Source: Mesostigma viride | Lineage: Eukaryota > Streptophyta > Mesostigmatophyceae > Mesostigmatales > Mesostigmataceae | Direction: 5' to 3' | Length of the DNA stretch: 64,000 nucleotides | Assembly: GCA_009746045.1 (NCBI GenBank) | Contig: RPFO01000106.1 | Location: 1,299,211 to 1,363,210, forward strand | In this document: piece after piece, positions 1 to 64,000 of the stretch | Numbering within the stretch: position 1 is the first letter of the stretch | How the letters are laid out: every line of letters begins with the position of its first letter | Translations under genes and position numbers: made by a program | Notes under the pieces: model-generated | Database searches by the model: none | The model's input: the letters and a program-made list of their open reading frames with translations, nothing else | Told to the model about the DNA's origin: nothing

Positions 1-2099
1 TATGATTTTAATTAATTAATTAATTAATTGTGGTCATCAGCTTGCGCCTTAATTAGCCGACGTCTTGAGCCCACCTCACATCTGTAGCATAAGCTATGCG
101 TCAGCCTACCTATGGTATTGCACTGGTTGTATTGCACCCACAGTGTTGCGCCCCGGCATGATGCACCATGCCGTGGAGAGAGCGCTCTGTGGCCTGCCCA
201 CTTGCGGCAGTGAGAGAAGCTAGGGCGCCCTCCCTCCTTCTCGCTGTGTATATAGGGTTGAAGGTTCCTTTACTCTGTATTGGCACCCACGTGACGCAGT
301 CACGTGCTTATTAATTAATTAATTAATCAATCGCAAGAAGCTCTCGGAGACTTCCTACACGCTGGACGACGACTTGACCCTGGCACAGCAACAGCGGCGA
401 CGGGAGAGCTATGGTGGACCTGTAGACCTCCGGCTCCGGCAGACCGCAGGGGGGAAACCGGCCGGTATAGTGGAGGGGGGCGGTCATCCACGTCGACCAC
501 AAGCGGCCCTGGCAGGCGCCCCCTGCCACCCCAGTCTAGGGAATATATAGCAGTAGTGTAGATGAGTTTAGTTAGGCTTAGTAGCTTAGCACGTGGCTCA
601 CGCCTATATGCGCATGTGCGCCTACAAATGGGACTCCCCACGGATGATGAATTAAGAAATTAGCCAAGCTCTGCCTATGAAATAAATAAATAAATAATTA
701 GTTAATTAATTAAAAACTCGTGCTCCCGTTGGGGAGTCACGGAGCATTTAACCCCGATGGATGGATGGATGGCAGGCTTCGATGGATGGGGACACGCAAA
801 CCTACCGGTCTAATCTATCTACATATCGGTTTATGTGCAGTGTTGGCCACCGCGTCGCCTAACCCTGGCAGGGCCTGACCACATAAACGCCGGGCACATA
901 CATGTACACCTAGCCCGAGAATATGTTAAAAACTCTAGAATCCCTGATTGCAGTGTTTGATCAGAGGCCGCTAGTGCATGCACGCATGCATGCCGGCTAT
1001 AACTGCATTAGCAACGAACATCGCATGGAAAACTAGCAGCCCTAATTCTGAAGGATTCATTGCAGAGCATTCTTCATTATCAAGCAATTTGAACGCCCAG
1101 AGAAACCTCTAGTTGTTTGGTGCGCACAAACCCCATTAATAAATTACGCCCTATGTAAAAATTTACCAAACGTGTATTCTAGCATGGTACAACTGTCAAC
1201 AATTCCACATGATACAGATGTCAGGTTACCGACACAAATGTTGGCGAAACTAACTAAATTCTCCATAGATGTACTGTCCGTAGGACACGAAGTGCCTTAT
1301 AACTCAAGTGTCAATTCCCTCTTGTAGTCTCTAGTGGGATCCCAGTAGGACTGCTGGGCCCATCCCAGGGCGAGCTCTCCTGGATGGAGCCATCCCACTT
1401 TGTAGAGATCCGGCTGTGTGCAGCCTTTGCCTTAGGCAGGCTATTTGCATCCCATTTGACGGTGATGTCATCTGCCGTCCGTGTCAGCACATCGATCATG
1501 TCATTCAGGTTGGTTGCCATCACATTGGCAAGTTCATGCAGTTCCTCCTCCATCTGCAGGGTATTTGCGGCAGTTATGACCAACAGCACCAAAGGCGAGT
1601 CAGTAAGAATCTGAACGCACGTGCGCCTGCCCAACTATCGAACTGAGGGCCTGTTTTCAACGTAAACTTGAGGCGTGCACATCTTGCAAATGCCACGCCA
1701 TCAGTCAGCGCGCGCTCTGTGACGGGCTTTACCTTGCGAAAGCTGAAGCAGCCAGCGCCCAGAGCAAGCCAGTATAATCAACCTTCAGCGAGGGCTCAAC
1801 AGGCAGCCCACCGATGGCCATTGGCTCTCGGGTTTCGACAGCCATCGAATGCTACCAGGCGGGCCGTAGCAAGTTCACCCACGCAAACCAAAGGGGGCCG
1901 CCCACCGATCGCTCCCGCGACAAGCTTTAGCCCCAGTCCTGGTAGCTGGAGCTGCGTGGTAGGATTCCAGACAGCTCCCGCCATCAGGTAAGCTCCACCC
2001 ATCCCGAGGGTGGCCCAATCTGGGGTTGCTGTGTAAAAAAAGAGAAACTACCAGAGATGTGAAGGCTTATTAGTTCGAAGGCTATCATCCAGCACATAC
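1..2099. other. Algal non-coding flank, AT-rich repeats
   Basis: No gene is recognised with confidence. The stretch holds runs of TTAATTAA-type repeats near 8-30, 308-330 and 680-715 and a GGAT tetranucleotide run near 758-775. It lies downstream of the last recognised exon of the polycystin gene on the minus strand. One open stretch (about 1311-1634, minus) is listed separately. Confidence 0.5.
1311..1634 (-). other. Possible coding segment, unrecognised
   Basis: The minus strand is open here. Its middle part, after a pyrimidine-rich stretch ending CAG near 1555, encodes an acidic amphipathic helix (MEEELHELANVMATNL and on) that could be a short coiled coil. It could be a 3' exon of the polycystin gene, whose C-terminal tail is usually helical, or a transposon remnant. 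No family is recognised and the exon borders are not certain. Confidence 0.22.
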
Positions 2100-12888
<10,789 letters not shown>

Positions 12889-15773
12889 GGCCCATCATGG
12901 TCCAAAACGGTTTTTCCCAACCATAGAAGCCATCACAACCAGGGTGACACCAAGGCCCCACAGGAAAATGAATGATCGGTGAAAATTCCAAGTCATAAGC
13001 ATACATCATAACAGAACGGAGGAAGTAGGTAGGGGCACAAGGGACAGAGAAAGTGGGGTGCAGCGGTGCAGTCCAACCAGAACGCGGCGCAAAGAGCAGC
13101 TTTTGTTCTCTGTATTCAAAATGAGGACGCAGGAAGCCATTAGACCACACGCAGGTCCGGTGGAACAATATCTCTACCTCCTGCATCAAGGAAAGGGAGC
13201 CACAAACTCTGGGCGCACACTTGTGATCCTGATGGCAGGGGGTTGTGCACCCTCGAGAGAGCGTTTCTCTTCAGCCTGTTTACCCATTGCCAAGCCTCAT
13301 ATGATGGTTAACCTACAACAGACAGTATATACCCGATGCTCCTTTCTAGTACGGGGCTCCAATTCCAACATTCAGCACTCATACGAGCATTCATACGAGG
13401 ACAGGGATACAGACGTGTTGTGATGTTCCCTAAAGCTGACAGCTGAGTAACTAGGTGGTCGTGCCCTTGAGCTAAGCGCCACCAACCGCCTGTAGCATTG
13501 CCCTGGTGCCACATGAATGGACGTTCTCATGGATGGAGATAGCATGTAAGAGGAGCATTGATGAGAGGTAAAGAGTGACTTGAGGGTCCTCGGGTTCCCC
13601 CTGCTTGCCCAAGCTTGTCAAGGAGGGGAAAGGCAACGCATGACACATGTCCCCTGTGGCACTTTCGCATGGCATGGTAATGGGAGCAAAAGGGAGCGTG
13701 GGAAAACAGACAAGATCGTGGCCGCAAAAATGGATGACCCATATAGCAGAACCAACGATTGAAGTTAGCGAACTAAAGGCAGTGGCGTCCAGCACAGCAC
13801 ACTGAGGGGACACAAATGGGTTTTCCATAGAAAGAACCCATCTGGAAAGGGGGAGCTTGGCTTTGTGAGCCTGGAAGGGGATTCTGGAGATACCTGTGGA
13901 TAGCCAAACCACGATGAGCTACATGGCTTCTGTGGTCAAAGCAGGCATATACATGTGTATGCTGTACGACAGCATACAAAAAGGTGACAAATATTTAGAT
14001 GAAAAAAAATGAAGAGAGCATAAGTTGGCTAGTCATCGCCCATGCCACATGTACGGGAATGCGACGTGTGCGGAAAGGTAGGCAACTCACCAATCGCTAG
14101 GTTCGTGAGATAATATTGATACACCCCGGGCTTGGACGAGAACGTCACTGCAAAGGGTCAAACGATAATTCAAAGCAACAAGCAGGATGCATTTTAACCC
14201 CGCAGGCGTAACGGGAAGAAAAGGTTCTAATGACCTTTCACCTCCTTTCAATGCGGGGTCTTGAAAATCAATTCGTTGCTTTCATCGTCTCAGAGTGGTT
14301 GTAGCGCGGTGAATGCATACGATCGCGCTAGGTGGTCCGCAGTACTATAAATCAATGAGTCAAAGCAAATAAAGTCGGCACGTGACATTGGTACACGCTG
14401 ATTATCCTGCGCTACAGAATAGCCATACCAAACGTGAAAAAGGTTGCGAAACACAGGTACAGCAGCAAATTCTTGGCGGTCTTAGATTTGACGAAGGATA
14501 CCGTAAGGGAGTAAGCAACAAGCACAACTCCCATTTTCGTATCTCAACCCTGTATGCCCGAGCAGTGAGTTGGATACTCGGTGTTCGAGTGTTGAAAGCC
14601 CTGAAAGTGACAGCCCATTTGCAAAGAATTGCCAGAAAACTGCCACCAATTCTCAAAGCAATCTATGCAATTCCTAAATATCCCTCTTTTAAGGTGCATA
14701 GGGCCAGTAATTTTATGTCATCAACAACAGGTAGGATACTCAAGTGAGTTCTGTGGAGAAGCAAACTGGACCTGTCCACCCATGTGGTTTTGGGGAGGAT
14801 ATGGAATCCTCACCCAAATTAAGCATTTCGGGACAAACGTACAGTATCCCTCGCACTGCGTACGTACACAAGCTGCGCGGGAGATCTGGCAATAATCAGT
14901 GTCCATCACAAGACTGCAAGTACACGTGTCGACTGTCGACATGCTGCGCCGACGGTTGACCGAGACCTCCGCGGCCGGAAACGCACACCGCGGCGCTCGC
15001 CTCGTCCGCCGCGCCGTGCACGGCCGCCCCTTCGGGATGGTTGCCGCCGGCGGGCAGCGCTCGTTGGTGGGTGATGCGGCGCTGCCGCAGGATCCCGCCC
15101 CGATGCAGGCGGGGCACTATTGGTGGACAGGTCTGCTACACATCATCCTTGCACCGCGTTGGTGTTGGTCCTACCTCAGTCGGTAGTACCGCTCAGGTCA
15201 CCCGGCAACGGGCATGAGGGGTGGCATGCCCGGGCAAAATTTCCTGGAACCGCGGTACGAGAGAGGGTTGTCCCAGGGGCTGACGGTTGTGGATTTTCGC
15301 GGGGCCCATGGTCAACCGCGGGGCTTGATGGTCAAAAACTTGCGGGTGGCGGTTCGTGGGCCCAGGGTGATCAGAATCGTGGTTTACTACATGCCAGTAG
15401 AAATCTGCCACGTGTAATATGTTAGACTAGGGCTGTACGTCACGCCGGGTTGGCTCAGGACCGTGGTAGCCTATGGACCAGTAGAGGTATGCCCACGTGG
15501 ATAATGTTGTAGGTACTGTACCTGTGCCTGCCACGTGGCTTTTGCCGCCACGTGCGAAGTCACTTGAACCATCAGGCGCATGCCACGTCATCATGTGCAT
15601 CATGTGTGCTACAGGTGTGTGCATCATGTGGGTTTGTTTTGAGGGCTGTTGCCACGTGGCAGAATAATGGAGTACGGAGAGAGAAGAATAGTAGTAGAAT
15701 GTTCAGATTAGTGGGTAGTAGGGATAGTTACCGGAAATAGGAGTCCGAGGGGGTAACCATGGTACCGGCTCTC
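12889..15773. other. Algal flank with no recognised gene
   Basis: No protein family is recognised on either strand. Short open frames exist but none has a convincing domain. A GC-rich stretch at 14,940-15,110 is open on both strands and could be a first exon. From about 15,400 on, CACGTG hexamers become frequent (near 15,405, 15,496, 15,534, 15,550 and 15,652), a feature that continues into the palindrome arms. Confidence 0.4.
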
Positions 15774-16072
15774 GGGCTTGCCGGCGGCGGCCGGCGGGTA
15801 CCATGGTCCTGGATGCTACCATGGTACCAGCAGCGTTGGGTGCCGGTTGCAGTCCACGCGTCATGGTTGGACCACGGGCCCGGCCTTTTTTGTCCGGCGG
15901 TGGTGTTTTTTGTGACCGCGGACCCTTGGCTGGATGCCACCCCTCCTGCAACGGGCCGCCGCCGCCTGGCCCTTGCCGGCCGGCCGGCGGCTAGTCATCC
16001 AGTCAATTGGGCTTGCCGGCGGCGGCCGGCGGGTACCATGGTCCTGGACGCTACCGTGGTACCAGCAGCGTT
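15774..16072. repeat. 64-bp direct repeat ending at the palindrome border
   Basis: Two 64-bp copies, 15774-15837 and 16009-16072, differ at two positions and are 235 bp apart. Each has the core CCGGCGGGTACCATGGTCC and ends ACCAGCAGCGTT. The second copy ends exactly one base before the palindrome begins at 16073. It could be a host repeat used as the insertion site, or part of the inserted element. Confidence 0.85.
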
Positions 16073-16168
16073 CTACGCCCAAGTGAGCTGACCCCAAAGG
16101 CTCCGCCTTATGCTAGCTTCCGGGCGGGTGAGCAGGGCCGTTGAGGCCACGTGTCCCCTTTTGCACGG

Positions 16169-16435
16169 CTAGCTTTGGTATTTTTTCAACTGGTAATTGG
16201 CTCCCCATAACGCTGGCGGAACTATGCCGACGCCCATCAGTGCTAAAGCCACGAATAGCGATTTGTTGCGATCTTTCACCGATTGCTTTTTGTTTCCCGT
16301 TTTCACAAACAGGGGTACGGATGAGCCCACGAAACCAAGTAACCATACCGCGAGCATGATCATTTTCCCCTCGGGTGTCGCGGCCCACGTCTTGAGGGAC
16401 GCCAGTATCGTCTTGAGGGACTCCATGATCGTCAC
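16169..16435 (-). CDS. Small two-helix membrane protein, left-arm copy
   Basis: 88 residues with no recognised family. Two hydrophobic segments are visible: residues about 25-43 (MIMLAVWLLGFVGSSVPLFV) and about 62-80 (LFVALALMGVGIVPPALWG). A basic, polar loop with KTGNKKQSVKDRNK lies between them, so both ends should face the same side of a membrane. It lies 38 bp downstream of the other small membrane-protein gene on the same strand, and the two may share a transcript. A CACGTG motif lies at each end of the gene. It is mirrored exactly at 21202-21468. Function is unknown; a viral envelope role is only a guess. Confidence 0.65.
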   Translation of the reverse strand: MTIMESLKTILASLKTWAATPEGKMIMLAVWLLGFVGSSVPLFVKTGNKKQSVKDRNKSLFVALALMGVGIVPPALWGANYQLKKYQS

Positions 16436-16473
16436 ATGGAGGCCACATATTATTTGTTAACGCCACGTGTCCC

Positions 16474-16764
16474 TCACCGCGGCGTGTCCTTAGGTCGACC
16501 GAGGAGTAACATTACTACAAATATAAATATGACCCCCAGTGCCGCGCTGGTAAGTCCGATGCCCGCCCTCTTAACATTTTTTAGGCGTTCCGCCCGGTCC
16601 TTGTACTGCGTCGGCTGCGTGGACGGGTTATACGGGTTTAGCCGGGCGCTAAATTTCGCCACCAGCACCCACAGGGCTATCCCGATGAGCAGGGACGACG
16701 GGAGTCCAATCGCCCACGCCCCCAGTCCAATTTTGCTCCCGAGGCTCATGTCATCCACCCCCAT
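16474..16764 (-). CDS. Small two-helix membrane protein, left-arm copy
   Basis: 96 residues with no recognised family. Hydrophobic segments lie at about 12-36 (GLGAWAIGLPSSLLIGIALW and on) and 68-88 (IGLTSAALGVIFIFVVMLLL). The loop between carries NPYNPSTQPTQYKDRAERLK. The start chosen is the first ATG; a second at codon 6 is possible. Upstream lies the intergenic block with CCAAT cassettes and AT palindromes that separates it from the divergent zinc-protein gene. It is mirrored at 20873-21163. Confidence 0.65.
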   Translation of the reverse strand: MGVDDMSLGSKIGLGAWAIGLPSSLLIGIALWVLVAKFSARLNPYNPSTQPTQYKDRAERLKNVKRAGIGLTSAALGVIFIFVVMLLLGRPKDTPR

Positions 16765-17524
16765 CGCGCTTTATCATACGTCAGAAAAAAATCACGGCGC
16801 GGCGCGGTACTGGGTCGACCGCGGCGTTTTGCGTTTCCTCGGATTGCACCGAAAATGCCCCTTTCAAAATCATCTTTCGGAACAGGTTTGGGCCAATCCC
16901 TGCACTCCCATTGGCTGGAAGGGTAAAAGGAAACAAATCCCTGCATTCTGATTGGCCGGATGGGCGTTTCCTGTTCCGAAAACGCGAAAGTGCACAGAAC
17001 GCGCGAATCTCAATGTTGGCTCCATACAAGAAAGGTGGATTTTGCGTTTGGTCCCTACCTGTGTGCTGTATTATTTTTATGTAAAATTATACCATAAAAA
17101 ATATGGATATTTTCCCAAAAACCACGTGGTGGGAATATCTGGTAATACCCATATTTTTATGGTATAATTATACCATAAAAAACAAGAGGTGCTGGTAGGC
17201 CACCAGGCGGCATTTCGGGTAATTACCCCTATATTTTATGGTATAATTTTACCATAAAAAAGTAAGGGTATGATGCAGGCAGCACAGGCAGTGACCCAAC
17301 GCAAAATCCACCTTTTTTGTATGGAGCCAACATTGAGATTCGCGCGTTCTGTGCACTTTCGCATTTTCGGAACAGACAACGGCCAATCCCTGCATTCCCA
17401 TTGGCTGGAAGGGTAAAAGGAAACAAATCCCTGCATTCTGATTGGCCGAAAGCGTTTAGCCTGTTCCGAAAGATGATTTTGAAAAGGGCATTTTCGGTGC
17501 AATCCGGGGTACCGCAAAATCCGG
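16765..17524. promoter_or_regulatory. Divergent promoter block with two inverted CCAAT cassettes
   Basis: No gene lies in this 760-bp gap between two divergent genes. It holds two 85-bp cassettes, 16886-16970 and 17376-17460, each bounded by TTCGGAACAG on the left and CTGTTCCGAA on the right. The cassettes are in the same orientation (CCAAT at 16893 and 17383; ATTGG at 16910, 16951, 17400 and 17441). The longer flanks outside them (about 16845-16885 and 16971-17045, matched in 17300-17375 and 17461-17506) are inverted copies of each other. Thus one cassette is flipped relative to its flanks. Between them lie AT-rich palindromes. The block is mirrored at 20113-20872. Confidence 0.8.
17079..17262. 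repeat. AT-rich palindromic elements
   Basis: Three elements share the inverted core TTATGGTATAA...TTATACCATAA. They lie at about 17081-17100 (half copy), 17155-17182 (near-perfect palindrome) and 17234-17259. A fourth symmetric stretch is centred on CCACGTGG at 17122-17129. They may be protein-binding sites or mark a small mobile element. Mirror copies lie at about 20375-20558. Confidence 0.75.
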
Positions 17525-18304
17525 GTGTCTCGGCGCGGCGCCAAGTGTCACGAGGATCTCTCAGACCCTCTCGGTGACGTGTCGCCCTCTGACGACCGGC
17601 TCGCCCCGGAGGTACAAAAAGAAACGAGTCGAAACAGCGGGACGACGCCCGCCATCGCCATGGAGGAGAAGAAGCGCCGTCGCGCGGGGTGCGAGCACGG
17701 GAAGCGTCCGTCCTCGTGCTCCAAGTGCAACCTGTGCGTTCACGGAATCTTTAAGCCCAGTTGCCTCCAGGGCTGCTCCAAGCTGTGCCCCCACGGCTTC
17801 AAAGCGAACAAGTGCGTCAATTGCAAGCCCAAGAGCTCGTGCCAGCACGGCAACGTGTCCTTCTGCAAGGACGTCTCGTGCGAGCTGGGGATCTGCGTGC
17901 CCCACAGCCGGATATACTGGAAGGCCATCAAGAAATACGGGTGCCCGCTGTGCGCCCTGCCTCCTCCGAAGGAGCCCCCCACCCCCACCGGCTGGCACAG
18001 CCTGTACGAGTTGCGCGGTTCCGCCACCATGGACACCACCAGGTGCTCTCACGACAAGTGGACGTTCGCCTGCCGCGATTGCGGCCTGTGCCGCCACGGG
18101 GGGTACCGCCCCGAGTGCGAGGAGGGGTGCTTCATCAAGTGCTGGCACGGGCACAAGCCCGAGTGCTGCCACGAGTGCAACCAGAACCGCTGCGTGCACG
18201 ACAAGTTCCTCCGTTGCAACAAGTGCGGATTCTCCACGCCCCTCCCCCGCCTGCACAGGCTGCCCGGGCTCACCGCGGCCCTGGAGGGCGCCGAGGAGTC
18301 CTGA
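17525..18304 (+). CDS. Cys/His-rich zinc-binding repeat protein, left-arm copy
   Basis: 259 residues from the first ATG; an internal start at 17660 (MEEKKRRRAG) would give 214 residues. From residue about 56 it is built of degenerate repeats of the form C-x-H-G followed by C-x2-C, for example CEHGKRPSSCSKC, CVHGIFKPSC, CPHGFKANKCVNC, CQHGNVSFCKD and CRHGGYRPEC. The spacing would suit several zinc ions. Similar HG-and-CxxC repeat proteins are frequent in giant viruses, where their role is mostly unknown. A proline-rich linker (PPPKEPPTPTGW) divides two repeat blocks. It is transcribed towards the palindrome centre, away from the CCAAT cassettes. Its mirror copy is at 19333-20112. Confidence 0.8.
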   Translation: MSRRGAKCHEDLSDPLGDVSPSDDRLAPEVQKETSRNSGTTPAIAMEEKKRRRAGCEHGKRPSSCSKCNLCVHGIFKPSCLQGCSKLCPHGFKANKCVNCKPKSSCQHGNVSFCKDVSCELGICVPHSRIYWKAIKKYGCPLCALPPPKEPPTPTGWHSLYELRGSATMDTTRCSHDKWTFACRDCGLCRHGGYRPECEEGCFIKCWHGHKPECCHECNQNRCVHDKFLRCNKCGFSTPLPRLHRLPGLTAALEGAEES

Positions 18305-18772
18305 GTAACCCTATTTTGCAATAAACTAATTCTCGCATCCCAATGACTTGCAATGAGTTCACAGAAGGATAAACATAGATGGAGTTTTGGTGACCCCTAG
18401 CCAGGAGGTGGCCATAGCCAGGGAGTCCGCGGTTTCGCCCCCCTCCACGTCAGCAACCGCCTGAACAGACCTGAACAGACCTGAACATACGCCAGCCAAT
18501 CAGAGAGCTCCGTTTGGTACCTGTCAGCACTGTCAGCGTATTCCAGCCAATCAGAGCACAGCAAAAGGAAACAAACAGGGCGAAAGGAAACACCCAAAAG
18601 GAAACAAATATGGCAAAAGGAAACACTGAAAGGAAACAATTGCCACGGGGCAGCAGCCCATTGGCGGAAAGGAAACAGCCCGGCCCCGCAGAGACCCCAG
18701 GGTGGTACCAGGGAGCCCCAAACGAAACAAACGCAGCAGAATATCTCACCCGGACAGTACCATAGAAGGTCC
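18305..18772. other. Gene-free sub-terminal region of left arm
   Basis: No gene is seen. Apart from an AATAAA signal just after the zinc-protein gene (about 18,321) it holds three nearby copies of a TGAACAGACC-type 10-mer (18,462-18,487), two CCAATCAGAG boxes near 18,494 and 18,548, and the AAAGGAAACA cluster listed separately. It is mirrored at 18,865-19,332. Confidence 0.7.
18564..18677. repeat. Cluster of six AAAGGAAACA decamers
   Basis: Six exact copies of AAAGGAAACA, all in the same orientation, begin at 18564, 18583, 18597, 18616, 18629 and 18668. Two more copies in the arm lie inside the CCAAT cassettes (16926 and 17416). The mirrored cluster is at 18960-19073. The crowding close to the palindrome centre suggests a binding site array, perhaps for replication or telomere handling; this is inference. 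Confidence 0.85.
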
Positions 18773-18864
18773 CTTGTTCTATTTTAGGGTTTCGAGGGTA
18801 GTCCCAAGTTTTGAACGCGCGTTCAAAACTTGGGACTACCCTCGAAACCCTAAAATAGAACAAG
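18773..18864. other. Palindrome centre (possible resolved hairpin telomere)
   Basis: The two arms meet at 18,818/18,819 within GAACGCGCGTTC, with no unpaired loop bases. Just outside is a single TTTTAGGG (18,782-18,789), which equals the telomere repeat unit known from Chlamydomonas; one copy may be chance. As single-stranded DNA this region would fold into an extended hairpin. Confidence 0.75.
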
Positions 18865-18959
18865 GGACCTTCTATGGTACTGTCCGGGTGAGATATTCTG
18901 CTGCGTTTGTTTCGTTTGGGGCTCCCTGGTACCACCCTGGGGTCTCTGCGGGGCCGGGC

Positions 18960-19073
18960 TGTTTCCTTTCCGCCAATGGGCTGCTGCCCCGTGGCAATTG
19001 TTTCCTTTCAGTGTTTCCTTTTGCCATATTTGTTTCCTTTTGGGTGTTTCCTTTCGCCCTGTTTGTTTCCTTT
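18960..19073. repeat. Mirror of the AAAGGAAACA cluster
   Basis: This is the right-arm copy, reading as TGTTTCCTTT six times on the plus strand, in exact mirror positions of the left-arm cluster. Confidence 0.85.
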
Positions 19074-19332
19074 TGCTGTGCTCTGATTGGCTGGAATACG
19101 CTGACAGTGCTGACAGGTACCAAACGGAGCTCTCTGATTGGCTGGCGTATGTTCAGGTCTGTTCAGGTCTGTTCAGGCGGTTGCTGACGTGGAGGGGGGC
19201 GAAACCGCGGACTCCCTGGCTATGGCCACCTCCTGGCTAGGGGTCACCAAAACTCCATCTATGTTTATCCTTCTGTGAACTCATTGCAAGTCATTGGGAT
19301 GCGAGAATTAGTTTATTGCAAAATAGGGTTAC

Positions 19333-20112
19333 TCAGGACTCCTCGGCGCCCTCCAGGGCCGCGGTGAGCCCGGGCAGCCTGTGCAGGCGGGGGAGGGGCG
19401 TGGAGAATCCGCACTTGTTGCAACGGAGGAACTTGTCGTGCACGCAGCGGTTCTGGTTGCACTCGTGGCAGCACTCGGGCTTGTGCCCGTGCCAGCACTT
19501 GATGAAGCACCCCTCCTCGCACTCGGGGCGGTACCCCCCGTGGCGGCACAGGCCGCAATCGCGGCAGGCGAACGTCCACTTGTCGTGAGAGCACCTGGTG
19601 GTGTCCATGGTGGCGGAACCGCGCAACTCGTACAGGCTGTGCCAGCCGGTGGGGGTGGGGGGCTCCTTCGGAGGAGGCAGGGCGCACAGCGGGCACCCGT
19701 ATTTCTTGATGGCCTTCCAGTATATCCGGCTGTGGGGCACGCAGATCCCCAGCTCGCACGAGACGTCCTTGCAGAAGGACACGTTGCCGTGCTGGCACGA
19801 GCTCTTGGGCTTGCAATTGACGCACTTGTTCGCTTTGAAGCCGTGGGGGCACAGCTTGGAGCAGCCCTGGAGGCAACTGGGCTTAAAGATTCCGTGAACG
19901 CACAGGTTGCACTTGGAGCACGAGGACGGACGCTTCCCGTGCTCGCACCCCGCGCGACGGCGCTTCTTCTCCTCCATGGCGATGGCGGGCGTCGTCCCGC
20001 TGTTTCGACTCGTTTCTTTTTGTACCTCCGGGGCGAGCCGGTCGTCAGAGGGCGACACGTCACCGAGAGGGTCTGAGAGATCCTCGTGACACTTGGCGCC
20101 GCGCCGAGACAC
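19333..20112 (-). CDS. Cys/His-rich zinc-binding repeat protein, right-arm copy
   Basis: It is residue-for-residue identical to the 259-residue protein at 17525-18304, and the internal start (MEEKKRRRAG) lies at 19977. The two copies converge on the palindrome centre, so their 3' ends are about 1 kb apart. Identity without any silent difference means the arms are either very recently formed, kept identical by conversion, or an assembly artefact. Confidence 0.8.
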   Translation of the reverse strand: MSRRGAKCHEDLSDPLGDVSPSDDRLAPEVQKETSRNSGTTPAIAMEEKKRRRAGCEHGKRPSSCSKCNLCVHGIFKPSCLQGCSKLCPHGFKANKCVNCKPKSSCQHGNVSFCKDVSCELGICVPHSRIYWKAIKKYGCPLCALPPPKEPPTPTGWHSLYELRGSATMDTTRCSHDKWTFACRDCGLCRHGGYRPECEEGCFIKCWHGHKPECCHECNQNRCVHDKFLRCNKCGFSTPLPRLHRLPGLTAALEGAEES

Positions 20113-20872
20113 CCGGATTTTGCGGTACCCCGGATTGCACCGAAAATGCCCTTTTCAAAATCATCTTTCGGAACAGGCTAAACGCTTTCGGCCAATCAGA
20201 ATGCAGGGATTTGTTTCCTTTTACCCTTCCAGCCAATGGGAATGCAGGGATTGGCCGTTGTCTGTTCCGAAAATGCGAAAGTGCACAGAACGCGCGAATC
20301 TCAATGTTGGCTCCATACAAAAAAGGTGGATTTTGCGTTGGGTCACTGCCTGTGCTGCCTGCATCATACCCTTACTTTTTTATGGTAAAATTATACCATA
20401 AAATATAGGGGTAATTACCCGAAATGCCGCCTGGTGGCCTACCAGCACCTCTTGTTTTTTATGGTATAATTATACCATAAAAATATGGGTATTACCAGAT
20501 ATTCCCACCACGTGGTTTTTGGGAAAATATCCATATTTTTTATGGTATAATTTTACATAAAAATAATACAGCACACAGGTAGGGACCAAACGCAAAATCC
20601 ACCTTTCTTGTATGGAGCCAACATTGAGATTCGCGCGTTCTGTGCACTTTCGCGTTTTCGGAACAGGAAACGCCCATCCGGCCAATCAGAATGCAGGGAT
20701 TTGTTTCCTTTTACCCTTCCAGCCAATGGGAGTGCAGGGATTGGCCCAAACCTGTTCCGAAAGATGATTTTGAAAGGGGCATTTTCGGTGCAATCCGAGG
20801 AAACGCAAAACGCCGCGGTCGACCCAGTACCGCGCCGCGCCGTGATTTTTTTCTGACGTATGATAAAGCGCG
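20113..20872. promoter_or_regulatory. Mirror copy of divergent promoter block
   Basis: Right-arm copy of the block at 16765-17524. The 85-bp cassettes lie at 20177-20261 and 20667-20751, with mirrored CCAAT boxes and AT palindromes. No gene is seen. Confidence 0.8.
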
Positions 20873-21163
20873 ATGGGGGTGGATGACATGAGCCTCGGGA
20901 GCAAAATTGGACTGGGGGCGTGGGCGATTGGACTCCCGTCGTCCCTGCTCATCGGGATAGCCCTGTGGGTGCTGGTGGCGAAATTTAGCGCCCGGCTAAA
21001 CCCGTATAACCCGTCCACGCAGCCGACGCAGTACAAGGACCGGGCGGAACGCCTAAAAAATGTTAAGAGGGCGGGCATCGGACTTACCAGCGCGGCACTG
21101 GGGGTCATATTTATATTTGTAGTAATGTTACTCCTCGGTCGACCTAAGGACACGCCGCGGTGA
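20873..21163 (+). CDS. Small two-helix membrane protein, right-arm copy
   Basis: Identical to the 96-residue protein at 16474-16764. Two hydrophobic segments flank a polar, basic loop. It is followed after 38 bp by the second small membrane-protein gene on the same strand. Confidence 0.65.
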   Translation: MGVDDMSLGSKIGLGAWAIGLPSSLLIGIALWVLVAKFSARLNPYNPSTQPTQYKDRAERLKNVKRAGIGLTSAALGVIFIFVVMLLLGRPKDTPR

Positions 21164-21201
21164 GGGACACGTGGCGTTAACAAATAATATGTGGCCTCCA
21201 T

Positions 21202-21468
21202 GTGACGATCATGGAGTCCCTCAAGACGATACTGGCGTCCCTCAAGACGTGGGCCGCGACACCCGAGGGGAAAATGATCATGCTCGCGGTATGGTTACTT
21301 GGTTTCGTGGGCTCATCCGTACCCCTGTTTGTGAAAACGGGAAACAAAAAGCAATCGGTGAAAGATCGCAACAAATCGCTATTCGTGGCTTTAGCACTGA
21401 TGGGCGTCGGCATAGTTCCGCCAGCGTTATGGGGAGCCAATTACCAGTTGAAAAAATACCAAAGCTAG
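21202..21468 (+). CDS. Small two-helix membrane protein, right-arm copy
   Basis: Identical to the 88-residue protein at 16169-16435. It is the last gene of the right arm; 96 bp further on the symmetry ends and unique viral sequence begins. Confidence 0.65.
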   Translation: MTIMESLKTILASLKTWAATPEGKMIMLAVWLLGFVGSSVPLFVKTGNKKQSVKDRNKSLFVALALMGVGIVPPALWGANYQLKKYQS

Positions 21469-21787
21469 CCGTGCAAAAGGGGACACGTGGCCTCAACGGC
21501 CCTGCTCACCCGCCCGGAAGCTAGCATAAGGCGGAGCCTTTGGGGTCAGCTCACTTGGGCGTAGGTTCAGCACACTTCGTTGCCCTGCACGAACAAATGG
21601 ACGTTCAAAGGCCTCCTACGTTCCACAAGGGTGACCCCAAACCCCCAGTGGGCTGACAGTGGGCTGACAGGTGTGTGGGGGTTACAGTGATTGTTTCCAT
21701 TCAGATGCAATGTGTTTTGTTTGATAAATGTCTTTATTGATTAAAATTATATTGCATTTACATTTCTAGCCACCCAAGTGCATGCAT

Positions 21788-21979
21788 TTAACCCCAGATG
21801 TGGTAGACCTCCACGTGGTGCACGAGGTCCTTGCCCCTGAGGTATTGGTTGCAGTAGGGGCACGGGTAGGGCAGCAGGCCCAGCGCCCTCGCGTAGGCGT
21901 TGTCCCCCCCCGCGTACTCGCATACCTTGTTGCAGCCCGTGCAGGCGATGGGGTCGGCGGAATACGCGTAGCTGCTAGA
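21788..21979 (-). pseudogene. Truncated zinc-finger paralog fragment
   Basis: About 63 codons are open to a TAA. They encode CTGCNKVC, then LLPYPCPYCNQYLRGKDLVH and a final VYHIWG. This matches the C2H2-like part of the protein at 23396-24392 (CPLCNKFG ... LLPYPCPKHDCDHYFLLGD). An in-frame TGA lies just upstream and no ATG is present. It is therefore a 5'-truncated copy, or an isolated 3' exon, since a CTCTAG acceptor-like site sits at the break. It lies 224 bp outside the palindrome. Confidence 0.6.
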
Positions 21980-22020
21980 GGTTATTCAAACAAACCAATA
22001 TATTCTGAGCCTGATCATAT

Positions 22021-22767
22021 CTACGAGACTGGGATGGAAGTGTCGCAGATGTCACAGGAGCAGGAAGGAGCTCCTCTGGAACGGGCACAACGGAGCCATT
22101 GATCCCAGGTGACGGGGAGGTCGTCTTCCCACGACCAATCGCCGGGTATGGTCTCGGTGGTCTCCATGCTTTTGTCATCTCGAGAGTGGCGGAAGGGGTG
22201 GTCCACCCTGACAAGGGGCGACGTCCCGAATGCGGGACCCGGCGTGTCGAAGTCGTAGAGTCTCCACCCGCAGTTCTTGTTGTATGTCTCCTCCATGGCC
22301 TTGGAGATGATGACGGGCCCTGCTCCTTCGAAGTCCCACTCGTTGGTGGGGACGAACGGCTTCCCGTCGTCAACCCACAAACGCGTCGACGGATAGAACA
22401 CGAGTCCCGCAAACTTGCAGTAGAGGGGACGGTCGTAGGTGGTCTTTATGTCGTGCATGACGATTTCTGAGACGACGAGATCGCACACGATGGCGAACGC
22501 TCTCGAAATCGTCCATCTCGGCTCGTCTCCCGCGTGGATTTTGGCCCTGATCCTGTCGCGTCTCCAATCCGCGTAGGATTGATGGGACCAGCATAGGAGG
22601 TCGTGATATATCTCTGCCACTCTGCGAGCCTGTGTGGCGATGAGAGCCAAGTCCAGGTCGTCTTCTGGGACGTGGGGGGCCTCGAGGGCCTTGTAAAAGT
22701 CGTGAATATCCATGGAGACGCTCTTGTCTCGCTGGAGGACGCACGGGTAGCACCTGCGATCACGCAC
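22021..22767 (-). CDS. Unrecognised protein, 248 residues
   Basis: No family is recognised. The protein is acidic with many aromatic residues, has a histidine-aspartate-rich N-terminal third (MDIHDFYKALEAPHVPEDDL, then repeated Asp/Leu), and ends in a short cysteine cluster (CARSRGAPSCSCDICDTS). The first ATG is used; an internal ATG 18 codons on (MDIHDF) is equally good, and the first residues (RDRRCYPC) could be spurious. It is transcribed towards the palindrome. The upstream 100 bp hold no TATAC element. Confidence 0.7.
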   Translation of the reverse strand: MRDRRCYPCVLQRDKSVSMDIHDFYKALEAPHVPEDDLDLALIATQARRVAEIYHDLLCWSHQSYADWRRDRIRAKIHAGDEPRWTISRAFAIVCDLVVSEIVMHDIKTTYDRPLYCKFAGLVFYPSTRLWVDDGKPFVPTNEWDFEGAGPVIISKAMEETYNKNCGWRLYDFDTPGPAFGTSPLVRVDHPFRHSRDDKSMETTETIPGDWSWEDDLPVTWDQWLRCARSRGAPSCSCDICDTSIPVS

Positions 22768-22861
22768 GAACGGAAACGAGCAGACGAAACGAATCTGTTA
22801 GCAACGAGTCGACTCGTCTCTCTATAAACTTCAGCAAACTCGATTCGATTTATAAAACTCA

Positions 22862-22990
22862 CTCGAGCGCGTCCATGGCGGTCTCTATTGTCGAATCCGA
22901 CAAGCGCAGTAATCCCCTCCTCGAATTGAGAGAGACTCGCACGATCCAGAAGGCGAAAGCGCGATCCTGCGCTCGCCTGATGTCCATTTC
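22862..22990 (-). CDS. Possible 42-residue ORF
   Basis: It begins MDIRRAQDRAFAFWIV and ends TAMDALE. The open frame continues far upstream through a region that looks regulatory, so only this last part could be a real small gene. The evidence is weak: no motif, no clear promoter. Confidence 0.2.
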
Positions 22991-23186
22991 GTTGCGCGCA
23001 AGGTGAACGACGGGGCTATGGCGGCTATGTGCCTTGGAGGATGGGCGGCGGACAGGTATGCCTTCCCAACTGGCACCGCGCCCTTTTGTAGGCACGAGGG
23101 GACACGGAATATTCGGGGGATATGCTTTCCGTACGGGGGCACCCCCGCGTTTTGTGTGGGCACCCCCGAAGATAAGGTCCAGATAG

Positions 23187-23330
23187 CGGACCAATGGGAA
23201 CGCGGCGTCCAGACCACAGATTTCTACTACAATTCCTGTGGTGGCGGCGGCATATGCTAGGAATATTCCCCGCGGACCAATGGGAGAGCGGCGCCAGGAC
23301 CACAAGATTTCCAAGGGCAAAGGGTAAAAG
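23187..23330. promoter_or_regulatory. Duplicated CCAAT-box promoter segment
   Basis: Two copies of a block GCGGACCAATGGGA followed by GCGGCG and a CCACAGATT/CCACAAGATT end lie 86 bp apart (CCAAT at 23191 and 23277). They lie 115-205 bp upstream of the start codon at 23396, which is typical for CCAAT boxes of polymerase II promoters. Confidence 0.6.
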
Positions 23331-23395
23331 GGCAATCTGGTGGCCAAGAGCGCTCAATCCACACGCTCCACACCAGCCACCAGGCCCCGTCCGCC

Positions 23396-24392
23396 ATGTC
23401 TACCCTATCCCCGAGTGCGTCCTTGCGTCACAAGTCTCGCGCTTCCTCTCGTGAGTTTCATCGTCTCTTTTCCTTCGTCTTCCCGTCTCTTTTTCTTTCG
23501 GTCGTGCGCATTTCCTTTTCGTTTCTTTGCTCATTTAATTCCTCTCTTTCTCTCGTTTCCCCACGACTTTCGTGCAGACCCCCGCGTAAAGAAAGAGGCC
23601 GGGACTTCCATCCATAAAGCCATCTGCGTTCTCGACAGCGACGATTCCCACGAGTGTCACGACAGCCATGGCCGCGAATCTGGTCCTGTCGACCACAAGG
23701 GGAAGGCGGTCGCCGGTCCGTCCGACCTTTCCAAGAAACGCAAGCAGGAGGAGGCTCCAGAGGTTCCATCCCTTCTTCCTTTCGAGGTGAAGGCGCCAGA
23801 GCAGCCGTCCCCCATTTGCTGCGTTTGCACGTACGTGACCCCTGACACGATGCCCGCTCTCATCATGGACAAGTTCGTGGGGCCCGTGTACCCCGGCATG
23901 CCGCAGCCCATCCCCGAGCGGTTCAAGAAGCACCAGTGCATGCTCTCTGAGTTCGTCTGCGTGAAGTGCTACGAGAACATCGCGAACAGCAGGGCCGACG
24001 GTCGCTACAAGTGCCCCTTATGCAACAAGTTCGGGATGTTCGAGGCTGGCCCCGACAGGCAGCTCCTCCACGCGCTCGAGCTGCTCCCTTACCCTTGCCC
24101 CAAGCACGACTGCGACCACTACTTCCTTCTCGGTGACATGGAGACGCACCTCGAGGAGTTCCACAGTCCCCCCTGCCGTCGTTCGTGGATTTTCAAGGGA
24201 GAGCGATTGGGGTGCACGCATTCGTGTTTGCCGCACGATTGCGAGTTCGAGCCCGCGAAGAACCCGGACGGGAACCCCGCCAAGGAGAGCGTGCTCAAGA
24301 TCATGTTCTCCATGTTCGATTGCGAGACCTCCGACCCCGACATGTTCGACTTTTTCGCGGACAATCTTCGTCACGACCTTTTGTTGCGATGA
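23396..24392 (+). CDS. Zinc-finger protein with one spliceosomal-type intron
   Basis: Exon 1 is 23396-23450 and exon 2 is 23578-24392; the 127-nt intron begins GTGAGT, is very T/C-rich and ends GTGCAG. Splicing gives 289 residues. After a lysine-rich nuclear-signal-like stretch (LSKKRKQEE) there are paired cysteines (CCVC, CVKC, CPLC) and a C/H cluster ending in H-x4-H (PCPKHDCDHYFLLGD, METHLEEFH). The order CxxC...CxxC resembles RING/TRAF-type zinc fingers seen in ubiquitin ligases, but I cannot assign a ligase family. A truncated relative lies at 21788-21979. Reading straight through the intron from an upstream ATG gives a false, hydrophobic N-terminus. Confidence 0.82.
23451..23577 (+). 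other. Spliceosomal-type intron, 127 nt
   Basis: Donor GTGAGT, acceptor TTTCGTGCAG and a long pyrimidine tract from about 23,480 to 23,570 are visible. Removing it joins the MSTLSPSASLRHKS exon in frame (phase 1) to PRVKKEAGTSIHKA. No ORF or RNA fold is seen inside. Confidence 0.8.
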
Positions 24393-24488
24393 TAACGCAC
24401 CACTGCCAGTGTTTTGTTTGCTATAATGATCTAAATGATTAAATTAATTCAAACGGCTTAAATAAAAACTGTGTTTTTCATTATAAGA

Positions 24489-25013
24489 ATGCCTCCCAAA
24501 CGCACGAGCAAAACCAAGGTGGGTGGTAGGAAGACCAAAAGTAAGGCAGCAAAGCCACGAGTCGGTAGGAGACACAGGGGTCGAGGAGCCCGCGTGTCTC
24601 GTTCGGTGGGTTACCACCTCCCCAACGTGGGCAACGCGGCGAACGCTTTTCTGGACGCGTACGATAGTCACATGAGCGGGGACCCCCCGTACGTGCCGAT
24701 CTGGAAGGTGGGCAACGGGGTGTGGCCGTTGGCGAAGGGCGTGTACGACCACGTGAGACACGGTCGTCCGCCGACGACGGACGAGCAGATCAGGACTCTG
24801 ACCGGCATCGGACTTCGCAACATGGGCGTGGATCCAGGGACCATGCGGATGATCGACACGGGCATCCGCAGAATCTCCACCACTCCGGTGGTGGAGGAGT
24901 GGGACACGTACCGACTGATCGACCCGGTTCCTCCTCTGGGCCCTCGCAATCTTCCAGCCGTCTCGGACGTGAGCTACGCCTTCAACACGATGAGGGACGC
25001 GGGCCGGCGTTGA
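24489..25013 (+). CDS. Basic N-terminal protein, 174 residues, unrecognised
   Basis: The first 40 residues are almost all Lys, Arg, Gly and small residues (MPPKRTSKTKVGGRKTKSKA, then GRRHRGRGARVSR), like a DNA-binding tail or nuclear signal. The rest is globular with Pro/Gly turns (WKVGNGVWPLAKGVYDHV). An ATG 18 bp upstream would add MFFIIR; MPPKR fits better. Its last 32 bp overlap the 3' end of the convergent dioxygenase-like gene. Role unknown; a virion DNA-binding protein is possible. Confidence 0.7.
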   Translation: MPPKRTSKTKVGGRKTKSKAAKPRVGRRHRGRGARVSRSVGYHLPNVGNAANAFLDAYDSHMSGDPPYVPIWKVGNGVWPLAKGVYDHVRHGRPPTTDEQIRTLTGIGLRNMGVDPGTMRMIDTGIRRISTTPVVEEWDTYRLIDPVPPLGPRNLPAVSDVSYAFNTMRDAGRR

Positions 25014-25959
25014 GTTTGATGACCCGTTTCGCCCCCAGGATCCCAAATACCAATAACAGCGCTGTCACGAAAAGAAAAAGACTATGCGTCCTCGTGAAGG
25101 CGTAAAAGTTGTAGGTCGCGTACCACTCCGCGGGCAGGTCCGCCAAGTTCAGACTCTTGTTGATGATGTACTGATTAATGGGCTGCCACGTCCCGGGGCT
25201 GACCTCTATCCTTTTTCGGAGCCCTTCCGACGAGAAATAGAGATACCTCTCCAGGCCGCATCGTTTGAGTATGTCGAATTGCACGCCGTAGCCCCTCGCC
25301 GCGTTCGCGAATCCGACGCTGTTGATGACCCACTTGGCCACCCCTCCTCTGCTCGCCCAAATCATGAAGCCGCTGAATGTCTCGCGCCCCTCCACGTGGA
25401 GCACGCGGGGCACGCAGAGGTCTCGCGTGTTCGCGTCTCTGAAAACCTCGAACACCTGCACCAGACGCCTCTTGGCCAGGTTCTCCGTGAAGACGCCGCG
25501 GTGAAGGAGCGACGAGGAGAACACCAGCAGGTCGCCGGGTTGTAGTCGCATCCGGATGCGGCCGGCGTACAGACCCGGAAGTTCCGTCCACGCGTAGGCC
25601 ACTCTCCTGTGCGAGCCCGGGATGAGCTCCATCACGGTCGAGTCGAAATACGCGAGGCACGTGTAGAAGGGCGGTACGAACGGATCTTCGCGCCCCTGGT
25701 ATACGAGATCCCTGTGAAAACTCCCGGCGTCCGCGGAATTGTTGTTGTCGCTCACTCGGAATTTCGTAAAGTCGGCGCGTTCCCACGACAGCTTTTGTTG
25801 GGCTATTCGCAGCATCTTCGTTCGGATGAACGTCTCCATCGCGGCGTAGTCGACGAGCCCGGGGCCCCCCGACCGGATGCACGCCTCCCCGCTTTTCACG
25901 TCCTGCGGCGTCAGAGCCTGCGAGAGGACGACATACCCGTTTTTGTCTAACTCGTCCAT
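24982..25959 (-). CDS. Phytanoyl-CoA dioxygenase (PhyH)-like Fe(II)/2-oxoglutarate oxygenase with C-terminal membrane anchor
   Basis: 325 residues. The facial triad is visible as H82-x-D84 (GSFHRDLVYQG) and H153 (GDLLVFSSSLLHRGVF), with R164/R165 placed to hold 2-oxoglutarate. PGSHR at about 114-118 is typical for the family. PhyH-like enzymes hydroxylate small molecules, lipids or peptides with Fe(II), oxygen and 2-oxoglutarate; the substrate here is unknown. The C-terminus has a hydrophobic helix (LFLFVTALLLVFGILGAK), suggesting a tail-anchored protein facing the cytosol. It converges with the basic-protein gene at 24489-25013. Confidence 0.82.
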   Translation of the reverse strand: MDELDKNGYVVLSQALTPQDVKSGEACIRSGGPGLVDYAAMETFIRTKMLRIAQQKLSWERADFTKFRVSDNNNSADAGSFHRDLVYQGREDPFVPPFYTCLAYFDSTVMELIPGSHRRVAYAWTELPGLYAGRIRMRLQPGDLLVFSSSLLHRGVFTENLAKRRLVQVFEVFRDANTRDLCVPRVLHVEGRETFSGFMIWASRGGVAKWVINSVGFANAARGYGVQFDILKRCGLERYLYFSSEGLRKRIEVSPGTWQPINQYIINKSLNLADLPAEWYATYNFYAFTRTHSLFLFVTALLLVFGILGAKRVIKLNAGPRPSSC

Positions 25960-26057
25960 TCTCTAGCGTCAAAATGTCTGTACATTTTTGTATTCCCGCC
26001 GGTTCGTTCAAAACGGCAGGAAACATTTGGGGGGGTATTTCAAGCGGACTCTTCCCT

Positions 26058-26993
26058 TCATCCACGGAGACACTTGGGAGCAGGCGGGGGGGCCGGAAGC
26101 TTGTGGTGGGCGACGACCTCCTCCCTCTTCCTCTTGTTCTCCAAGGCAAAGGCCCTCTCCTGGGGCACCTTCGCCTCCTCGTGCATCTTCAGGTTCTTGA
26201 ATACCCCGAATAACTGCCCTCCTATATCGGTGATGCTCTGGACTGGGTCTGCACCTTTGGCTATCTGAATCTTGTTTACTTCATTCATCAAGTCTATGCC
26301 TGAGTTAAGGACATCGGTGAAGAAGTCCCTGGTCAGGTCACTCTTCTTCATCTGATGCAGCTCCCTTATATCTCGGGTGGGCATCCCGGTGACGGTGCGG
26401 TTCAGCGTCTCGTTGACCACGGCGTAGACGTTCCTGTTGGGCAGTGAGACGCCGCTGTCCCTGATGGCGGCCATGTGGGTCTTGGTGCTCTCGCAGGCCT
26501 TGATCCTCTTGTCCTTCCTCAACTCGTCTATGTCCCTGGCGTCTGCTCGGGCGTAGATCTCGTCGGCAAGGGAGCGGTCGGCGTCCAGGTACCTCTCCAG
26601 CAACACGGCCATGGAGTGGCGGAACGAGGCGGCCTTCTTTCCGGGGAGGAGTTGGACGATCTTGATCAGGCCCTGACGGTCGGTCACCGGGGTGTCTCGC
26701 TGCCTGGCCCCGGGGAATTTCCAGAGTGTCAAAAACACACACACTTCTTTATGGTCCTCGACAAGTCTCGATAGACAGTGACTTGCCTGCCTCTGAGCGT
26801 CTGGAGCAAGTGCACCAGATGCATCGGTATATATCATGCACTTGATCGCATCTATGACCGAAATTTTACCATCCGGAGTCACGCGGATCTTGCCGGCAAA
26901 GGGGTCTTGCTCACCCTCTGGCACGGCGCGCACTGGCTGCAAATAATTCACAAGGATCTGAGACATGTTGGCTATTTGATTCATAATCAACAA
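26058..26993 (-). CDS. Bro-N-like protein
   Basis: 311 residues from the first ATG; the paralog at 28433-29335 suggests the third Met (MSQILVNYLQPV) as the true start. The N-terminal half has the family's blocks KIRVTPDGKISVIDAI and WKFPGARQRDTPVTD, then a helix LLPGKKAASFRHSMAVLLER. This order fits a Bro-N domain, a DNA-binding module of large DNA viruses and phages. The C-terminal half is helical and specific to this subfamily, and ends basic (ALENKRKREEVVAHH). It lies 38 bp downstream of, and on the same strand as, a Bro-N/nuclease gene. Confidence 0.75.
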   Translation of the reverse strand: MLIMNQIANMSQILVNYLQPVRAVPEGEQDPFAGKIRVTPDGKISVIDAIKCMIYTDASGALAPDAQRQASHCLSRLVEDHKEVCVFLTLWKFPGARQRDTPVTDRQGLIKIVQLLPGKKAASFRHSMAVLLERYLDADRSLADEIYARADARDIDELRKDKRIKACESTKTHMAAIRDSGVSLPNRNVYAVVNETLNRTVTGMPTRDIRELHQMKKSDLTRDFFTDVLNSGIDLMNEVNKIQIAKGADPVQSITDIGGQLFGVFKNLKMHEEAKVPQERAFALENKRKREEVVAHHKLPAPPPAPKCLRG

Positions 26994-27031
26994 AGAATCG
27001 TTTCCTTTTGAAATAAACGAACGTGTTTAAT

Positions 27032-27763
27032 TTACACAGTGACGTTCGGGTCTTTCAATTCTATGCTGGCATCAAGCGTCAGCTCGATATTGTGCATATC
27101 GCAAACTTGTTTAAAAATAAGCAACTTCTGGACCGTCACGTTGGCAGAGGCGGGAGTGCGGAACAGATGAAGCCTTTTTTTAAAGTCAGGGTAATCCATC
27201 CCGTATCCAAACAGCTGTCCAACGCCATGGAGACCAGAACTGAACTCCTTGACCTCAATCAGCACTTTGGTGTCGCGGCATAGAATGTCGATGATCCCGG
27301 CCTCGCACTTCACCTCGCGCTCCCCTCCTAGCTTCTCCGCGAGTTCGGCTTGCACGTCCTTCTCGCCCCATCTTTTTCGCTTCCTCGAGGAGGAACCGGA
27401 GAATACGCGCAGAAGTTCACAAACGTCCTTTGCGTCCTTGACCTTGTCTGCAGACTCGTGGGTAACACCTGGCAGGAGGGAGGCAAGCTTTCTCATGCCT
27501 TCAAACCCTATCACAGGCGTTTCTCGCTGGCGTTGACCGGTAAACTTCCAAAAGCTGACAAGATGCACCAACTCCTCGTAAACTCTCCCGAGTCTCTTCA
27601 AGTACTGGGATGCCTTCGCACTCGCCTTTTCCATGAGTGTGCCATCTTCTTTCATGAAACAAATCACAGCTATCACGTCCAACACCGAAATTCTACCATC
27701 CGGCGTCACTCGGACAGCAAACAGATCTCGCTCACCCTCTGCCACCGGCTCCATTTTTCCCAA
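27032..27763 (-). CDS. Bro-N-like / PD-(D/E)XK nuclease fusion
   Basis: 243 residues. The N-terminal 120 residues carry the shared blocks FAVRVTPDGRISVLDVI and FWKFTGQRQRETPV. The C-terminal part has the nuclease signature: acidic helix at about 133-150 (EKDVQAELAEKLGGERE), D159 in GIIDIL, E170-x-K172 in LIEVKE and GQLFGY at 182-187. This is the layout of restriction-endonuclease-fold enzymes. A final block (YPDFKKRLHLFRTP) is conserved in all three nuclease paralogs of the window. The start might be the internal MEPVAEGE. It pairs with the Bro-N-only gene at 26058-26993. Activity is inferred. Confidence 0.8.
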   Translation of the reverse strand: MGKMEPVAEGERDLFAVRVTPDGRISVLDVIAVICFMKEDGTLMEKASAKASQYLKRLGRVYEELVHLVSFWKFTGQRQRETPVIGFEGMRKLASLLPGVTHESADKVKDAKDVCELLRVFSGSSSRKRKRWGEKDVQAELAEKLGGEREVKCEAGIIDILCRDTKVLIEVKEFSSGLHGVGQLFGYGMDYPDFKKRLHLFRTPASANVTVQKLLIFKQVCDMHNIELTLDASIELKDPNVTV

Positions 27764-27903
27764 GGGGCCGGCTCCCTTCTTCCTTTATATACAGTTTTGC
27801 TCACCCCAGTTTGCTGACTAGGCATGAAATTACGGTTGTACGGAAGTTCCCATAATGAGAGCAACTACAACACCAGACAAACATGACGTGGCGTTGTCGT
27901 TCG

Positions 27904-27999
27904 AGGACCCAGTAGCTGTTGGCGGGCGTTGACGCGTCTCCTCTTCCTCTTGTTCTCGAGGGCGAAGGCCCGGTCCCTCAGGACCCTGGCCTCGTCGTG
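27904..27999 (-). pseudogene. C-terminal remnant of a Bro-N-like gene
   Basis: The minus strand encodes HDEARVLRDRAFALENKRKR followed by RRVNAR. This matches the end of the Bro-N-like protein at 28433-29335 (HEDAKVARDRAFAKENRRKR). The preceding sequence is unrelated and has no start. It is the tail of a deleted family copy, showing gain and loss of the family here. Confidence 0.7.
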
Positions 28000-28051
28000 C
28001 TTTGAATTGGCATAGATTAAATTGCGGATTGACTACTATACAACATTACAG

Positions 28052-28426
28052 ATGGCAGTAAAGAAAACGCGCACTCGGCGCGCTCGTGCGGTGCACCGCG
28101 CCCGAGCCGCTTCCGTGATGACGCCGGTAATGGAGAAGAATTACAAAGCGGCCTCTGGGGCGTTGTCACATCGTTTCGGGGGGGCGTTGAAAGCCTTAGC
28201 GAAGGGCAAGAAGTTGGCGAAGGGCACAGTCCCCGCTGACCAGTACAGGAGAGATTTGAAGGAGGTGAAGGTGATGGAGCGGAACCTGGGGCTGGCGTGG
28301 GAGACCTCTCTGGAGAAACTGCGCCGACTAAAGGAACAGGGAGCGGGGATTCTTCGCCGAGGACCGGACGCCATAGTCGATTTTGTCACGAGAGGGCGAC
28401 AAAAAGATGCGCACCGAGGGCTGTAA
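28052..28426 (+). CDS. Small basic protein, 124 residues
   Basis: It is strongly basic, beginning MAVKKTRTRRARAVHRARAA, with a helical middle rich in Lys and Ala (LKALAKGKKLAKG) and a charged helix (RRDLKEVKVMERNL). There is no recognised family. A TATAC element at 28037-28041 lies 10 bp before the start, as in several structural-type genes of this virus. An upstream in-frame ATG (30 bp earlier) lies before that element and is less likely. A DNA-condensing or virion core role is possible but unproven. Confidence 0.68.
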   Translation: MAVKKTRTRRARAVHRARAASVMTPVMEKNYKAASGALSHRFGGALKALAKGKKLAKGTVPADQYRRDLKEVKVMERNLGLAWETSLEKLRRLKEQGAGILRRGPDAIVDFVTRGRQKDAHRGL

Positions 28427-28432
28427 ACGGGC

Positions 28433-29335
28433 TCAAAGCCCGCGCGAAACCAACGCCCCGCCCCGGGGGGTGTTGACGTGTCTCCTCTTCCTCCTGTTCT
28501 CCTTGGCAAAGGCCCTGTCCCTGGCCACCTTCGCATCCTCGTGCATGTTCAGGTCCTTGAAGACCCCGAACAGCTTGTCCCCTATATCCGTGATGCTCTT
28601 GACAGGATCTACACCCTTCGCTATCTGTTTCCTGTTGAGTATGTTCATCAGGTCTATTCCGGCACTCAGGTCCTCTGTGAAGTAGTCCCTCGTGAGGTCG
28701 CTCCTCTTCATCCCGTGCAGCTCGCGTATCTCCTGGGTGTGCATCCCCGTTACCGTGCGGTTCTCGGTGTCGTTGATGACGGCGAAGACCTTCCTGTTAG
28801 GCGGGGACATGCCGCTGTCCCTCACGGCCGCCATGAGACTCTTGGTGCTCTCGCTGCTCTTGATCCTCTTGTCATCCGTCAAGTCCCTGGATTCGGCCCT
28901 GGCGTAGATCTCGTCGGCCAGCGAGCGGTCCGCGTCCAGGTACCTCTCCAGCAGGACGGCCATCGAGTGGCGGAAGGCGGCGGCCCTCTTGCCCGGCAGC
29001 AGCTGGACGATCTTGATGAGACCCCGACGGTCGGTGACGGGGGTGTCTCTCTGCCCGGGACCGGGGAATCTCCAAGTGACAATGCCAGAGTAGACCTCTT
29101 CGTAGTTGGCCGCCAGTCTGGAAAATGCGGTGTTGGCGTGTATGGCGGCGTTCCTGGTGAGCGCGCCGTCGTCCCCGGTGAAGAGGGCCGTCTTGATCAC
29201 GTCCAGAACGGATATCTTGCCGTCGGGAGTCACGCGAATCTTGCCCGCGAAGGGGTCTCTGGCGCCCTCGGGGACGGCCTCCAACGGCTGCAAGTAGGTG
29301 ACGAGGGCCTCGGACATGGGTTCATAATGCGTCAA
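28433..29335 (-). CDS. Bro-N-like protein, unpaired copy
   Basis: 300 residues, very close to the protein at 26058-26993: KIRVTPDGKISVLDVIKTAL, WRFPGPGQRDTPVTDRRG, then a helix like LLPGKRAAAFRHSMAVLL with LADEIYARA. The second Met (MSEALVTYLQPL) may be the true start. The C-terminal half matches the same half of the paralog, so both belong to the Bro-N-only subfamily. No nuclease copy is next to it; a dead tail fragment of the same subfamily lies 0.4 kb further on. The 3' end sits 6 bp from that of the basic protein. Confidence 0.75.
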   Translation of the reverse strand: MTHYEPMSEALVTYLQPLEAVPEGARDPFAGKIRVTPDGKISVLDVIKTALFTGDDGALTRNAAIHANTAFSRLAANYEEVYSGIVTWRFPGPGQRDTPVTDRRGLIKIVQLLPGKRAAAFRHSMAVLLERYLDADRSLADEIYARAESRDLTDDKRIKSSESTKSLMAAVRDSGMSPPNRKVFAVINDTENRTVTGMHTQEIRELHGMKRSDLTRDYFTEDLSAGIDLMNILNRKQIAKGVDPVKSITDIGDKLFGVFKDLNMHEDAKVARDRAFAKENRRKRRHVNTPRGGALVSRGL

Positions 29336-29367
29336 GGTATTTTTCAGAGTAGACCTCGGGGAGTCTA

Positions 29368-30450
29368 TCAGCCCATGCGGTGATCGTCTGGCAACGGGCG
29401 CGGCGGATTGAAGGCAGGAGCCAATAGATCGCGGTCGTCTCGTGTGGGACGCGACGAACTCGCATACCGCTGTCTGGGATCCGGGCCTCCCGCGAGTTCC
29501 GGGATGTTTGGTCTGTCTCCCAGTCGTCCATTTGTTGGATTATTTGGAGGCATCGGTACTTCGGGATTGCGGCGTGTCATGCGATCCCGGACGTGGGTGG
29601 CGCTCCAGCTCGAGTACTCGGGGGGGTCGATATACCCTCTCGAATGGACGGGGGCACGCAGCGGGGGATGCCACTCCTTGATTTGTTTTCTGGCATCGGC
29701 CCACTCCTTCTTCGCGAGGCTCATATAAGGATAATAAAAACGATAAGGATTCGGAATACCTAAAGCGTTCCTAGCCTCATTGGCCGATCTTGTCTCAATA
29801 GCAGCCGTTTCGGCCGGCGTGAACGCGACGGGGTCTTCTTCCGGCGCTCGACCAGTCCTCCGTCTAGACGCCACCAACGCCTGCTTGAACTCGGACGAAT
29901 AAAAAGGGTGGTGCTCTTCTCCGTTCTCCATCTGATCGTCTGCCGCTTCTCGTCTTCTCATCTGGTCCTTTTTTGCCTCCTTGTCATTAAGGGCGGGTTT
30001 CTCTCTGTCTATGTCGTTTCTAGTCTTCATTATCAGGTTACGATGTGCCGGAAGGCGTTGTTCGTCGTTCAGCTGTTCCAAAATGGCGTTGTTTGAAAGT
30101 TTGTCCATTCTCGTCCAGGCCAACGCGTCTTTGAAGGGCAGCGAGGATGCCACACGTCTCCAAATCTGATCCTGCGCGTACGTCGGTAAACCCTGAAGCG
30201 TAACGGGGTCGTCCTCGGTGGACAACATCGCGAACCGATCATCGAGGCCATCTTGAGGCTCTGACGGTCCTGCTCCCACGTTCACAAACCATTCGGGGTT
30301 CGACTCCGGAGTGGCGACGGCCTTCCCTTTGTCCATCCGCACCTTGTGCCTCGCGCGTTTCTGCGTCGAGTGAGAACGGCAGAACTCGGATTTTTTAGCC
30401 GCGTCTCTGAGACACCTATGTCTCGATTTCGTGGTACCTTTACACCTCAT
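29368..30450 (-). CDS. Zinc-knuckle and F-box-like protein
   Basis: 360 residues. The first 27 residues hold a small cysteine/histidine motif (C3, C13, C24, H27: MRCKGTTKSRHRC ... FCRSH) of a type common in giant-virus proteins. A basic motif QKRARHKVR follows. Residues about 92-128 (LQGLPTYAQDQIWRRVASSL ... and on) resemble an F-box, the module that links substrates to SCF ubiquitin ligases. The rest is charged and probably extended. Giant viruses often carry F-box genes to redirect host protein turnover; that role here is inference. Paralogs of its parts are at 39319, 55345, 47129 and 58214. Confidence 0.65.
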   Translation of the reverse strand: MRCKGTTKSRHRCLRDAAKKSEFCRSHSTQKRARHKVRMDKGKAVATPESNPEWFVNVGAGPSEPQDGLDDRFAMLSTEDDPVTLQGLPTYAQDQIWRRVASSLPFKDALAWTRMDKLSNNAILEQLNDEQRLPAHRNLIMKTRNDIDREKPALNDKEAKKDQMRRREAADDQMENGEEHHPFYSSEFKQALVASRRRTGRAPEEDPVAFTPAETAAIETRSANEARNALGIPNPYRFYYPYMSLAKKEWADARKQIKEWHPPLRAPVHSRGYIDPPEYSSWSATHVRDRMTRRNPEVPMPPNNPTNGRLGDRPNIPELAGGPDPRQRYASSSRPTRDDRDLLAPAFNPPRPLPDDHRMG

Positions 30451-30530
30451 CCCACCTATGAAATGGACGAACGTTTTTTTTCACGATGCGTTCACGCGGC
30501 CTCGATAATCCGAACACACGTTGTGGTCCA

Positions 30531-30926
30531 ATGAAGCTGCTGAATTGGACCTCCCTCTTGTTCGTTTTCCCCGTGGTCCAAGCTTGGAGCGTGAGCCACG
30601 ATACCATGCTGATGTACGAGATCGCGGCGGTCGTCCTCACGTCCGAAGTTTACCACTCGACCTACCACCCCATAGTGCGTTTTGCGGACATGTCGCTCGT
30701 CCACTGGATAGTCGCGCACCACATCTGGCTGTCGTTTTACTGTCTCGCGTGGACGTGGCGCGTGATGGTAATGTACGCCAGCATCGTGTACGCCGGGGCC
30801 TTCTACTGGATATTAGACATGTCCTCGATCAGCGACGCGCACCACGCCACCATCCACGTGGTCACCGCTGTAGGGTCCTTCGCATTTTTATCGGAGCCGC
30901 TGTGTCTGCCAGCAGAAGGGGAGTGA
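30531..30926 (+). CDS. Polytopic membrane protein with CREST-type motifs
   Basis: 131 residues with about four hydrophobic segments; the first (LLNWTSLLFVFPVVQAW) may be a signal sequence. It has S-x3-H (SEVYHSTYHP), several membrane-embedded histidines (HWIVAHH), an Asp (ILDMSS) and a final H-x3-H (HHATIH). This set and order recalls the CREST superfamily of membrane metal-hydrolases (alkaline ceramidase, Per1, PAQR). The length is short for that family, so the call is tentative. The start chosen is MKLLNW; an in-frame ATG 45 bp upstream is possible. It lies just before the fibre genes. Confidence 0.6.
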   Translation: MKLLNWTSLLFVFPVVQAWSVSHDTMLMYEIAAVVLTSEVYHSTYHPIVRFADMSLVHWIVAHHIWLSFYCLAWTWRVMVMYASIVYAGAFYWILDMSSISDAHHATIHVVTAVGSFAFLSEPLCLPAEGE

Positions 30927-30949
30927 TATTTTTTTTTCTGCGTGGACAG

Positions 30950-30954
30950 TATAC
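30950..30954 (+). promoter_or_regulatory. TATAC element of first fibre gene
   Basis: TATAC ends 8 bp before the start codon, and a T-run ending CTG lies about 10 bp further upstream. The second fibre gene has the same arrangement. Confidence 0.55.
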
Positions 30955-30961
30955 CATATAT

Positions 30962-33901
30962 ATGGCCACTTCTCTGGACCAACTGAGCATCGCGCGATTC
31001 GGGTCGGTGTACGCGACGAGTCTGACGGGCGACCTGGACTCGCAGGCGAGCATGAAGGACCTGGTGATGAAGGCGCAGGAGAGCATCGTTTTCAAGCCGA
31101 ACATGGGGCTGGGCGCGGACGCGCTGAAGAAGATGAAGATCTACGGGACCATGGACGTGGACGGCGCGTTCCGGGTGGACAACGTGTCCATCGACGGCAA
31201 CGGCGTCGGCACCACCACCGGCAACCTGACTCTCTCTTCGACCGCGGGGCCCGTGCAGGTGGCGTCCGTGGTCGTCACCTCGGCGTCTCTCACTCCGTCT
31301 TCGGACGTCGACCTGTCCATCACGGGCGGGGCGACCAAGTCCGTGCTGGTGGAGGGCCTCAAGGTGACCGACAACGCGCTGACGACTTCCAGCGGCACTC
31401 TGGCCGTGAGCTCGGCCGGGTCTGCCGCGAGCGCGCTCCGATTGGGCGGCGTGACCGTCACGGACGCGTCCGTGTCCTCGTCCACCGCCGACGGGAACCT
31501 CACCATGGCTTCAAACGGCACCGGGGCCGTCCTTCTCGACAACGTGAAGGTGAAGACCTCGGGCCTCAGCAACAACGTGACCAATGCCGACCTGTCTCTC
31601 ACCTCCAACGGCACGGGGGCCGTGCTGGTGGACAACGTGCGCGTGAAGACCTCGGGCATCAGCAACAACGTGACCAACGCCGACCTGTCTCTGACCTCCA
31701 ACGGCACCGGCTCGCTGCTCATGGACAACGTGAAGGTGAAGACGTCCGGCATCAGCAACAACGTGACCAACGCGGACCTGACCCTGTCGTCCAACGGCAC
31801 GGGGTCGGTCGTGATGGACAGCGTGAAGGTGAAGACCGCGGGCATCACCACCAGCAGCGGGACTCTCTCTCTGACCTCCGCGGGGGCGGCTGCAAACGCG
31901 CTGAACGTGGGCGGGCTGACGGTGACGAACAACAGCATTAGCACGGGCAGCACTTCTGTGGCGGTGGCGAAGGACCTGACGCTGACGAGCACGGCGGGGG
32001 GCAGCGGCAAGGTGACCACGAGCGCGGGCAACCTGGAGCTGACCAGCACCGGCGGCACGGTGGCGGTGACGGGGGCTCTGACTGGATCCAGCACCATCAC
32101 TAGCACCGGCAACACGGTGGTTGGTGGGGACCTGAAGGTGGCGGGGGCGATCGACAGCACGAGCACCACCGGTAAGCTGGACGTCATTGACAAGAACCTG
32201 CGCGTGTCCTACATTCCCGGCTCGCAGATCTACGACTTCCAGTTCGCCAACTCGGCCAACGGCGTGGCTGGGATCAACATCAACGTGTCCACTTTCACGG
32301 GGTCCAGTGTCTCCGGTGGCGCGTTGAACATCGCGACGACCGCGGCTTCCAGAGCAGGGTTCTACTACCCATCAACGTACACCAAGATCCCGTCCAGTGT
32401 CCTCAACTGGAGCGCGGATGACGTGTCCATCGAGTTCCCCGTGACCATCACCAGTGGTCTGACTGCCAATGGTGGAGGGGTCTACGATTTCTTCACGATT
32501 GACATGTACACCGCTGCAAACGAGAGTACGGGGGGAACCACGTATCGTTTCTACACGAGCAGCGGGTCGCTGAGGGTAGAGCGCGTGTATAATAGCGGTT
32601 CGACAAGCACGATCGTTTCGGACAACGTCGGCGTGTTGACTGCCGCTGGTACCTATCTGATGAAGATGTCCTTCACGTGGTCCGGCGGAGTGAACACGGC
32701 CGCTTTCACGTACTCCAAGGATGGAGGCGCCACCGTCCCGATCACATTCAGCAGCAGCCCCACTACCGTGGCGACGACGTGGATGACCGGTATCGCAACG
32801 AGCAGCTTCGTAATCGGTTCGGGCGGATTATCTTCTAACCAGGTCTGGTCGGTGGACTACTTCAAGGTGATGAAGGGCGTCCCCGCCACCAACGTGGCGT
32901 GCGACAACTCGGGTATCTACGTGGACGGCAACACCGCCTACTCGAGCCGCGCGCTGACATGGCACATGGGCGCGGGCGAGACCTCGCAGGACAAGGGGGA
33001 TTACACCGGTTCGTATTGGCATATGGAGGGCGGGCAGCTGCTGCTGTCCCGCACGATCGGCACCGCGGACAGGGAGGCGCCAGGGACTGACGTAAACCTG
33101 GCGAGTCTGGCTTCCGGAACCGACGACGTGCGCTGGGAGTTCAACTCGGGCGCGGTGTCGGAGGTCGGGAGCAAGACTCTGACTCTGGTGGGCGGGACCA
33201 CGGTGTCCGGGGGGGTCCTGCGCGTGGACGCGAGCGGGACTCAGAGCGCCACGTGCGCGACGAGTCTGCCCAACTCCACGTTCACGATCGTGGCCAAGGT
33301 CCAGCCGGGGGCGGACCTGTCGGCGACGGTTGCCAACGGTCTGATCCTGGCCTCGTACCAGGGCGGGACCGCCATGACGCGGGTCACGGTCACCAGCGGG
33401 GGGCATCTGACGCTCACGGACGGGACCACGACCACGGAGAGCTCCAGCGTGGTGGTGGGTTCAAACCCGTTCGTGTTCGCCATCGTGCGGGACAGCGCGC
33501 TGTCATCCACCAAGCTGTACGTTGACGGGGCTCTTGCGGTCACGATCGCGTCGTCGGTGGACGTGGGGGCCACTCCGACGCTGACCCTGGGGCCGGGCAA
33601 GGCGCAGGCGGGCTACACGCTGTGGTTCGACGACGTGCGGATCAAGGCGGCGGCGATCACGGCGGCGAACACGCTGCTGTACGGCTGGAAGGAGATGTTC
33701 GCGGCGGACCAGACGGTGACGTACGGCTTCCGCATCTCGAACAACGAGGGGCTGCAGCTGGTGAAGGTGCGGGGGTCCGGCGGGCTGAACGGGTGGGTCG
33801 GGACGAACCCGTCTCCCAACACGGTGACCTCGGGCAACACGATGGGGGCGATCGGGTCGGCGACGGCGTCGGTCATCACCGAGAACCAGATGTCGTTTTA
33901 G
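30962..33901 (+). CDS. Large repeat-rich fibre-like structural protein
   Basis: 979 residues from this ATG, which follows the TATAC element (the frame is open further upstream but that part overlaps the preceding gene). The N-terminus (ARFGSVYATSLTG ... MKDLVMKAQESIVFKPN) is shared with the next gene. A long Thr/Ser/Asn/Gly-rich region follows, including four 31-residue units (NVKVKTSGLSNNVTNADLSL and on), typical of beta-helical or trimeric fibres. Two ConA/LamG-like regions lie at about 415-640 and 700-930. The C-terminal one (AGETSQDKGDYTGSYWH) is shared with the neighbour; the other is unique to this protein. A virion-surface role is inferred. No signal peptide is seen. Confidence 0.78.
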   Translation: MATSLDQLSIARFGSVYATSLTGDLDSQASMKDLVMKAQESIVFKPNMGLGADALKKMKIYGTMDVDGAFRVDNVSIDGNGVGTTTGNLTLSSTAGPVQVASVVVTSASLTPSSDVDLSITGGATKSVLVEGLKVTDNALTTSSGTLAVSSAGSAASALRLGGVTVTDASVSSSTADGNLTMASNGTGAVLLDNVKVKTSGLSNNVTNADLSLTSNGTGAVLVDNVRVKTSGISNNVTNADLSLTSNGTGSLLMDNVKVKTSGISNNVTNADLTLSSNGTGSVVMDSVKVKTAGITTSSGTLSLTSAGAAANALNVGGLTVTNNSISTGSTSVAVAKDLTLTSTAGGSGKVTTSAGNLELTSTGGTVAVTGALTGSSTITSTGNTVVGGDLKVAGAIDSTSTTGKLDVIDKNLRVSYIPGSQIYDFQFANSANGVAGININVSTFTGSSVSGGALNIATTAASRAGFYYPSTYTKIPSSVLNWSADDVSIEFPVTITSGLTANGGGVYDFFTIDMYTAANESTGGTTYRFYTSSGSLRVERVYNSGSTSTIVSDNVGVLTAAGTYLMKMSFTWSGGVNTAAFTYSKDGGATVPITFSSSPTTVATTWMTGIATSSFVIGSGGLSSNQVWSVDYFKVMKGVPATNVACDNSGIYVDGNTAYSSRALTWHMGAGETSQDKGDYTGSYWHMEGGQLLLSRTIGTADREAPGTDVNLASLASGTDDVRWEFNSGAVSEVGSKTLTLVGGTTVSGGVLRVDASGTQSATCATSLPNSTFTIVAKVQPGADLSATVANGLILASYQGGTAMTRVTVTSGGHLTLTDGTTTTESSSVVVGSNPFVFAIVRDSALSSTKLYVDGALAVTIASSVDVGATPTLTLGPGKAQAGYTLWFDDVRIKAAAITAANTLLYGWKEMFAADQTVTYGFRISNNEGLQLVKVRGSGGLNGWVGTNPSPNTVTSGNTMGAIGSATASVITENQMSF

Positions 33902-33948
33902 ATTGCGCGGGTGTTCGTTTAGTTTAGCATTTTTTTCTGTATGAATGG

Positions 33949-33953
33949 TATAG
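33949..33953 (+). promoter_or_regulatory. TATAG element of second fibre gene
   Basis: TTTTTTCTG, then GTATAGCATAT, lies just upstream of the start at 33963. It matches the layout before the first fibre gene (TTTTTTCTG, then GTATACCATAT). Confidence 0.5.
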
Positions 33954-33962
33954 CATATCACG

Positions 33963-36191
33963 ATGGCGTCGTCTCTTCTTTGCGAGAATCTGGGGGCGTC
34001 CAAGTTCCGTCGCATGTTCGCGAACGAGATCATGGGCGACGCGGCGTCTAGCGCCACGATCAAGGACCTGTTCATCCAGGCGCAGAACAACGTCATTATC
34101 AAGCCTAATGGGGGATTGGGGCCGAACGCCTCCAAGGCGGTCAGCGTGCTCGGTGACGCCTCGGTGACCGGCACCCTCAGCGTGAACGGCCTGGCGGGGC
34201 TGAGCGGGAGCATGGCCATCGAGAACATCACGTTCCAGGACAGCGCGATGACCGCGTCGGACAACGTGATGTCCCTGCACGGGGCCGTGAGCGTGCAGGT
34301 GGAGGACGTGCTCTTCACCGACAACCAGATGCACCCGACCACCGACGTGGACCTGGTGCTGTCCGGGGGGGCCACCAAGTCCGTCCTCGTGGAGGGCGTG
34401 AAGGTGACAGACAACACCGTGAGCACCTCTAGCGGCGCTCTGGATATCGTATCGGCGTCCGGTACCGTGAACGTGGAGAGCGTTTCGTTCACCGGTGGCG
34501 CCGTGAACACCACCGCGGGCGGTCTGACTCTGGCTTCGACCGCGGGGACCGTGAAGGTGTCCGACGTGGTGTTCACCAACTCGGCCCTGACCGTGTTGAC
34601 CGATGCGGACATTTCCCTGACCGCGGGTGCTACCAAGTCTGTGATCCTGGAGAACGTCACCGTCAAGGACAACGCGATCAACACTTCTTCCGGAGCCCTG
34701 ACCCTGGCCTCCACCGCCGGCACCGTGCAGGTGGAGAGCGTCATCTTCACCGGGGCGGCGCTCACCGCGTCCAGCGACGTCGACGTCTCCGTCACGGCCG
34801 GCGCGACCAAGTCGGTGTTGCTGGAGAACGTGAAGGTGACCGACAACACCGTCAGCACCTCCGCCAACAGCCTGTCCCTCACCTCCGCGGCCGGCACCGT
34901 CGCCGTCGAGAACGTCACCTTCACCGACAGCGCCCTCACCACCGCCGACAATGTGATGTCCTTCGACGCGGCCGTCTCGGTCAACGTGAAGAAGGACCTG
35001 GTGCTGACCAGCACCGCCGGCGGCGCTGGCAAGATCACCAGTTCAGCCGGGACCCTGGAGCTGACTTCGGCGTCCGGTGTCGTGAAGATCACCGGCGAGC
35101 TGCAGGTGGACGGGCCCGTGAACAGCGTGACCACCACCGAGACCAACCTGCGCATCGAGGACAAGACGGTGACAATCGCGAACGGCGCCACCGACAACAC
35201 CAAGGGTGACGCCGGCGGGCTCGTGGTCGCCGGCAACGCCGGCTACGGCTCCCGCGCGATGACATGGCACATGGGCGCGGGCGAGACCTCGCAGGACAAG
35301 GGCGACTACACGGGCTCGTACTGGCACCTGGAGGGAGGCCAGCTGATGCTGTCCCGCGTGATCGCCGAGGCCGACCGCACCGCTCCGGGCACGACCGTGC
35401 TTCTGTCCACTCTGGCTTCCGGGTCGGACGACGCGCGGTGGGAGTTCACCTCTGGAGCCACCTCGGAGGTGGGGTCTAAGGTGTTCACTCTGAACGGGGG
35501 CGCGAGCGTGTCTAGCGGCGTGCTGAAGGTGAACGCGTCGGGCACTCAGACCGCCACGTGCGGCAGCGCTATGCCTACGGGTACGTTCACCGTTATCAGC
35601 AAGGTGGCTCCTCAGGCCGACCTGTCTCTGGCGAGCGCGGACGGTCTGGTGATCCTGTCGTACGCGGGGGCGGATGCGACCACCACCGTGAGCGTGACGA
35701 ACAGCGGCCACCTGACCGTGACGGACGGCACCACTCCGGTCCAGAGCGCGTCGGTCCTTCTGAGCAAGGACGCTTTCAGCGTGGCGCTGGTCCGCGACGG
35801 GACGAACACGACTCTGTACTTCAACGGGACGTCCGTGGCGGTGATCAGCGCGTCCGTGGACGTGGGGGCGAGCCCGGTGCTGACCCTGGGCCCGGGCAAG
35901 AACCAGGCGGGTTACGCGGTGTGGTTCGACGACGTGCGCGTGAAGGCGTCGGCCATCACTTCGGGGAACACTCAGCTGTACGGCTGGAAGGAGATGTACG
36001 CCGAGCCTCAGACGGTGACGTACGGTTTCCGCGTGGGGAACGACGAGAGTCTGCAGCTGGTGAAGACTCGGGGTTCCGGTTCAGCCAGCCGCGCGCTGAC
36101 GTTCCCGGCTCCGAACACTGTCACGGATAGCAACGACATGGGCACGATCGGCGATTCCACTCTGGCTATCGTGACAGAGTCTCTGAACTAG
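33963..36191 (+). CDS. Repeat-rich fibre-like structural protein, paralog
   Basis: 742 residues. N-terminus SKFRRMFANEIMGDAA with IKDLFIQAQNNVIIKPNG matches the first fibre protein. The middle is made of repeats of about 40-60 residues with the theme GATKSVLLENVKVTDNTVST followed by LTLASTAGTVKVSDVVFT, predicted to be beta strands. The C-terminal 260 residues form a LamG/ConA-like region (WHMGAGETSQDKGDYTGSYW) shared with its neighbour. It lacks the extra LamG-like insert of the first copy. The two arose by tandem duplication and then diverged by insertion and repeat change. Many long antisense frames here are shadows of the skewed codon use. Confidence 0.78.
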   Translation: MASSLLCENLGASKFRRMFANEIMGDAASSATIKDLFIQAQNNVIIKPNGGLGPNASKAVSVLGDASVTGTLSVNGLAGLSGSMAIENITFQDSAMTASDNVMSLHGAVSVQVEDVLFTDNQMHPTTDVDLVLSGGATKSVLVEGVKVTDNTVSTSSGALDIVSASGTVNVESVSFTGGAVNTTAGGLTLASTAGTVKVSDVVFTNSALTVLTDADISLTAGATKSVILENVTVKDNAINTSSGALTLASTAGTVQVESVIFTGAALTASSDVDVSVTAGATKSVLLENVKVTDNTVSTSANSLSLTSAAGTVAVENVTFTDSALTTADNVMSFDAAVSVNVKKDLVLTSTAGGAGKITSSAGTLELTSASGVVKITGELQVDGPVNSVTTTETNLRIEDKTVTIANGATDNTKGDAGGLVVAGNAGYGSRAMTWHMGAGETSQDKGDYTGSYWHLEGGQLMLSRVIAEADRTAPGTTVLLSTLASGSDDARWEFTSGATSEVGSKVFTLNGGASVSSGVLKVNASGTQTATCGSAMPTGTFTVISKVAPQADLSLASADGLVILSYAGADATTTVSVTNSGHLTVTDGTTPVQSASVLLSKDAFSVALVRDGTNTTLYFNGTSVAVISASVDVGASPVLTLGPGKNQAGYAVWFDDVRVKASAITSGNTQLYGWKEMYAEPQTVTYGFRVGNDESLQLVKTRGSGSASRALTFPAPNTVTDSNDMGTIGDSTLAIVTESLN

Positions 36192-36231
36192 ACGAGACGT
36201 ATCGAATAAATGCAAATAAATGTTTAAAAAA

Positions 36232-37629
36232 TTACGCTGTTTTGTAGATGATGTGGCCTCTGAGCCTCCACGGGCCGGGGAGGAACGCTTGCGTAGATAG
36301 AGTCAGAACATAAGGCGCCGTCGATGTCACAGCGGCCCTCGCGTGCCGAGAACCGAGACACGTCCTGGTGTTGTTGCTATAGATGGTCTCAACGAGTCCT
36401 GCCGCGTTCACTTCGGTCGTAAACGTATAAAAAAAGGTGTTTGTTCCTCCCGTTTTTTGCGCATAACACAATCCCTCGCGAACCTCACCCGGAGCCAGTC
36501 CGGATGGGAGTGTCACGGAGATGTCCGTGATACCTATAGCGGACGCCGACTTTCCTGCCATTCTAGATAGGAAAGTGGCGTCCACGGCTTTGTCGTAGAT
36601 GGCCAAGCTGTCAAGGTACCCGTTCATAAACTCGGACGTCCCATTCTTCTGCGCGATTCGCAATACGCCCGTCGCGGCCTGTTTGGTCCCTCCCGGATTG
36701 TTGTTCGTGGCTAGAGTCGTGAATGAGGCCCACTCGGTGCCTCTGGTGCCGACGTAGAGGGACACCGAACTGCCCGATCGGATTACGATGATATTGTACC
36801 ACGTGCCTGCCACGGGGGTCCACGTGGCACCCGTGAATTGCGTCGTGTTTCCTCTGTCGAAGAACTTGAGAGTCCCGTCTCCGTTGTAGTTGTATCTCAG
36901 GTCGAACGTGAAGCCCCCACTCGCAATGATGACCTGGTTCTGGGTTGCGGCGTTGGTGGTGTTGAACCAACAGGACAAGGTGAAGTCGGATCCTAATACC
37001 GTCTCGAGGTTCGCGTGATCGATCGTCATTCCGCCGGTCGCGCCGGTCGTGAGCAGGGAGTGCGTGCCTATCGCGAAGGCGGCGGACGAGTAGGACGAGC
37101 CGGCGAGCAAGGTGCCGGTGTATCCGAACGCTCCGTTGTCAGATGCCGAATTGTCGAAGCCCCATTGCGCGTAGGGGCCGACTTGCATGGACAGATCGTA
37201 GCACGCGTGGACGGTCTTGTTGAAGACCGAGTACTTCGCTTGGTTCACCGCGAGGTTGCTGACTAGCGAATTGCTCGCGGCCGGCGTCCAGCTGGTCCAT
37301 TCGGTGAAGTTCGTGATGGGATCCGTGTTCGCGATTCGGAACGTGGCGCCCGAGTTCACGTTCATGGTGGTGGTGACCGCGAGGTTGTCGTATTGCGCGT
37401 TCACGGCGCGCACGAGCGCGTTGTACTGATTTCCCAGGTCCGCGACCCCGTTCACGGTTATGTTCTGCACGCTGACTCCGGTCCCGGACATGGACACGAG
37501 TTCCTGCGTGAGTTTGGTGTCCGGGTCCTTCTTCTTGAATCGGAGCGTGTCGTTGTCCGCGGTAACTACGAAATCCGTACCTGTTTGCGCATTTATTTCG
37601 AGAAGTTTGCAGCGGGTAGATCCAGACAT
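36232..37629 (-). CDS. LamG/ConA-like structural protein
   Basis: 465 residues. After a short N-terminal region (MSGSTRCKLLEINAQTGTDF) and a coil (LGNQYNALVRAVNAQYDNL), residues about 150-360 have the beta-sandwich pattern of a laminin-G-like domain. Key segments are HANLETVLGSDFTLSCWFNT, WTPVAGTWYNIIVIRSGSSV and GYLDSLAIYDKAVDATFLS. Such domains bind sugars or act as adhesive knobs on phage and virus fibres. It faces the fibre gene at 33963 tail to tail with a 40-bp gap. A virion attachment role is inferred from context. Confidence 0.72.
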   Translation of the reverse strand: MSGSTRCKLLEINAQTGTDFVVTADNDTLRFKKKDPDTKLTQELVSMSGTGVSVQNITVNGVADLGNQYNALVRAVNAQYDNLAVTTTMNVNSGATFRIANTDPITNFTEWTSWTPAASNSLVSNLAVNQAKYSVFNKTVHACYDLSMQVGPYAQWGFDNSASDNGAFGYTGTLLAGSSYSSAAFAIGTHSLLTTGATGGMTIDHANLETVLGSDFTLSCWFNTTNAATQNQVIIASGGFTFDLRYNYNGDGTLKFFDRGNTTQFTGATWTPVAGTWYNIIVIRSGSSVSLYVGTRGTEWASFTTLATNNNPGGTKQAATGVLRIAQKNGTSEFMNGYLDSLAIYDKAVDATFLSRMAGKSASAIGITDISVTLPSGLAPGEVREGLCYAQKTGGTNTFFYTFTTEVNAAGLVETIYSNNTRTCLGSRHARAAVTSTAPYVLTLSTQAFLPGPWRLRGHIIYKTA

Positions 37630-37659
37630 GAACTCTTTATTAATACGTACTAATAATAA

Positions 37660-38364
37660 TCAGGGATCGCCGCCAGGGTATTCGTACCATGACCCGAACG
37701 TGTCGTGCAAAATGTGTATATCAAATTCCAGAGCCCACACGGCCTCGTTCAAAGTGTCTTCCGCATCATTCACGTTCCTAAAGAGACGCATCATCAACAT
37801 GGACGAGTCGCGTTTGCTGGTGTTTACTATGCTGGCCTTGGTAGTCCCGCCGGCTGTGCTGCGAGATGCGATGATGTGTTTGTACTGATCCGCCGCGGTC
37901 AATTCGGCCGATGTGCACATGTAGACGGTGCTGGAGGTCGGGAACGCTTCCATGACATTGGCCCACGAGTACTCCAGTCCGAACTTCACGTGTCCTACGC
38001 CTGTCCCGGACTTTATGAAGTGGACGTGCGGCCGGAGCTCGGTTCCGGCTTTCCACGCGTGAGGCAGCTGGATGTTGATGAACATCTCCTTCGGTTGAGG
38101 GTTCGACGTGTCGAAGCTGTTTGCGAACAGCTTGACGGTGTTGGCTCCTCCTCCGAGATTCGTTATGAGAACACTGGCGGGCGGGTTGTCGCCCGCGACT
38201 GACACAGAGGTCAACGGAGTCTTGATGTCGTCCCACCCGGGGTGGTCTGATACCACTAGGCCGTTCTTCGTGACGATGTAGTCCGCTGTAATTACTCCGC
38301 TCACTTCGAGATTCCCGAAGACGCTCTGGTCCCCCGGCACGAGGTTGCCCCCGTTCGGGTCCAT
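37660..38364 (-). CDS. Structural-type beta protein, 234 residues
   Basis: The first 45 residues have the pattern of a fibre base (GNLEVSGVITADYIVTKNG). The central part has INIQLPHAWKAGTELRPHVH and FGLEYSWANVMEAFP, a segment I recognise from phage and virus tail or surface proteins of unknown fold. It is encoded just upstream of, and co-directional with, the LamG protein (30 bp apart), so the two may work together. No enzyme motif is seen. Confidence 0.65.
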   Translation of the reverse strand: MDPNGGNLVPGDQSVFGNLEVSGVITADYIVTKNGLVVSDHPGWDDIKTPLTSVSVAGDNPPASVLITNLGGGANTVKLFANSFDTSNPQPKEMFINIQLPHAWKAGTELRPHVHFIKSGTGVGHVKFGLEYSWANVMEAFPTSSTVYMCTSAELTAADQYKHIIASRSTAGGTTKASIVNTSKRDSSMLMMRLFRNVNDAEDTLNEAVWALEFDIHILHDTFGSWYEYPGGDP

Positions 38365-38419
38365 GCGCGTTCTCTACCATGTCTCTACCATTTTCGTCGT
38401 GCGAATCCGGACGCGGTGT

Positions 38420-39286
38420 CTAGGGCATTTTCGGGACCTGCAGCATTTCGGTGATGGTTTTGTCGAACGTCAACTCGATCCCCTGCTTTACGCACACTTC
38501 CTTGATGAACATCAACTTGTCGAGCGGATACGCGGTCGTCTTGCGGAATAGGTGCAGGCGCTTCTTGAAGGACGGGAAGTCTTCGCCGTACGCGTGCAGT
38601 TGTCCTATCCCGTGCGTCCAAGTCGTGAGTTCCTTGACTTCGATGATCAGATTGGTGTCTCGGCACAACAGGTCGATCTTCCCTCCTCGACACGACACCT
38701 CTCTTTCGGCGCCCAGAGCTTCGGCGAGGGTCTCTTGTATGCAGGCCTCCGTGGGAGGCTGAGGAACGAGAGACACCTCGACGATGTGGGGCGACGGGGG
38801 GCGATTCAGGGACGGATCCTTCTTGAAGCCGTGCACGTTCATGACGGAGTTGACGAGGGAGGGGAAGTCCTTGCAATTGGCGACCTTGGTGCGGAACAGA
38901 GGGGGCAGGTCGTCCAGTAGCGAGATTACGTGTTTGGCGCCTTCGACGGTGGCGGCGATGGGGAGAGAGCCGTAGCACTTGCCGGGGGGGTAGTACGAAA
39001 AGCATTGGGGCAAGTGTCCGAATCCGTGTCCGGTCCCGTGGGTCCTCTTCAACTTTTCGTAGACCGCCTTCGCCATCCTCTGCGCCGTGGAAGGCATCAT
39101 TCCGTCCTCGCGCATGTAGAGACACGTGGAAATTATATCGAGGACGTAGACGTATCCGTCCGGCGTGAACCTGACGGTATTGTGGTGGATGGTGTTCTCC
39201 TCCTGATCCGAATCCGGGACCTCGACCACCGGGGTATCCATTTTGATAAGGGTCGAGACAATGTTTTTGCGGAAATGAACAAACAT
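38420..39286 (-). CDS. Bro-N-like / PD-(D/E)XK nuclease fusion, unpaired copy
   Basis: 288 residues. N-terminal block VRFTPDGYVYVLDIISTCLY corresponds to the shared family start. The FPG-type block is less clear than in the other copies. The C-terminal nuclease part is intact: acidic helix (IQETLAEALGAEREVSC), GGKIDLLCRDTNLIIEVKE with D, E-x-K, then GIGQLHAYG and FPSFKKRLHLFRK. A linker of about 60 residues rich in Pro and basic residues separates the parts. No Bro-N-only partner is adjacent. The upstream gene at 39319 is divergent, 32 bp away. Confidence 0.78.
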   Translation of the reverse strand: MFVHFRKNIVSTLIKMDTPVVEVPDSDQEENTIHHNTVRFTPDGYVYVLDIISTCLYMREDGMMPSTAQRMAKAVYEKLKRTHGTGHGFGHLPQCFSYYPPGKCYGSLPIAATVEGAKHVISLLDDLPPLFRTKVANCKDFPSLVNSVMNVHGFKKDPSLNRPPSPHIVEVSLVPQPPTEACIQETLAEALGAEREVSCRGGKIDLLCRDTNLIIEVKELTTWTHGIGQLHAYGEDFPSFKKRLHLFRKTTAYPLDKLMFIKEVCVKQGIELTFDKTITEMLQVPKMP

Positions 39287-39312
39287 CGTGCGCGTTTTTT
39301 AACTGTTTAGTG

Positions 39313-39317
39313 TATAC
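39313..39317 (+). promoter_or_regulatory. TATAC element before F-box-like gene
   Basis: GTATAC lies one base before the start codon at 39319, after a T-run at 39294-39300. It is unusually close, implying a very short 5' leader. Confidence 0.5.
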
Positions 39318-39318
39318 T

Positions 39319-40170
39319 ATGGCTGGACGGAAGAAGCCTACTCGAGCGAAGGCCAAAACGACTAAGAAGAGAGTGAGACACAAGGTTCGTGCTGGCGATA
39401 CTAAAAAGACAGAGGGTAATAAGCCTGTCGAGTTGAGCTACCCCCCCGAAGTGTACAGCCTCCTTACCAATTATCTCCCTTCCGACGACGCGTTCCGATT
39501 GAGCGGCGTAGAGCGTTCCGCCAATAATGCTGTTTTAGAGGAGTTGCACGGGAATCGACGTCTCGAATCCGACGCTCTATTTGCTAGGAACGCGCACGAA
39601 AATGACCCCAACAATCCCGCGTTTCAGGAAATGGCCAATCGCTTCGGTGATAACATGCCGTATTACCAGAAACAAATGCGGGACAGCCTCGCTAGTTCGA
39701 GGAGCCGTGTCCAACTTGCGCCAGGAAGTCAACGCGATCCCGAAATGTCAAGAGGCGAAAACATGTACCGGGACCAGCTGGCGTATACGAAAACGCGCGA
39801 TTCCGCGGCAGACGAAGATCGTTTCTACTCGGATTGGGATTTGAAACAGAGGCGATTGCTTCTTCAAACACACAGAGATAATGAGCGCAGACGTATAAAG
39901 GCGTTATTTGCACCGAGAATATTACCGGAACATTACAAACCACCTGTCCCTATACTCGTCCCCTATGAGAGAAGATATGCTATGAATAGAGCGATGAAAC
40001 GGGATGTGGATTGGAACAGTGCAGAAAAGAGGCCGCTAATTGATAGTATTGTGACTTATAGAGTTTACAACCGCGACTATGATCCCTACACGAATGGTGC
40101 CGATATAGAGAGAATGAGACGTGATGCCGAAACCCGATTTCGATACAGGAATCAATCGTCCCAATCGTGA
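39319..40170 (+). CDS. F-box-like charged protein, 283 residues
   Basis: The N-terminus is basic and carries KKRVRHKVRAGD, a motif shared with the proteins at 29368 and 44414. Residues about 40-80 (YPPEVYSLLTNYLPSDDAFR and on, LSGVERSANNAVLEEL) match the F-box-like segment of the protein at 29368. The C-terminal two thirds is rich in Arg, Asp and Tyr and probably extended (YERRYAMNRAMKRDVDWNS). It lacks the N-terminal zinc knuckle of its relative. Its 3' end overlaps the convergent small gene by 19 bp. Confidence 0.65.
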   Translation: MAGRKKPTRAKAKTTKKRVRHKVRAGDTKKTEGNKPVELSYPPEVYSLLTNYLPSDDAFRLSGVERSANNAVLEELHGNRRLESDALFARNAHENDPNNPAFQEMANRFGDNMPYYQKQMRDSLASSRSRVQLAPGSQRDPEMSRGENMYRDQLAYTKTRDSAADEDRFYSDWDLKQRRLLLQTHRDNERRRIKALFAPRILPEHYKPPVPILVPYERRYAMNRAMKRDVDWNSAEKRPLIDSIVTYRVYNRDYDPYTNGADIERMRRDAETRFRYRNQSSQS

Positions 40171-40460
40171 TACACTATGTGGTGTCCCAGCACTATGTGG
40201 CCCGGAACATCGTCCCACTTCTCCTTGGGGGGGATTTTCCTCCACAGGTTGTACGTGCCTCCTCGGCAATCCGTGTCCATGCATATCGTCTGCAGATTCC
40301 CCGTCTGAATCCGAGGCCGCTTCTCTCGCGGCAACAACTCCAACTCTGCCAATGTCCACCCCGATTTCTTGTACTGCTCGAACGTCCATTCGGGTGGCAT
40401 TTCCATGCTCGATAGATCCACTCTGTCTGCGTTGGCCATTTCGAACGCGTCGTCGCACAT
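40152..40460 (-). CDS. Small protein, 102 residues, unrecognised
   Basis: It reads MCDDAFEMANADRVDL, then PPEWTFEQYKKSGWTLAELE, and ends VLGHHIVYHDWDD; the composition is that of a folded, acidic protein. No family is recognised. Its ATG overlaps the stop codon of the upstream gene as TAATG, so the two are read from adjoining frames of one strand with no gap. A messenger covering both is likely. Confidence 0.6.
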   Translation of the reverse strand: MCDDAFEMANADRVDLSSMEMPPEWTFEQYKKSGWTLAELELLPREKRPRIQTGNLQTICMDTDCRGGTYNLWRKIPPKEKWDDVPGHIVLGHHIVYHDWDD

Positions 40461-41419
40461 TAATACACGCCATTTAAAAAGGGCATCAGCGATTCCAAGG
40501 GGTTTGGAGACGGCTGACGTTGGATCCCTCGCGGTGGGCCGTATCCGCGGACGCGATGAGTGTCGAGGAGTGTCGCGATGAAGCGCAGGACCGCCTCTCG
40601 TTCTCGTTTTTGAGCGTCCGTCATCTCCGTGTCCCCCTCTTCCGGTCGCCTGATGGCCATCTCGATCATGGCCTTGTAGTTCTGGAGCCCGGAGTGCGCT
40701 GCGTGCGGGTCGAGGTTGACGAGATGCTGGAACATGACATGGAATTCGGGGAAGTAGTCTCCCTCGATGAGCTGCAACACGTCGATGGACGCGCGGCAGC
40801 CTTCGGCGCAGGTCATCATCATGGAGACCGAGTTCGCCGTCATGCGCTCGATCCCGGAGACGAGGGACTCCTTGTCTCTCATGTCTTTGACGATTTCAGG
40901 ATGCTGGAGGAGGTAGAGACAGGATTTTCGCTGGAAGCCGAGCTTCTTGACTTGGCGATCGAGCCTCCACATGTCGACTGGGTGAAACGGATGGCGCGTC
41001 ACGGGGTCCTCGAAATTTCCGGAGCAGAGGATGGTTTCGCAGAGACGAACGCAATGGAACCCCAAGACCTGGCGGTTTGGCAACACGAATTTGAAGACAG
41101 CCTCTCTGGAGGGGAGGTCGTCCATCGTGATGGGGTCTTGGCGGTTGTGAGGGATCAGAGACACGTGCTTGCGGATCGTCTTGCGCGCTCTTAGAAAAGG
41201 ACGCAAATATCGAACCCAGCGCTGGATCTTCGCCGCCGCCAAGTGCGCAGTGATTTTTTCCTCGATTTCCCTTCTCGAGGTGTTTGGCCGAATCTGCAAG
41301 CCACGCCAGGACGCGAGCTTTCGCAAAGTCGAGGTCGTCTCCGTAGACCAACATCGCGTGGGCGTGTTCTTCCATTTCCTACACGTTCTACGCAGGTAAT
41401 CTACTTTCATGGAGGGCAC
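40460..41419 (-). CDS. Protein with SAP-like segment and DPIT...DPVTR motifs
   Basis: 319 residues. The N-terminus (LRKLASWRGLQIRPNTSRRE) resembles a SAP DNA-binding helix pair, followed by an IQ-like basic helix (AKIQRWVRYLRPFLRARK). Next come DPITMDDLPS and GNFEDPVTRHPFHPVDMW, a pair common in giant-virus proteins and loosely like a U-box core. The C-terminal half is helical with a cysteine pair (MMMTCAEGC). The start may be the second Met (MKVDYL). Function is unknown; a role in ubiquitin transfer is possible but key residues are not certain. Confidence 0.62.
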   Translation of the reverse strand: MPSMKVDYLRRTCRKWKNTPTRCWSTETTSTLRKLASWRGLQIRPNTSRREIEEKITAHLAAAKIQRWVRYLRPFLRARKTIRKHVSLIPHNRQDPITMDDLPSREAVFKFVLPNRQVLGFHCVRLCETILCSGNFEDPVTRHPFHPVDMWRLDRQVKKLGFQRKSCLYLLQHPEIVKDMRDKESLVSGIERMTANSVSMMMTCAEGCRASIDVLQLIEGDYFPEFHVMFQHLVNLDPHAAHSGLQNYKAMIEMAIRRPEEGDTEMTDAQKREREAVLRFIATLLDTHRVRGYGPPRGIQRQPSPNPLESLMPFLNGVY

Positions 41420-41527
41420 GCATTCGACGAGCGCGGGGTGAGGGACGCGCTCTCATTAGAGAGTGAGAGGTTTTAATGGAGAGCCACAGACCGCTCTGGA
41501 TTTTTGGAGGGAAATCGGAGCGTTCCG

Positions 41528-41646
41528 ATTGGTCCGTTCGGTGTCCTTCTAGAAGGTCCTTTCCAGATGCGAATCTTTCTGGCATATTCTCTGGTTCTCT
41601 CCCGCGATTGGCTGATTTCGTCTGGCCTCATCCCGAATCCTATTGG
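41528..41646. promoter_or_regulatory. Three ATTGG (inverted CCAAT) boxes
   Basis: ATTGG occurs at 41528, 41607 and 41642, 90-200 bp before the start at 41734. The same kind of box precedes the intron-bearing zinc-finger gene and the palindrome-arm genes. Confidence 0.5.
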
Positions 41647-41733
41647 CTGGCCCCGAGACTGAGAGGAGGACAAATGTGGGGCAGGCACCACGAAACAGGC
41701 ACCAGTCCCGAATCCGAGCAGACATCCACAGCC

Positions 41734-42606
41734 ATGTTGAAGCTCACGCCCGAGCTCGAATCCAACGTCCGCACGGCGGCTCTCATTCTGTCTGGGTGCG
41801 CTTCTACCAAGGACGTGTGCGAGAGCGTCGGCCATGCGTTGATGCAAGCGACGAATTCGTCCTTTCCCGAACGCGAACTGCCCCTCGGACAGGCTCGAAA
41901 CCTGGCGAGGGTGGTGCGAACGGCGTGGATGGTCGGCGACGTGGGGCTTTTTCTTTTGGATCTGAAGTCGATCATGCCCGACTTCGGATGCCCCGTCATG
42001 TTCGACTCCCGCTGCATTTCTATGTGCGGACAAGACTGGGTGCATCTGTTCGCCTCCGCCCACGCCGCTTTCGGGCTCCGAATGGATCCCGTCCCCACCG
42101 GTTTGGCGGGCTTTTATTCCCTCGGGGATTCGTGGGAGGCTCGCGATCTGAAGCGTCACATCGACGAGGATTACGGATTTCTCATCGCCGCAGGGGAGGC
42201 CGTGAACCGGTTCTTCTTCTCCACGCAGAAGGACGCGAGAGTGAATGGCTACCTCCTCTTCTTGCTGAAGTCGTGCATGGATTACCACCTCGCGAACGGC
42301 GTGATATTTTGCCTCGGTGCTCACCTGATCTCCGTGATGAGCTCCGGCGTCTCGGTGGAGAGACTGAAGCCGATTCTGGAGGACGTTCTCTGCCATTTCA
42401 GTCGCTGCATGTCGTTCGACGACAAGGAAAACCTCGCCCCCTTGGGAGTGCAGTTGCGCGTGGAGTCAGAGCCTTCTTCGAAGCGCCACCGCGTCAAGGA
42501 GGATGGCGAGAGAGCACCTCTCCAGGAACTGGATGAGAAACGCGTCCCGAAGCCCAACAGGATCGTTGGCCGCTTTGAGGATGGCGGCTTTCGTTTTTTC
42601 AAGTAG
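41734..42606 (+). CDS. Helical protein, 290 residues, unrecognised
   Basis: It starts MLKLTPELESNVRTAALILS. The frame is open 258 bp further upstream, but that stretch contains three CCAAT-type boxes and reads poorly as protein, so this ATG is preferred. The body is mostly helical with scattered cysteines (SRCISMCGQDWVHLFASAHA). The tail (LQELDEKRVPKPNRIVGRFE) is charged and follows a basic nuclear-signal-like KRHRVKEDG. No domain is recognised. Confidence 0.6.
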   Translation: MLKLTPELESNVRTAALILSGCASTKDVCESVGHALMQATNSSFPERELPLGQARNLARVVRTAWMVGDVGLFLLDLKSIMPDFGCPVMFDSRCISMCGQDWVHLFASAHAAFGLRMDPVPTGLAGFYSLGDSWEARDLKRHIDEDYGFLIAAGEAVNRFFFSTQKDARVNGYLLFLLKSCMDYHLANGVIFCLGAHLISVMSSGVSVERLKPILEDVLCHFSRCMSFDDKENLAPLGVQLRVESEPSSKRHRVKEDGERAPLQELDEKRVPKPNRIVGRFEDGGFRFFK

Positions 42607-42713
42607 AATGTTTACGATCTGACGCATTATAACGTATTCTGTGAAATAAAAGAGTATTCCCACAAACATGCAAAATTTATGACAACATAACTGTGATGAT
42701 AAAACAATCGCGC

Positions 42714-42893
42714 ATGGGATCCTGCTTTTCAAAGCGTGCCAATAGAACTAAGAGTTTCTCTTCGGGGGATTCGTATGTCGTTTGTAACGGTAGAGTGATC
42801 CACGAGCCGGAATACGAAAGTGAGAAGTCGATAGCTGGCGTACCACCTCGCCTACGTGGCGAGAATCGGCATCGACCAATCCTAGCGTTGTAA
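42714..42893 (+). CDS. Small N-acylated protein candidate (MGSCFSKR)
   Basis: 59 residues beginning MGSCFSKRANRTKS. Gly2 with Ser6 fits the N-myristoyl-transferase consensus, and Cys4 is placed for palmitoylation, so the protein is likely to sit on the inner face of a membrane. A basic patch follows, as in Src-type anchors. An ATG 21 bp upstream (MMIKQSR) would abolish the signal, so I choose this start. No other domain is seen. Giant viruses have myristoylated virion proteins; the role here is inferred. Confidence 0.5.
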   Translation: MGSCFSKRANRTKSFSSGDSYVVCNGRVIHEPEYESEKSIAGVPPRLRGENRHRPILAL

Positions 42894-42989
42894 TAGAAAT
42901 CGATGAAAAATGGGGCGATTGTTGAAAGCTGTCGCCTATGTAAACAAAAAAAATAAGGAGGAGAGAGTGTGCACGCGTTACCGAGCGAA

Positions 42990-44045
42990 ATGGAGATCGT
43001 GAGACAGGAGGTGAGGAGGGGTATGAACGAAGAGGAGAAGCGTCTAGCGTCTCTCATGTGCGAATTTCTGTCATCCGATCGCGTGACTGTGCCATACGAA
43101 AACACGGTGAGCACGAAACATTTTTTCGACGTGTTCGGAGACTATTGCGAGGACAAGGGCCGAGATCGGTACGAGATGGATAAGAAAGACAAACGTTTCT
43201 GGATTTCTCTGTTGTCCGAGTTTTCTGTCGGCGTGAACTTTGGAGATCGAGGCGCTGTCACATCGTTGGCGGTGCACCCAGGGATTCGAGGGGAGATAAA
43301 GAACAAAGAGTTGCTGCCTGTTCCTCCTTCTATCGCTACGATGCAATTCCCAACGGGGGCAAACATTCCCACGGACGTGTCTGCGTATTTGAGGGAGATG
43401 GCGGGGGACAAGGTTCGTATCCCGGACTTGAACGACGGCTCGTTGTGGAGGTGGCGAGATCTGGACTGGCCGCATATGGAGCCTTACATGCTCCATTCCA
43501 TCCACGAGTACTTGAAAGTGCTGAAGACTCAGAAGAAGAAGCTGCACGCGGACATGTACTCGTGGATCCGGATGTACAAGAACATGATTTCGGATTACCT
43601 GTACGACAACAATCAGGACAAGGTTAAGAGAGGGAGGAAGGGCGATTTTTTCCGAGCGGAGTGCGGGTGGTCTGACGACGAGGAGGGGGCACACGCGGCA
43701 AAGAAGAAGAGGGAGGACGACGCGAGCATGATGGATTTGTTCGACTTATTCATGAACGGGCGCATCGTGTTCGAAGATCCGGCGGGCGCGGTCCAGACTC
43801 CGGTGTTGCTCCACCTGTTTTGCGACAAGTTCTTGAAGGGGAAGAAGACGCTGACTCAGGAGCGCCTGCGCGAGTTGGCGACGAAATGGGGGCTGACCTG
43901 CACGGGCCGAAAGAGGAGGGACATCGGAGGAGGCAAGAAAATAAACAGCACGTGGGTAGAGGGGATCCGCGTGGCGGAGGGGGTCGATGTCAGTGGCACG
44001 CGCTCCGTGGCCGGCGACGACGGAGGAGAAGAGTCAGAGTATTGA
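42990..44045 (+). CDS. Unrecognised protein with acidic/basic linkers, 351 residues
   Basis: It begins MEIVRQEVRRGMNEEEKR. Two related-looking segments are visible: residues about 30-70 (VSTKHFFDVFGDYCEDKGRD) and about 260-300 (AGAVQTPVLLHLFCDKFLKG). Each is a helix pair followed by a short turn and could be a winged-helix-like module as in DNA primases or Cro-like viral proteins. Between them a central part has NDGSLWRWRDLDWPH. The C-terminus is acidic. I cannot assign a family. Confidence 0.6.
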   Translation: MEIVRQEVRRGMNEEEKRLASLMCEFLSSDRVTVPYENTVSTKHFFDVFGDYCEDKGRDRYEMDKKDKRFWISLLSEFSVGVNFGDRGAVTSLAVHPGIRGEIKNKELLPVPPSIATMQFPTGANIPTDVSAYLREMAGDKVRIPDLNDGSLWRWRDLDWPHMEPYMLHSIHEYLKVLKTQKKKLHADMYSWIRMYKNMISDYLYDNNQDKVKRGRKGDFFRAECGWSDDEEGAHAAKKKREDDASMMDLFDLFMNGRIVFEDPAGAVQTPVLLHLFCDKFLKGKKTLTQERLRELATKWGLTCTGRKRRDIGGGKKINSTWVEGIRVAEGVDVSGTRSVAGDDGGEESEY

Positions 44046-44101
44046 CTCTCTCTCTGTCTATATACATAGAGCCGGTGAAAAAAGGCATCCTTTGAACGCA
44101 C

Positions 44102-44329
44102 CTACGGTAGCCTTCTCAGAACCTGGACCAGTTCGTGGACGTACGCGGCCTTGAGTTCCGTCGTCGTAACGGGGACGTTTTTGTGGGCGATTCTCTCTTC
44201 CACGCGAGTTAAGAGGAGCTGGGCCGTTGCAGAGGAAACGCCGAGGTGGTGTCTGAACGTCAGCAATATCATATTTCTCTGTTCGGGTGTTATCGTCGAA
44301 TGATCGCGGGGGGGGTTGTAGTCCTTCAT
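44102..44329 (-). CDS. Small helical protein, 75 residues
   Basis: It reads MKDYNPPRDHSTITPEQRNM, with amphipathic helices after it (TAQLLLTRVEERIAHKN, then LKAAYVHELVQVLRR). The composition and lack of low complexity suggest a real small folded protein. No family is recognised. It lies between a convergent 351-residue protein gene and the start of other minus-strand genes. Confidence 0.5.
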   Translation of the reverse strand: MKDYNPPRDHSTITPEQRNMILLTFRHHLGVSSATAQLLLTRVEERIAHKNVPVTTTELKAAYVHELVQVLRRLP

Positions 44330-44413
44330 AGACGCATCTCTGTGTACATGCTATTTTGTTCGATCATAAATGCAGTAAATGAATACCGATGTCAACCTTC
44401 CATTGCTCGCAAC

Positions 44414-45757
44414 TTATTTAATTCTCTTTTCCTCAAAGGCTTTTGTCCACCGAAATCCGGGTTGACGCACTTCATCGATTCGGTCATTTATCCTTCGAGG
44501 AGGAGGATTGCGTTGATAGTCTTCCAACTCCCGCTTAAACAGGAAAGGTCTCATTGTGTGAATGTAGTCACCGCCGGACCAAATACGTTCGTGTCGTTGA
44601 AAGAACGGATCGTGACCTTGATACTTTCTATCAGATATGAGTTTTCCGTCTTCATCTCGCAAGTGCCGGTAATGTACCGCGTGCACCATTTCGTGGGTGA
44701 GTAATCTCAGAAGCCATTCCAATTGAGATTTAACTGGAACTCCTTCGTGAACTAAACGGGCAGCTCGCCACAGATAGGTTTTGTGAGATCCGAACAGGTC
44801 CTCGAGGAAATCTCTGTTAATTATGATTCGTTTCCCACCCCATGTCGCATAACCTGCCGTCTGATTGTTTGTATCGAATCTTCTGAACTGAAAGACGACA
44901 TCCTTGGGAAAACCGCCACCAAAAATGTATTTGTCGACGACACCCGCCGCTATCTCGAGGTCCAAGGGAGTCATAACCAACCTCTTTCCGTCATAAATTT
45001 TGTCCGCTTTTTTACCACTAAAACGCTCGAACTCCTGGATTGCTTGGTTGTAGAGAATGGACATGTCCCCAAGAGGAGGCAGGGCTTTCTCGAATCGTCT
45101 GGCGATGTCTGGTCCGGGTCGTCGGTCCACATGGGCTCCTCGTTCCCTGGGCATACTCCTCAAATCGAGCTTCCCGCTTCTGATATCGTCCTTGAATTGT
45201 TGAAGGTCCTTCCTGAAGTTATCGAGGCTGAATTCTTCGGGGGGTGGGGCGTATCGCGCTGTAAACTCGACGAGCGCATTCGGCCTCTCCATTTTCAACG
45301 ATTCCGGATTGAACCACGTGTTCTCGTTGGAAGGGTCATCCGCCCGCCTCGTGAATTGTCTCCATTCGTATTCCTCGGCCAGGAGTCGGGCTTTATTCTT
45401 TTTTTCCCGCGCGATTTTATCCGATTCTACTCTTCCGTATAATTCGTGCATCTTCCCCTTGAGTCCCGAGTAAATTGCTCGCTTGTCCAGAAACGGATTG
45501 CTCGCATCGTACGCGATTCTCTTTATTACGTTCCGTGGAATTTGATCGTAAAGGGATTGCATGTGCGGATCCACTGGCCTCGTCGACAGACCGTTGTCTA
45601 GCGGTCCCTCTTCGGTCTGCGATAGTTTAATCGTGCCTATATCATCCCCGTCGGAGGGACGAGTCGGCACCAGGGACCCTGCTCTTACCACGTGTTTGGC
45701 TTTTCGTTTCGGCGTCGACCGTTTCGCGGTCTTTGCGCAGTTCTTACGAACTGGCAT
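44414..45757 (-). CDS. SprT-like zinc metalloprotease
   Basis: 447 residues. The zinc site is HEMVH at about 354-358, within LLTHEMVHAVHYRH, followed 25-30 residues later by QGHDPFF, which corresponds to the third ligand (HG-x-x-F) of SprT/Spartan-type proteases. Spartan cuts proteins covalently trapped on DNA; the viral role is unknown. The N-terminus is basic with KRKAKHVVRAGS, shared with two F-box-like proteins of the window. A helical middle (MHELYGRVESDKIAREKK) and a conserved-looking FKDDIRSGKLDLRSMPRERG lead into the protease part. A paralog lies at 58673-59833. Confidence 0.78.
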   Translation of the reverse strand: MPVRKNCAKTAKRSTPKRKAKHVVRAGSLVPTRPSDGDDIGTIKLSQTEEGPLDNGLSTRPVDPHMQSLYDQIPRNVIKRIAYDASNPFLDKRAIYSGLKGKMHELYGRVESDKIAREKKNKARLLAEEYEWRQFTRRADDPSNENTWFNPESLKMERPNALVEFTARYAPPPEEFSLDNFRKDLQQFKDDIRSGKLDLRSMPRERGAHVDRRPGPDIARRFEKALPPLGDMSILYNQAIQEFERFSGKKADKIYDGKRLVMTPLDLEIAAGVVDKYIFGGGFPKDVVFQFRRFDTNNQTAGYATWGGKRIIINRDFLEDLFGSHKTYLWRAARLVHEGVPVKSQLEWLLRLLTHEMVHAVHYRHLRDEDGKLISDRKYQGHDPFFQRHERIWSGGDYIHTMRPFLFKRELEDYQRNPPPRRINDRIDEVRQPGFRWTKAFEEKRIK

Positions 45758-45841
45758 GTCTTAATTTGACACGAACATAAATATATTTTTGATTTGCTCC
45801 ACTCGGATCTGTGTAAAAAAATTATTCGTCTGAGTATACTG

Positions 45842-45846
45842 TATAC
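45842..45846 (+). promoter_or_regulatory. TATAC element, doubled
   Basis: GTATACTGTATAC ends just before the start codon at 45850, giving two overlapping TATAC copies. It drives the 100-residue protein gene. Confidence 0.5.
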
Positions 45847-45849
45847 ATT

Positions 45850-46152
45850 ATGGACATCCTGCGAAAGTCGACAGTTGCTCCTCGCGCCCCACCTCCGTCG
45901 AGCGGACCGGTCATCATCCCTACGAGCGTGAAGGACCAAGAGGACCAGATCAATCAGGTGAACGAGGCGACGAAGGAATTGTACAAGATGATGAGGGGAA
46001 AGATGGTAAAAGATAGGCCCGTTAAGACGGACAACAAGCCGCCGAGACCTCAAGGGCACGGGGAATCCGCCGTTGTGATCGGGATGCAGGTCGACGCGTT
46101 GACGAAGGGCAAGGTCGTGGCGAAGAAGAATCTGTTCAGCGGTGGGCGGTAA
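45850..46152 (+). CDS. Small charged protein, 100 residues
   Basis: It starts MDILRKSTVAPRAPPPSSGP and has a coiled-coil-like centre (DQEDQINQVNEATKELYKMM) and a basic, Pro-rich end. No family is recognised. It has the doubled TATAC promoter element of the presumed late class, which suggests a virion component. It overlaps the 3' end of the convergent gene by 17 bp. Confidence 0.6.
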   Translation: MDILRKSTVAPRAPPPSSGPVIIPTSVKDQEDQINQVNEATKELYKMMRGKMVKDRPVKTDNKPPRPQGHGESAVVIGMQVDALTKGKVVAKKNLFSGGR

Positions 46153-46630
46153 CGAGTTCTAGGAGGATCGTGAACTTGTTGCCCCCTAGATTCAGAAGGT
46201 CGTTCGAGGCGGATGGCAAGTCGAAGATCTCCACTCGTATCGAGGTAACCCCATTGAGTTCCGGGGTGAAAATGATGGCGTCGTCGATCTCCCGGGCCGG
46301 TGTGTAGACCTCCACGCCGTTGGGGACGACGAAGAAGTGAGCCCTTCCGGCGTGGAAGTGAGCGGGCGTCATGGTGGATCCCGAGGCGGGGACCGCGGTA
46401 AACACTTTCGTGAGTGGGTCCCGCCCGAGGTGGACGCTGACAGCGGTGGCTCCGTTGGCGGTGGGAGGGATGTGAGCCCACACGAGACGACAGGACTCCA
46501 CGTTCCTTACGGGGTGTTGCAATTCGAACACCGTGTCTCTTTCGAGGTTCGTGCCAGTGAGCAGGATCTGCGTGCGTTTCGAGCCGTTGTTGTGAATTTG
46601 CAAAGGACACGATTGCAAGGCGGAGTTCAT
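46136..46630 (-). CDS. Beta-rich virion-type protein, 164 residues
   Basis: It starts MNSALQSCPLQIHNNGSKRT. An upstream ATG on the same frame would overlap the divergent gene at 46663 and is rejected. The sequence alternates hydrophobic and polar residues as in a beta sandwich (VFELQHPVRNVESCRLVWAH, SIRVEIFDLPSASNDLLNLG). I recognise this general type from giant-virus capsid-associated proteins but cannot name a family. Its neighbours are small presumed virion proteins. Confidence 0.6.
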   Translation of the reverse strand: MNSALQSCPLQIHNNGSKRTQILLTGTNLERDTVFELQHPVRNVESCRLVWAHIPPTANGATAVSVHLGRDPLTKVFTAVPASGSTMTPAHFHAGRAHFFVVPNGVEVYTPAREIDDAIIFTPELNGVTSIRVEIFDLPSASNDLLNLGGNKFTILLELVTAHR

Positions 46631-46662
46631 CGTGATAATTATCGCCGTGATAATTTGTAACG

Positions 46663-47100
46663 ATGCATTACGGATCTCGGTATAGGCGCAAGGCGACGAG
46701 GCGGCCAACGAGACCACCGCCTAGACATTACGGACGCGGTTGGGGCGGGGCATCTAGAATGAGAAACGCGTCGTGGGAGAGGTACTCCCCTCCTCGCAAC
46801 TTCCGTCCCATGAAAAGCTACAGTCGTCGCGCGCCCGCGCGACGATCGGCCGCTCCTTCCATGCGCGCGATGCCGCCATCGATGCAGATGCCTTTACGAA
46901 TGGGTCCGATGGCGCAACGGATGGCCCCGTACGGGTTGCAGGCTCAGAATCCGGCCATGATGCAACACCGGTTCATGCCGCCGACGTACGGGCAGGGGCA
47001 CTCTATGCCTCCTCCTCCTCCTCCTCCTTCGGCGCCATCTCCGGCGCCGACCGCTCCCGGGTTTTTCGGCAGAATCGGCCAATTCTTCCGAGGCGGATAA
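46663..47100 (+). CDS. Arg/Pro/Met-rich protein with amphipathic tail
   Basis: 145 residues. The first half is rich in Arg, Tyr, Ser and Gly (YRRKATRRPTRPPPRHYGRG). The middle has Met-Pro repeats (MRAMPPSMQMPLRMGPMAQR), then a proline run. The end GFFGRIGQFFRGG could be an amphipathic membrane-binding helix. Low complexity makes homology calls unsafe. Its position in a block of small structural-type genes suggests a packaged DNA- or membrane-binding protein. Confidence 0.6.
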   Translation: MHYGSRYRRKATRRPTRPPPRHYGRGWGGASRMRNASWERYSPPRNFRPMKSYSRRAPARRSAAPSMRAMPPSMQMPLRMGPMAQRMAPYGLQAQNPAMMQHRFMPPTYGQGHSMPPPPPPPSAPSPAPTAPGFFGRIGQFFRGG

Positions 47101-47128
47101 ATTTTGTAGTGTCGATAATATGTAGCGA

Positions 47129-47710
47129 ATGGTCGGACACCAATGCGAATTCAAGATGCTGAACGGCCGGTTTTGCAAGCGGAAGACTCCAAACAAGTAC
47201 TGCTCGGTTCACAGCAAGGGCGGGGGATCGCGACCCGGTCGGTCTCCCGTCGTCACGCGTTCCCGCGTCTCGTATCCCAGAGCCGCTGCGGATCCGTATT
47301 CGCGTCCTCGTGAACCGCTCGTTGTGAATAGATACGTCCCGTACGCCGTCTGGCACCCTGGGTGGGGGTATCGAGGCCCCCCTGGCCCTCGTGGTCCTCC
47401 TGGTAATCCTGGTGCTCCTGCTGCTGCCGCTGCTGCTGGTGGCGGTGGCGGTGGTGCTGCTGGTGGTCCTCCTCCTGCTGCTGCTGGTGGTGGTGGTGGT
47501 GGTCCTCCTCCTGCTGCTGCTGCTGCCGGAGGCGGTGGTGGTGGTCCTCCTCCTGCTGCTGCTGGTGGTGCTGGTGGTGCTGGTGGTGACGATCCTGAAG
47601 CTCGTCGGCTGGCTGATCTTGCGCACCTTGGAGCTCAGAAGAGGTATTCTCGCAAGGGGAGTCGAAGGAAGACAGTAGCGCGAAGGAAGACCGTATCAAA
47701 ACGAAAATAG
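47129..47710 (+). CDS. Zinc-knuckle plus collagen-like protein
   Basis: 193 residues. The N-terminus has C6, C16, C24 and H27 (QCEFKMLNGRFC, KYCSVH), the small zinc motif seen in four other genes here. A short collagen-like stretch (GPPGPRGPPGNPGAP) passes into long Gly/Ala/Pro runs encoded by GGT/GCT/CCT trinucleotide repeats. The C-terminus is basic (SRRKTVARRKTVSKRK). Collagen-like triple helices occur in giant-virus surface fibres. The combination with a zinc knuckle is unusual. Confidence 0.65.
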   Translation: MVGHQCEFKMLNGRFCKRKTPNKYCSVHSKGGGSRPGRSPVVTRSRVSYPRAAADPYSRPREPLVVNRYVPYAVWHPGWGYRGPPGPRGPPGNPGAPAAAAAAGGGGGGAAGGPPPAAAGGGGGGPPPAAAAAGGGGGGPPPAAAGGAGGAGGDDPEARRLADLAHLGAQKRYSRKGSRRKTVARRKTVSKRK

Positions 47711-47727
47711 ATTGTTATATAAAAGGC

Positions 47728-48546
47728 ATGAAGAAACGACAAAAAAGAGACCCCGGAGTCAGTTGGGTGTGCTATCCGGTCAGAACGGGTTCGACCAATG
47801 GAAAGGGGCCTTATCCGACCATTTATGGAGCCAACGGAGATGGTTGGAGTAGAGGGGGTGGAGGTGGAGGAGGTGGTGGAGGAGGATCGGGGATAAGAGT
47901 GAGGAGTTCGCGTGGAAGTAGCAGCAGCAGTTACAGTTCGAGTCCGCAATCAGATCGCTCCTATAGTAATTTGGATCCATTGGGCGATGGAGCAGGTTTC
48001 CATTTATACCGCGGGGACGTGGAGGGCCTACCTGAATTCGTTCGATTTCCGTACGACAACCAGGAATCTATGATGCGGGACGGTGTTAACACCGGGGCAC
48101 TTGACGTAGTCACCGGACTTTATACTCGACTCAGCCCTCGAGCTGTGGAGAGGCTGCGTCGAGCGACAGAGTCAGACGACCCACGTTTGTTTATAGGATG
48201 GAATGACTCTGACAATCATAATCTAGCGAAACCTCTGAATGACGCGGTGGAGAGGAGACACCCAGACTCGCCACCACCGGGATATAGCGTCTTTTATGAT
48301 CCCCGATTACGCGTACAGAGAGAGCAACGTATAATGGAAGACATTCTCAATGATACAGACGCGGGAGAAATTGACCAGGGCGCCCCATATCAGATCGGGG
48401 CAGCCGGTGCCGATGGTCATGTCGACGCGCAGAAGAAGGTCATCCGCAAGAGATCTCGGAGCGTCCGGAAGCCTCGCGGAAAGCCGCGGAGTTGTGCATC
48501 GAAGCGAAGAGGCGGCAATCGACGGCAGCCGCGCGCAAGGAAGTGA
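47728..48546 (+). CDS. Gly/Ser-rich protein, 272 residues, unrecognised
   Basis: It starts MKKRQKRDPGVSWVCYPV, has a polyglycine run and a Ser-rich stretch, then a folded-looking domain (FHLYRGDVEGLPEFVRFPYD, GLYTRLSPRAVERLRRATES). The last 35 residues are very basic (KKVIRKRSRSVRKPRG and on) and overlap the 3' end of the convergent helicase gene by 107 bp. The start follows a TTATATAAAAGG TATA-type box. No family is recognised. Confidence 0.58.
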   Translation: MKKRQKRDPGVSWVCYPVRTGSTNGKGPYPTIYGANGDGWSRGGGGGGGGGGGSGIRVRSSRGSSSSSYSSSPQSDRSYSNLDPLGDGAGFHLYRGDVEGLPEFVRFPYDNQESMMRDGVNTGALDVVTGLYTRLSPRAVERLRRATESDDPRLFIGWNDSDNHNLAKPLNDAVERRHPDSPPPGYSVFYDPRLRVQREQRIMEDILNDTDAGEIDQGAPYQIGAAGADGHVDAQKKVIRKRSRSVRKPRGKPRSCASKRRGGNRRQPRARK

Positions 48547-50587
48547 GCAGTTTTTCCATGCTCTCGTTCTTGGCCCGTTCCGCGGCCTCCTTGGCGATGC
48601 GGCGGTCCACGGACGGCACCAACGAGTCCAGCAGGTCTATCGCGTTGTTAGCCACCAACATGAGGATGCGAGAGTCGGCGCTGTCGCTCGACTCTCGCAA
48701 CATCTCTCGCACTCTCTGCACGATGACGCGTTTCGTCTTCTCTATCTGGTCCATGGTGAGAGCGTTCAATTTGGAAGCCTCGTCACCCACGGAAATATAG
48801 CGGTGCACGGTCACGGTCCACGCGTCTTTCGACAAGAAGGAGTGAGAGCAAAATCGAACCGCGCGCGCGATCGTCTGCTTTTCGGCGTTTTTTGAGAGGA
48901 GCGGCTCGACGATGTGCACGTGTCGCACGCCTTTCAAGTCGAGGCCTTCGTTGAATTTCCGGCGCGCCAGAATGACTCGGAGGTACTCCCCTTTCGCGTT
49001 ATTCTTCTCGTTAAAAACGTCTCTCACGTGTTGCAATTTTAGCGCGGGCTCGTCGTCTTCCACTCCTAACAGCGCGTACCTTTTCGCCGGTTTATCGGGT
49101 TTCCCGCCTCCTAATCGGGTGTACCCCGAGGCGTCGAATACTCGCGACAGTTCCTTGAGGCCGCCGACGTTGAAGAAGGTGTAGATGTAATGCTTTTCCC
49201 CGGGAGTCGAAGTGACTATATCGGTCAATCTCTTGAACTTTGGGGACAACCGCGGCAATTCCGACAACAGAGTCGCCTTGTCGACTCCTCGGAACGGTAG
49301 CGTGTTGGCGGCTCGACGCGCCTCGGCCAGATACATCGGATGCGTCGGGTCGTTCCGTTTGGACTTGGAGCTCGCGATGAGGCGGTCCCGTACGAGAGCC
49401 GCCTGTTCCGGGCTCATGCGCACGACGTGATCGATATCTTTCACGATTTTGGGATACGTGGACGTATCTCCCGCGTAATCGACGAAAGAAACCAATCCGG
49501 TGAACGCGGAAGGAGGGGAGGCAGCGGTCAACTCCGGCGTGTCCTTCTTTCGAATCATGTTTAGCAAATTCAATATCTCTTTCTCGTCCTCTCCCAAGGT
49601 GGCCGTCAGGATGACCATGAAGAGGTTGTCCGTCTCTCTTCGGTTGGAGCTTAGCAGGAAGCGGAGGAGGGCCTGATGTTCTTTGAGAAGAGAGGGGATG
49701 GAGGGACGATAGAGATTGTGAACTTCGTCCATCACAAGGAGAGAGTCTTTCAGCAGGTCCTTGTTGGACCCCTTGTTCGCGTGGATTCCGTCGAGTCCGA
49801 GCATGTGAGCCAGACGGGGGAAGGTTATGAGGTCGTGCATGAACACTCGTTTCCTCAGCTTTTCCAATATCTGGTTCGGCGTGTCGTTCCTGAAACGAGG
49901 GAACAGACGGGCGCAATGGACGTATTCCGGCAGTTTTCCCTTTGCGTTTTCGAGACTCGTGACCAATAGGATTCGTTTCCCGGTGTCCCAGAAGGCGTCG
50001 ATGGCCGCCATGGCCGTGCACGTCTTCCCGGAGCCCGTCGAGTGCCAGGCCAGAAAACCGCGTTGGCCGTTTGGATGGGCGGCCAGGGCTCGCAAGTGAG
50101 TATTCACCACGGCCTGCTGGAGCGCCATGTACCTGTTATCCGGATCGGACGGGTTCAGATTGCATCCCCTATTCAACAACGATTGCGTCTTCGGGGGCTT
50201 GGCCGACTTGTGACCCTCGAAGTAGTCGCGGATGTACGCCTGGGTCGCGTCCAAGGCCGCGTCGACGGGCCAATCCGACGGAACGGCGCTCTGTCTATTG
50301 TCCGCCTCTGCGACGACCACGGGAGCGACAGCTGCAGGGGGGTCCCCATTCTTTCCCTCGTCGGGGTCGTCGACCAAGTGCTTCGTGGGGACGAACCCCC
50401 CTACCGGCTTATCGGCGAGGCGGACGAGACGTTTGAGAGGTTGTCTCGGAAAGTTATTTTCCGGAAGATTGTCGACGTCGATCTCTTCTTCGTCGAGTGG
50501 CTCGTCCACCACGCGCTTCGTGGGAACGTGATTTTCAGATTCTCGCATGAGGCGTTTTAGTTTGCTTTTGACGGATCCCTTCTTCAT
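48440..50587 (-). CDS. SF2 helicase/ATPase, poxvirus D6/D11 type
   Basis: 715 residues. Walker A is GSGKT at 185-189 (WHSTGSGKTCTAM), motif II is DEVH at 287-290 (LLVMDEVHNLYRPS), motif III reads LTATLGE, and motif VI is QTIARAVRFCSH in the C-terminal lobe after EGLDLKGVRHVHIVEP. This matches the D6/D11-like helicases conserved in giant viruses, which act in early transcription initiation (D6) or termination and mRNA release (D11). Which of the two is not clear. The first 130 residues are an acidic low-complexity extension containing a duplicated VPTK[RH]-x-VD-x-P segment. The start chosen (MKKGSVKSK) lies 15 codons inside the open frame. Confidence 0.88.
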   Translation of the reverse strand: MKKGSVKSKLKRLMRESENHVPTKRVVDEPLDEEEIDVDNLPENNFPRQPLKRLVRLADKPVGGFVPTKHLVDDPDEGKNGDPPAAVAPVVVAEADNRQSAVPSDWPVDAALDATQAYIRDYFEGHKSAKPPKTQSLLNRGCNLNPSDPDNRYMALQQAVVNTHLRALAAHPNGQRGFLAWHSTGSGKTCTAMAAIDAFWDTGKRILLVTSLENAKGKLPEYVHCARLFPRFRNDTPNQILEKLRKRVFMHDLITFPRLAHMLGLDGIHANKGSNKDLLKDSLLVMDEVHNLYRPSIPSLLKEHQALLRFLLSSNRRETDNLFMVILTATLGEDEKEILNLLNMIRKKDTPELTAASPPSAFTGLVSFVDYAGDTSTYPKIVKDIDHVVRMSPEQAALVRDRLIASSKSKRNDPTHPMYLAEARRAANTLPFRGVDKATLLSELPRLSPKFKRLTDIVTSTPGEKHYIYTFFNVGGLKELSRVFDASGYTRLGGGKPDKPAKRYALLGVEDDEPALKLQHVRDVFNEKNNAKGEYLRVILARRKFNEGLDLKGVRHVHIVEPLLSKNAEKQTIARAVRFCSHSFLSKDAWTVTVHRYISVGDEASKLNALTMDQIEKTKRVIVQRVREMLRESSDSADSRILMLVANNAIDLLDSLVPSVDRRIAKEAAERAKNESMEKLLTSLRAAAVDCRLFASMHNSAAFREASGRSEISCG

Positions 50588-50640
50588 GAACCCTCCCTTT
50601 TGGTATAAGTCCACAATAAAATATACGCGCATATCAACAG

Positions 50641-53337
50641 ATGGCGATAGTCACCAGACCTCCCGTGACGTGGAAACCCGCAACAGCCACAAATGTTAGA
50701 CCCCCTACCACGCCCGCGCCTACGACAACCGCGGCCGTCCGCCCTCCGTCCTCTTCTACGACGGGGAAGTACGATGACAACAACCCGGTGCACGTGCAGT
50801 ATAAGTCGGGCCTCTTCACGTACTGGGGTCAGCTGAAGGCGGCGACTCCGAGCCAGGCCGTGACGATAAACGCCGCCCTCGCAAAATACATAACGAACAT
50901 CAAGAACGACGCGAAAGCCGCGTTCACGGACTACGACTTCCAAGAACTGAAAAAAAATTACGAGAACCGCGCCTACCCGCTAGCGTCAAAGGCTCCCCCT
51001 CCGGCAGCGGTGGCGATGGCGACGTATACTCCCACTCAACTGGAGTGGAAAACGAGATTGGTGGACGCTTGGAAGGCGGTGAAGGCGAACAACAACGAAG
51101 CGACTCAATCGTTCGCGACGACGACGGAATCACAGGCTCGAAGAGTCGCGTACTTCAAGGACGCGGACATCGCCAAGTTCAAGAGCGAGATCGGAGGAGT
51201 GCCGGATCGTCTGGCCCCCACTCCGACCGTCCCCGCAATGCCGACCGCTCGCCCCCCCGCTCCTCCAACGGCTCCCACCGCCACCGTCCCATCCCCCACA
51301 CCTCCCACCGCCACCGCGCCTGCCCCCTCCGCGCCCGTGGCTTTCGACGACACGAACCCGGACCACATGCGGATGCACAACGCGATCGTGGGGGCGATGT
51401 ACAACGCGGCCACGCAGCCGTCGGCGGAAAACACGTCGATCCTGGACAACCTGGTCGCGAAAGCCAAGACGGATCTGCGATGGTCCGATTCGGCGTTCCT
51501 GTACGTCCAGAACGATTTCAAGCAAGACCACCCCGGGGTGCCGTTGCCGAGTCGCACGCCCTCTCTCGCGCCCCCCCCGCCACCGACCACGACGGCCCCC
51601 CCGCTTCCTCCGCCGACGCTCACGACGGCCGCCCCTCCTCCTCCGCCGACGATGACGGCCGAACAACTCTCGGGCCTGCGACAGGCGTTGGGAGGAGCGG
51701 GCACGGCGTTGGCGACGGCGGGGACGCTCTCGAACGGCGACATGGGAAATAAAATCAAGGACTTTCTGAAACTTCCTAACAACGCGAACGTCAAGTTTTC
51801 GGTCACGAACAAGACCATGAACGCGACGGGGATGTGGAGCTCCACGCAGATACTTTCGTATCTGAACAGAACGACCTGGCCCGCGTCGTCCGTCGGCACA
51901 TTTCCAAACAACGCGGCGTTCGTCTCTTCTTGGACGGTGTCGAGAGACGGTTCCGTGGCGTTCACCGTGCGATGGAAGAGCGCGGATCACGGGTACGCGT
52001 ACGAGCTTTCTTCCGCGATTCCGGCGCCGACTCCGACCCCGGCGCCGACTCCTGCGCCGACCAATCAAAACAGTCAGAACCCGACCGGCGTTTTCGTCGC
52101 CTCGAACTCCACGCACGTCACGTACAGGGACCAGCTGTTCGCGCAATGGGAGAAATGCGTCCAGACCCCGACCCAGCAGTGTCTGGATATCACGACATTG
52201 CTCGAGAACAAAGCGAGGATGGACACGAATTGGAGCGCGGATACCATCGGACTGTTGCGTACCGAGTTCGGCGCGAAGGCGCAGAACGACGACTTGCAAA
52301 AGAGGATCGCGGAGGGCGAGAAGGCGGCGGACGACGGGCGGCTCAAAGACGCGAAGGCGATCTTGGGGGGGATACGCAGTTACCAGGGGCGCGTCACCCA
52401 GGCGTTTCTCGAGCAAAAGAAGGAGGAAATCAAGACGAAGATCCGCGGATTCGTGACGCGACGGGACATCGCGTCGGCCGAGGCGCTATTGACGTTCGCC
52501 ATCGACCAGGAGGTTTTGTGGGATGTCGAAAAGGATAAATACAAGACCGCCGTCGATTTGCTGAAAAGGCAGAAAGATGACACGACGGAGTTCGACACGA
52601 CGATGAAAGCGCTCGTCGTCAAGTGGAACTCCGGAAACGTCATCGAGGCGGTCAAGGGAGAGAAGGAAATCGTAAAACCGTACAACAGTTCTGCGATCTC
52701 CGGTCGTCCGGAGCCGACCGATATCGACCAATTGGCGAAGACGATCGCGATGGAAATGGCGGGGTTCGCGTCCGCCAACAAGGAGCCCACGTTTCAAAAA
52801 AATGCTCTGAGTATGGAAACGCGTCGACAGAAAATCGTCGACGCGATCATCGCGTTCAAGGTGGCGAACCAGGACGGCAAGGCTGCCGAATTGCGGACGC
52901 TGGCTCTCGACAACGGCTATTTCGCGAACGCTAACGGGTTGGACCAGCTCACCGCAATCAGGTCTGCTCCCGGATCGACGGCAACCCCACCACCTCCGCC
53001 TGCTGGGACTACCACAACACCAGCTTCTGGGACCACAACAACACCAGCTTCTGGGACAACCACAACAACTGCTGCAGGGACTACCACAACGACAACAACT
53101 GCTGCAGAGACTACCACCGCACCAGCTTCTGGGACTACCGCGACCTCTTCTCCCGACGCGGCCACTGGAGACACAGCGACTGGAGACACGGCGACTACCT
53201 CGGACACGACCTCGACTACCACAGGCGCGTCGATATTCCCCGCGTGGGACCCGACGGCGATGACATCCGATCAACAATTGGCCGCAGTCGTGATTGCGGC
53301 ATTCTTTGTACTGGTGGTTATTTTACTGCTTAAGTAA
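50641..53337 (+). CDS. Large Pro/Thr-rich membrane-anchored structural-type protein
   Basis: 898 residues. Helical modules of about 90 residues (FTYWGQLKAATPSQAVTINA; YTPTQLEWKTRLVDAWKAVK; VTYRDQLFAQWEKCVQTPTQ) recur at least four times, separated by Pro/Thr/Ala linkers. Near the C-terminus a Thr/Ala/Ser-rich, mucin-like region (GTTTTPASGTTTT) precedes one membrane helix (AAVVIAAFFVLVVILLL). This is a type of stalk protein anchored in the virion membrane. TATAC lies about 17 bp upstream. It is divergent from the helicase gene with a 53-bp gap. Function is otherwise unknown. Confidence 0.68.
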   Translation: MAIVTRPPVTWKPATATNVRPPTTPAPTTTAAVRPPSSSTTGKYDDNNPVHVQYKSGLFTYWGQLKAATPSQAVTINAALAKYITNIKNDAKAAFTDYDFQELKKNYENRAYPLASKAPPPAAVAMATYTPTQLEWKTRLVDAWKAVKANNNEATQSFATTTESQARRVAYFKDADIAKFKSEIGGVPDRLAPTPTVPAMPTARPPAPPTAPTATVPSPTPPTATAPAPSAPVAFDDTNPDHMRMHNAIVGAMYNAATQPSAENTSILDNLVAKAKTDLRWSDSAFLYVQNDFKQDHPGVPLPSRTPSLAPPPPPTTTAPPLPPPTLTTAAPPPPPTMTAEQLSGLRQALGGAGTALATAGTLSNGDMGNKIKDFLKLPNNANVKFSVTNKTMNATGMWSSTQILSYLNRTTWPASSVGTFPNNAAFVSSWTVSRDGSVAFTVRWKSADHGYAYELSSAIPAPTPTPAPTPAPTNQNSQNPTGVFVASNSTHVTYRDQLFAQWEKCVQTPTQQCLDITTLLENKARMDTNWSADTIGLLRTEFGAKAQNDDLQKRIAEGEKAADDGRLKDAKAILGGIRSYQGRVTQAFLEQKKEEIKTKIRGFVTRRDIASAEALLTFAIDQEVLWDVEKDKYKTAVDLLKRQKDDTTEFDTTMKALVVKWNSGNVIEAVKGEKEIVKPYNSSAISGRPEPTDIDQLAKTIAMEMAGFASANKEPTFQKNALSMETRRQKIVDAIIAFKVANQDGKAAELRTLALDNGYFANANGLDQLTAIRSAPGSTATPPPPPAGTTTTPASGTTTTPASGTTTTTAAGTTTTTTTAAETTTAPASGTTATSSPDAATGDTATGDTATTSDTTSTTTGASIFPAWDPTAMTSDQQLAAVVIAAFFVLVVILLLK

Positions 53338-53354
53338 ATTTCCTTCTTTGTTAT

Positions 53355-53359
53355 TATAC
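53355..53359 (+). promoter_or_regulatory. TATAC element
   Basis: TTATACACG ends 7 bp before the start codon at 53369. It also helps to choose this start over an upstream in-frame ATG at 53294, which lies inside the preceding gene. Confidence 0.5.
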
Positions 53360-53368
53360 ACGTCACGG

Positions 53369-53959
53369 ATGAGTTCTTTGTTGACCGAACAACAAAAGCA
53401 ACAACTGGCATTGGAAGAGAAAAAGGTAGCGGAGTTGCACGCGCTCGCTCCGGGCCAAAAAGACGTGAGCGACCTCCAACTCCGATTCGCGGCGGTATCC
53501 GACAAAATGAACCGCGCTCTGCCCAACCTGATTCAGGGCAGCGTCTTGAGGAAAGATAACAGCGCTACAAGTGTCGCAGTAACCGGTGCTTCGACCAACA
53601 TAATTCAAGCGAGCGGGCTAGTCACAGACACGACCGTGGCAGGAACTCGCGCGGTCGGGGATGCCAATCCCAGGTTGACGGAGAAGAATAAGAAAAAGGA
53701 GAAGAAGAAGAGGTTGGCCTGGGCGTTGGGGATTTCGGGAGGCTGTCTTTTGTTGTTATTCGCCGTGCTGCTTTGGCGCAAGTATCATCCGAAGCCTGAA
53801 GTCGCCGCGGAAGCTAGTCCGCCGCTAGATCAAATAGATACTCAAGCTCGGAGAGCTCCCGACAGCAACCCAGAGGGATTATTGCTGGCAATGAATCAAC
53901 AAGTCGGGGATAGAGCTGACGCTCTATTTAACGGGACAGGCGCCCCCGGGACATTCTAG
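53369..53959 (+). CDS. Coiled-coil and single-helix membrane protein, 196 residues
   Basis: The first 35 residues (TEQQKQQLALEEKKVAELHA) are a probable coiled coil. A polar region is followed by a basic stretch (EKNKKKEKKKR) and a membrane helix (LAWALGISGGCLLLLFAVLL). By the positive-inside rule the N-terminus is cytosolic. No family is recognised. Its 3' end overlaps the ribonucleotide reductase gene tail to tail by 36 bp. Confidence 0.65.
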   Translation: MSSLLTEQQKQQLALEEKKVAELHALAPGQKDVSDLQLRFAAVSDKMNRALPNLIQGSVLRKDNSATSVAVTGASTNIIQASGLVTDTTVAGTRAVGDANPRLTEKNKKKEKKKRLAWALGISGGCLLLLFAVLLWRKYHPKPEVAAEASPPLDQIDTQARRAPDSNPEGLLLAMNQQVGDRADALFNGTGAPGTF

Positions 53960-56900
53960 CTCGATATCGTCCGCGTCCATGTGGACGATCCCCTTGTAAT
54001 CGACGGGGCGGAGTGAGGAGCCGTACTCTTCGAACTGCCTCTTGGTGACGACCTCCTGAGGGAGGTACGCGTATCCCAAATCCTTGGCGTTCTTGGTCGG
54101 GTCGGCTCGGTGCAGGAAAGAGACGCCGACGTACGCATCCCAATGGCGTTCGAACCAATCGATGATCGCCGGGACTTCGGAGGGGTCGTAGGACACGGTG
54201 CAGCTGACGTTCTGCTCGCACCAATTCTCCATAAGCGACAGGTACCTGTTGAGCTGATCCACGGCCGACTCCATGTTCACCTCCACCTCCACTTTGGTGC
54301 CGTCCTTCCTCTCCACGGTCTTCTTGGTGAAAGGGACGTTCACGTAGGAGATGGGGAACGTCACGAGGACCGACTCGGCCTCGAAAGGCTTGTCCGTCAC
54401 GCGGTACCCTGCCGCCACGAACCTCTCCACCAGCGGGTCGTGCTTGCTGTAGGTGATGTTGTTGAGGATGTACTTCCCCAGCGGCTTGTGCACGCCCTCG
54501 GGCACCTCGCCCCACTCGGTGGTTGACATAACCTTGGACAGGGTCCCGCTGGGCTTGACGCACGTCACGTTCTTGGGGAGCGGCCTCTTCAGCTCTCGTG
54601 CCATCGAGTAGGCGGCCGAGACGGCCACGTTCTTCATCCTCCTGAAGTCGTACGGCTGCAGATCCGGACGCGAGACGATGCCGGTGAGTCCCACTCCGCA
54701 CAGGTGCAGGAACTGGTTGTTGAGGTGCCAGGCCTCTTGCAGGATCTCGTCGCGCAAGTCGACCATCGTCTGGCGGTAGTTCATCCGGGCGGCCAAGACG
54801 ATGGCTGCCTCCAATCCCGCCTTGTCCCCGGGACGGAACGCGGCGAGGTTTATCTCGGTGAGATTGCAGAAGGACTTGTTGCCGAGGAGGATCTCCCTGC
54901 GCGTACAAAACCGCGAATAAAACATAGAGAGAGTCAGTGACGACGACTCGATGAATTACAACATTATGCGACGGATAATGAAATGTTATAGTTGCAGCGA
55001 GAGATTGAGCGTCGCGTATTGGGACGAAGATGAACAAGACATCGGCTTGTACTTCCACTCTTGCCAGACTTGGAACTTGGTGTGTCCTGGAGCTCACATG
55101 ATATGCTCCCTTTGTTACAATGCCTTGAAGAAGAAAGACGTCTCGTTCCAGGAGCAGTTGCGAAACGTGAGCGGATGCGACTTGGAAGAGCCGGAGGAAG
55201 ACCATCACGAGTTGACGCATCGCGACTACAAGCAGTTGAGCAAGGACGCCATGGTCCTATTGTGCAATTTGAAGGGGGTGCACCTTTCCGACATGCTCAC
55301 ATGGGCCTAGATTTTTTATGCGCGTATACTACTGATGTGCGAGAATGAAGAGATGCATTGCCGAAAATTCGGACGGCGAAAGGTGCTCGAAAAAGGTTTC
55401 GAAAGGAAACGTGTGTCCTCAACACCTGGACTTGATGGGGCGCAATATCTTGGAGCACGAGGACTTACAAAATCAGATATTGTCGCATTTGAGTTCCAAA
55501 GAAATGTTAAGCATGGGAACTTCGTTGGGGAAAACGGCGGATGCAAAAATCAAGAAGAAGTTTGTCGAACGCGCGAAGAAGAAGTTGGAAAACCACGACA
55601 AGGTGATAGATGTGGCAGAAGCAGCGGTGACCCGCTTTAGGAAAAAGCGCGGGAGTCTGACTGACCAGAAAGTGGAAAGAGTGAATAGTGGTCAAGACGA
55701 TGTCGACGTTTCCCGTCGGATTGACGATCTGTACGTGTGGATCGAGGAAACTGAAAAATACCTGGAAGCACTGCATAACGAGCGAAATAAACTGGAACGC
55801 CTCCACAATCAAGCTGAAATTGTGAGTCTCAATTCGTTGGGTAGAACCATGGACACGGAGAATGCGGTACCCCGAACGGCGACGTGGGAAGACGTGGACC
55901 GCTTGCGAGCGGAAGAAGCCGAAGCCAAACGAAATATAGAGAGAATAGCGGAGGAACTCAGGATACCCACTCGCAATCGGCGACACGACAGGATGCTGCA
56001 GTCAGAATCTGACAAATACGCCGACAGATTATTCGACACCGCGTTTGAAATCCCGGAAAAAGAACGCGAAAACTTCCGTTTTTACAACCATTATTTTGCT
56101 AATCAGTAGCGGCATTGGTTTACACTTACCCACATGGGTTGCAGCCGCGGCACCAGGGCGCCCGCTTCTTCGCGACCTCCAGATTCAGCATGCCGGGCTC
56201 CGACCCGCCGGAGTCTTGCATGATCTCGAAGATGTCCTCCAGTTGCTGTCTCGTCGGCTTGGAATGGAACACGAGACTGTTATTGGACTGCTGGCGGTGA
56301 GGGTGGGCGACCCACCACTCCTTCTTGGCGGAGGCGAACTCCCTCCACTCGGTCTCGCCGTAGTCGAACAGCGCGATCTCCGCCGACCTGCGACTGCTCA
56401 ACATCGTCCCGAGGTGGTTCACGACGTCCAGGATGTCCATCTTGGTCAGCAGCTGGTCCGCGCGCTCGGACATGATGCGGGCGATCTTCTCGAACGCGGT
56501 GGCGATCTGAGTGTCTCCCGATGAGAGCCACGAATATCCGGAGAGTCTCTCTCCCCCGGGCCTGATTTCGGAGAAGTCCAGCACGAGCCGCTCGGCGGGC
56601 CACTTTCCGGCCATGAGTTTTCCGGCCGCCTTGGCCCACGCGACCGCCGAGTCCCCGACGGCGATGGTCCACGTCTTCGTGTCCGCGTCCCACGTCTCCG
56701 TGTTGAAGTCCTTTCCTCCCTTGCTCTTCCTCCTCGACCGGATCACCTCGATGTCCTTGATCGCTCTCGAGAAGCCGTTGAGCGTGCCCGTGACTGGGCG
56801 GAATCCGACTCTGCGAGGAATAAAAAAATGTGCGAGATCAGACACGGATGGATGAGGACGTGGAACTCGAGAGACAACAAGCGGCACTGTACAAATACGA

Positions 56901-57337
56901 CTTGTTCATATTGGTGGGATTCGTACTCCTTCGTTTCTTGCTAAATGCGTACTGTCCTCAATGCTGGTGAATTACCCGCATCCTTGCAGAAGGAGCCACA
57001 GCACGTCGACGATGTCGTACACGGTCTCCACCTCGGTGAAGCTGCAGTTGAACATGCAGGACTCCCTCCTCCTGCTCAACTCGGTACCTCCCAGCCATAG
57101 AGTGCGTCCTGCTGGGGCGATCCTCCGGTTCCGAATATGTTCTCTCAATTGTTTCAATTCTTCTTTCTCGTCGCTGTCCAATGCCTTTCCCTCTTTCCCC
57201 CGCACCCACAGCCACTCCTGGTGCGATATCACTCGGTCCACCACGTCCTCCCAGGACTCCAAGGACCCGTCCTCGAGAGGGCGGTGATAGGTCCTCAGAG
57301 ACACCGCCATGGCCCGGTCGGTCGGCGTGGTCGTCAT
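53924..57337 (-). CDS. nrdJ: Adenosylcobalamin-dependent (class II) ribonucleoside-triphosphate reductase, with two introns
   Basis: Exons are 57337-56976, 56810-56130 and 54896-53924; joined they give 671 residues in frame. The enzyme reduces ribonucleoside triphosphates to deoxy forms using coenzyme B12. Family landmarks are present: C98 (MFNCSF, half of the redox pair), GCGVGF at 119-124, NPCGE at 345-349 (radical Cys347, Glu349), the second redox Cys358 (GNKSFCNL) and the C-terminal shuttle pair C663/C668 (ECPGGACPVK). Bacterial monomeric enzymes have about 740 residues, so this one is somewhat short. Both introns split a Gly codon after a Cys (TGY-GG^) in the two most conserved motifs. 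The start is the first ATG, with MAVSLRTYH as an alternative. Confidence 0.93.
54951..55310 (+). CDS. Cysteine-rich (RING-like) small protein nested in intron 2
   Basis: 119 residues on the strand opposite the reductase. C12 and C15 (KCYSCSERLSV), then C36, C43 (FHSCQTWNLVCPGAH) and C50-x2-C53 (MICSLCYNALKKKD) give a spacing like a small zinc-binding or RING-type fold. The tail is acidic and helical (EPEEDHHELTHRDYKQLSKD). No TATAC element is seen before the start; an in-frame second Met exists at codon 6. It is wholly inside the intron, so splicing removes its antisense. Confidence 0.65.
   Translation: MNYNIMRRIMKCYSCSERLSVAYWDEDEQDIGLYFHSCQTWNLVCPGAHMICSLCYNALKKKDVSFQEQLRNVSGCDLEEPEEDHHELTHRDYKQLSKDAMVLLCNLKGVHLSDMLTWA
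55325..55329 (+). promoter_or_regulatory. TATAC element inside intron 2
   Basis: CGCGTATACTACTG lies 15 bp before the start at 55345. It supports independent transcription of the nested gene from within the intron. Confidence 0.5.
55345..56109 (+). CDS. Zinc-knuckle and F-box-like protein nested in intron 2
   Basis: 254 residues. N-terminal C4, C14, C24, H27 (RCIAENSDGERC, NVCPQH) is the small zinc motif shared with four other genes here. Residues about 35-60 (ILEHEDLQNQILSHLSSKEM) look like a short F-box. Long charged helices follow, probably coiled coil (DDLYVWIEETEKYLEALHNE). It has a TATAC element. Its presence in an intron of an essential enzyme gene, on the other strand, means the two transcripts are complementary in this part. 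Confidence 0.68.
   Translation: MKRCIAENSDGERCSKKVSKGNVCPQHLDLMGRNILEHEDLQNQILSHLSSKEMLSMGTSLGKTADAKIKKKFVERAKKKLENHDKVIDVAEAAVTRFRKKRGSLTDQKVERVNSGQDDVDVSRRIDDLYVWIEETEKYLEALHNERNKLERLHNQAEIVSLNSLGRTMDTENAVPRTATWEDVDRLRAEEAEAKRNIERIAEELRIPTRNRRHDRMLQSESDKYADRLFDTAFEIPEKERENFRFYNHYFANQ
56811..56975 (-). other. Spliceosomal-type intron 1 of the reductase, 165 nt
   Basis: On the minus strand it begins GTAATTCACC and ends TTTTATTCCTCGCAG, with a T-rich tract before the acceptor. Removal joins GGATGCGG to AGTCGGATTC and restores the glycyl-cysteinyl motif GCGVGF in frame. A 40-codon ORF on the plus strand fits entirely inside. Confidence 0.88.
56848..56970 (+). CDS. Possible 40-residue membrane peptide nested in intron 1
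   Basis: It reads MDEDVELERQQAALYKYD, then a hydrophobic helix (LFILVGFVLLRFLLNAY) and ends CPQCW. ATG and stop lie within the 165-nt intron, the stop 5 bp from its 5' splice site. An acidic head, one helix and a C-x2-C tail would make a plausible tail-anchored peptide. A run of A lies upstream but no TATAC. It may be a chance frame. Confidence 0.4.
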   Translation: MDEDVELERQQAALYKYDLFILVGFVLLRFLLNAYCPQCW

Positions 57338-57395
57338 TCTCGATCTCTACTCTACCCTCGGAAAACCTCGGAGGCTGTGTGAACGCGTCTGTCGT

Positions 57396-58145
57396 TCACT
57401 TCGACTTGGTATCTGGCGTTTTCGCCGCGTACACCTTCCCGTCGATGATGGCCACCTTGATGGCGGCAGGGCCAAGGTAGCGGACGAAGACCACCTTGAC
57501 GCCTTTCGGGGCCACTCTCTTGAAGAAGATCTCGGGCTCCAGCATAACTTTGATCGATTTCGCGGGGATTTCCTTTGGCAGCGATTGCCCGGTAGTCGTG
57601 TCGCGACGAAGAACCACGAGCGTGTCGTTTTTCTTGGTGTACGCGATGTAGTCGCCCACCATGGCGATGTCCGTGCCCATGAAGTCCGCCGCTCCGACAA
57701 GCCTCTTGTCTTGCGACCAGTAGGCCGAGCTGCGACTCGTCACCTTGGACGTGATTTCGAACTCCGCCAAACGTTTTTCGTTTGAGACGACGGTAGCTCC
57801 GTCGTCTGGGACGGACGTCGCCGGAGTCAATTCCGGGCCGCCAGGGGTCGTTTGCGTGTCTTTTTTGGCAAGTTTCTTAAAGTTCGTGAGCGGGTCGTGT
57901 TTGACGTTCATCACGATCGCCGCGATCAACGCGAAGATGGCGATGGCCACCACGACGATGATCGCGATGACGATAGGGGTCTTATCGTTTCCATCACCCC
58001 TCTCTACTATGAGTTTCATGACGCCTTTAGGAAGCTCGGGACTGGGAGGACTCGGAACACCGTCTGTCCCTCGCGAGGAGCCAAACGAAGACATGGAACC
58101 CAAAAATTGAAACAAATATCCCAGGAGTTGCACAAGATCTGACAT
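57396..58145 (-). CDS. Single-helix membrane protein with folded tail, 249 residues
   Basis: The start chosen, MSDLVQLLGYLFQFL, follows a GTATACAC element by 3 bases (TATAC at 58148-58152 on the minus strand); an ATG 15 bp upstream is less likely. A polar N-terminus precedes one strong membrane helix (PIVIAIIVVVAIAIFALIAA). The C-terminal 150 residues form a beta-rich domain (FMGTDIAMVGDYIAYTKKND; KVVFVRYLGPAAIKVAIIDG). No family is recognised. It lies just upstream of, and on the same strand as, the reductase. Confidence 0.65.
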   Translation of the reverse strand: MSDLVQLLGYLFQFLGSMSSFGSSRGTDGVPSPPSPELPKGVMKLIVERGDGNDKTPIVIAIIVVVAIAIFALIAAIVMNVKHDPLTNFKKLAKKDTQTTPGGPELTPATSVPDDGATVVSNEKRLAEFEITSKVTSRSSAYWSQDKRLVGAADFMGTDIAMVGDYIAYTKKNDTLVVLRRDTTTGQSLPKEIPAKSIKVMLEPEIFFKRVAPKGVKVVFVRYLGPAAIKVAIIDGKVYAAKTPDTKSK

Positions 58146-58147
58146 GT

Positions 58148-58152
58148 GTATA
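58148..58152 (-). promoter_or_regulatory. TATAC element before membrane-protein gene
   Basis: GTATACAC lies directly before the ATG at 58145 on the minus strand. Confidence 0.5.
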
Positions 58153-58213
58153 CCATTCACGAAGAAGTTTTAGGAGAGTATTTATTATTGCAAAAGTTTC
58201 ATTCGAGATATCT

Positions 58214-58669
58214 TCATTTTTTCCCGTTGTTAATATGTTCCAAATACAGGTCGTGTTCATTGGCGTGATTGATTCCGCCTAGAGCGTTCCATGACCGCTC
58301 CTCGTCCAACCAGTGGTCCGCCACAAGTTCGGCATCCGCCTGCGTTTGCCTGTCGATCATCATGGCCGCCACCATGGCTTTTCTCCTCTCCTCTTCTGTC
58401 TCCTCTCGTGTGCGCCACGGAGTTCTCGTGCGATCACGCAGATAACGCCCCACTTGAAACTCTTGCATGTTGCGCTCTTCCTCCGACTCGTACTTTCTCT
58501 TCTCGTGACGCGGAACCCGGGCGCGCTCGATAGTGGGAGTCTGTTTATTGTCCCCCCCCGCCCGCATTCTGTGGGATGCGCGTCTCCTTCTTCCTCCGTG
58601 CACATGGCACGGGGCGCGGTTTCTGCACGCACCTCCTTTAATCGTGGCCTTGCCGCACTTCATTTGCAT
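58214..58669 (-). CDS. Zinc-knuckle protein, 151 residues
   Basis: The N-terminus has KCGKATIKGGACRNRAPCHV followed by His, the same C...C...C..H pattern as four other proteins here. The rest is Arg/Glu-rich and probably helical (REETEEERRKAMVAAMMIDR), ending with a charged tail that includes HDLYLEHINNGKK. It starts 3 bp after the stop of the SprT-like gene on the same strand, so the two may share a transcript. The second Met (MKCGK) may be the true start. Confidence 0.6.
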   Translation of the reverse strand: MQMKCGKATIKGGACRNRAPCHVHGGRRRRASHRMRAGGDNKQTPTIERARVPRHEKRKYESEEERNMQEFQVGRYLRDRTRTPWRTREETEEERRKAMVAAMMIDRQTQADAELVADHWLDEERSWNALGGINHANEHDLYLEHINNGKK

Positions 58670-58672
58670 GCT

Positions 58673-59833
58673 TCAGGACAAGGTTTTTTTCGAGTTTTTT
58701 CTCCCCATTACACGTTTTCGTGACGATGATTCCGTTGCGTGGAGACGCTTCCTGGCGGTTTCTTTATCCTCCTCATCAGGGGGAAACGTGTGCGAAGGAC
58801 GGGGCAGACAATTCTTTTCCCTCTTCGATTCCTCGTATCGAAGATGACGCTCCCAATAGGGTTGCAAATCCATGGAGTCTTCTTTGAAATACGCGGGATC
58901 GGGATACGCACCCTTAAAGTAGTGGTACGTCCCTCTTTTGCGAACTTCGGCGTCTTTAAGAGGTCTGAAATCCTCTTTGTGCGTGTATTTGTCAAAGTAA
59001 CCATACCTGGTATCCATCCCGTTTCTAGCGAGATTGTGATTCGCGAAAATTGGACCGTGGCATCCGTATCCTTGCTCGGGTAGAGCAGGAGACGCTACTT
59101 TCAGATGGGCGAGATGGATCATCTCGTGAGCGATCGAACGCGCGATAGTCTCCAAATCGGATTTCACAATCGTCCCTTCCCTCGTCCTGTACATCGTGTT
59201 AGGATCGAACCGCGATTCGAATTTCTCGATGAGAAATTTGTTCAATCTCATCCGCGTCCCTAGCGCACTTACCTCCATGTAGCCTCCGCCCTCCCGGTCG
59301 GGATCAAGAAACCACCACGTATCATTCACTGGAAACGTGCCCTCGTACAAGTGTTTGTTTATGACTTTAGCGATAGTGATTATGTCTTCTTCGTTCATTT
59401 GCAAAATCCCATCCTTGAAAAGATGGCCTCGTCTCAGATTTGTGCGCTGTTCGATTTCGTTCAGGATCTTCTCCCATCTCCCCGTCAATCGCGACGACGT
59501 CGTTTTCACGTCTTTCATTTGTTCGCCGATCGCCGGCGTCAAACGCCTGTCGAAATGCGCGCCACGTGCCAGAACCATGTCTCTGAGGCTCTGTTCTCGG
59601 TCATTGACCTCTTTCTTAAATTTCAAGAACTCCGTCCTCGTCCTCTCCGGAGTCCACTTAGGCAAATCCCTAGCACGACGGCTATTGAAAAACTCAGTCC
59701 ACGCATCTGGGCGACGATACCTTTTCGTTTCAGGGTCAAACCACCAATTAGGATTCGTGCGCTTTTTGGTTTTCACGGGACCCCACATAGGTTCCGGCTT
59801 TTTCTTCATTCCGAGCAACTTACATAACACCAA
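58673..59833 (-). CDS. SprT-like zinc metalloprotease, paralog
   Basis: 386 residues. HEMIH at about 236-240 (RSIAHEMIHLAHLKV) is followed by YGCHGPIF, giving the third zinc ligand as in SprT/Spartan. The block RGAHFDRRL upstream matches RGAHVDRRP in the paralog at 44414-45757, so the two share more than the active site. The N-terminus is basic (KKKPEPMWGPVKTKKR) and the start may be the third Met. The C-terminus is a long basic tail (SSSRKRVMGRKNSKKT). The target is unknown; repair of DNA-protein crosslinks is the known role of cellular relatives. Confidence 0.76.
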   Translation of the reverse strand: MVLCKLLGMKKKPEPMWGPVKTKKRTNPNWWFDPETKRYRRPDAWTEFFNSRRARDLPKWTPERTRTEFLKFKKEVNDREQSLRDMVLARGAHFDRRLTPAIGEQMKDVKTTSSRLTGRWEKILNEIEQRTNLRRGHLFKDGILQMNEEDIITIAKVINKHLYEGTFPVNDTWWFLDPDREGGGYMEVSALGTRMRLNKFLIEKFESRFDPNTMYRTREGTIVKSDLETIARSIAHEMIHLAHLKVASPALPEQGYGCHGPIFANHNLARNGMDTRYGYFDKYTHKEDFRPLKDAEVRKRGTYHYFKGAYPDPAYFKEDSMDLQPYWERHLRYEESKREKNCLPRPSHTFPPDEEDKETARKRLHATESSSRKRVMGRKNSKKTLS

Positions 59834-59842
59834 GATATCATC

Positions 59843-60691
59843 TCACGCGCAAATCCTCTTGGCCTCCCTCTCCTCCTTCTGCTTCAGTCTCATCACTTTC
59901 TGGTTCTCCTGGATGCAAGCAACGTCTACGCGACTATCGTGCAACCCCCTCGCTTTAAACAGTGGCTCCATACTTTCCCGGCTCCTCTTCGACACCAACA
60001 CGGGATTCTCGTCCGTCCGCTTAATCTCGTCCGCCTCGCTAAGTTGCATGAAGGTCATGGCCGCCGCTTGGATGCGGCTCTGGAGGTCGCGAGACGACCC
60101 TCTTGCGTTGTATACGGCTCGGAGTTGAGTGGCCGTCTTCCCCGTTACGGCCAGATTGTTGGTGTCGTGCACCGTGGGATACAACATGCCGCACCCCTTG
60201 TGCTTGTCCATGTACTCCTTGATGGAGTCGTTCAACTCCCGCGTCGACCAGCTGCTCGTGATGCGAGGGTGCTCGTCCAGGTTAGCAACCGCCACCCCAG
60301 ACGCCGCGTCGGCGCGGCGAAGGATGTCCTCGGCCAGCGTCCGGTCGGCGTTCAAGTAGCGCTCCAATAAGACAGACACCTTCTCGCGGAACTTTGCCGC
60401 GATCTTGCCGGGGAGAAGCATTAGTATCCGAGTCAGACCCTGACGGTCCGTCACCGGAGTGTCTCGCTGCCTGGCCCCGGGGAATTTCCAGTTGTAAAGA
60501 AAGTTTACAACTTCCTCATTGGTCGACTGGAGGTTCTTCAGATAAACCCTAGGGTTAGACATGCCTATCGCAGCCATCGCATCGAACACTGATATTCTTC
60601 CGTCATCTGTCACGCGGATCTTGCCAGCAAACTCAGGGTCGTCCTCTTCGCCGTTAACAGGCCTAAGGTGTTTTAACAACAAGTCCGCCAT
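59843..60691 (-). CDS. Bro-N-like protein
   Basis: 282 residues. KIRVTDDGRISVFDAMAAIG with MSNPRVYLKNL and WKFPGARQRDTPVTDRQG closely resembles a classic Bro-N domain (the SNPR turn is typical). A helix LLPGKIAAKFREKVSVLLER follows. The C-terminal half is helical and ends basic (KEEREAKRICA). A TATAAAAA box lies 15-20 bp upstream of the start. Next to it on the same strand is a broken copy (60947-61146) and then an intact Bro-N/nuclease gene, echoing the pair at 26-27.8 kb. Confidence 0.77.
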   Translation of the reverse strand: MADLLLKHLRPVNGEEDDPEFAGKIRVTDDGRISVFDAMAAIGMSNPRVYLKNLQSTNEEVVNFLYNWKFPGARQRDTPVTDRQGLTRILMLLPGKIAAKFREKVSVLLERYLNADRTLAEDILRRADAASGVAVANLDEHPRITSSWSTRELNDSIKEYMDKHKGCGMLYPTVHDTNNLAVTGKTATQLRAVYNARGSSRDLQSRIQAAAMTFMQLSEADEIKRTDENPVLVSKRSRESMEPLFKARGLHDSRVDVACIQENQKVMRLKQKEEREAKRICA

Positions 60692-60946
60692 GGCTGCTGT
60701 TTTTTATAGCAAAGTTTGTTTTGTTTTATGATTTAACGAACCTCGACTATCCCACACGAACTTCGGAAGTGTAATCTGACCACTTCCTCAGGTGATGAAG
60801 GTGCTCGTGGATGATTTCTCTGATTGTTGTTTACTTTTATACTCGTCGCACGTTGAAGTCATGATACGACACGTCAGCATGTGTTAACTAATCGATTGAA
60901 AAATTGATCATTTGTAAATTACGCGCCGTCTGGCACATGGTAATTT

Positions 60947-61146
60947 TCAATTGTCGCTAATAGCGACAATTTCGGGATTGGACTTCTGGACCTTGAACCA
61001 CGCGTCTCGAGGATTCTTGAATCCAAAGCATGACAGTACGTCGATGATAGAAATTCTGCCGTCGTCTGTCACGCGGATTTTCCCGCAAATTGAGGGTCGT
61101 CCTCTTGACCGTTAATAGGGACAAGGTGTGTTACAAAGTCTGCCAT
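60947..61146 (-). pseudogene. Frameshifted, truncated Bro-N-like copy
   Basis: It starts with an ATG and MADFVTHLVPINGQEDDP, close to the gene at 59843-60691, then shifts frame in an A-run in the FAGK codons and hits TGA. The other frame continues RVTDDGRISIIDVLSCFGFK and ends soon after. It lacks the FPG block and everything beyond. It is a recent duplicate in decay. Confidence 0.8.
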
Positions 61147-61235
61147 GGCTTCTATCGGTGTTCGCCAAGTTTGTTTTCTTTTCAGACTGAACGAACCTAT
61201 CCTTCAATAAACGAACGATCTTATTATAAAAAAGG

Positions 61236-61952
61236 TCATTTTGACAAATAGTCATCTTCTCGAAAGTCTTCAACAGCGAATGTCGAGCTTGGAGTCAGTT
61301 CGACGCTACGGTCGAGCGTCACACGGATTCCGAACGACTTGCACGTGTCTTGTATCGTGAGCAATCTTTCGGCGTGCACAGGCGAAGACTTCGGGGTCAT
61401 GAACAGGTGCAATCGCAACTTGAAGTCAGGGTAGTCCTTGCCGTACACCAATATCTGACCGACCCCGTGCACCCAAGAGGAGATTTCCTTCACTTCCACG
61501 AGCACCTTGTCGTCCCGCGCGAGGATGTCGATTATTCCGGTGGTGCATCGCACTTCGCGTTCTCCGCTCAGTTCCTTGGCCAAGTCCTCTTGCACGTCTT
61601 TCTCTGTTCGATGGGTCTTTTCCTTCTTCCTAGGCACAGTCTTGGCAAGTGCGAGAAGCTCATCCATGGTGGTGGCTGCCTGGATGGCGGTGATGAAGCT
61701 GAAATTCGCACACGGAATCGCGCAAATGATGTCTTTCATCTGATCCAGCGTGGCGACTGGTGTCTTCTGCTGTCCACGTCCAGGAAACTGATGATATATT
61801 ACACCTTGTTTTTGGGAGGCATCTAATCTAGTCCAGCTTGTTCGAGGATTTTCGAGGCCTGTTTCATATAAAACGTCATGTATGGAAACTCTTTCATCTT
61901 CGGTTAGGCGGATGGGTATTTTTGTCTGTTCAAGCCGCCTCTTGCGAGACAT
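61236..61952 (-). CDS. Bro-N-like / PD-(D/E)XK nuclease fusion
   Basis: 238 residues. The Bro-N-like part has IRLTEDERVSIHDVLYETG with LENPRTSW and QFPGRGQQKTPVATLDQ. The nuclease part has the acidic helix (EKDVQEDLAKELSGEREV), GIIDILARDDKVLVEVKE (Asp and Glu-x-Lys), GVGQILVYG and YPDFKLRLHLF. All catalytic positions match the copies at 27032 and 38420. It is the upstream partner of a Bro-N-only gene, with a broken copy between. Nuclease activity is inferred from the motif set. Confidence 0.8.
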   Translation of the reverse strand: MSRKRRLEQTKIPIRLTEDERVSIHDVLYETGLENPRTSWTRLDASQKQGVIYHQFPGRGQQKTPVATLDQMKDIICAIPCANFSFITAIQAATTMDELLALAKTVPRKKEKTHRTEKDVQEDLAKELSGEREVRCTTGIIDILARDDKVLVEVKEISSWVHGVGQILVYGKDYPDFKLRLHLFMTPKSSPVHAERLLTIQDTCKSFGIRVTLDRSVELTPSSTFAVEDFREDDYLSK

Positions 61953-62151
61953 GATGCCTCAGTAGCCTGTACAGGAGCACGAAGACACCAGATCAACAAC
62001 CTTGCTCGATGGCAGACTTTTATACTCGTCGCATGTTGAAGGCATGATACGACACGTCATCACATGTTGAAATTTCGATCGATTTTGCTATCGTTTTTTG
62101 AAAACTTCTCGGTGTTGTGACGTGGCCGCGTGTGGAAAATTTGTTTTATTA
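61953..62151. other. Short gene-free gap
   Basis: The 199 bp between two minus-strand genes hold no ORF of note. The segment TTTTATACTCGTCGCA...TTGAAG..ATGATACGACACGTCA near 62,019-62,060 is repeated near 60,834-60,875, upstream of the previous Bro-N copies, and may be the promoter of this family. Confidence 0.5.
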
Positions 62152-62385
62152 TCATTTGAAGAGGCTCTTAATATAGATAAGGAAAGGGGTGTTTTGTCCG
62201 AACACGTGGTGCAATAACTCTCCCACGACGATGGAGAGAACAAAACCTCCCACAACGGGGACTGGTCTCAATCGCCGTTTGTCAGCATAATAGGATATCA
62301 GAGCTACCACAAGGAATGTAGCAACCCAATCGAAAACGGCGCTCCCTAGGATCCTGAACGATCTGAGGTATTCGATCGCCCCCAT
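62152..62385 (-). CDS. Small conserved giant-virus-type membrane protein
   Basis: 77 residues starting MGAIEYLRSFRILGSAVFDW. Two hydrophobic segments (VATFLVVALISYYA; VVGGFVLSIVVGELLHHVF) flank a basic loop (DKRRLRPVP). The layout EYLRSFR ... FDW ... LLHHVFGQNTPF matches a short membrane protein I know to be widespread in giant viruses, of unknown function. The C-terminus FLIYIKSLFK is hydrophobic and basic. Confidence 0.7.
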   Translation of the reverse strand: MGAIEYLRSFRILGSAVFDWVATFLVVALISYYADKRRLRPVPVVGGFVLSIVVGELLHHVFGQNTPFLIYIKSLFK

Positions 62386-62393
62386 CTTCCTAT

Positions 62394-63308
62394 TCAGGAT
62401 GACAATATGTTCACGTCCTGCGCCACAACGGGGACGGGGTCCACGCGACTCCTCGTTTTCCGAGACGGGGGCTTCTCCATGACCTTTCCGCTCTTGAGGA
62501 TTCCCCACGCCCTCGGGATGGGGTTCTTGATCCGCAACAACTTCACTTGGACCATGTGCTCGAGGTCGAGGTTCTGCTTGTTGCGAAACGCTTGATCCAG
62601 CTTCTCCCCGGGCTTGGGCACGAGGTCCAGCATGTACCAGTACCTGTTCTTCGCCATGATGCGCTCGTTGGTGACCATGTTGGTGATCGACAAAGGGTAA
62701 TACATGATCAGCAGACGCGACGGGGCCATGAGACGGGCGAACACCGTCTCGTGCGTGTCCTCTCCGCTCAGGAAGTCGACGTGCGTCCTGGTGAAGGCCC
62801 AGTTGTCCAGGAGAAAACTCACGTCCATGGGCCGCTTCAGTTCGCATCCCGAGACGCAGTTCCTCGTGTTCACGAACCCGGACACGATCTCCCTCCCACG
62901 ACTCCTCTCCTCCTTTGTCGACGGCTCGCGAGAAAATACTCGACGGAGACACTGGAGATGTTCCTGGTCGGTTATGTCGACGCACAGAACGTGGTTCAAA
63001 ACCCCCGATTCGCGAGCGAGAGCGGACTCGGGAAGAACGAGCGAGCCCGTCCCCGAAACGACGCTGCTCGCCACGGACTCGGGCGCCAGGTTGTGGAAGA
63101 TGCAGTACTGCTTCCCGTCAACCTCTCGCAAGGAGGTCCTGCAGCGCGACTTGGGGATCTCCACTTCTTCTCCTGTGATTCTATGGCGGGCGATGAAGAC
63201 GGTCCCGGTCTGCTTCAGATCCCGGGCCTTCACCTTGTCCGGAGTGAGGCGTTTGCGATGGGAGAGGGGTGGAGGAGCCATTGGTACGAGGGGAGGAACC
63301 GATCCCAT
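62394..63308 (-). CDS. Unrecognised protein, 304 residues
   Basis: It begins MGSVPPLVPMAPPPLSHRKR; the second Met at 63281 is an alternative start. Cysteines cluster in RCRTSLREVDGKQYCIFHNL and RNCVSGC. The middle (PMDVSFLLDNWAFTRTHVDF; LLIMYYPLSITNMVTNERIM) is mixed alpha/beta. The tail is basic. No family is recognised. It ends 8 bp before the small membrane-protein gene. Confidence 0.6.
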   Translation of the reverse strand: MGSVPPLVPMAPPPLSHRKRLTPDKVKARDLKQTGTVFIARHRITGEEVEIPKSRCRTSLREVDGKQYCIFHNLAPESVASSVVSGTGSLVLPESALARESGVLNHVLCVDITDQEHLQCLRRVFSREPSTKEERSRGREIVSGFVNTRNCVSGCELKRPMDVSFLLDNWAFTRTHVDFLSGEDTHETVFARLMAPSRLLIMYYPLSITNMVTNERIMAKNRYWYMLDLVPKPGEKLDQAFRNKQNLDLEHMVQVKLLRIKNPIPRAWGILKSGKVMEKPPSRKTRSRVDPVPVVAQDVNILSS

Positions 63309-63555
63309 GGACGCGGTCGTGGGAGCTTACATAGCTTCCAGAAAAGACGCCGCGTCCTGGAGACGCGTCAAAACGAGAAGGATCCTTCACGAAACCGTCC
63401 ACATGTTCGGATGGCGTCCGTACGAAATCGCCGAGACTTGCCCGTTCCCGACCCCCAACGCGTCCTTTCGTCTCATCAACCCGACCATCAACATCGGGAC
63501 AAGTGTCAACAGAGGGACCGCACACCAGGGCGCGTCGTGGAAATTCTGTCTGTAA
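63307..63555 (+). CDS. Doubtful 82-residue ORF
   Basis: It reads MDAVVGAYIASRKDAASW and shares a CCATGG with the start of the divergent gene at 63308. Two thirds of it overlaps the coding end of the minus-strand membrane protein at 63387-63983, whose reading looks stronger. It could still be a short antisense gene. Confidence 0.25.
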   Translation: MDAVVGAYIASRKDAASWRRVKTRRILHETVHMFGWRPYEIAETCPFPTPNASFRLINPTINIGTSVNRGTAHQGASWKFCL

Positions 63556-63983
63556 CGGACGGCGAGTACGACGATTGAAGGCACGGCAACTGTCAGAAAA
63601 CTGGCAATGGCGTTTCGTCTGTACTTTTTGAATCTGTCCGTCTGCGTCTCCTCGTCGTACGTGGTGATATGGGACACGATCAGATTCAGCAACGCCAGCA
63701 TCGCCGCTGGGACGATCGCGTACGTCAGAAATCGCAGCGTGTACGTCCGTCCCGAACGCATGTAGGTTGTCAGCCGCGATAAGGCCGCTTCCATCTTCAC
63801 CTGGGCGTCTTGCACCTCCTCGATGGTACTGAGATAAGACGAGTTAGAAGGTGTCAAATTAGTTATTCTTTTATCCAGTGCTTGGGTGAATTCGGTTTTA
63901 GCTTCATCGAAAGCTGTTTTTAGAGCCTTCAATTTGTCTTGTGATAGTACATTCCCGACCAATGCCGTGGTCGTATCGCCCAT
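63387..63983 (-). CDS. Membrane protein with coiled-coil head, 198 residues
   Basis: The first 75 residues are a helical, charged region (DKLKALKTAFDEAKTEFTQA; IEEVQDAQVKMEAALSRL), probably a coiled coil. Three hydrophobic segments follow (LRFLTYAIVPAAMLALLNLI; ASFLTVAVPSIVVLAVRY; AVPLLTLVPMLMVGLM), then a basic polar tail. No family is recognised. The start at 63983 lies near the window end; its promoter is cut off. Confidence 0.65.
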   Translation of the reverse strand: MGDTTTALVGNVLSQDKLKALKTAFDEAKTEFTQALDKRITNLTPSNSSYLSTIEEVQDAQVKMEAALSRLTTYMRSGRTYTLRFLTYAIVPAAMLALLNLIVSHITTYDEETQTDRFKKYRRNAIASFLTVAVPSIVVLAVRYRQNFHDAPWCAVPLLTLVPMLMVGLMRRKDALGVGNGQVSAISYGRHPNMWTVS

Positions 63984-64000
63984 GAAGACTTGTTTATATT

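Follow-up and report, generated by a model that had tools for sequence, protein, structure and literature searches.

Spliceosomal introns with opposite-strand genes in the ribonucleotide reductase of an endogenous nucleocytovirus-like element: candidate homing introns and possible docking sites

In the alphaherpesvirus PRV, ul16 and ul17 are embedded convergently in ul15 and are removed by splicing (PMC3389743). The spliceosomal introns of mirusviruses are reported to harbour more than 2000 genes, and according to the 2025 paper describing them, spliceosomal homing introns apparently have no counterpart in other viruses or in eukaryotes (PMC12768974). The capsid gene of Faustovirus E12 is described as having 12 introns, two of them with homing endonuclease ORFs and some thought to be spliceosomal; the introns with these ORFs are group I or non-canonical, and the case appears to be the nearest nucleocytovirus precedent (PMC6247863). 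In an Ectocarpus endogenous phaeovirus, spliceosomal introns are reported in 14 of 372 genes (PMC13236599). Titles and abstract openings of the papers listed in literature searches, with subscription papers and preprints largely outside this scope, yielded no GT-AG homing introns in a nucleocytovirus.

The stretch of DNA analysed here, hereafter the window, comprises 64,000 nucleotides (C1635:1299211-1363210) and lies within a 2.5 Mb contig; the assembly, from a eukaryote, totals 440 Mb. Capsid_N/Capsid_NCLDV, Pox_A22, PCNA and AEP domains were identified within 140 kb to its right, together with weak matches to D5_N and Pox_A32, below cut-off. The region thus has the double-jelly-roll major capsid protein and core genes of an endogenous nucleocytovirus. 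The initial annotation spoke of a viral gene. The viral character stands, in the sense of a nucleocytovirus-like element, but a free virus is ruled out because the window is embedded in a contig of that size in a eukaryotic genome. The reductase gene studied here (RTPR) is present in at least 104 copies in the assembly. The window also contains a multi-copy family (positions 26058, 28433 and 59843) with a KilA/BRO-like look; since Pfam gave no match for the member examined, we give the family no name.

On the minus strand, positions 57337-53924 encode a class II (B12-dependent) ribonucleotide reductase in three exons (Table 1). With the uninterrupted phage-type RTPR of locus L014 as tblastn query, the residue ranges listed in Table 1 align to the three exons, and the sole unaligned residue, 360, is the one whose codon is split by intron 2. 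In addition, exon 3 matches the solved RTPR structure (PDB 1l1l, 1l1l_A; 8.2e-9), so that similarity to solved and phage-type enzymes is found along the length of the protein, which also contains the NPC motif. In Pfam, exon 2 matches the RNR-II insertion domain at 2.4e-4, below that domain's cut-off, and exon 3 has no match at E 1. The phage-type class II RTPRs of viral contigs (18 loci, L001-L018) are 57-67% identical over the query exon. Four of these loci (L014, L016, L017 and L018) are phage-like by their ORFs and, unlike the window, have an uninterrupted RTPR.

Table 1 Features of the RTPR gene and of the ORFs within its introns (window coordinates; a slash marks an intron position)
Feature	Position	Strand	Description
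RTPR exon 1	56976..57337	-	ends ...LLLQGC-GG/; Pfam RNR_Alpha 2.1e-8; phage-type RTPR residues 10-132
Intron at site s1 (GCG/VGF)	56811..56975	-	165 nt, GT-AG, phase 2
Nested ORF, 40 aa	56848..56970	+	hydrophobic centre, ends YCPQCW; inside s1 intron
RTPR exon 2	56130..56810	-	VGF...NPCG/; phage-type RTPR residues 133-359, 66%
Site s2 (GYSWL/SSGD), empty in window copy	56519..56530	-	L066, same clade, has an intron with an antisense HNH-type gene
Intron at site s3 (NPCG/E)	54897..56129	-	1233 nt, GT-AG, phase 2
Nested gene, 254 aa	55345..56109	+	N-terminal C-x9-C-x9-C-x2-H finger, remainder mostly helical; inside s3 intron
Nested ORF, 119 aa	54951..55310	+	Cys-rich; inside s3 intron
RTPR exon 3	53924..54896	-	/EILLGNK... 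through stop (included); phage-type RTPR residues 361-682, 66%

It is very unlikely that the reductase is a decayed gene broken by insertions into three unspliced pieces. The element is endogenous and some RTPR copies carry stops (three TGA in C2068), but the exon frames of the window are open with GC3 values of 0.78-0.88, exon 2 compared with that of L053 gives a pN of 0.057 against a pS of 0.427, and the borders are exact in all the introns resolved. These data argue for a single gene and not for pseudogene pieces. The splice junctions proposed initially (56976^56810 and 56130^54896) coincide exactly with the predicted exon ends.

Both window introns interrupt a Gly codon following a Cys. 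The predicted borders are tgcgg/GTAATT...CTCGCAG/ag for intron 1 and tgtgg/GTAAGT...GCGCAG/gg for intron 2, where a second, weaker border pairing exists with an offset of 4 nt; the in-phase GT-AG borders first read from the sequence are therefore borne out. Across RTPR copies, all 19 introns with both borders resolved are GT-AG and in phase, in a sample of 11 lineages whose copies were picked by hand, not at random. All 15 introns examined for an in-phase GT-AG pair at no more than 5 nt had one; among slid control anchors the figure was 51 of 744. At s3, borders vary by 1-2 nt among lineages, which could reflect sliding or separate gains. We infer that the spliceosome would excise both window introns and that expression of the gene would give an enzyme made from three exons. 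Another idea, that an A-rich antisense promoter doubles as the pyrimidine tract, was examined on 105 free ORFs; the A/T rise at -30 to -11 is only slight and the idea is therefore not claimed.

Conserved motifs of ribonucleotide reductases are a kind of site used by self-splicing introns and inteins, and s1-s3 are of that kind. Moreover, in the Faustovirus capsid gene some introns are described as group I and some contain endonuclease ORFs (PMC6247863). Against such an origin, window positions 53200-58200 showed neither a group I nor a group II match in Rfam with E values up to 5 admitted, the borders are canonical GT-AG, and a stop codon lies in the reading frame after each donor, hence there is no intein. 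Self-splicing introns and inteins were rejected on the Rfam result and the in-frame stops, and we regard them as extremely unlikely here.

Introns occupy three sites in RTPR, s1 (GCG/VGF), s2 (GYxW./SSGD) and s3 (NPCG/E), and whether each is occupied differs from one copy to the next. Of the 96 measurable (paired) copies, 75 have an insert at s3 and 21 have none. Gap lengths between 4 and 131 nt are absent, and the largest gaps (2310, 3258 and 9372 nt) may join exons from different copies. In a survey of s1 that leaves out L056, L060, L061 and the C667 copy, an intron was also found in L053 (174 nt), L055 (384 nt) and L059 (98 nt), and the site is empty in L027, L054, L058 and L062. Site s2 is empty in L053, L055, L058 and L062, as in the window. 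Sister copies differ from one another: L027 has an intron at s2 only, versus s2 and s3 in L054 (94.6% aa identity over 130 residues, support 81/94), and L059 has introns at s1 and s2 with none in L062 (support 100/99). L057 stands outside these counts, as no exon 2 was found in the 2.1 kb taken upstream of its exon 3.

The opposite-strand ORFs noticed in the initial annotation are indeed found, two in the larger intron and one in the smaller, and at least two of them are conserved. The length of the 254-aa ORF is matched by none of 300 dinucleotide shuffles, and an ortholog lies in the s3 intron of L053 (48% aa identity over 249 codons, pN 0.313, pS 0.559). The 40-aa ORF, judged on length alone in such shuffles (p 0.043), is conserved in the s1 intron of L053 (16 of 38 residues identical, tblastn 3e-8). 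These two would be complete opposite-strand genes in introns predicted to be spliced. For the 119-aa ORF, no relative was found within the window and loci L027-L062. The best Pfam matches of the 254-aa protein (YebG, 0.0026) and of the 119-aa ORF (0.098) are under cut-off, neither of the two matches an endonuclease, and the 40-aa ORF has no Pfam match. A single-sequence AF2 model of the 254-aa protein has a pLDDT of 62. The finger pattern C-x8..10-C-x4..11-C-x2-H begins six other ORFs of the element, a count made without a chance control. Relatives of the 254-aa protein, of a helicase and of the multi-copy family were sought in IMG/VR and none was confirmed.

Geometry alone gives the nested genes complementarity to the unspliced transcript. 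However, the nested ORFs are wholly intronic, the stop of the 254-aa ORF falling 20 nt short of the donor, so they would pair with the unspliced transcript or the excised intron and not with the mature message, unless UTRs enter the exons. In addition, intron contents vary or vanish between close copies, and two sister introns hold sense ORFs. Regulation by double-stranded RNA, raised initially, is thus a weak idea, and it is extremely unlikely that the antisense genes evolved for reductase control in this way.

Antisense ORFs are present in 11 of the 19 resolved introns, sense ORFs in two, an antisense relic in one and nothing clear in five. Given the two sense ORFs and the five introns with nothing clear, antisense housing is a tendency. 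L054 s3, where a sense frame continues beyond the acceptor, was excluded from the gene count. Antisense HNH-type genes occur in three lineages at two sites: L066 s2 (209 aa), L059 s2 (107 aa) and L060 s3 (230 aa). Their proteins form one family with 41-58% mutual identity and match phage proteins, part of which are annotated as HNH endonuclease or endonuclease VII. Besides these matches, the HNH assignment rests partly on what we take to be the HNH motif. In PHROGs, the L059 ORF has a weak match (endonuclease VII, 6e-4) and the L066 ORF none; Pfam gave no HNH match for the L060 and L059 ORFs. These three GT-AG introns each contain a putative homing endonuclease gene, and relatives have s2 and s3 empty.

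The C667 copy belongs to the window's own clade, with an exon 3 90% identical to that of the window. Its s2 site has one of these antisense HNH-type genes; that of the window is empty. Its s3 intron holds an antisense relic of the zinc repeats of the HNH-type family (tblastn with composition filters off, 6e-18; none in the reversed control). Apart from the strong matches in L067, the same test gave one weak sense-strand match in L061 s3 (0.007, 23 residues), and in the window s3 intron it detected nothing resembling the HNH-type proteins of sister copies. Because Pfam, PHROGs and this test revealed no endonuclease gene in the window introns, we do not file them as shintrons, the class described in mirusviruses, with which they share GT-AG spliceosomal borders and no group I or II signature. 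L058, L060 and L061 are 93-95% identical in an exon piece. At s3, L060 has an antisense HNH-type gene, L061 a sense ORF of 191 aa and L058 no clear content. Intron contents thus appear to turn over faster than exons. Antisense ORFs in s2 of L060 and L061, the latter sequence stopping short of the left border, are 60-65% identical to the free-standing window ORF 59843-60691, so that some nested genes have free-standing family members elsewhere in the element.

We consider it probable that these are spliceosomal homing introns in a nucleocytovirus RTPR, and that other genes replaced the endonuclease in the window copy. The RTPR gene of this endogenous family would have gained and lost spliceosomal introns at three fixed sites, and spread was probably by homing, by means of an intron-encoded HNH-type endonuclease whose gene runs antisense to the reductase. 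The enzyme would cleave the conserved site wherever a copy lacks the intron, and the intron would be copied in as the break is repaired. Once established, the intron would be a tolerated dock, where the endonuclease gene degenerates and small viral genes of other kinds take its place, mostly antisense. The window copy would represent a later stage, with the finger-protein gene and the 119-aa ORF at s3, the 40-aa ORF at s1, and s2 empty. We infer cutting, homing and endonuclease replacement from the sequences compared here. A rather unlikely alternative is that an endogenous or nuclear virus gained host-type spliceosomal introns, which genes, HNH-type included, later entered as passengers, with no homing at all. 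Homing is not needed to account for the introns described in an active endogenous phaeovirus (PMC13236599), an intact HNH-type gene is missing from 16 of the 19 resolved introns, one intron-held family is also free-standing, and repeated loss could also yield patchy presence. On the other hand, one HNH-type family is found at two sites, antisense in three of three cases, with empty sites in close relatives, which favours homing.

The opposite-strand arrangement was first thought to be unknown in other viruses; this does not hold, as the herpesvirus ul15/ul16/ul17 genes and the mirusvirus introns precede it. UL15 has, as described, a spliced-out viral intron with two complete opposite-strand genes (UL16 and UL17). 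The likeness is one of arrangement, the herpesvirus pair being described as fixed whereas contents here turn over between copies (PMC3389743). Mirusvirus shintrons, as reported, are likewise GT-AG spliceosomal introns in viral genes with protein genes inside, including HNH endonucleases, and share a preference for particular genes, presence varying in close relatives, and other cargo (MING-1) at one fixed site (PMC12768974). In contrast, we deal here with a nucleocytovirus-like endogenous element, a ribonucleotide reductase target and mostly antisense nested genes, orientation going unmentioned in the mirusvirus description, and the window's own introns have no recognised endonuclease. Faustovirus E12 also has a nucleocytovirus gene with introns holding endonuclease ORFs, but in its description these are of the GIY-YIG type where ours are HNH-type, group I accounts for five of the introns, no border is canonical, the target is a capsid gene, and antisense orientation goes unmentioned (PMC6247863). 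The Ectocarpus phaeovirus, also an endogenous nucleocytovirus, is similar in having spliceosomal introns, there in a minority of its genes; nested genes or endonucleases go unmentioned in the description of its introns (PMC13236599).

Overall, the RTPR introns of the sister copies suggest mobile introns serving as docking sites. On balance, we lean slightly towards the broader view that nucleocytoviruses own canonical GT-AG homing introns, in which antisense HNH genes invaded RTPR at fixed sites and the introns then became reusable docks for unrelated viral genes that replace one another, more than 100 copies recording the cycle; its putative stages are the empty site, the endonuclease intron, the relic and the new cargo. 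The gain and spread of spliceosomal introns is a long-standing question. Here, a single gene in one nucleus presents sites without an intron as well as introns that hold an endonuclease gene, hold a relic or appear refilled, and since all stages lie in one genome, gain, homing and cargo exchange would be directly testable.

The initial annotation had assigned the minus-strand interval 57337-53924 to a B12-dependent reductase with two introns containing plus-strand ORFs, and these coordinates proved exact. The three exons of this class II ribonucleotide reductase (RTPR) align to residues 10-132, 133-359 and 361-682 of L014, an uninterrupted phage-type RTPR. Both introns have GT-AG borders and split, in phase 2, a Gly codon that follows a Cys codon, and Rfam gave no group I or group II intron match at the gene. 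RTPR relatives were found at 18 viral_contigs loci (57-67% identity); the four examined at the ORF level (L014, L016, L017 and L018) appear phage-like and have uninterrupted RTPR ORFs. A short perfect hairpin, ATAGAGC-GTCA-GCTCTAT (53910-53927), spans the reductase stop codon and also lies within the end of an overlapping plus-strand ORF (53294-53959).

The window corresponds to C1635:1299211-1363210 (assembly of 440 Mb, 2243 contigs). Its first 16 kb are host-like, with polycystin exons (PKD_channel, 2.1e-8; Polycystin_dom, 1.1e-14) and tandem repeats. The 140 kb to its right, read as separate 10-kb pieces, contain nucleocytovirus genes, namely major capsid proteins, Pox_A22 resolvase, YqaJ, an AEP primase domain and PCNA, with weaker D5-like and A32-like matches. 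Judged from its place in this assembly, the host-like left edge and the viral genes, the "virus" of the window is an endogenous giant-virus element. The host-like/viral border carries a spacerless perfect palindrome (16073-21564; arms 2 x 2746 nt, 100% complementary), which may represent viral terminal repeats that have fused or else an artefact of assembly. In two major capsid proteins at other loci (L042, 6484-9999; L046, 6362-8719), a laminin-G/ConA-like domain separates Capsid_N from Capsid_NCLDV. A set of four ORFs, matching in length and N-terminus, is present twice at a distance of 4.5 kb (L047, 7132-9971; L048, 1631-4470), by either recent tandem duplication or assembly duplication, and L050 has a 1200-aa ORF with a DDE_3 transposase-like domain (3108-6710). 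A basic N-terminal leader ending in HRVRAG or similar recurs in ten ORF frames and may serve in processing or sorting. Nine of these frames belong to the window's element (including 39250-40167, 44417-45760, 58217-58672, L043 and L044), and the tenth is the nested ORF of L027.

Across the genome, RTPR exon 3 has at least 125 matches, at least 104 of them full length (lower bounds, 124 of 181 candidates being scored), and exon 2 has 155, of which a part was listed. Introns occupy three fixed sites: s1 (GCG/VGF), s2 (GYxW./SSGD) and s3 (NPCG/E). The s3 span was measured by pairing exons 2 and 3 in 96 of 104 copies (8 unpaired). It is intronless in 21 of the 96 (3 nt) and 132-9372 nt long in 75, where a few of the largest spans may pair wrong exons; no span of 4 to 131 nt occurs. 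Filled sites comprise 12 at 132-141 nt, 7 at 200-500, 48 at 500-1300 and 8 larger. Among the 118 listed exon-2 matches reaching residue 225, 85 show a break at s2, beginning at residue 86-95; 32 are continuous and one is intermediate. Contig C547 carries a pair of RTPR copies 11.3 kb apart, and C2059 a pair spaced by 9.5 kb.

Exons of the window's RTPR gene and introns of the sampled copies (ORF orientation is relative to RTPR)
Feature	Coordinates	Intron length (nt)	Strand or ORF orientation	Evidence or content
Window exon 1	57337-56976		minus	RNR_Alpha match
Window exon 2	56810-56130		minus	L014 alignment
Window exon 3	54896-53924		minus	solved RTPR 1l1l match, 8.2e-9
Window s1 (intron 1)		165	antisense	40 aa
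Window s3 (intron 2)		1233	antisense	254 aa and 119 aa
L027 s2		632	antisense	200 aa
L053 s1		174	antisense	42 aa
L053 s3		850	antisense	253 aa
L054 s2		132		no clear ORF
L054 s3		566		no clear ORF
L055 s1		384	antisense	108 aa
L055 s3		129		no clear ORF
L056 s2		925	antisense	182 aa
L056 s3		973	sense	164 aa, overlapped by also-long antisense 159 aa
L058 s3		610		no clear ORF
L059 s1		98		no clear ORF
L059 s2		435	antisense	107 aa
L060 s2		1226	antisense	293 aa
L060 s3		751	antisense	230 aa
L061 s3		835	sense	191 aa
C667 copy s2		728	antisense	209 aa
C667 copy s3		227	antisense	relic

Intron regions were compared in the window's copy, L027, L053-L062 (L057 left out of the intron count) and the C667 copy (L066 and L067), chosen by hand to cover identity and open-frame classes. 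L027 represents a set of 12 copies, the remaining 11 being 97.3-99.8% identical to it over aligned parts, and L062 is intron-free at all three sites. All 19 introns with resolved borders, from 11 lineages, are GT-AG and in phase. Since the border search itself seeks GT-AG, a slid-anchor control matters: an in-phase pair lay at most 5 nt away in 15 of 15 tested introns versus 51 of 744 slid anchors, a second, weaker pairing being possible for some introns. The window and L053 s3 introns share a nested gene, with splice borders offset by 2 nt, probably through intron sliding.

The ORF shuffle test (300 shuffles per intron; L059 s1, L056 s2, L060 s2 and the C667 introns outside it) gave 0/300 for window s3, L027 s2, L053 s3, L055 s1, L060 s3 and L061 s3. 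Values were 0.003 for L059 s2, 0.003 (sense) and 0.01 (antisense) for L056 s3, and 0.043 and 0.037 for the s1 micro-ORFs of the window and L053. An ortholog of the 254-aa gene occupies the corresponding L053 intron, 48% identical over 249 codons (pN 0.313, pS 0.559); exon 2 of the two copies is 92% identical (pN 0.057, pS 0.427). These substitution values point to fast evolution of the nested gene, yet under some purifying selection. Its protein starts with a C-x9-C-x9-C-x2-H finger. Pattern matching, run with no control for chance, placed an N-terminal finger of this type in 7 ORFs, this one included, among those of the window's viral portion, of L039-L044 and of two sister loci. For the 40-aa ORF, 16 of 38 residues are conserved in L053. 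The 119-aa ORF is an orphan, with no relative in Pfam, other database searches or the compared loci, and has the weakest case of the three.

L066 s2, L059 s2 and L060 s3 each hold an antisense HNH-type gene, all three from a single family. These genes are mutually 41-58% identical (over 93 residues in comparisons with L059) and match 67, 101 and 115 phage records, respectively, some named "putative HNH endonuclease" or "endonuclease VII" and many "hypothetical" or unannotated. Pfam found no HNH domain in the L059 and L060 ORFs, so the family call rests on the phage matches and on an HNH-type sequence pattern. The copy with L066 falls in the same clade as the window's: exon 3 at C667:3821662 is 90% identical to that of the window's copy, in which s2 is empty. 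An antisense relic of the family's zinc repeats persists in C667 s3 (52% over 52 residues, 6e-18), with no match in the reversed intron or in window s3; the search gave one weak sense-strand match, in L061 s3 (0.007). In the exon tree, L059, with two introns, and L062, with none, group together (support 100/99), as do L027 and L054 (81/94); the tree leaves open 5 of its 11 inner branches.

Antisense genes in viral introns had initially been regarded as novel, a view contradicted by known cases: opposite-strand genes in an alphaherpesvirus intron (PMC3389743) and genes housed in mirusvirus spliceosomal introns (PMC12768974). The regulatory link through double-stranded RNA that was also proposed initially is hypothetical. 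Further papers describe spliceosomal introns in an Ectocarpus endogenous phaeovirus (PMC13236599) and, in the Faustovirus E12 capsid gene, GIY-YIG homing endonuclease ORFs in 2 of 12 introns, five introns being group I and the rest having non-canonical borders (PMC6247863). The latter, the nearest nucleocytovirus precedent found, makes endonuclease introns in themselves less novel. Among relevant work in the literature searched, shintrons (spliceosomal homing introns of mirusviruses) and the combination of nucleocytovirus, spliceosomal intron and HNH appeared only in PMC12768974. The window's introns are not themselves shintrons, because no recognised endonuclease is present in them.

The simplest account, drawn from sequence comparison, would be a homing cycle of spliceosomal introns carrying an endonuclease gene antisense to the interrupted gene. 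The endonuclease would then be lost from the intron, and other viral genes would refill the emptied space. Antisense ORFs in L060 s2 and L061 s2 are 60-65% identical to a free-standing ORF of the window (59843-60691), which is thus a possible source of such refills. The window's own copy would represent the refilled stage.
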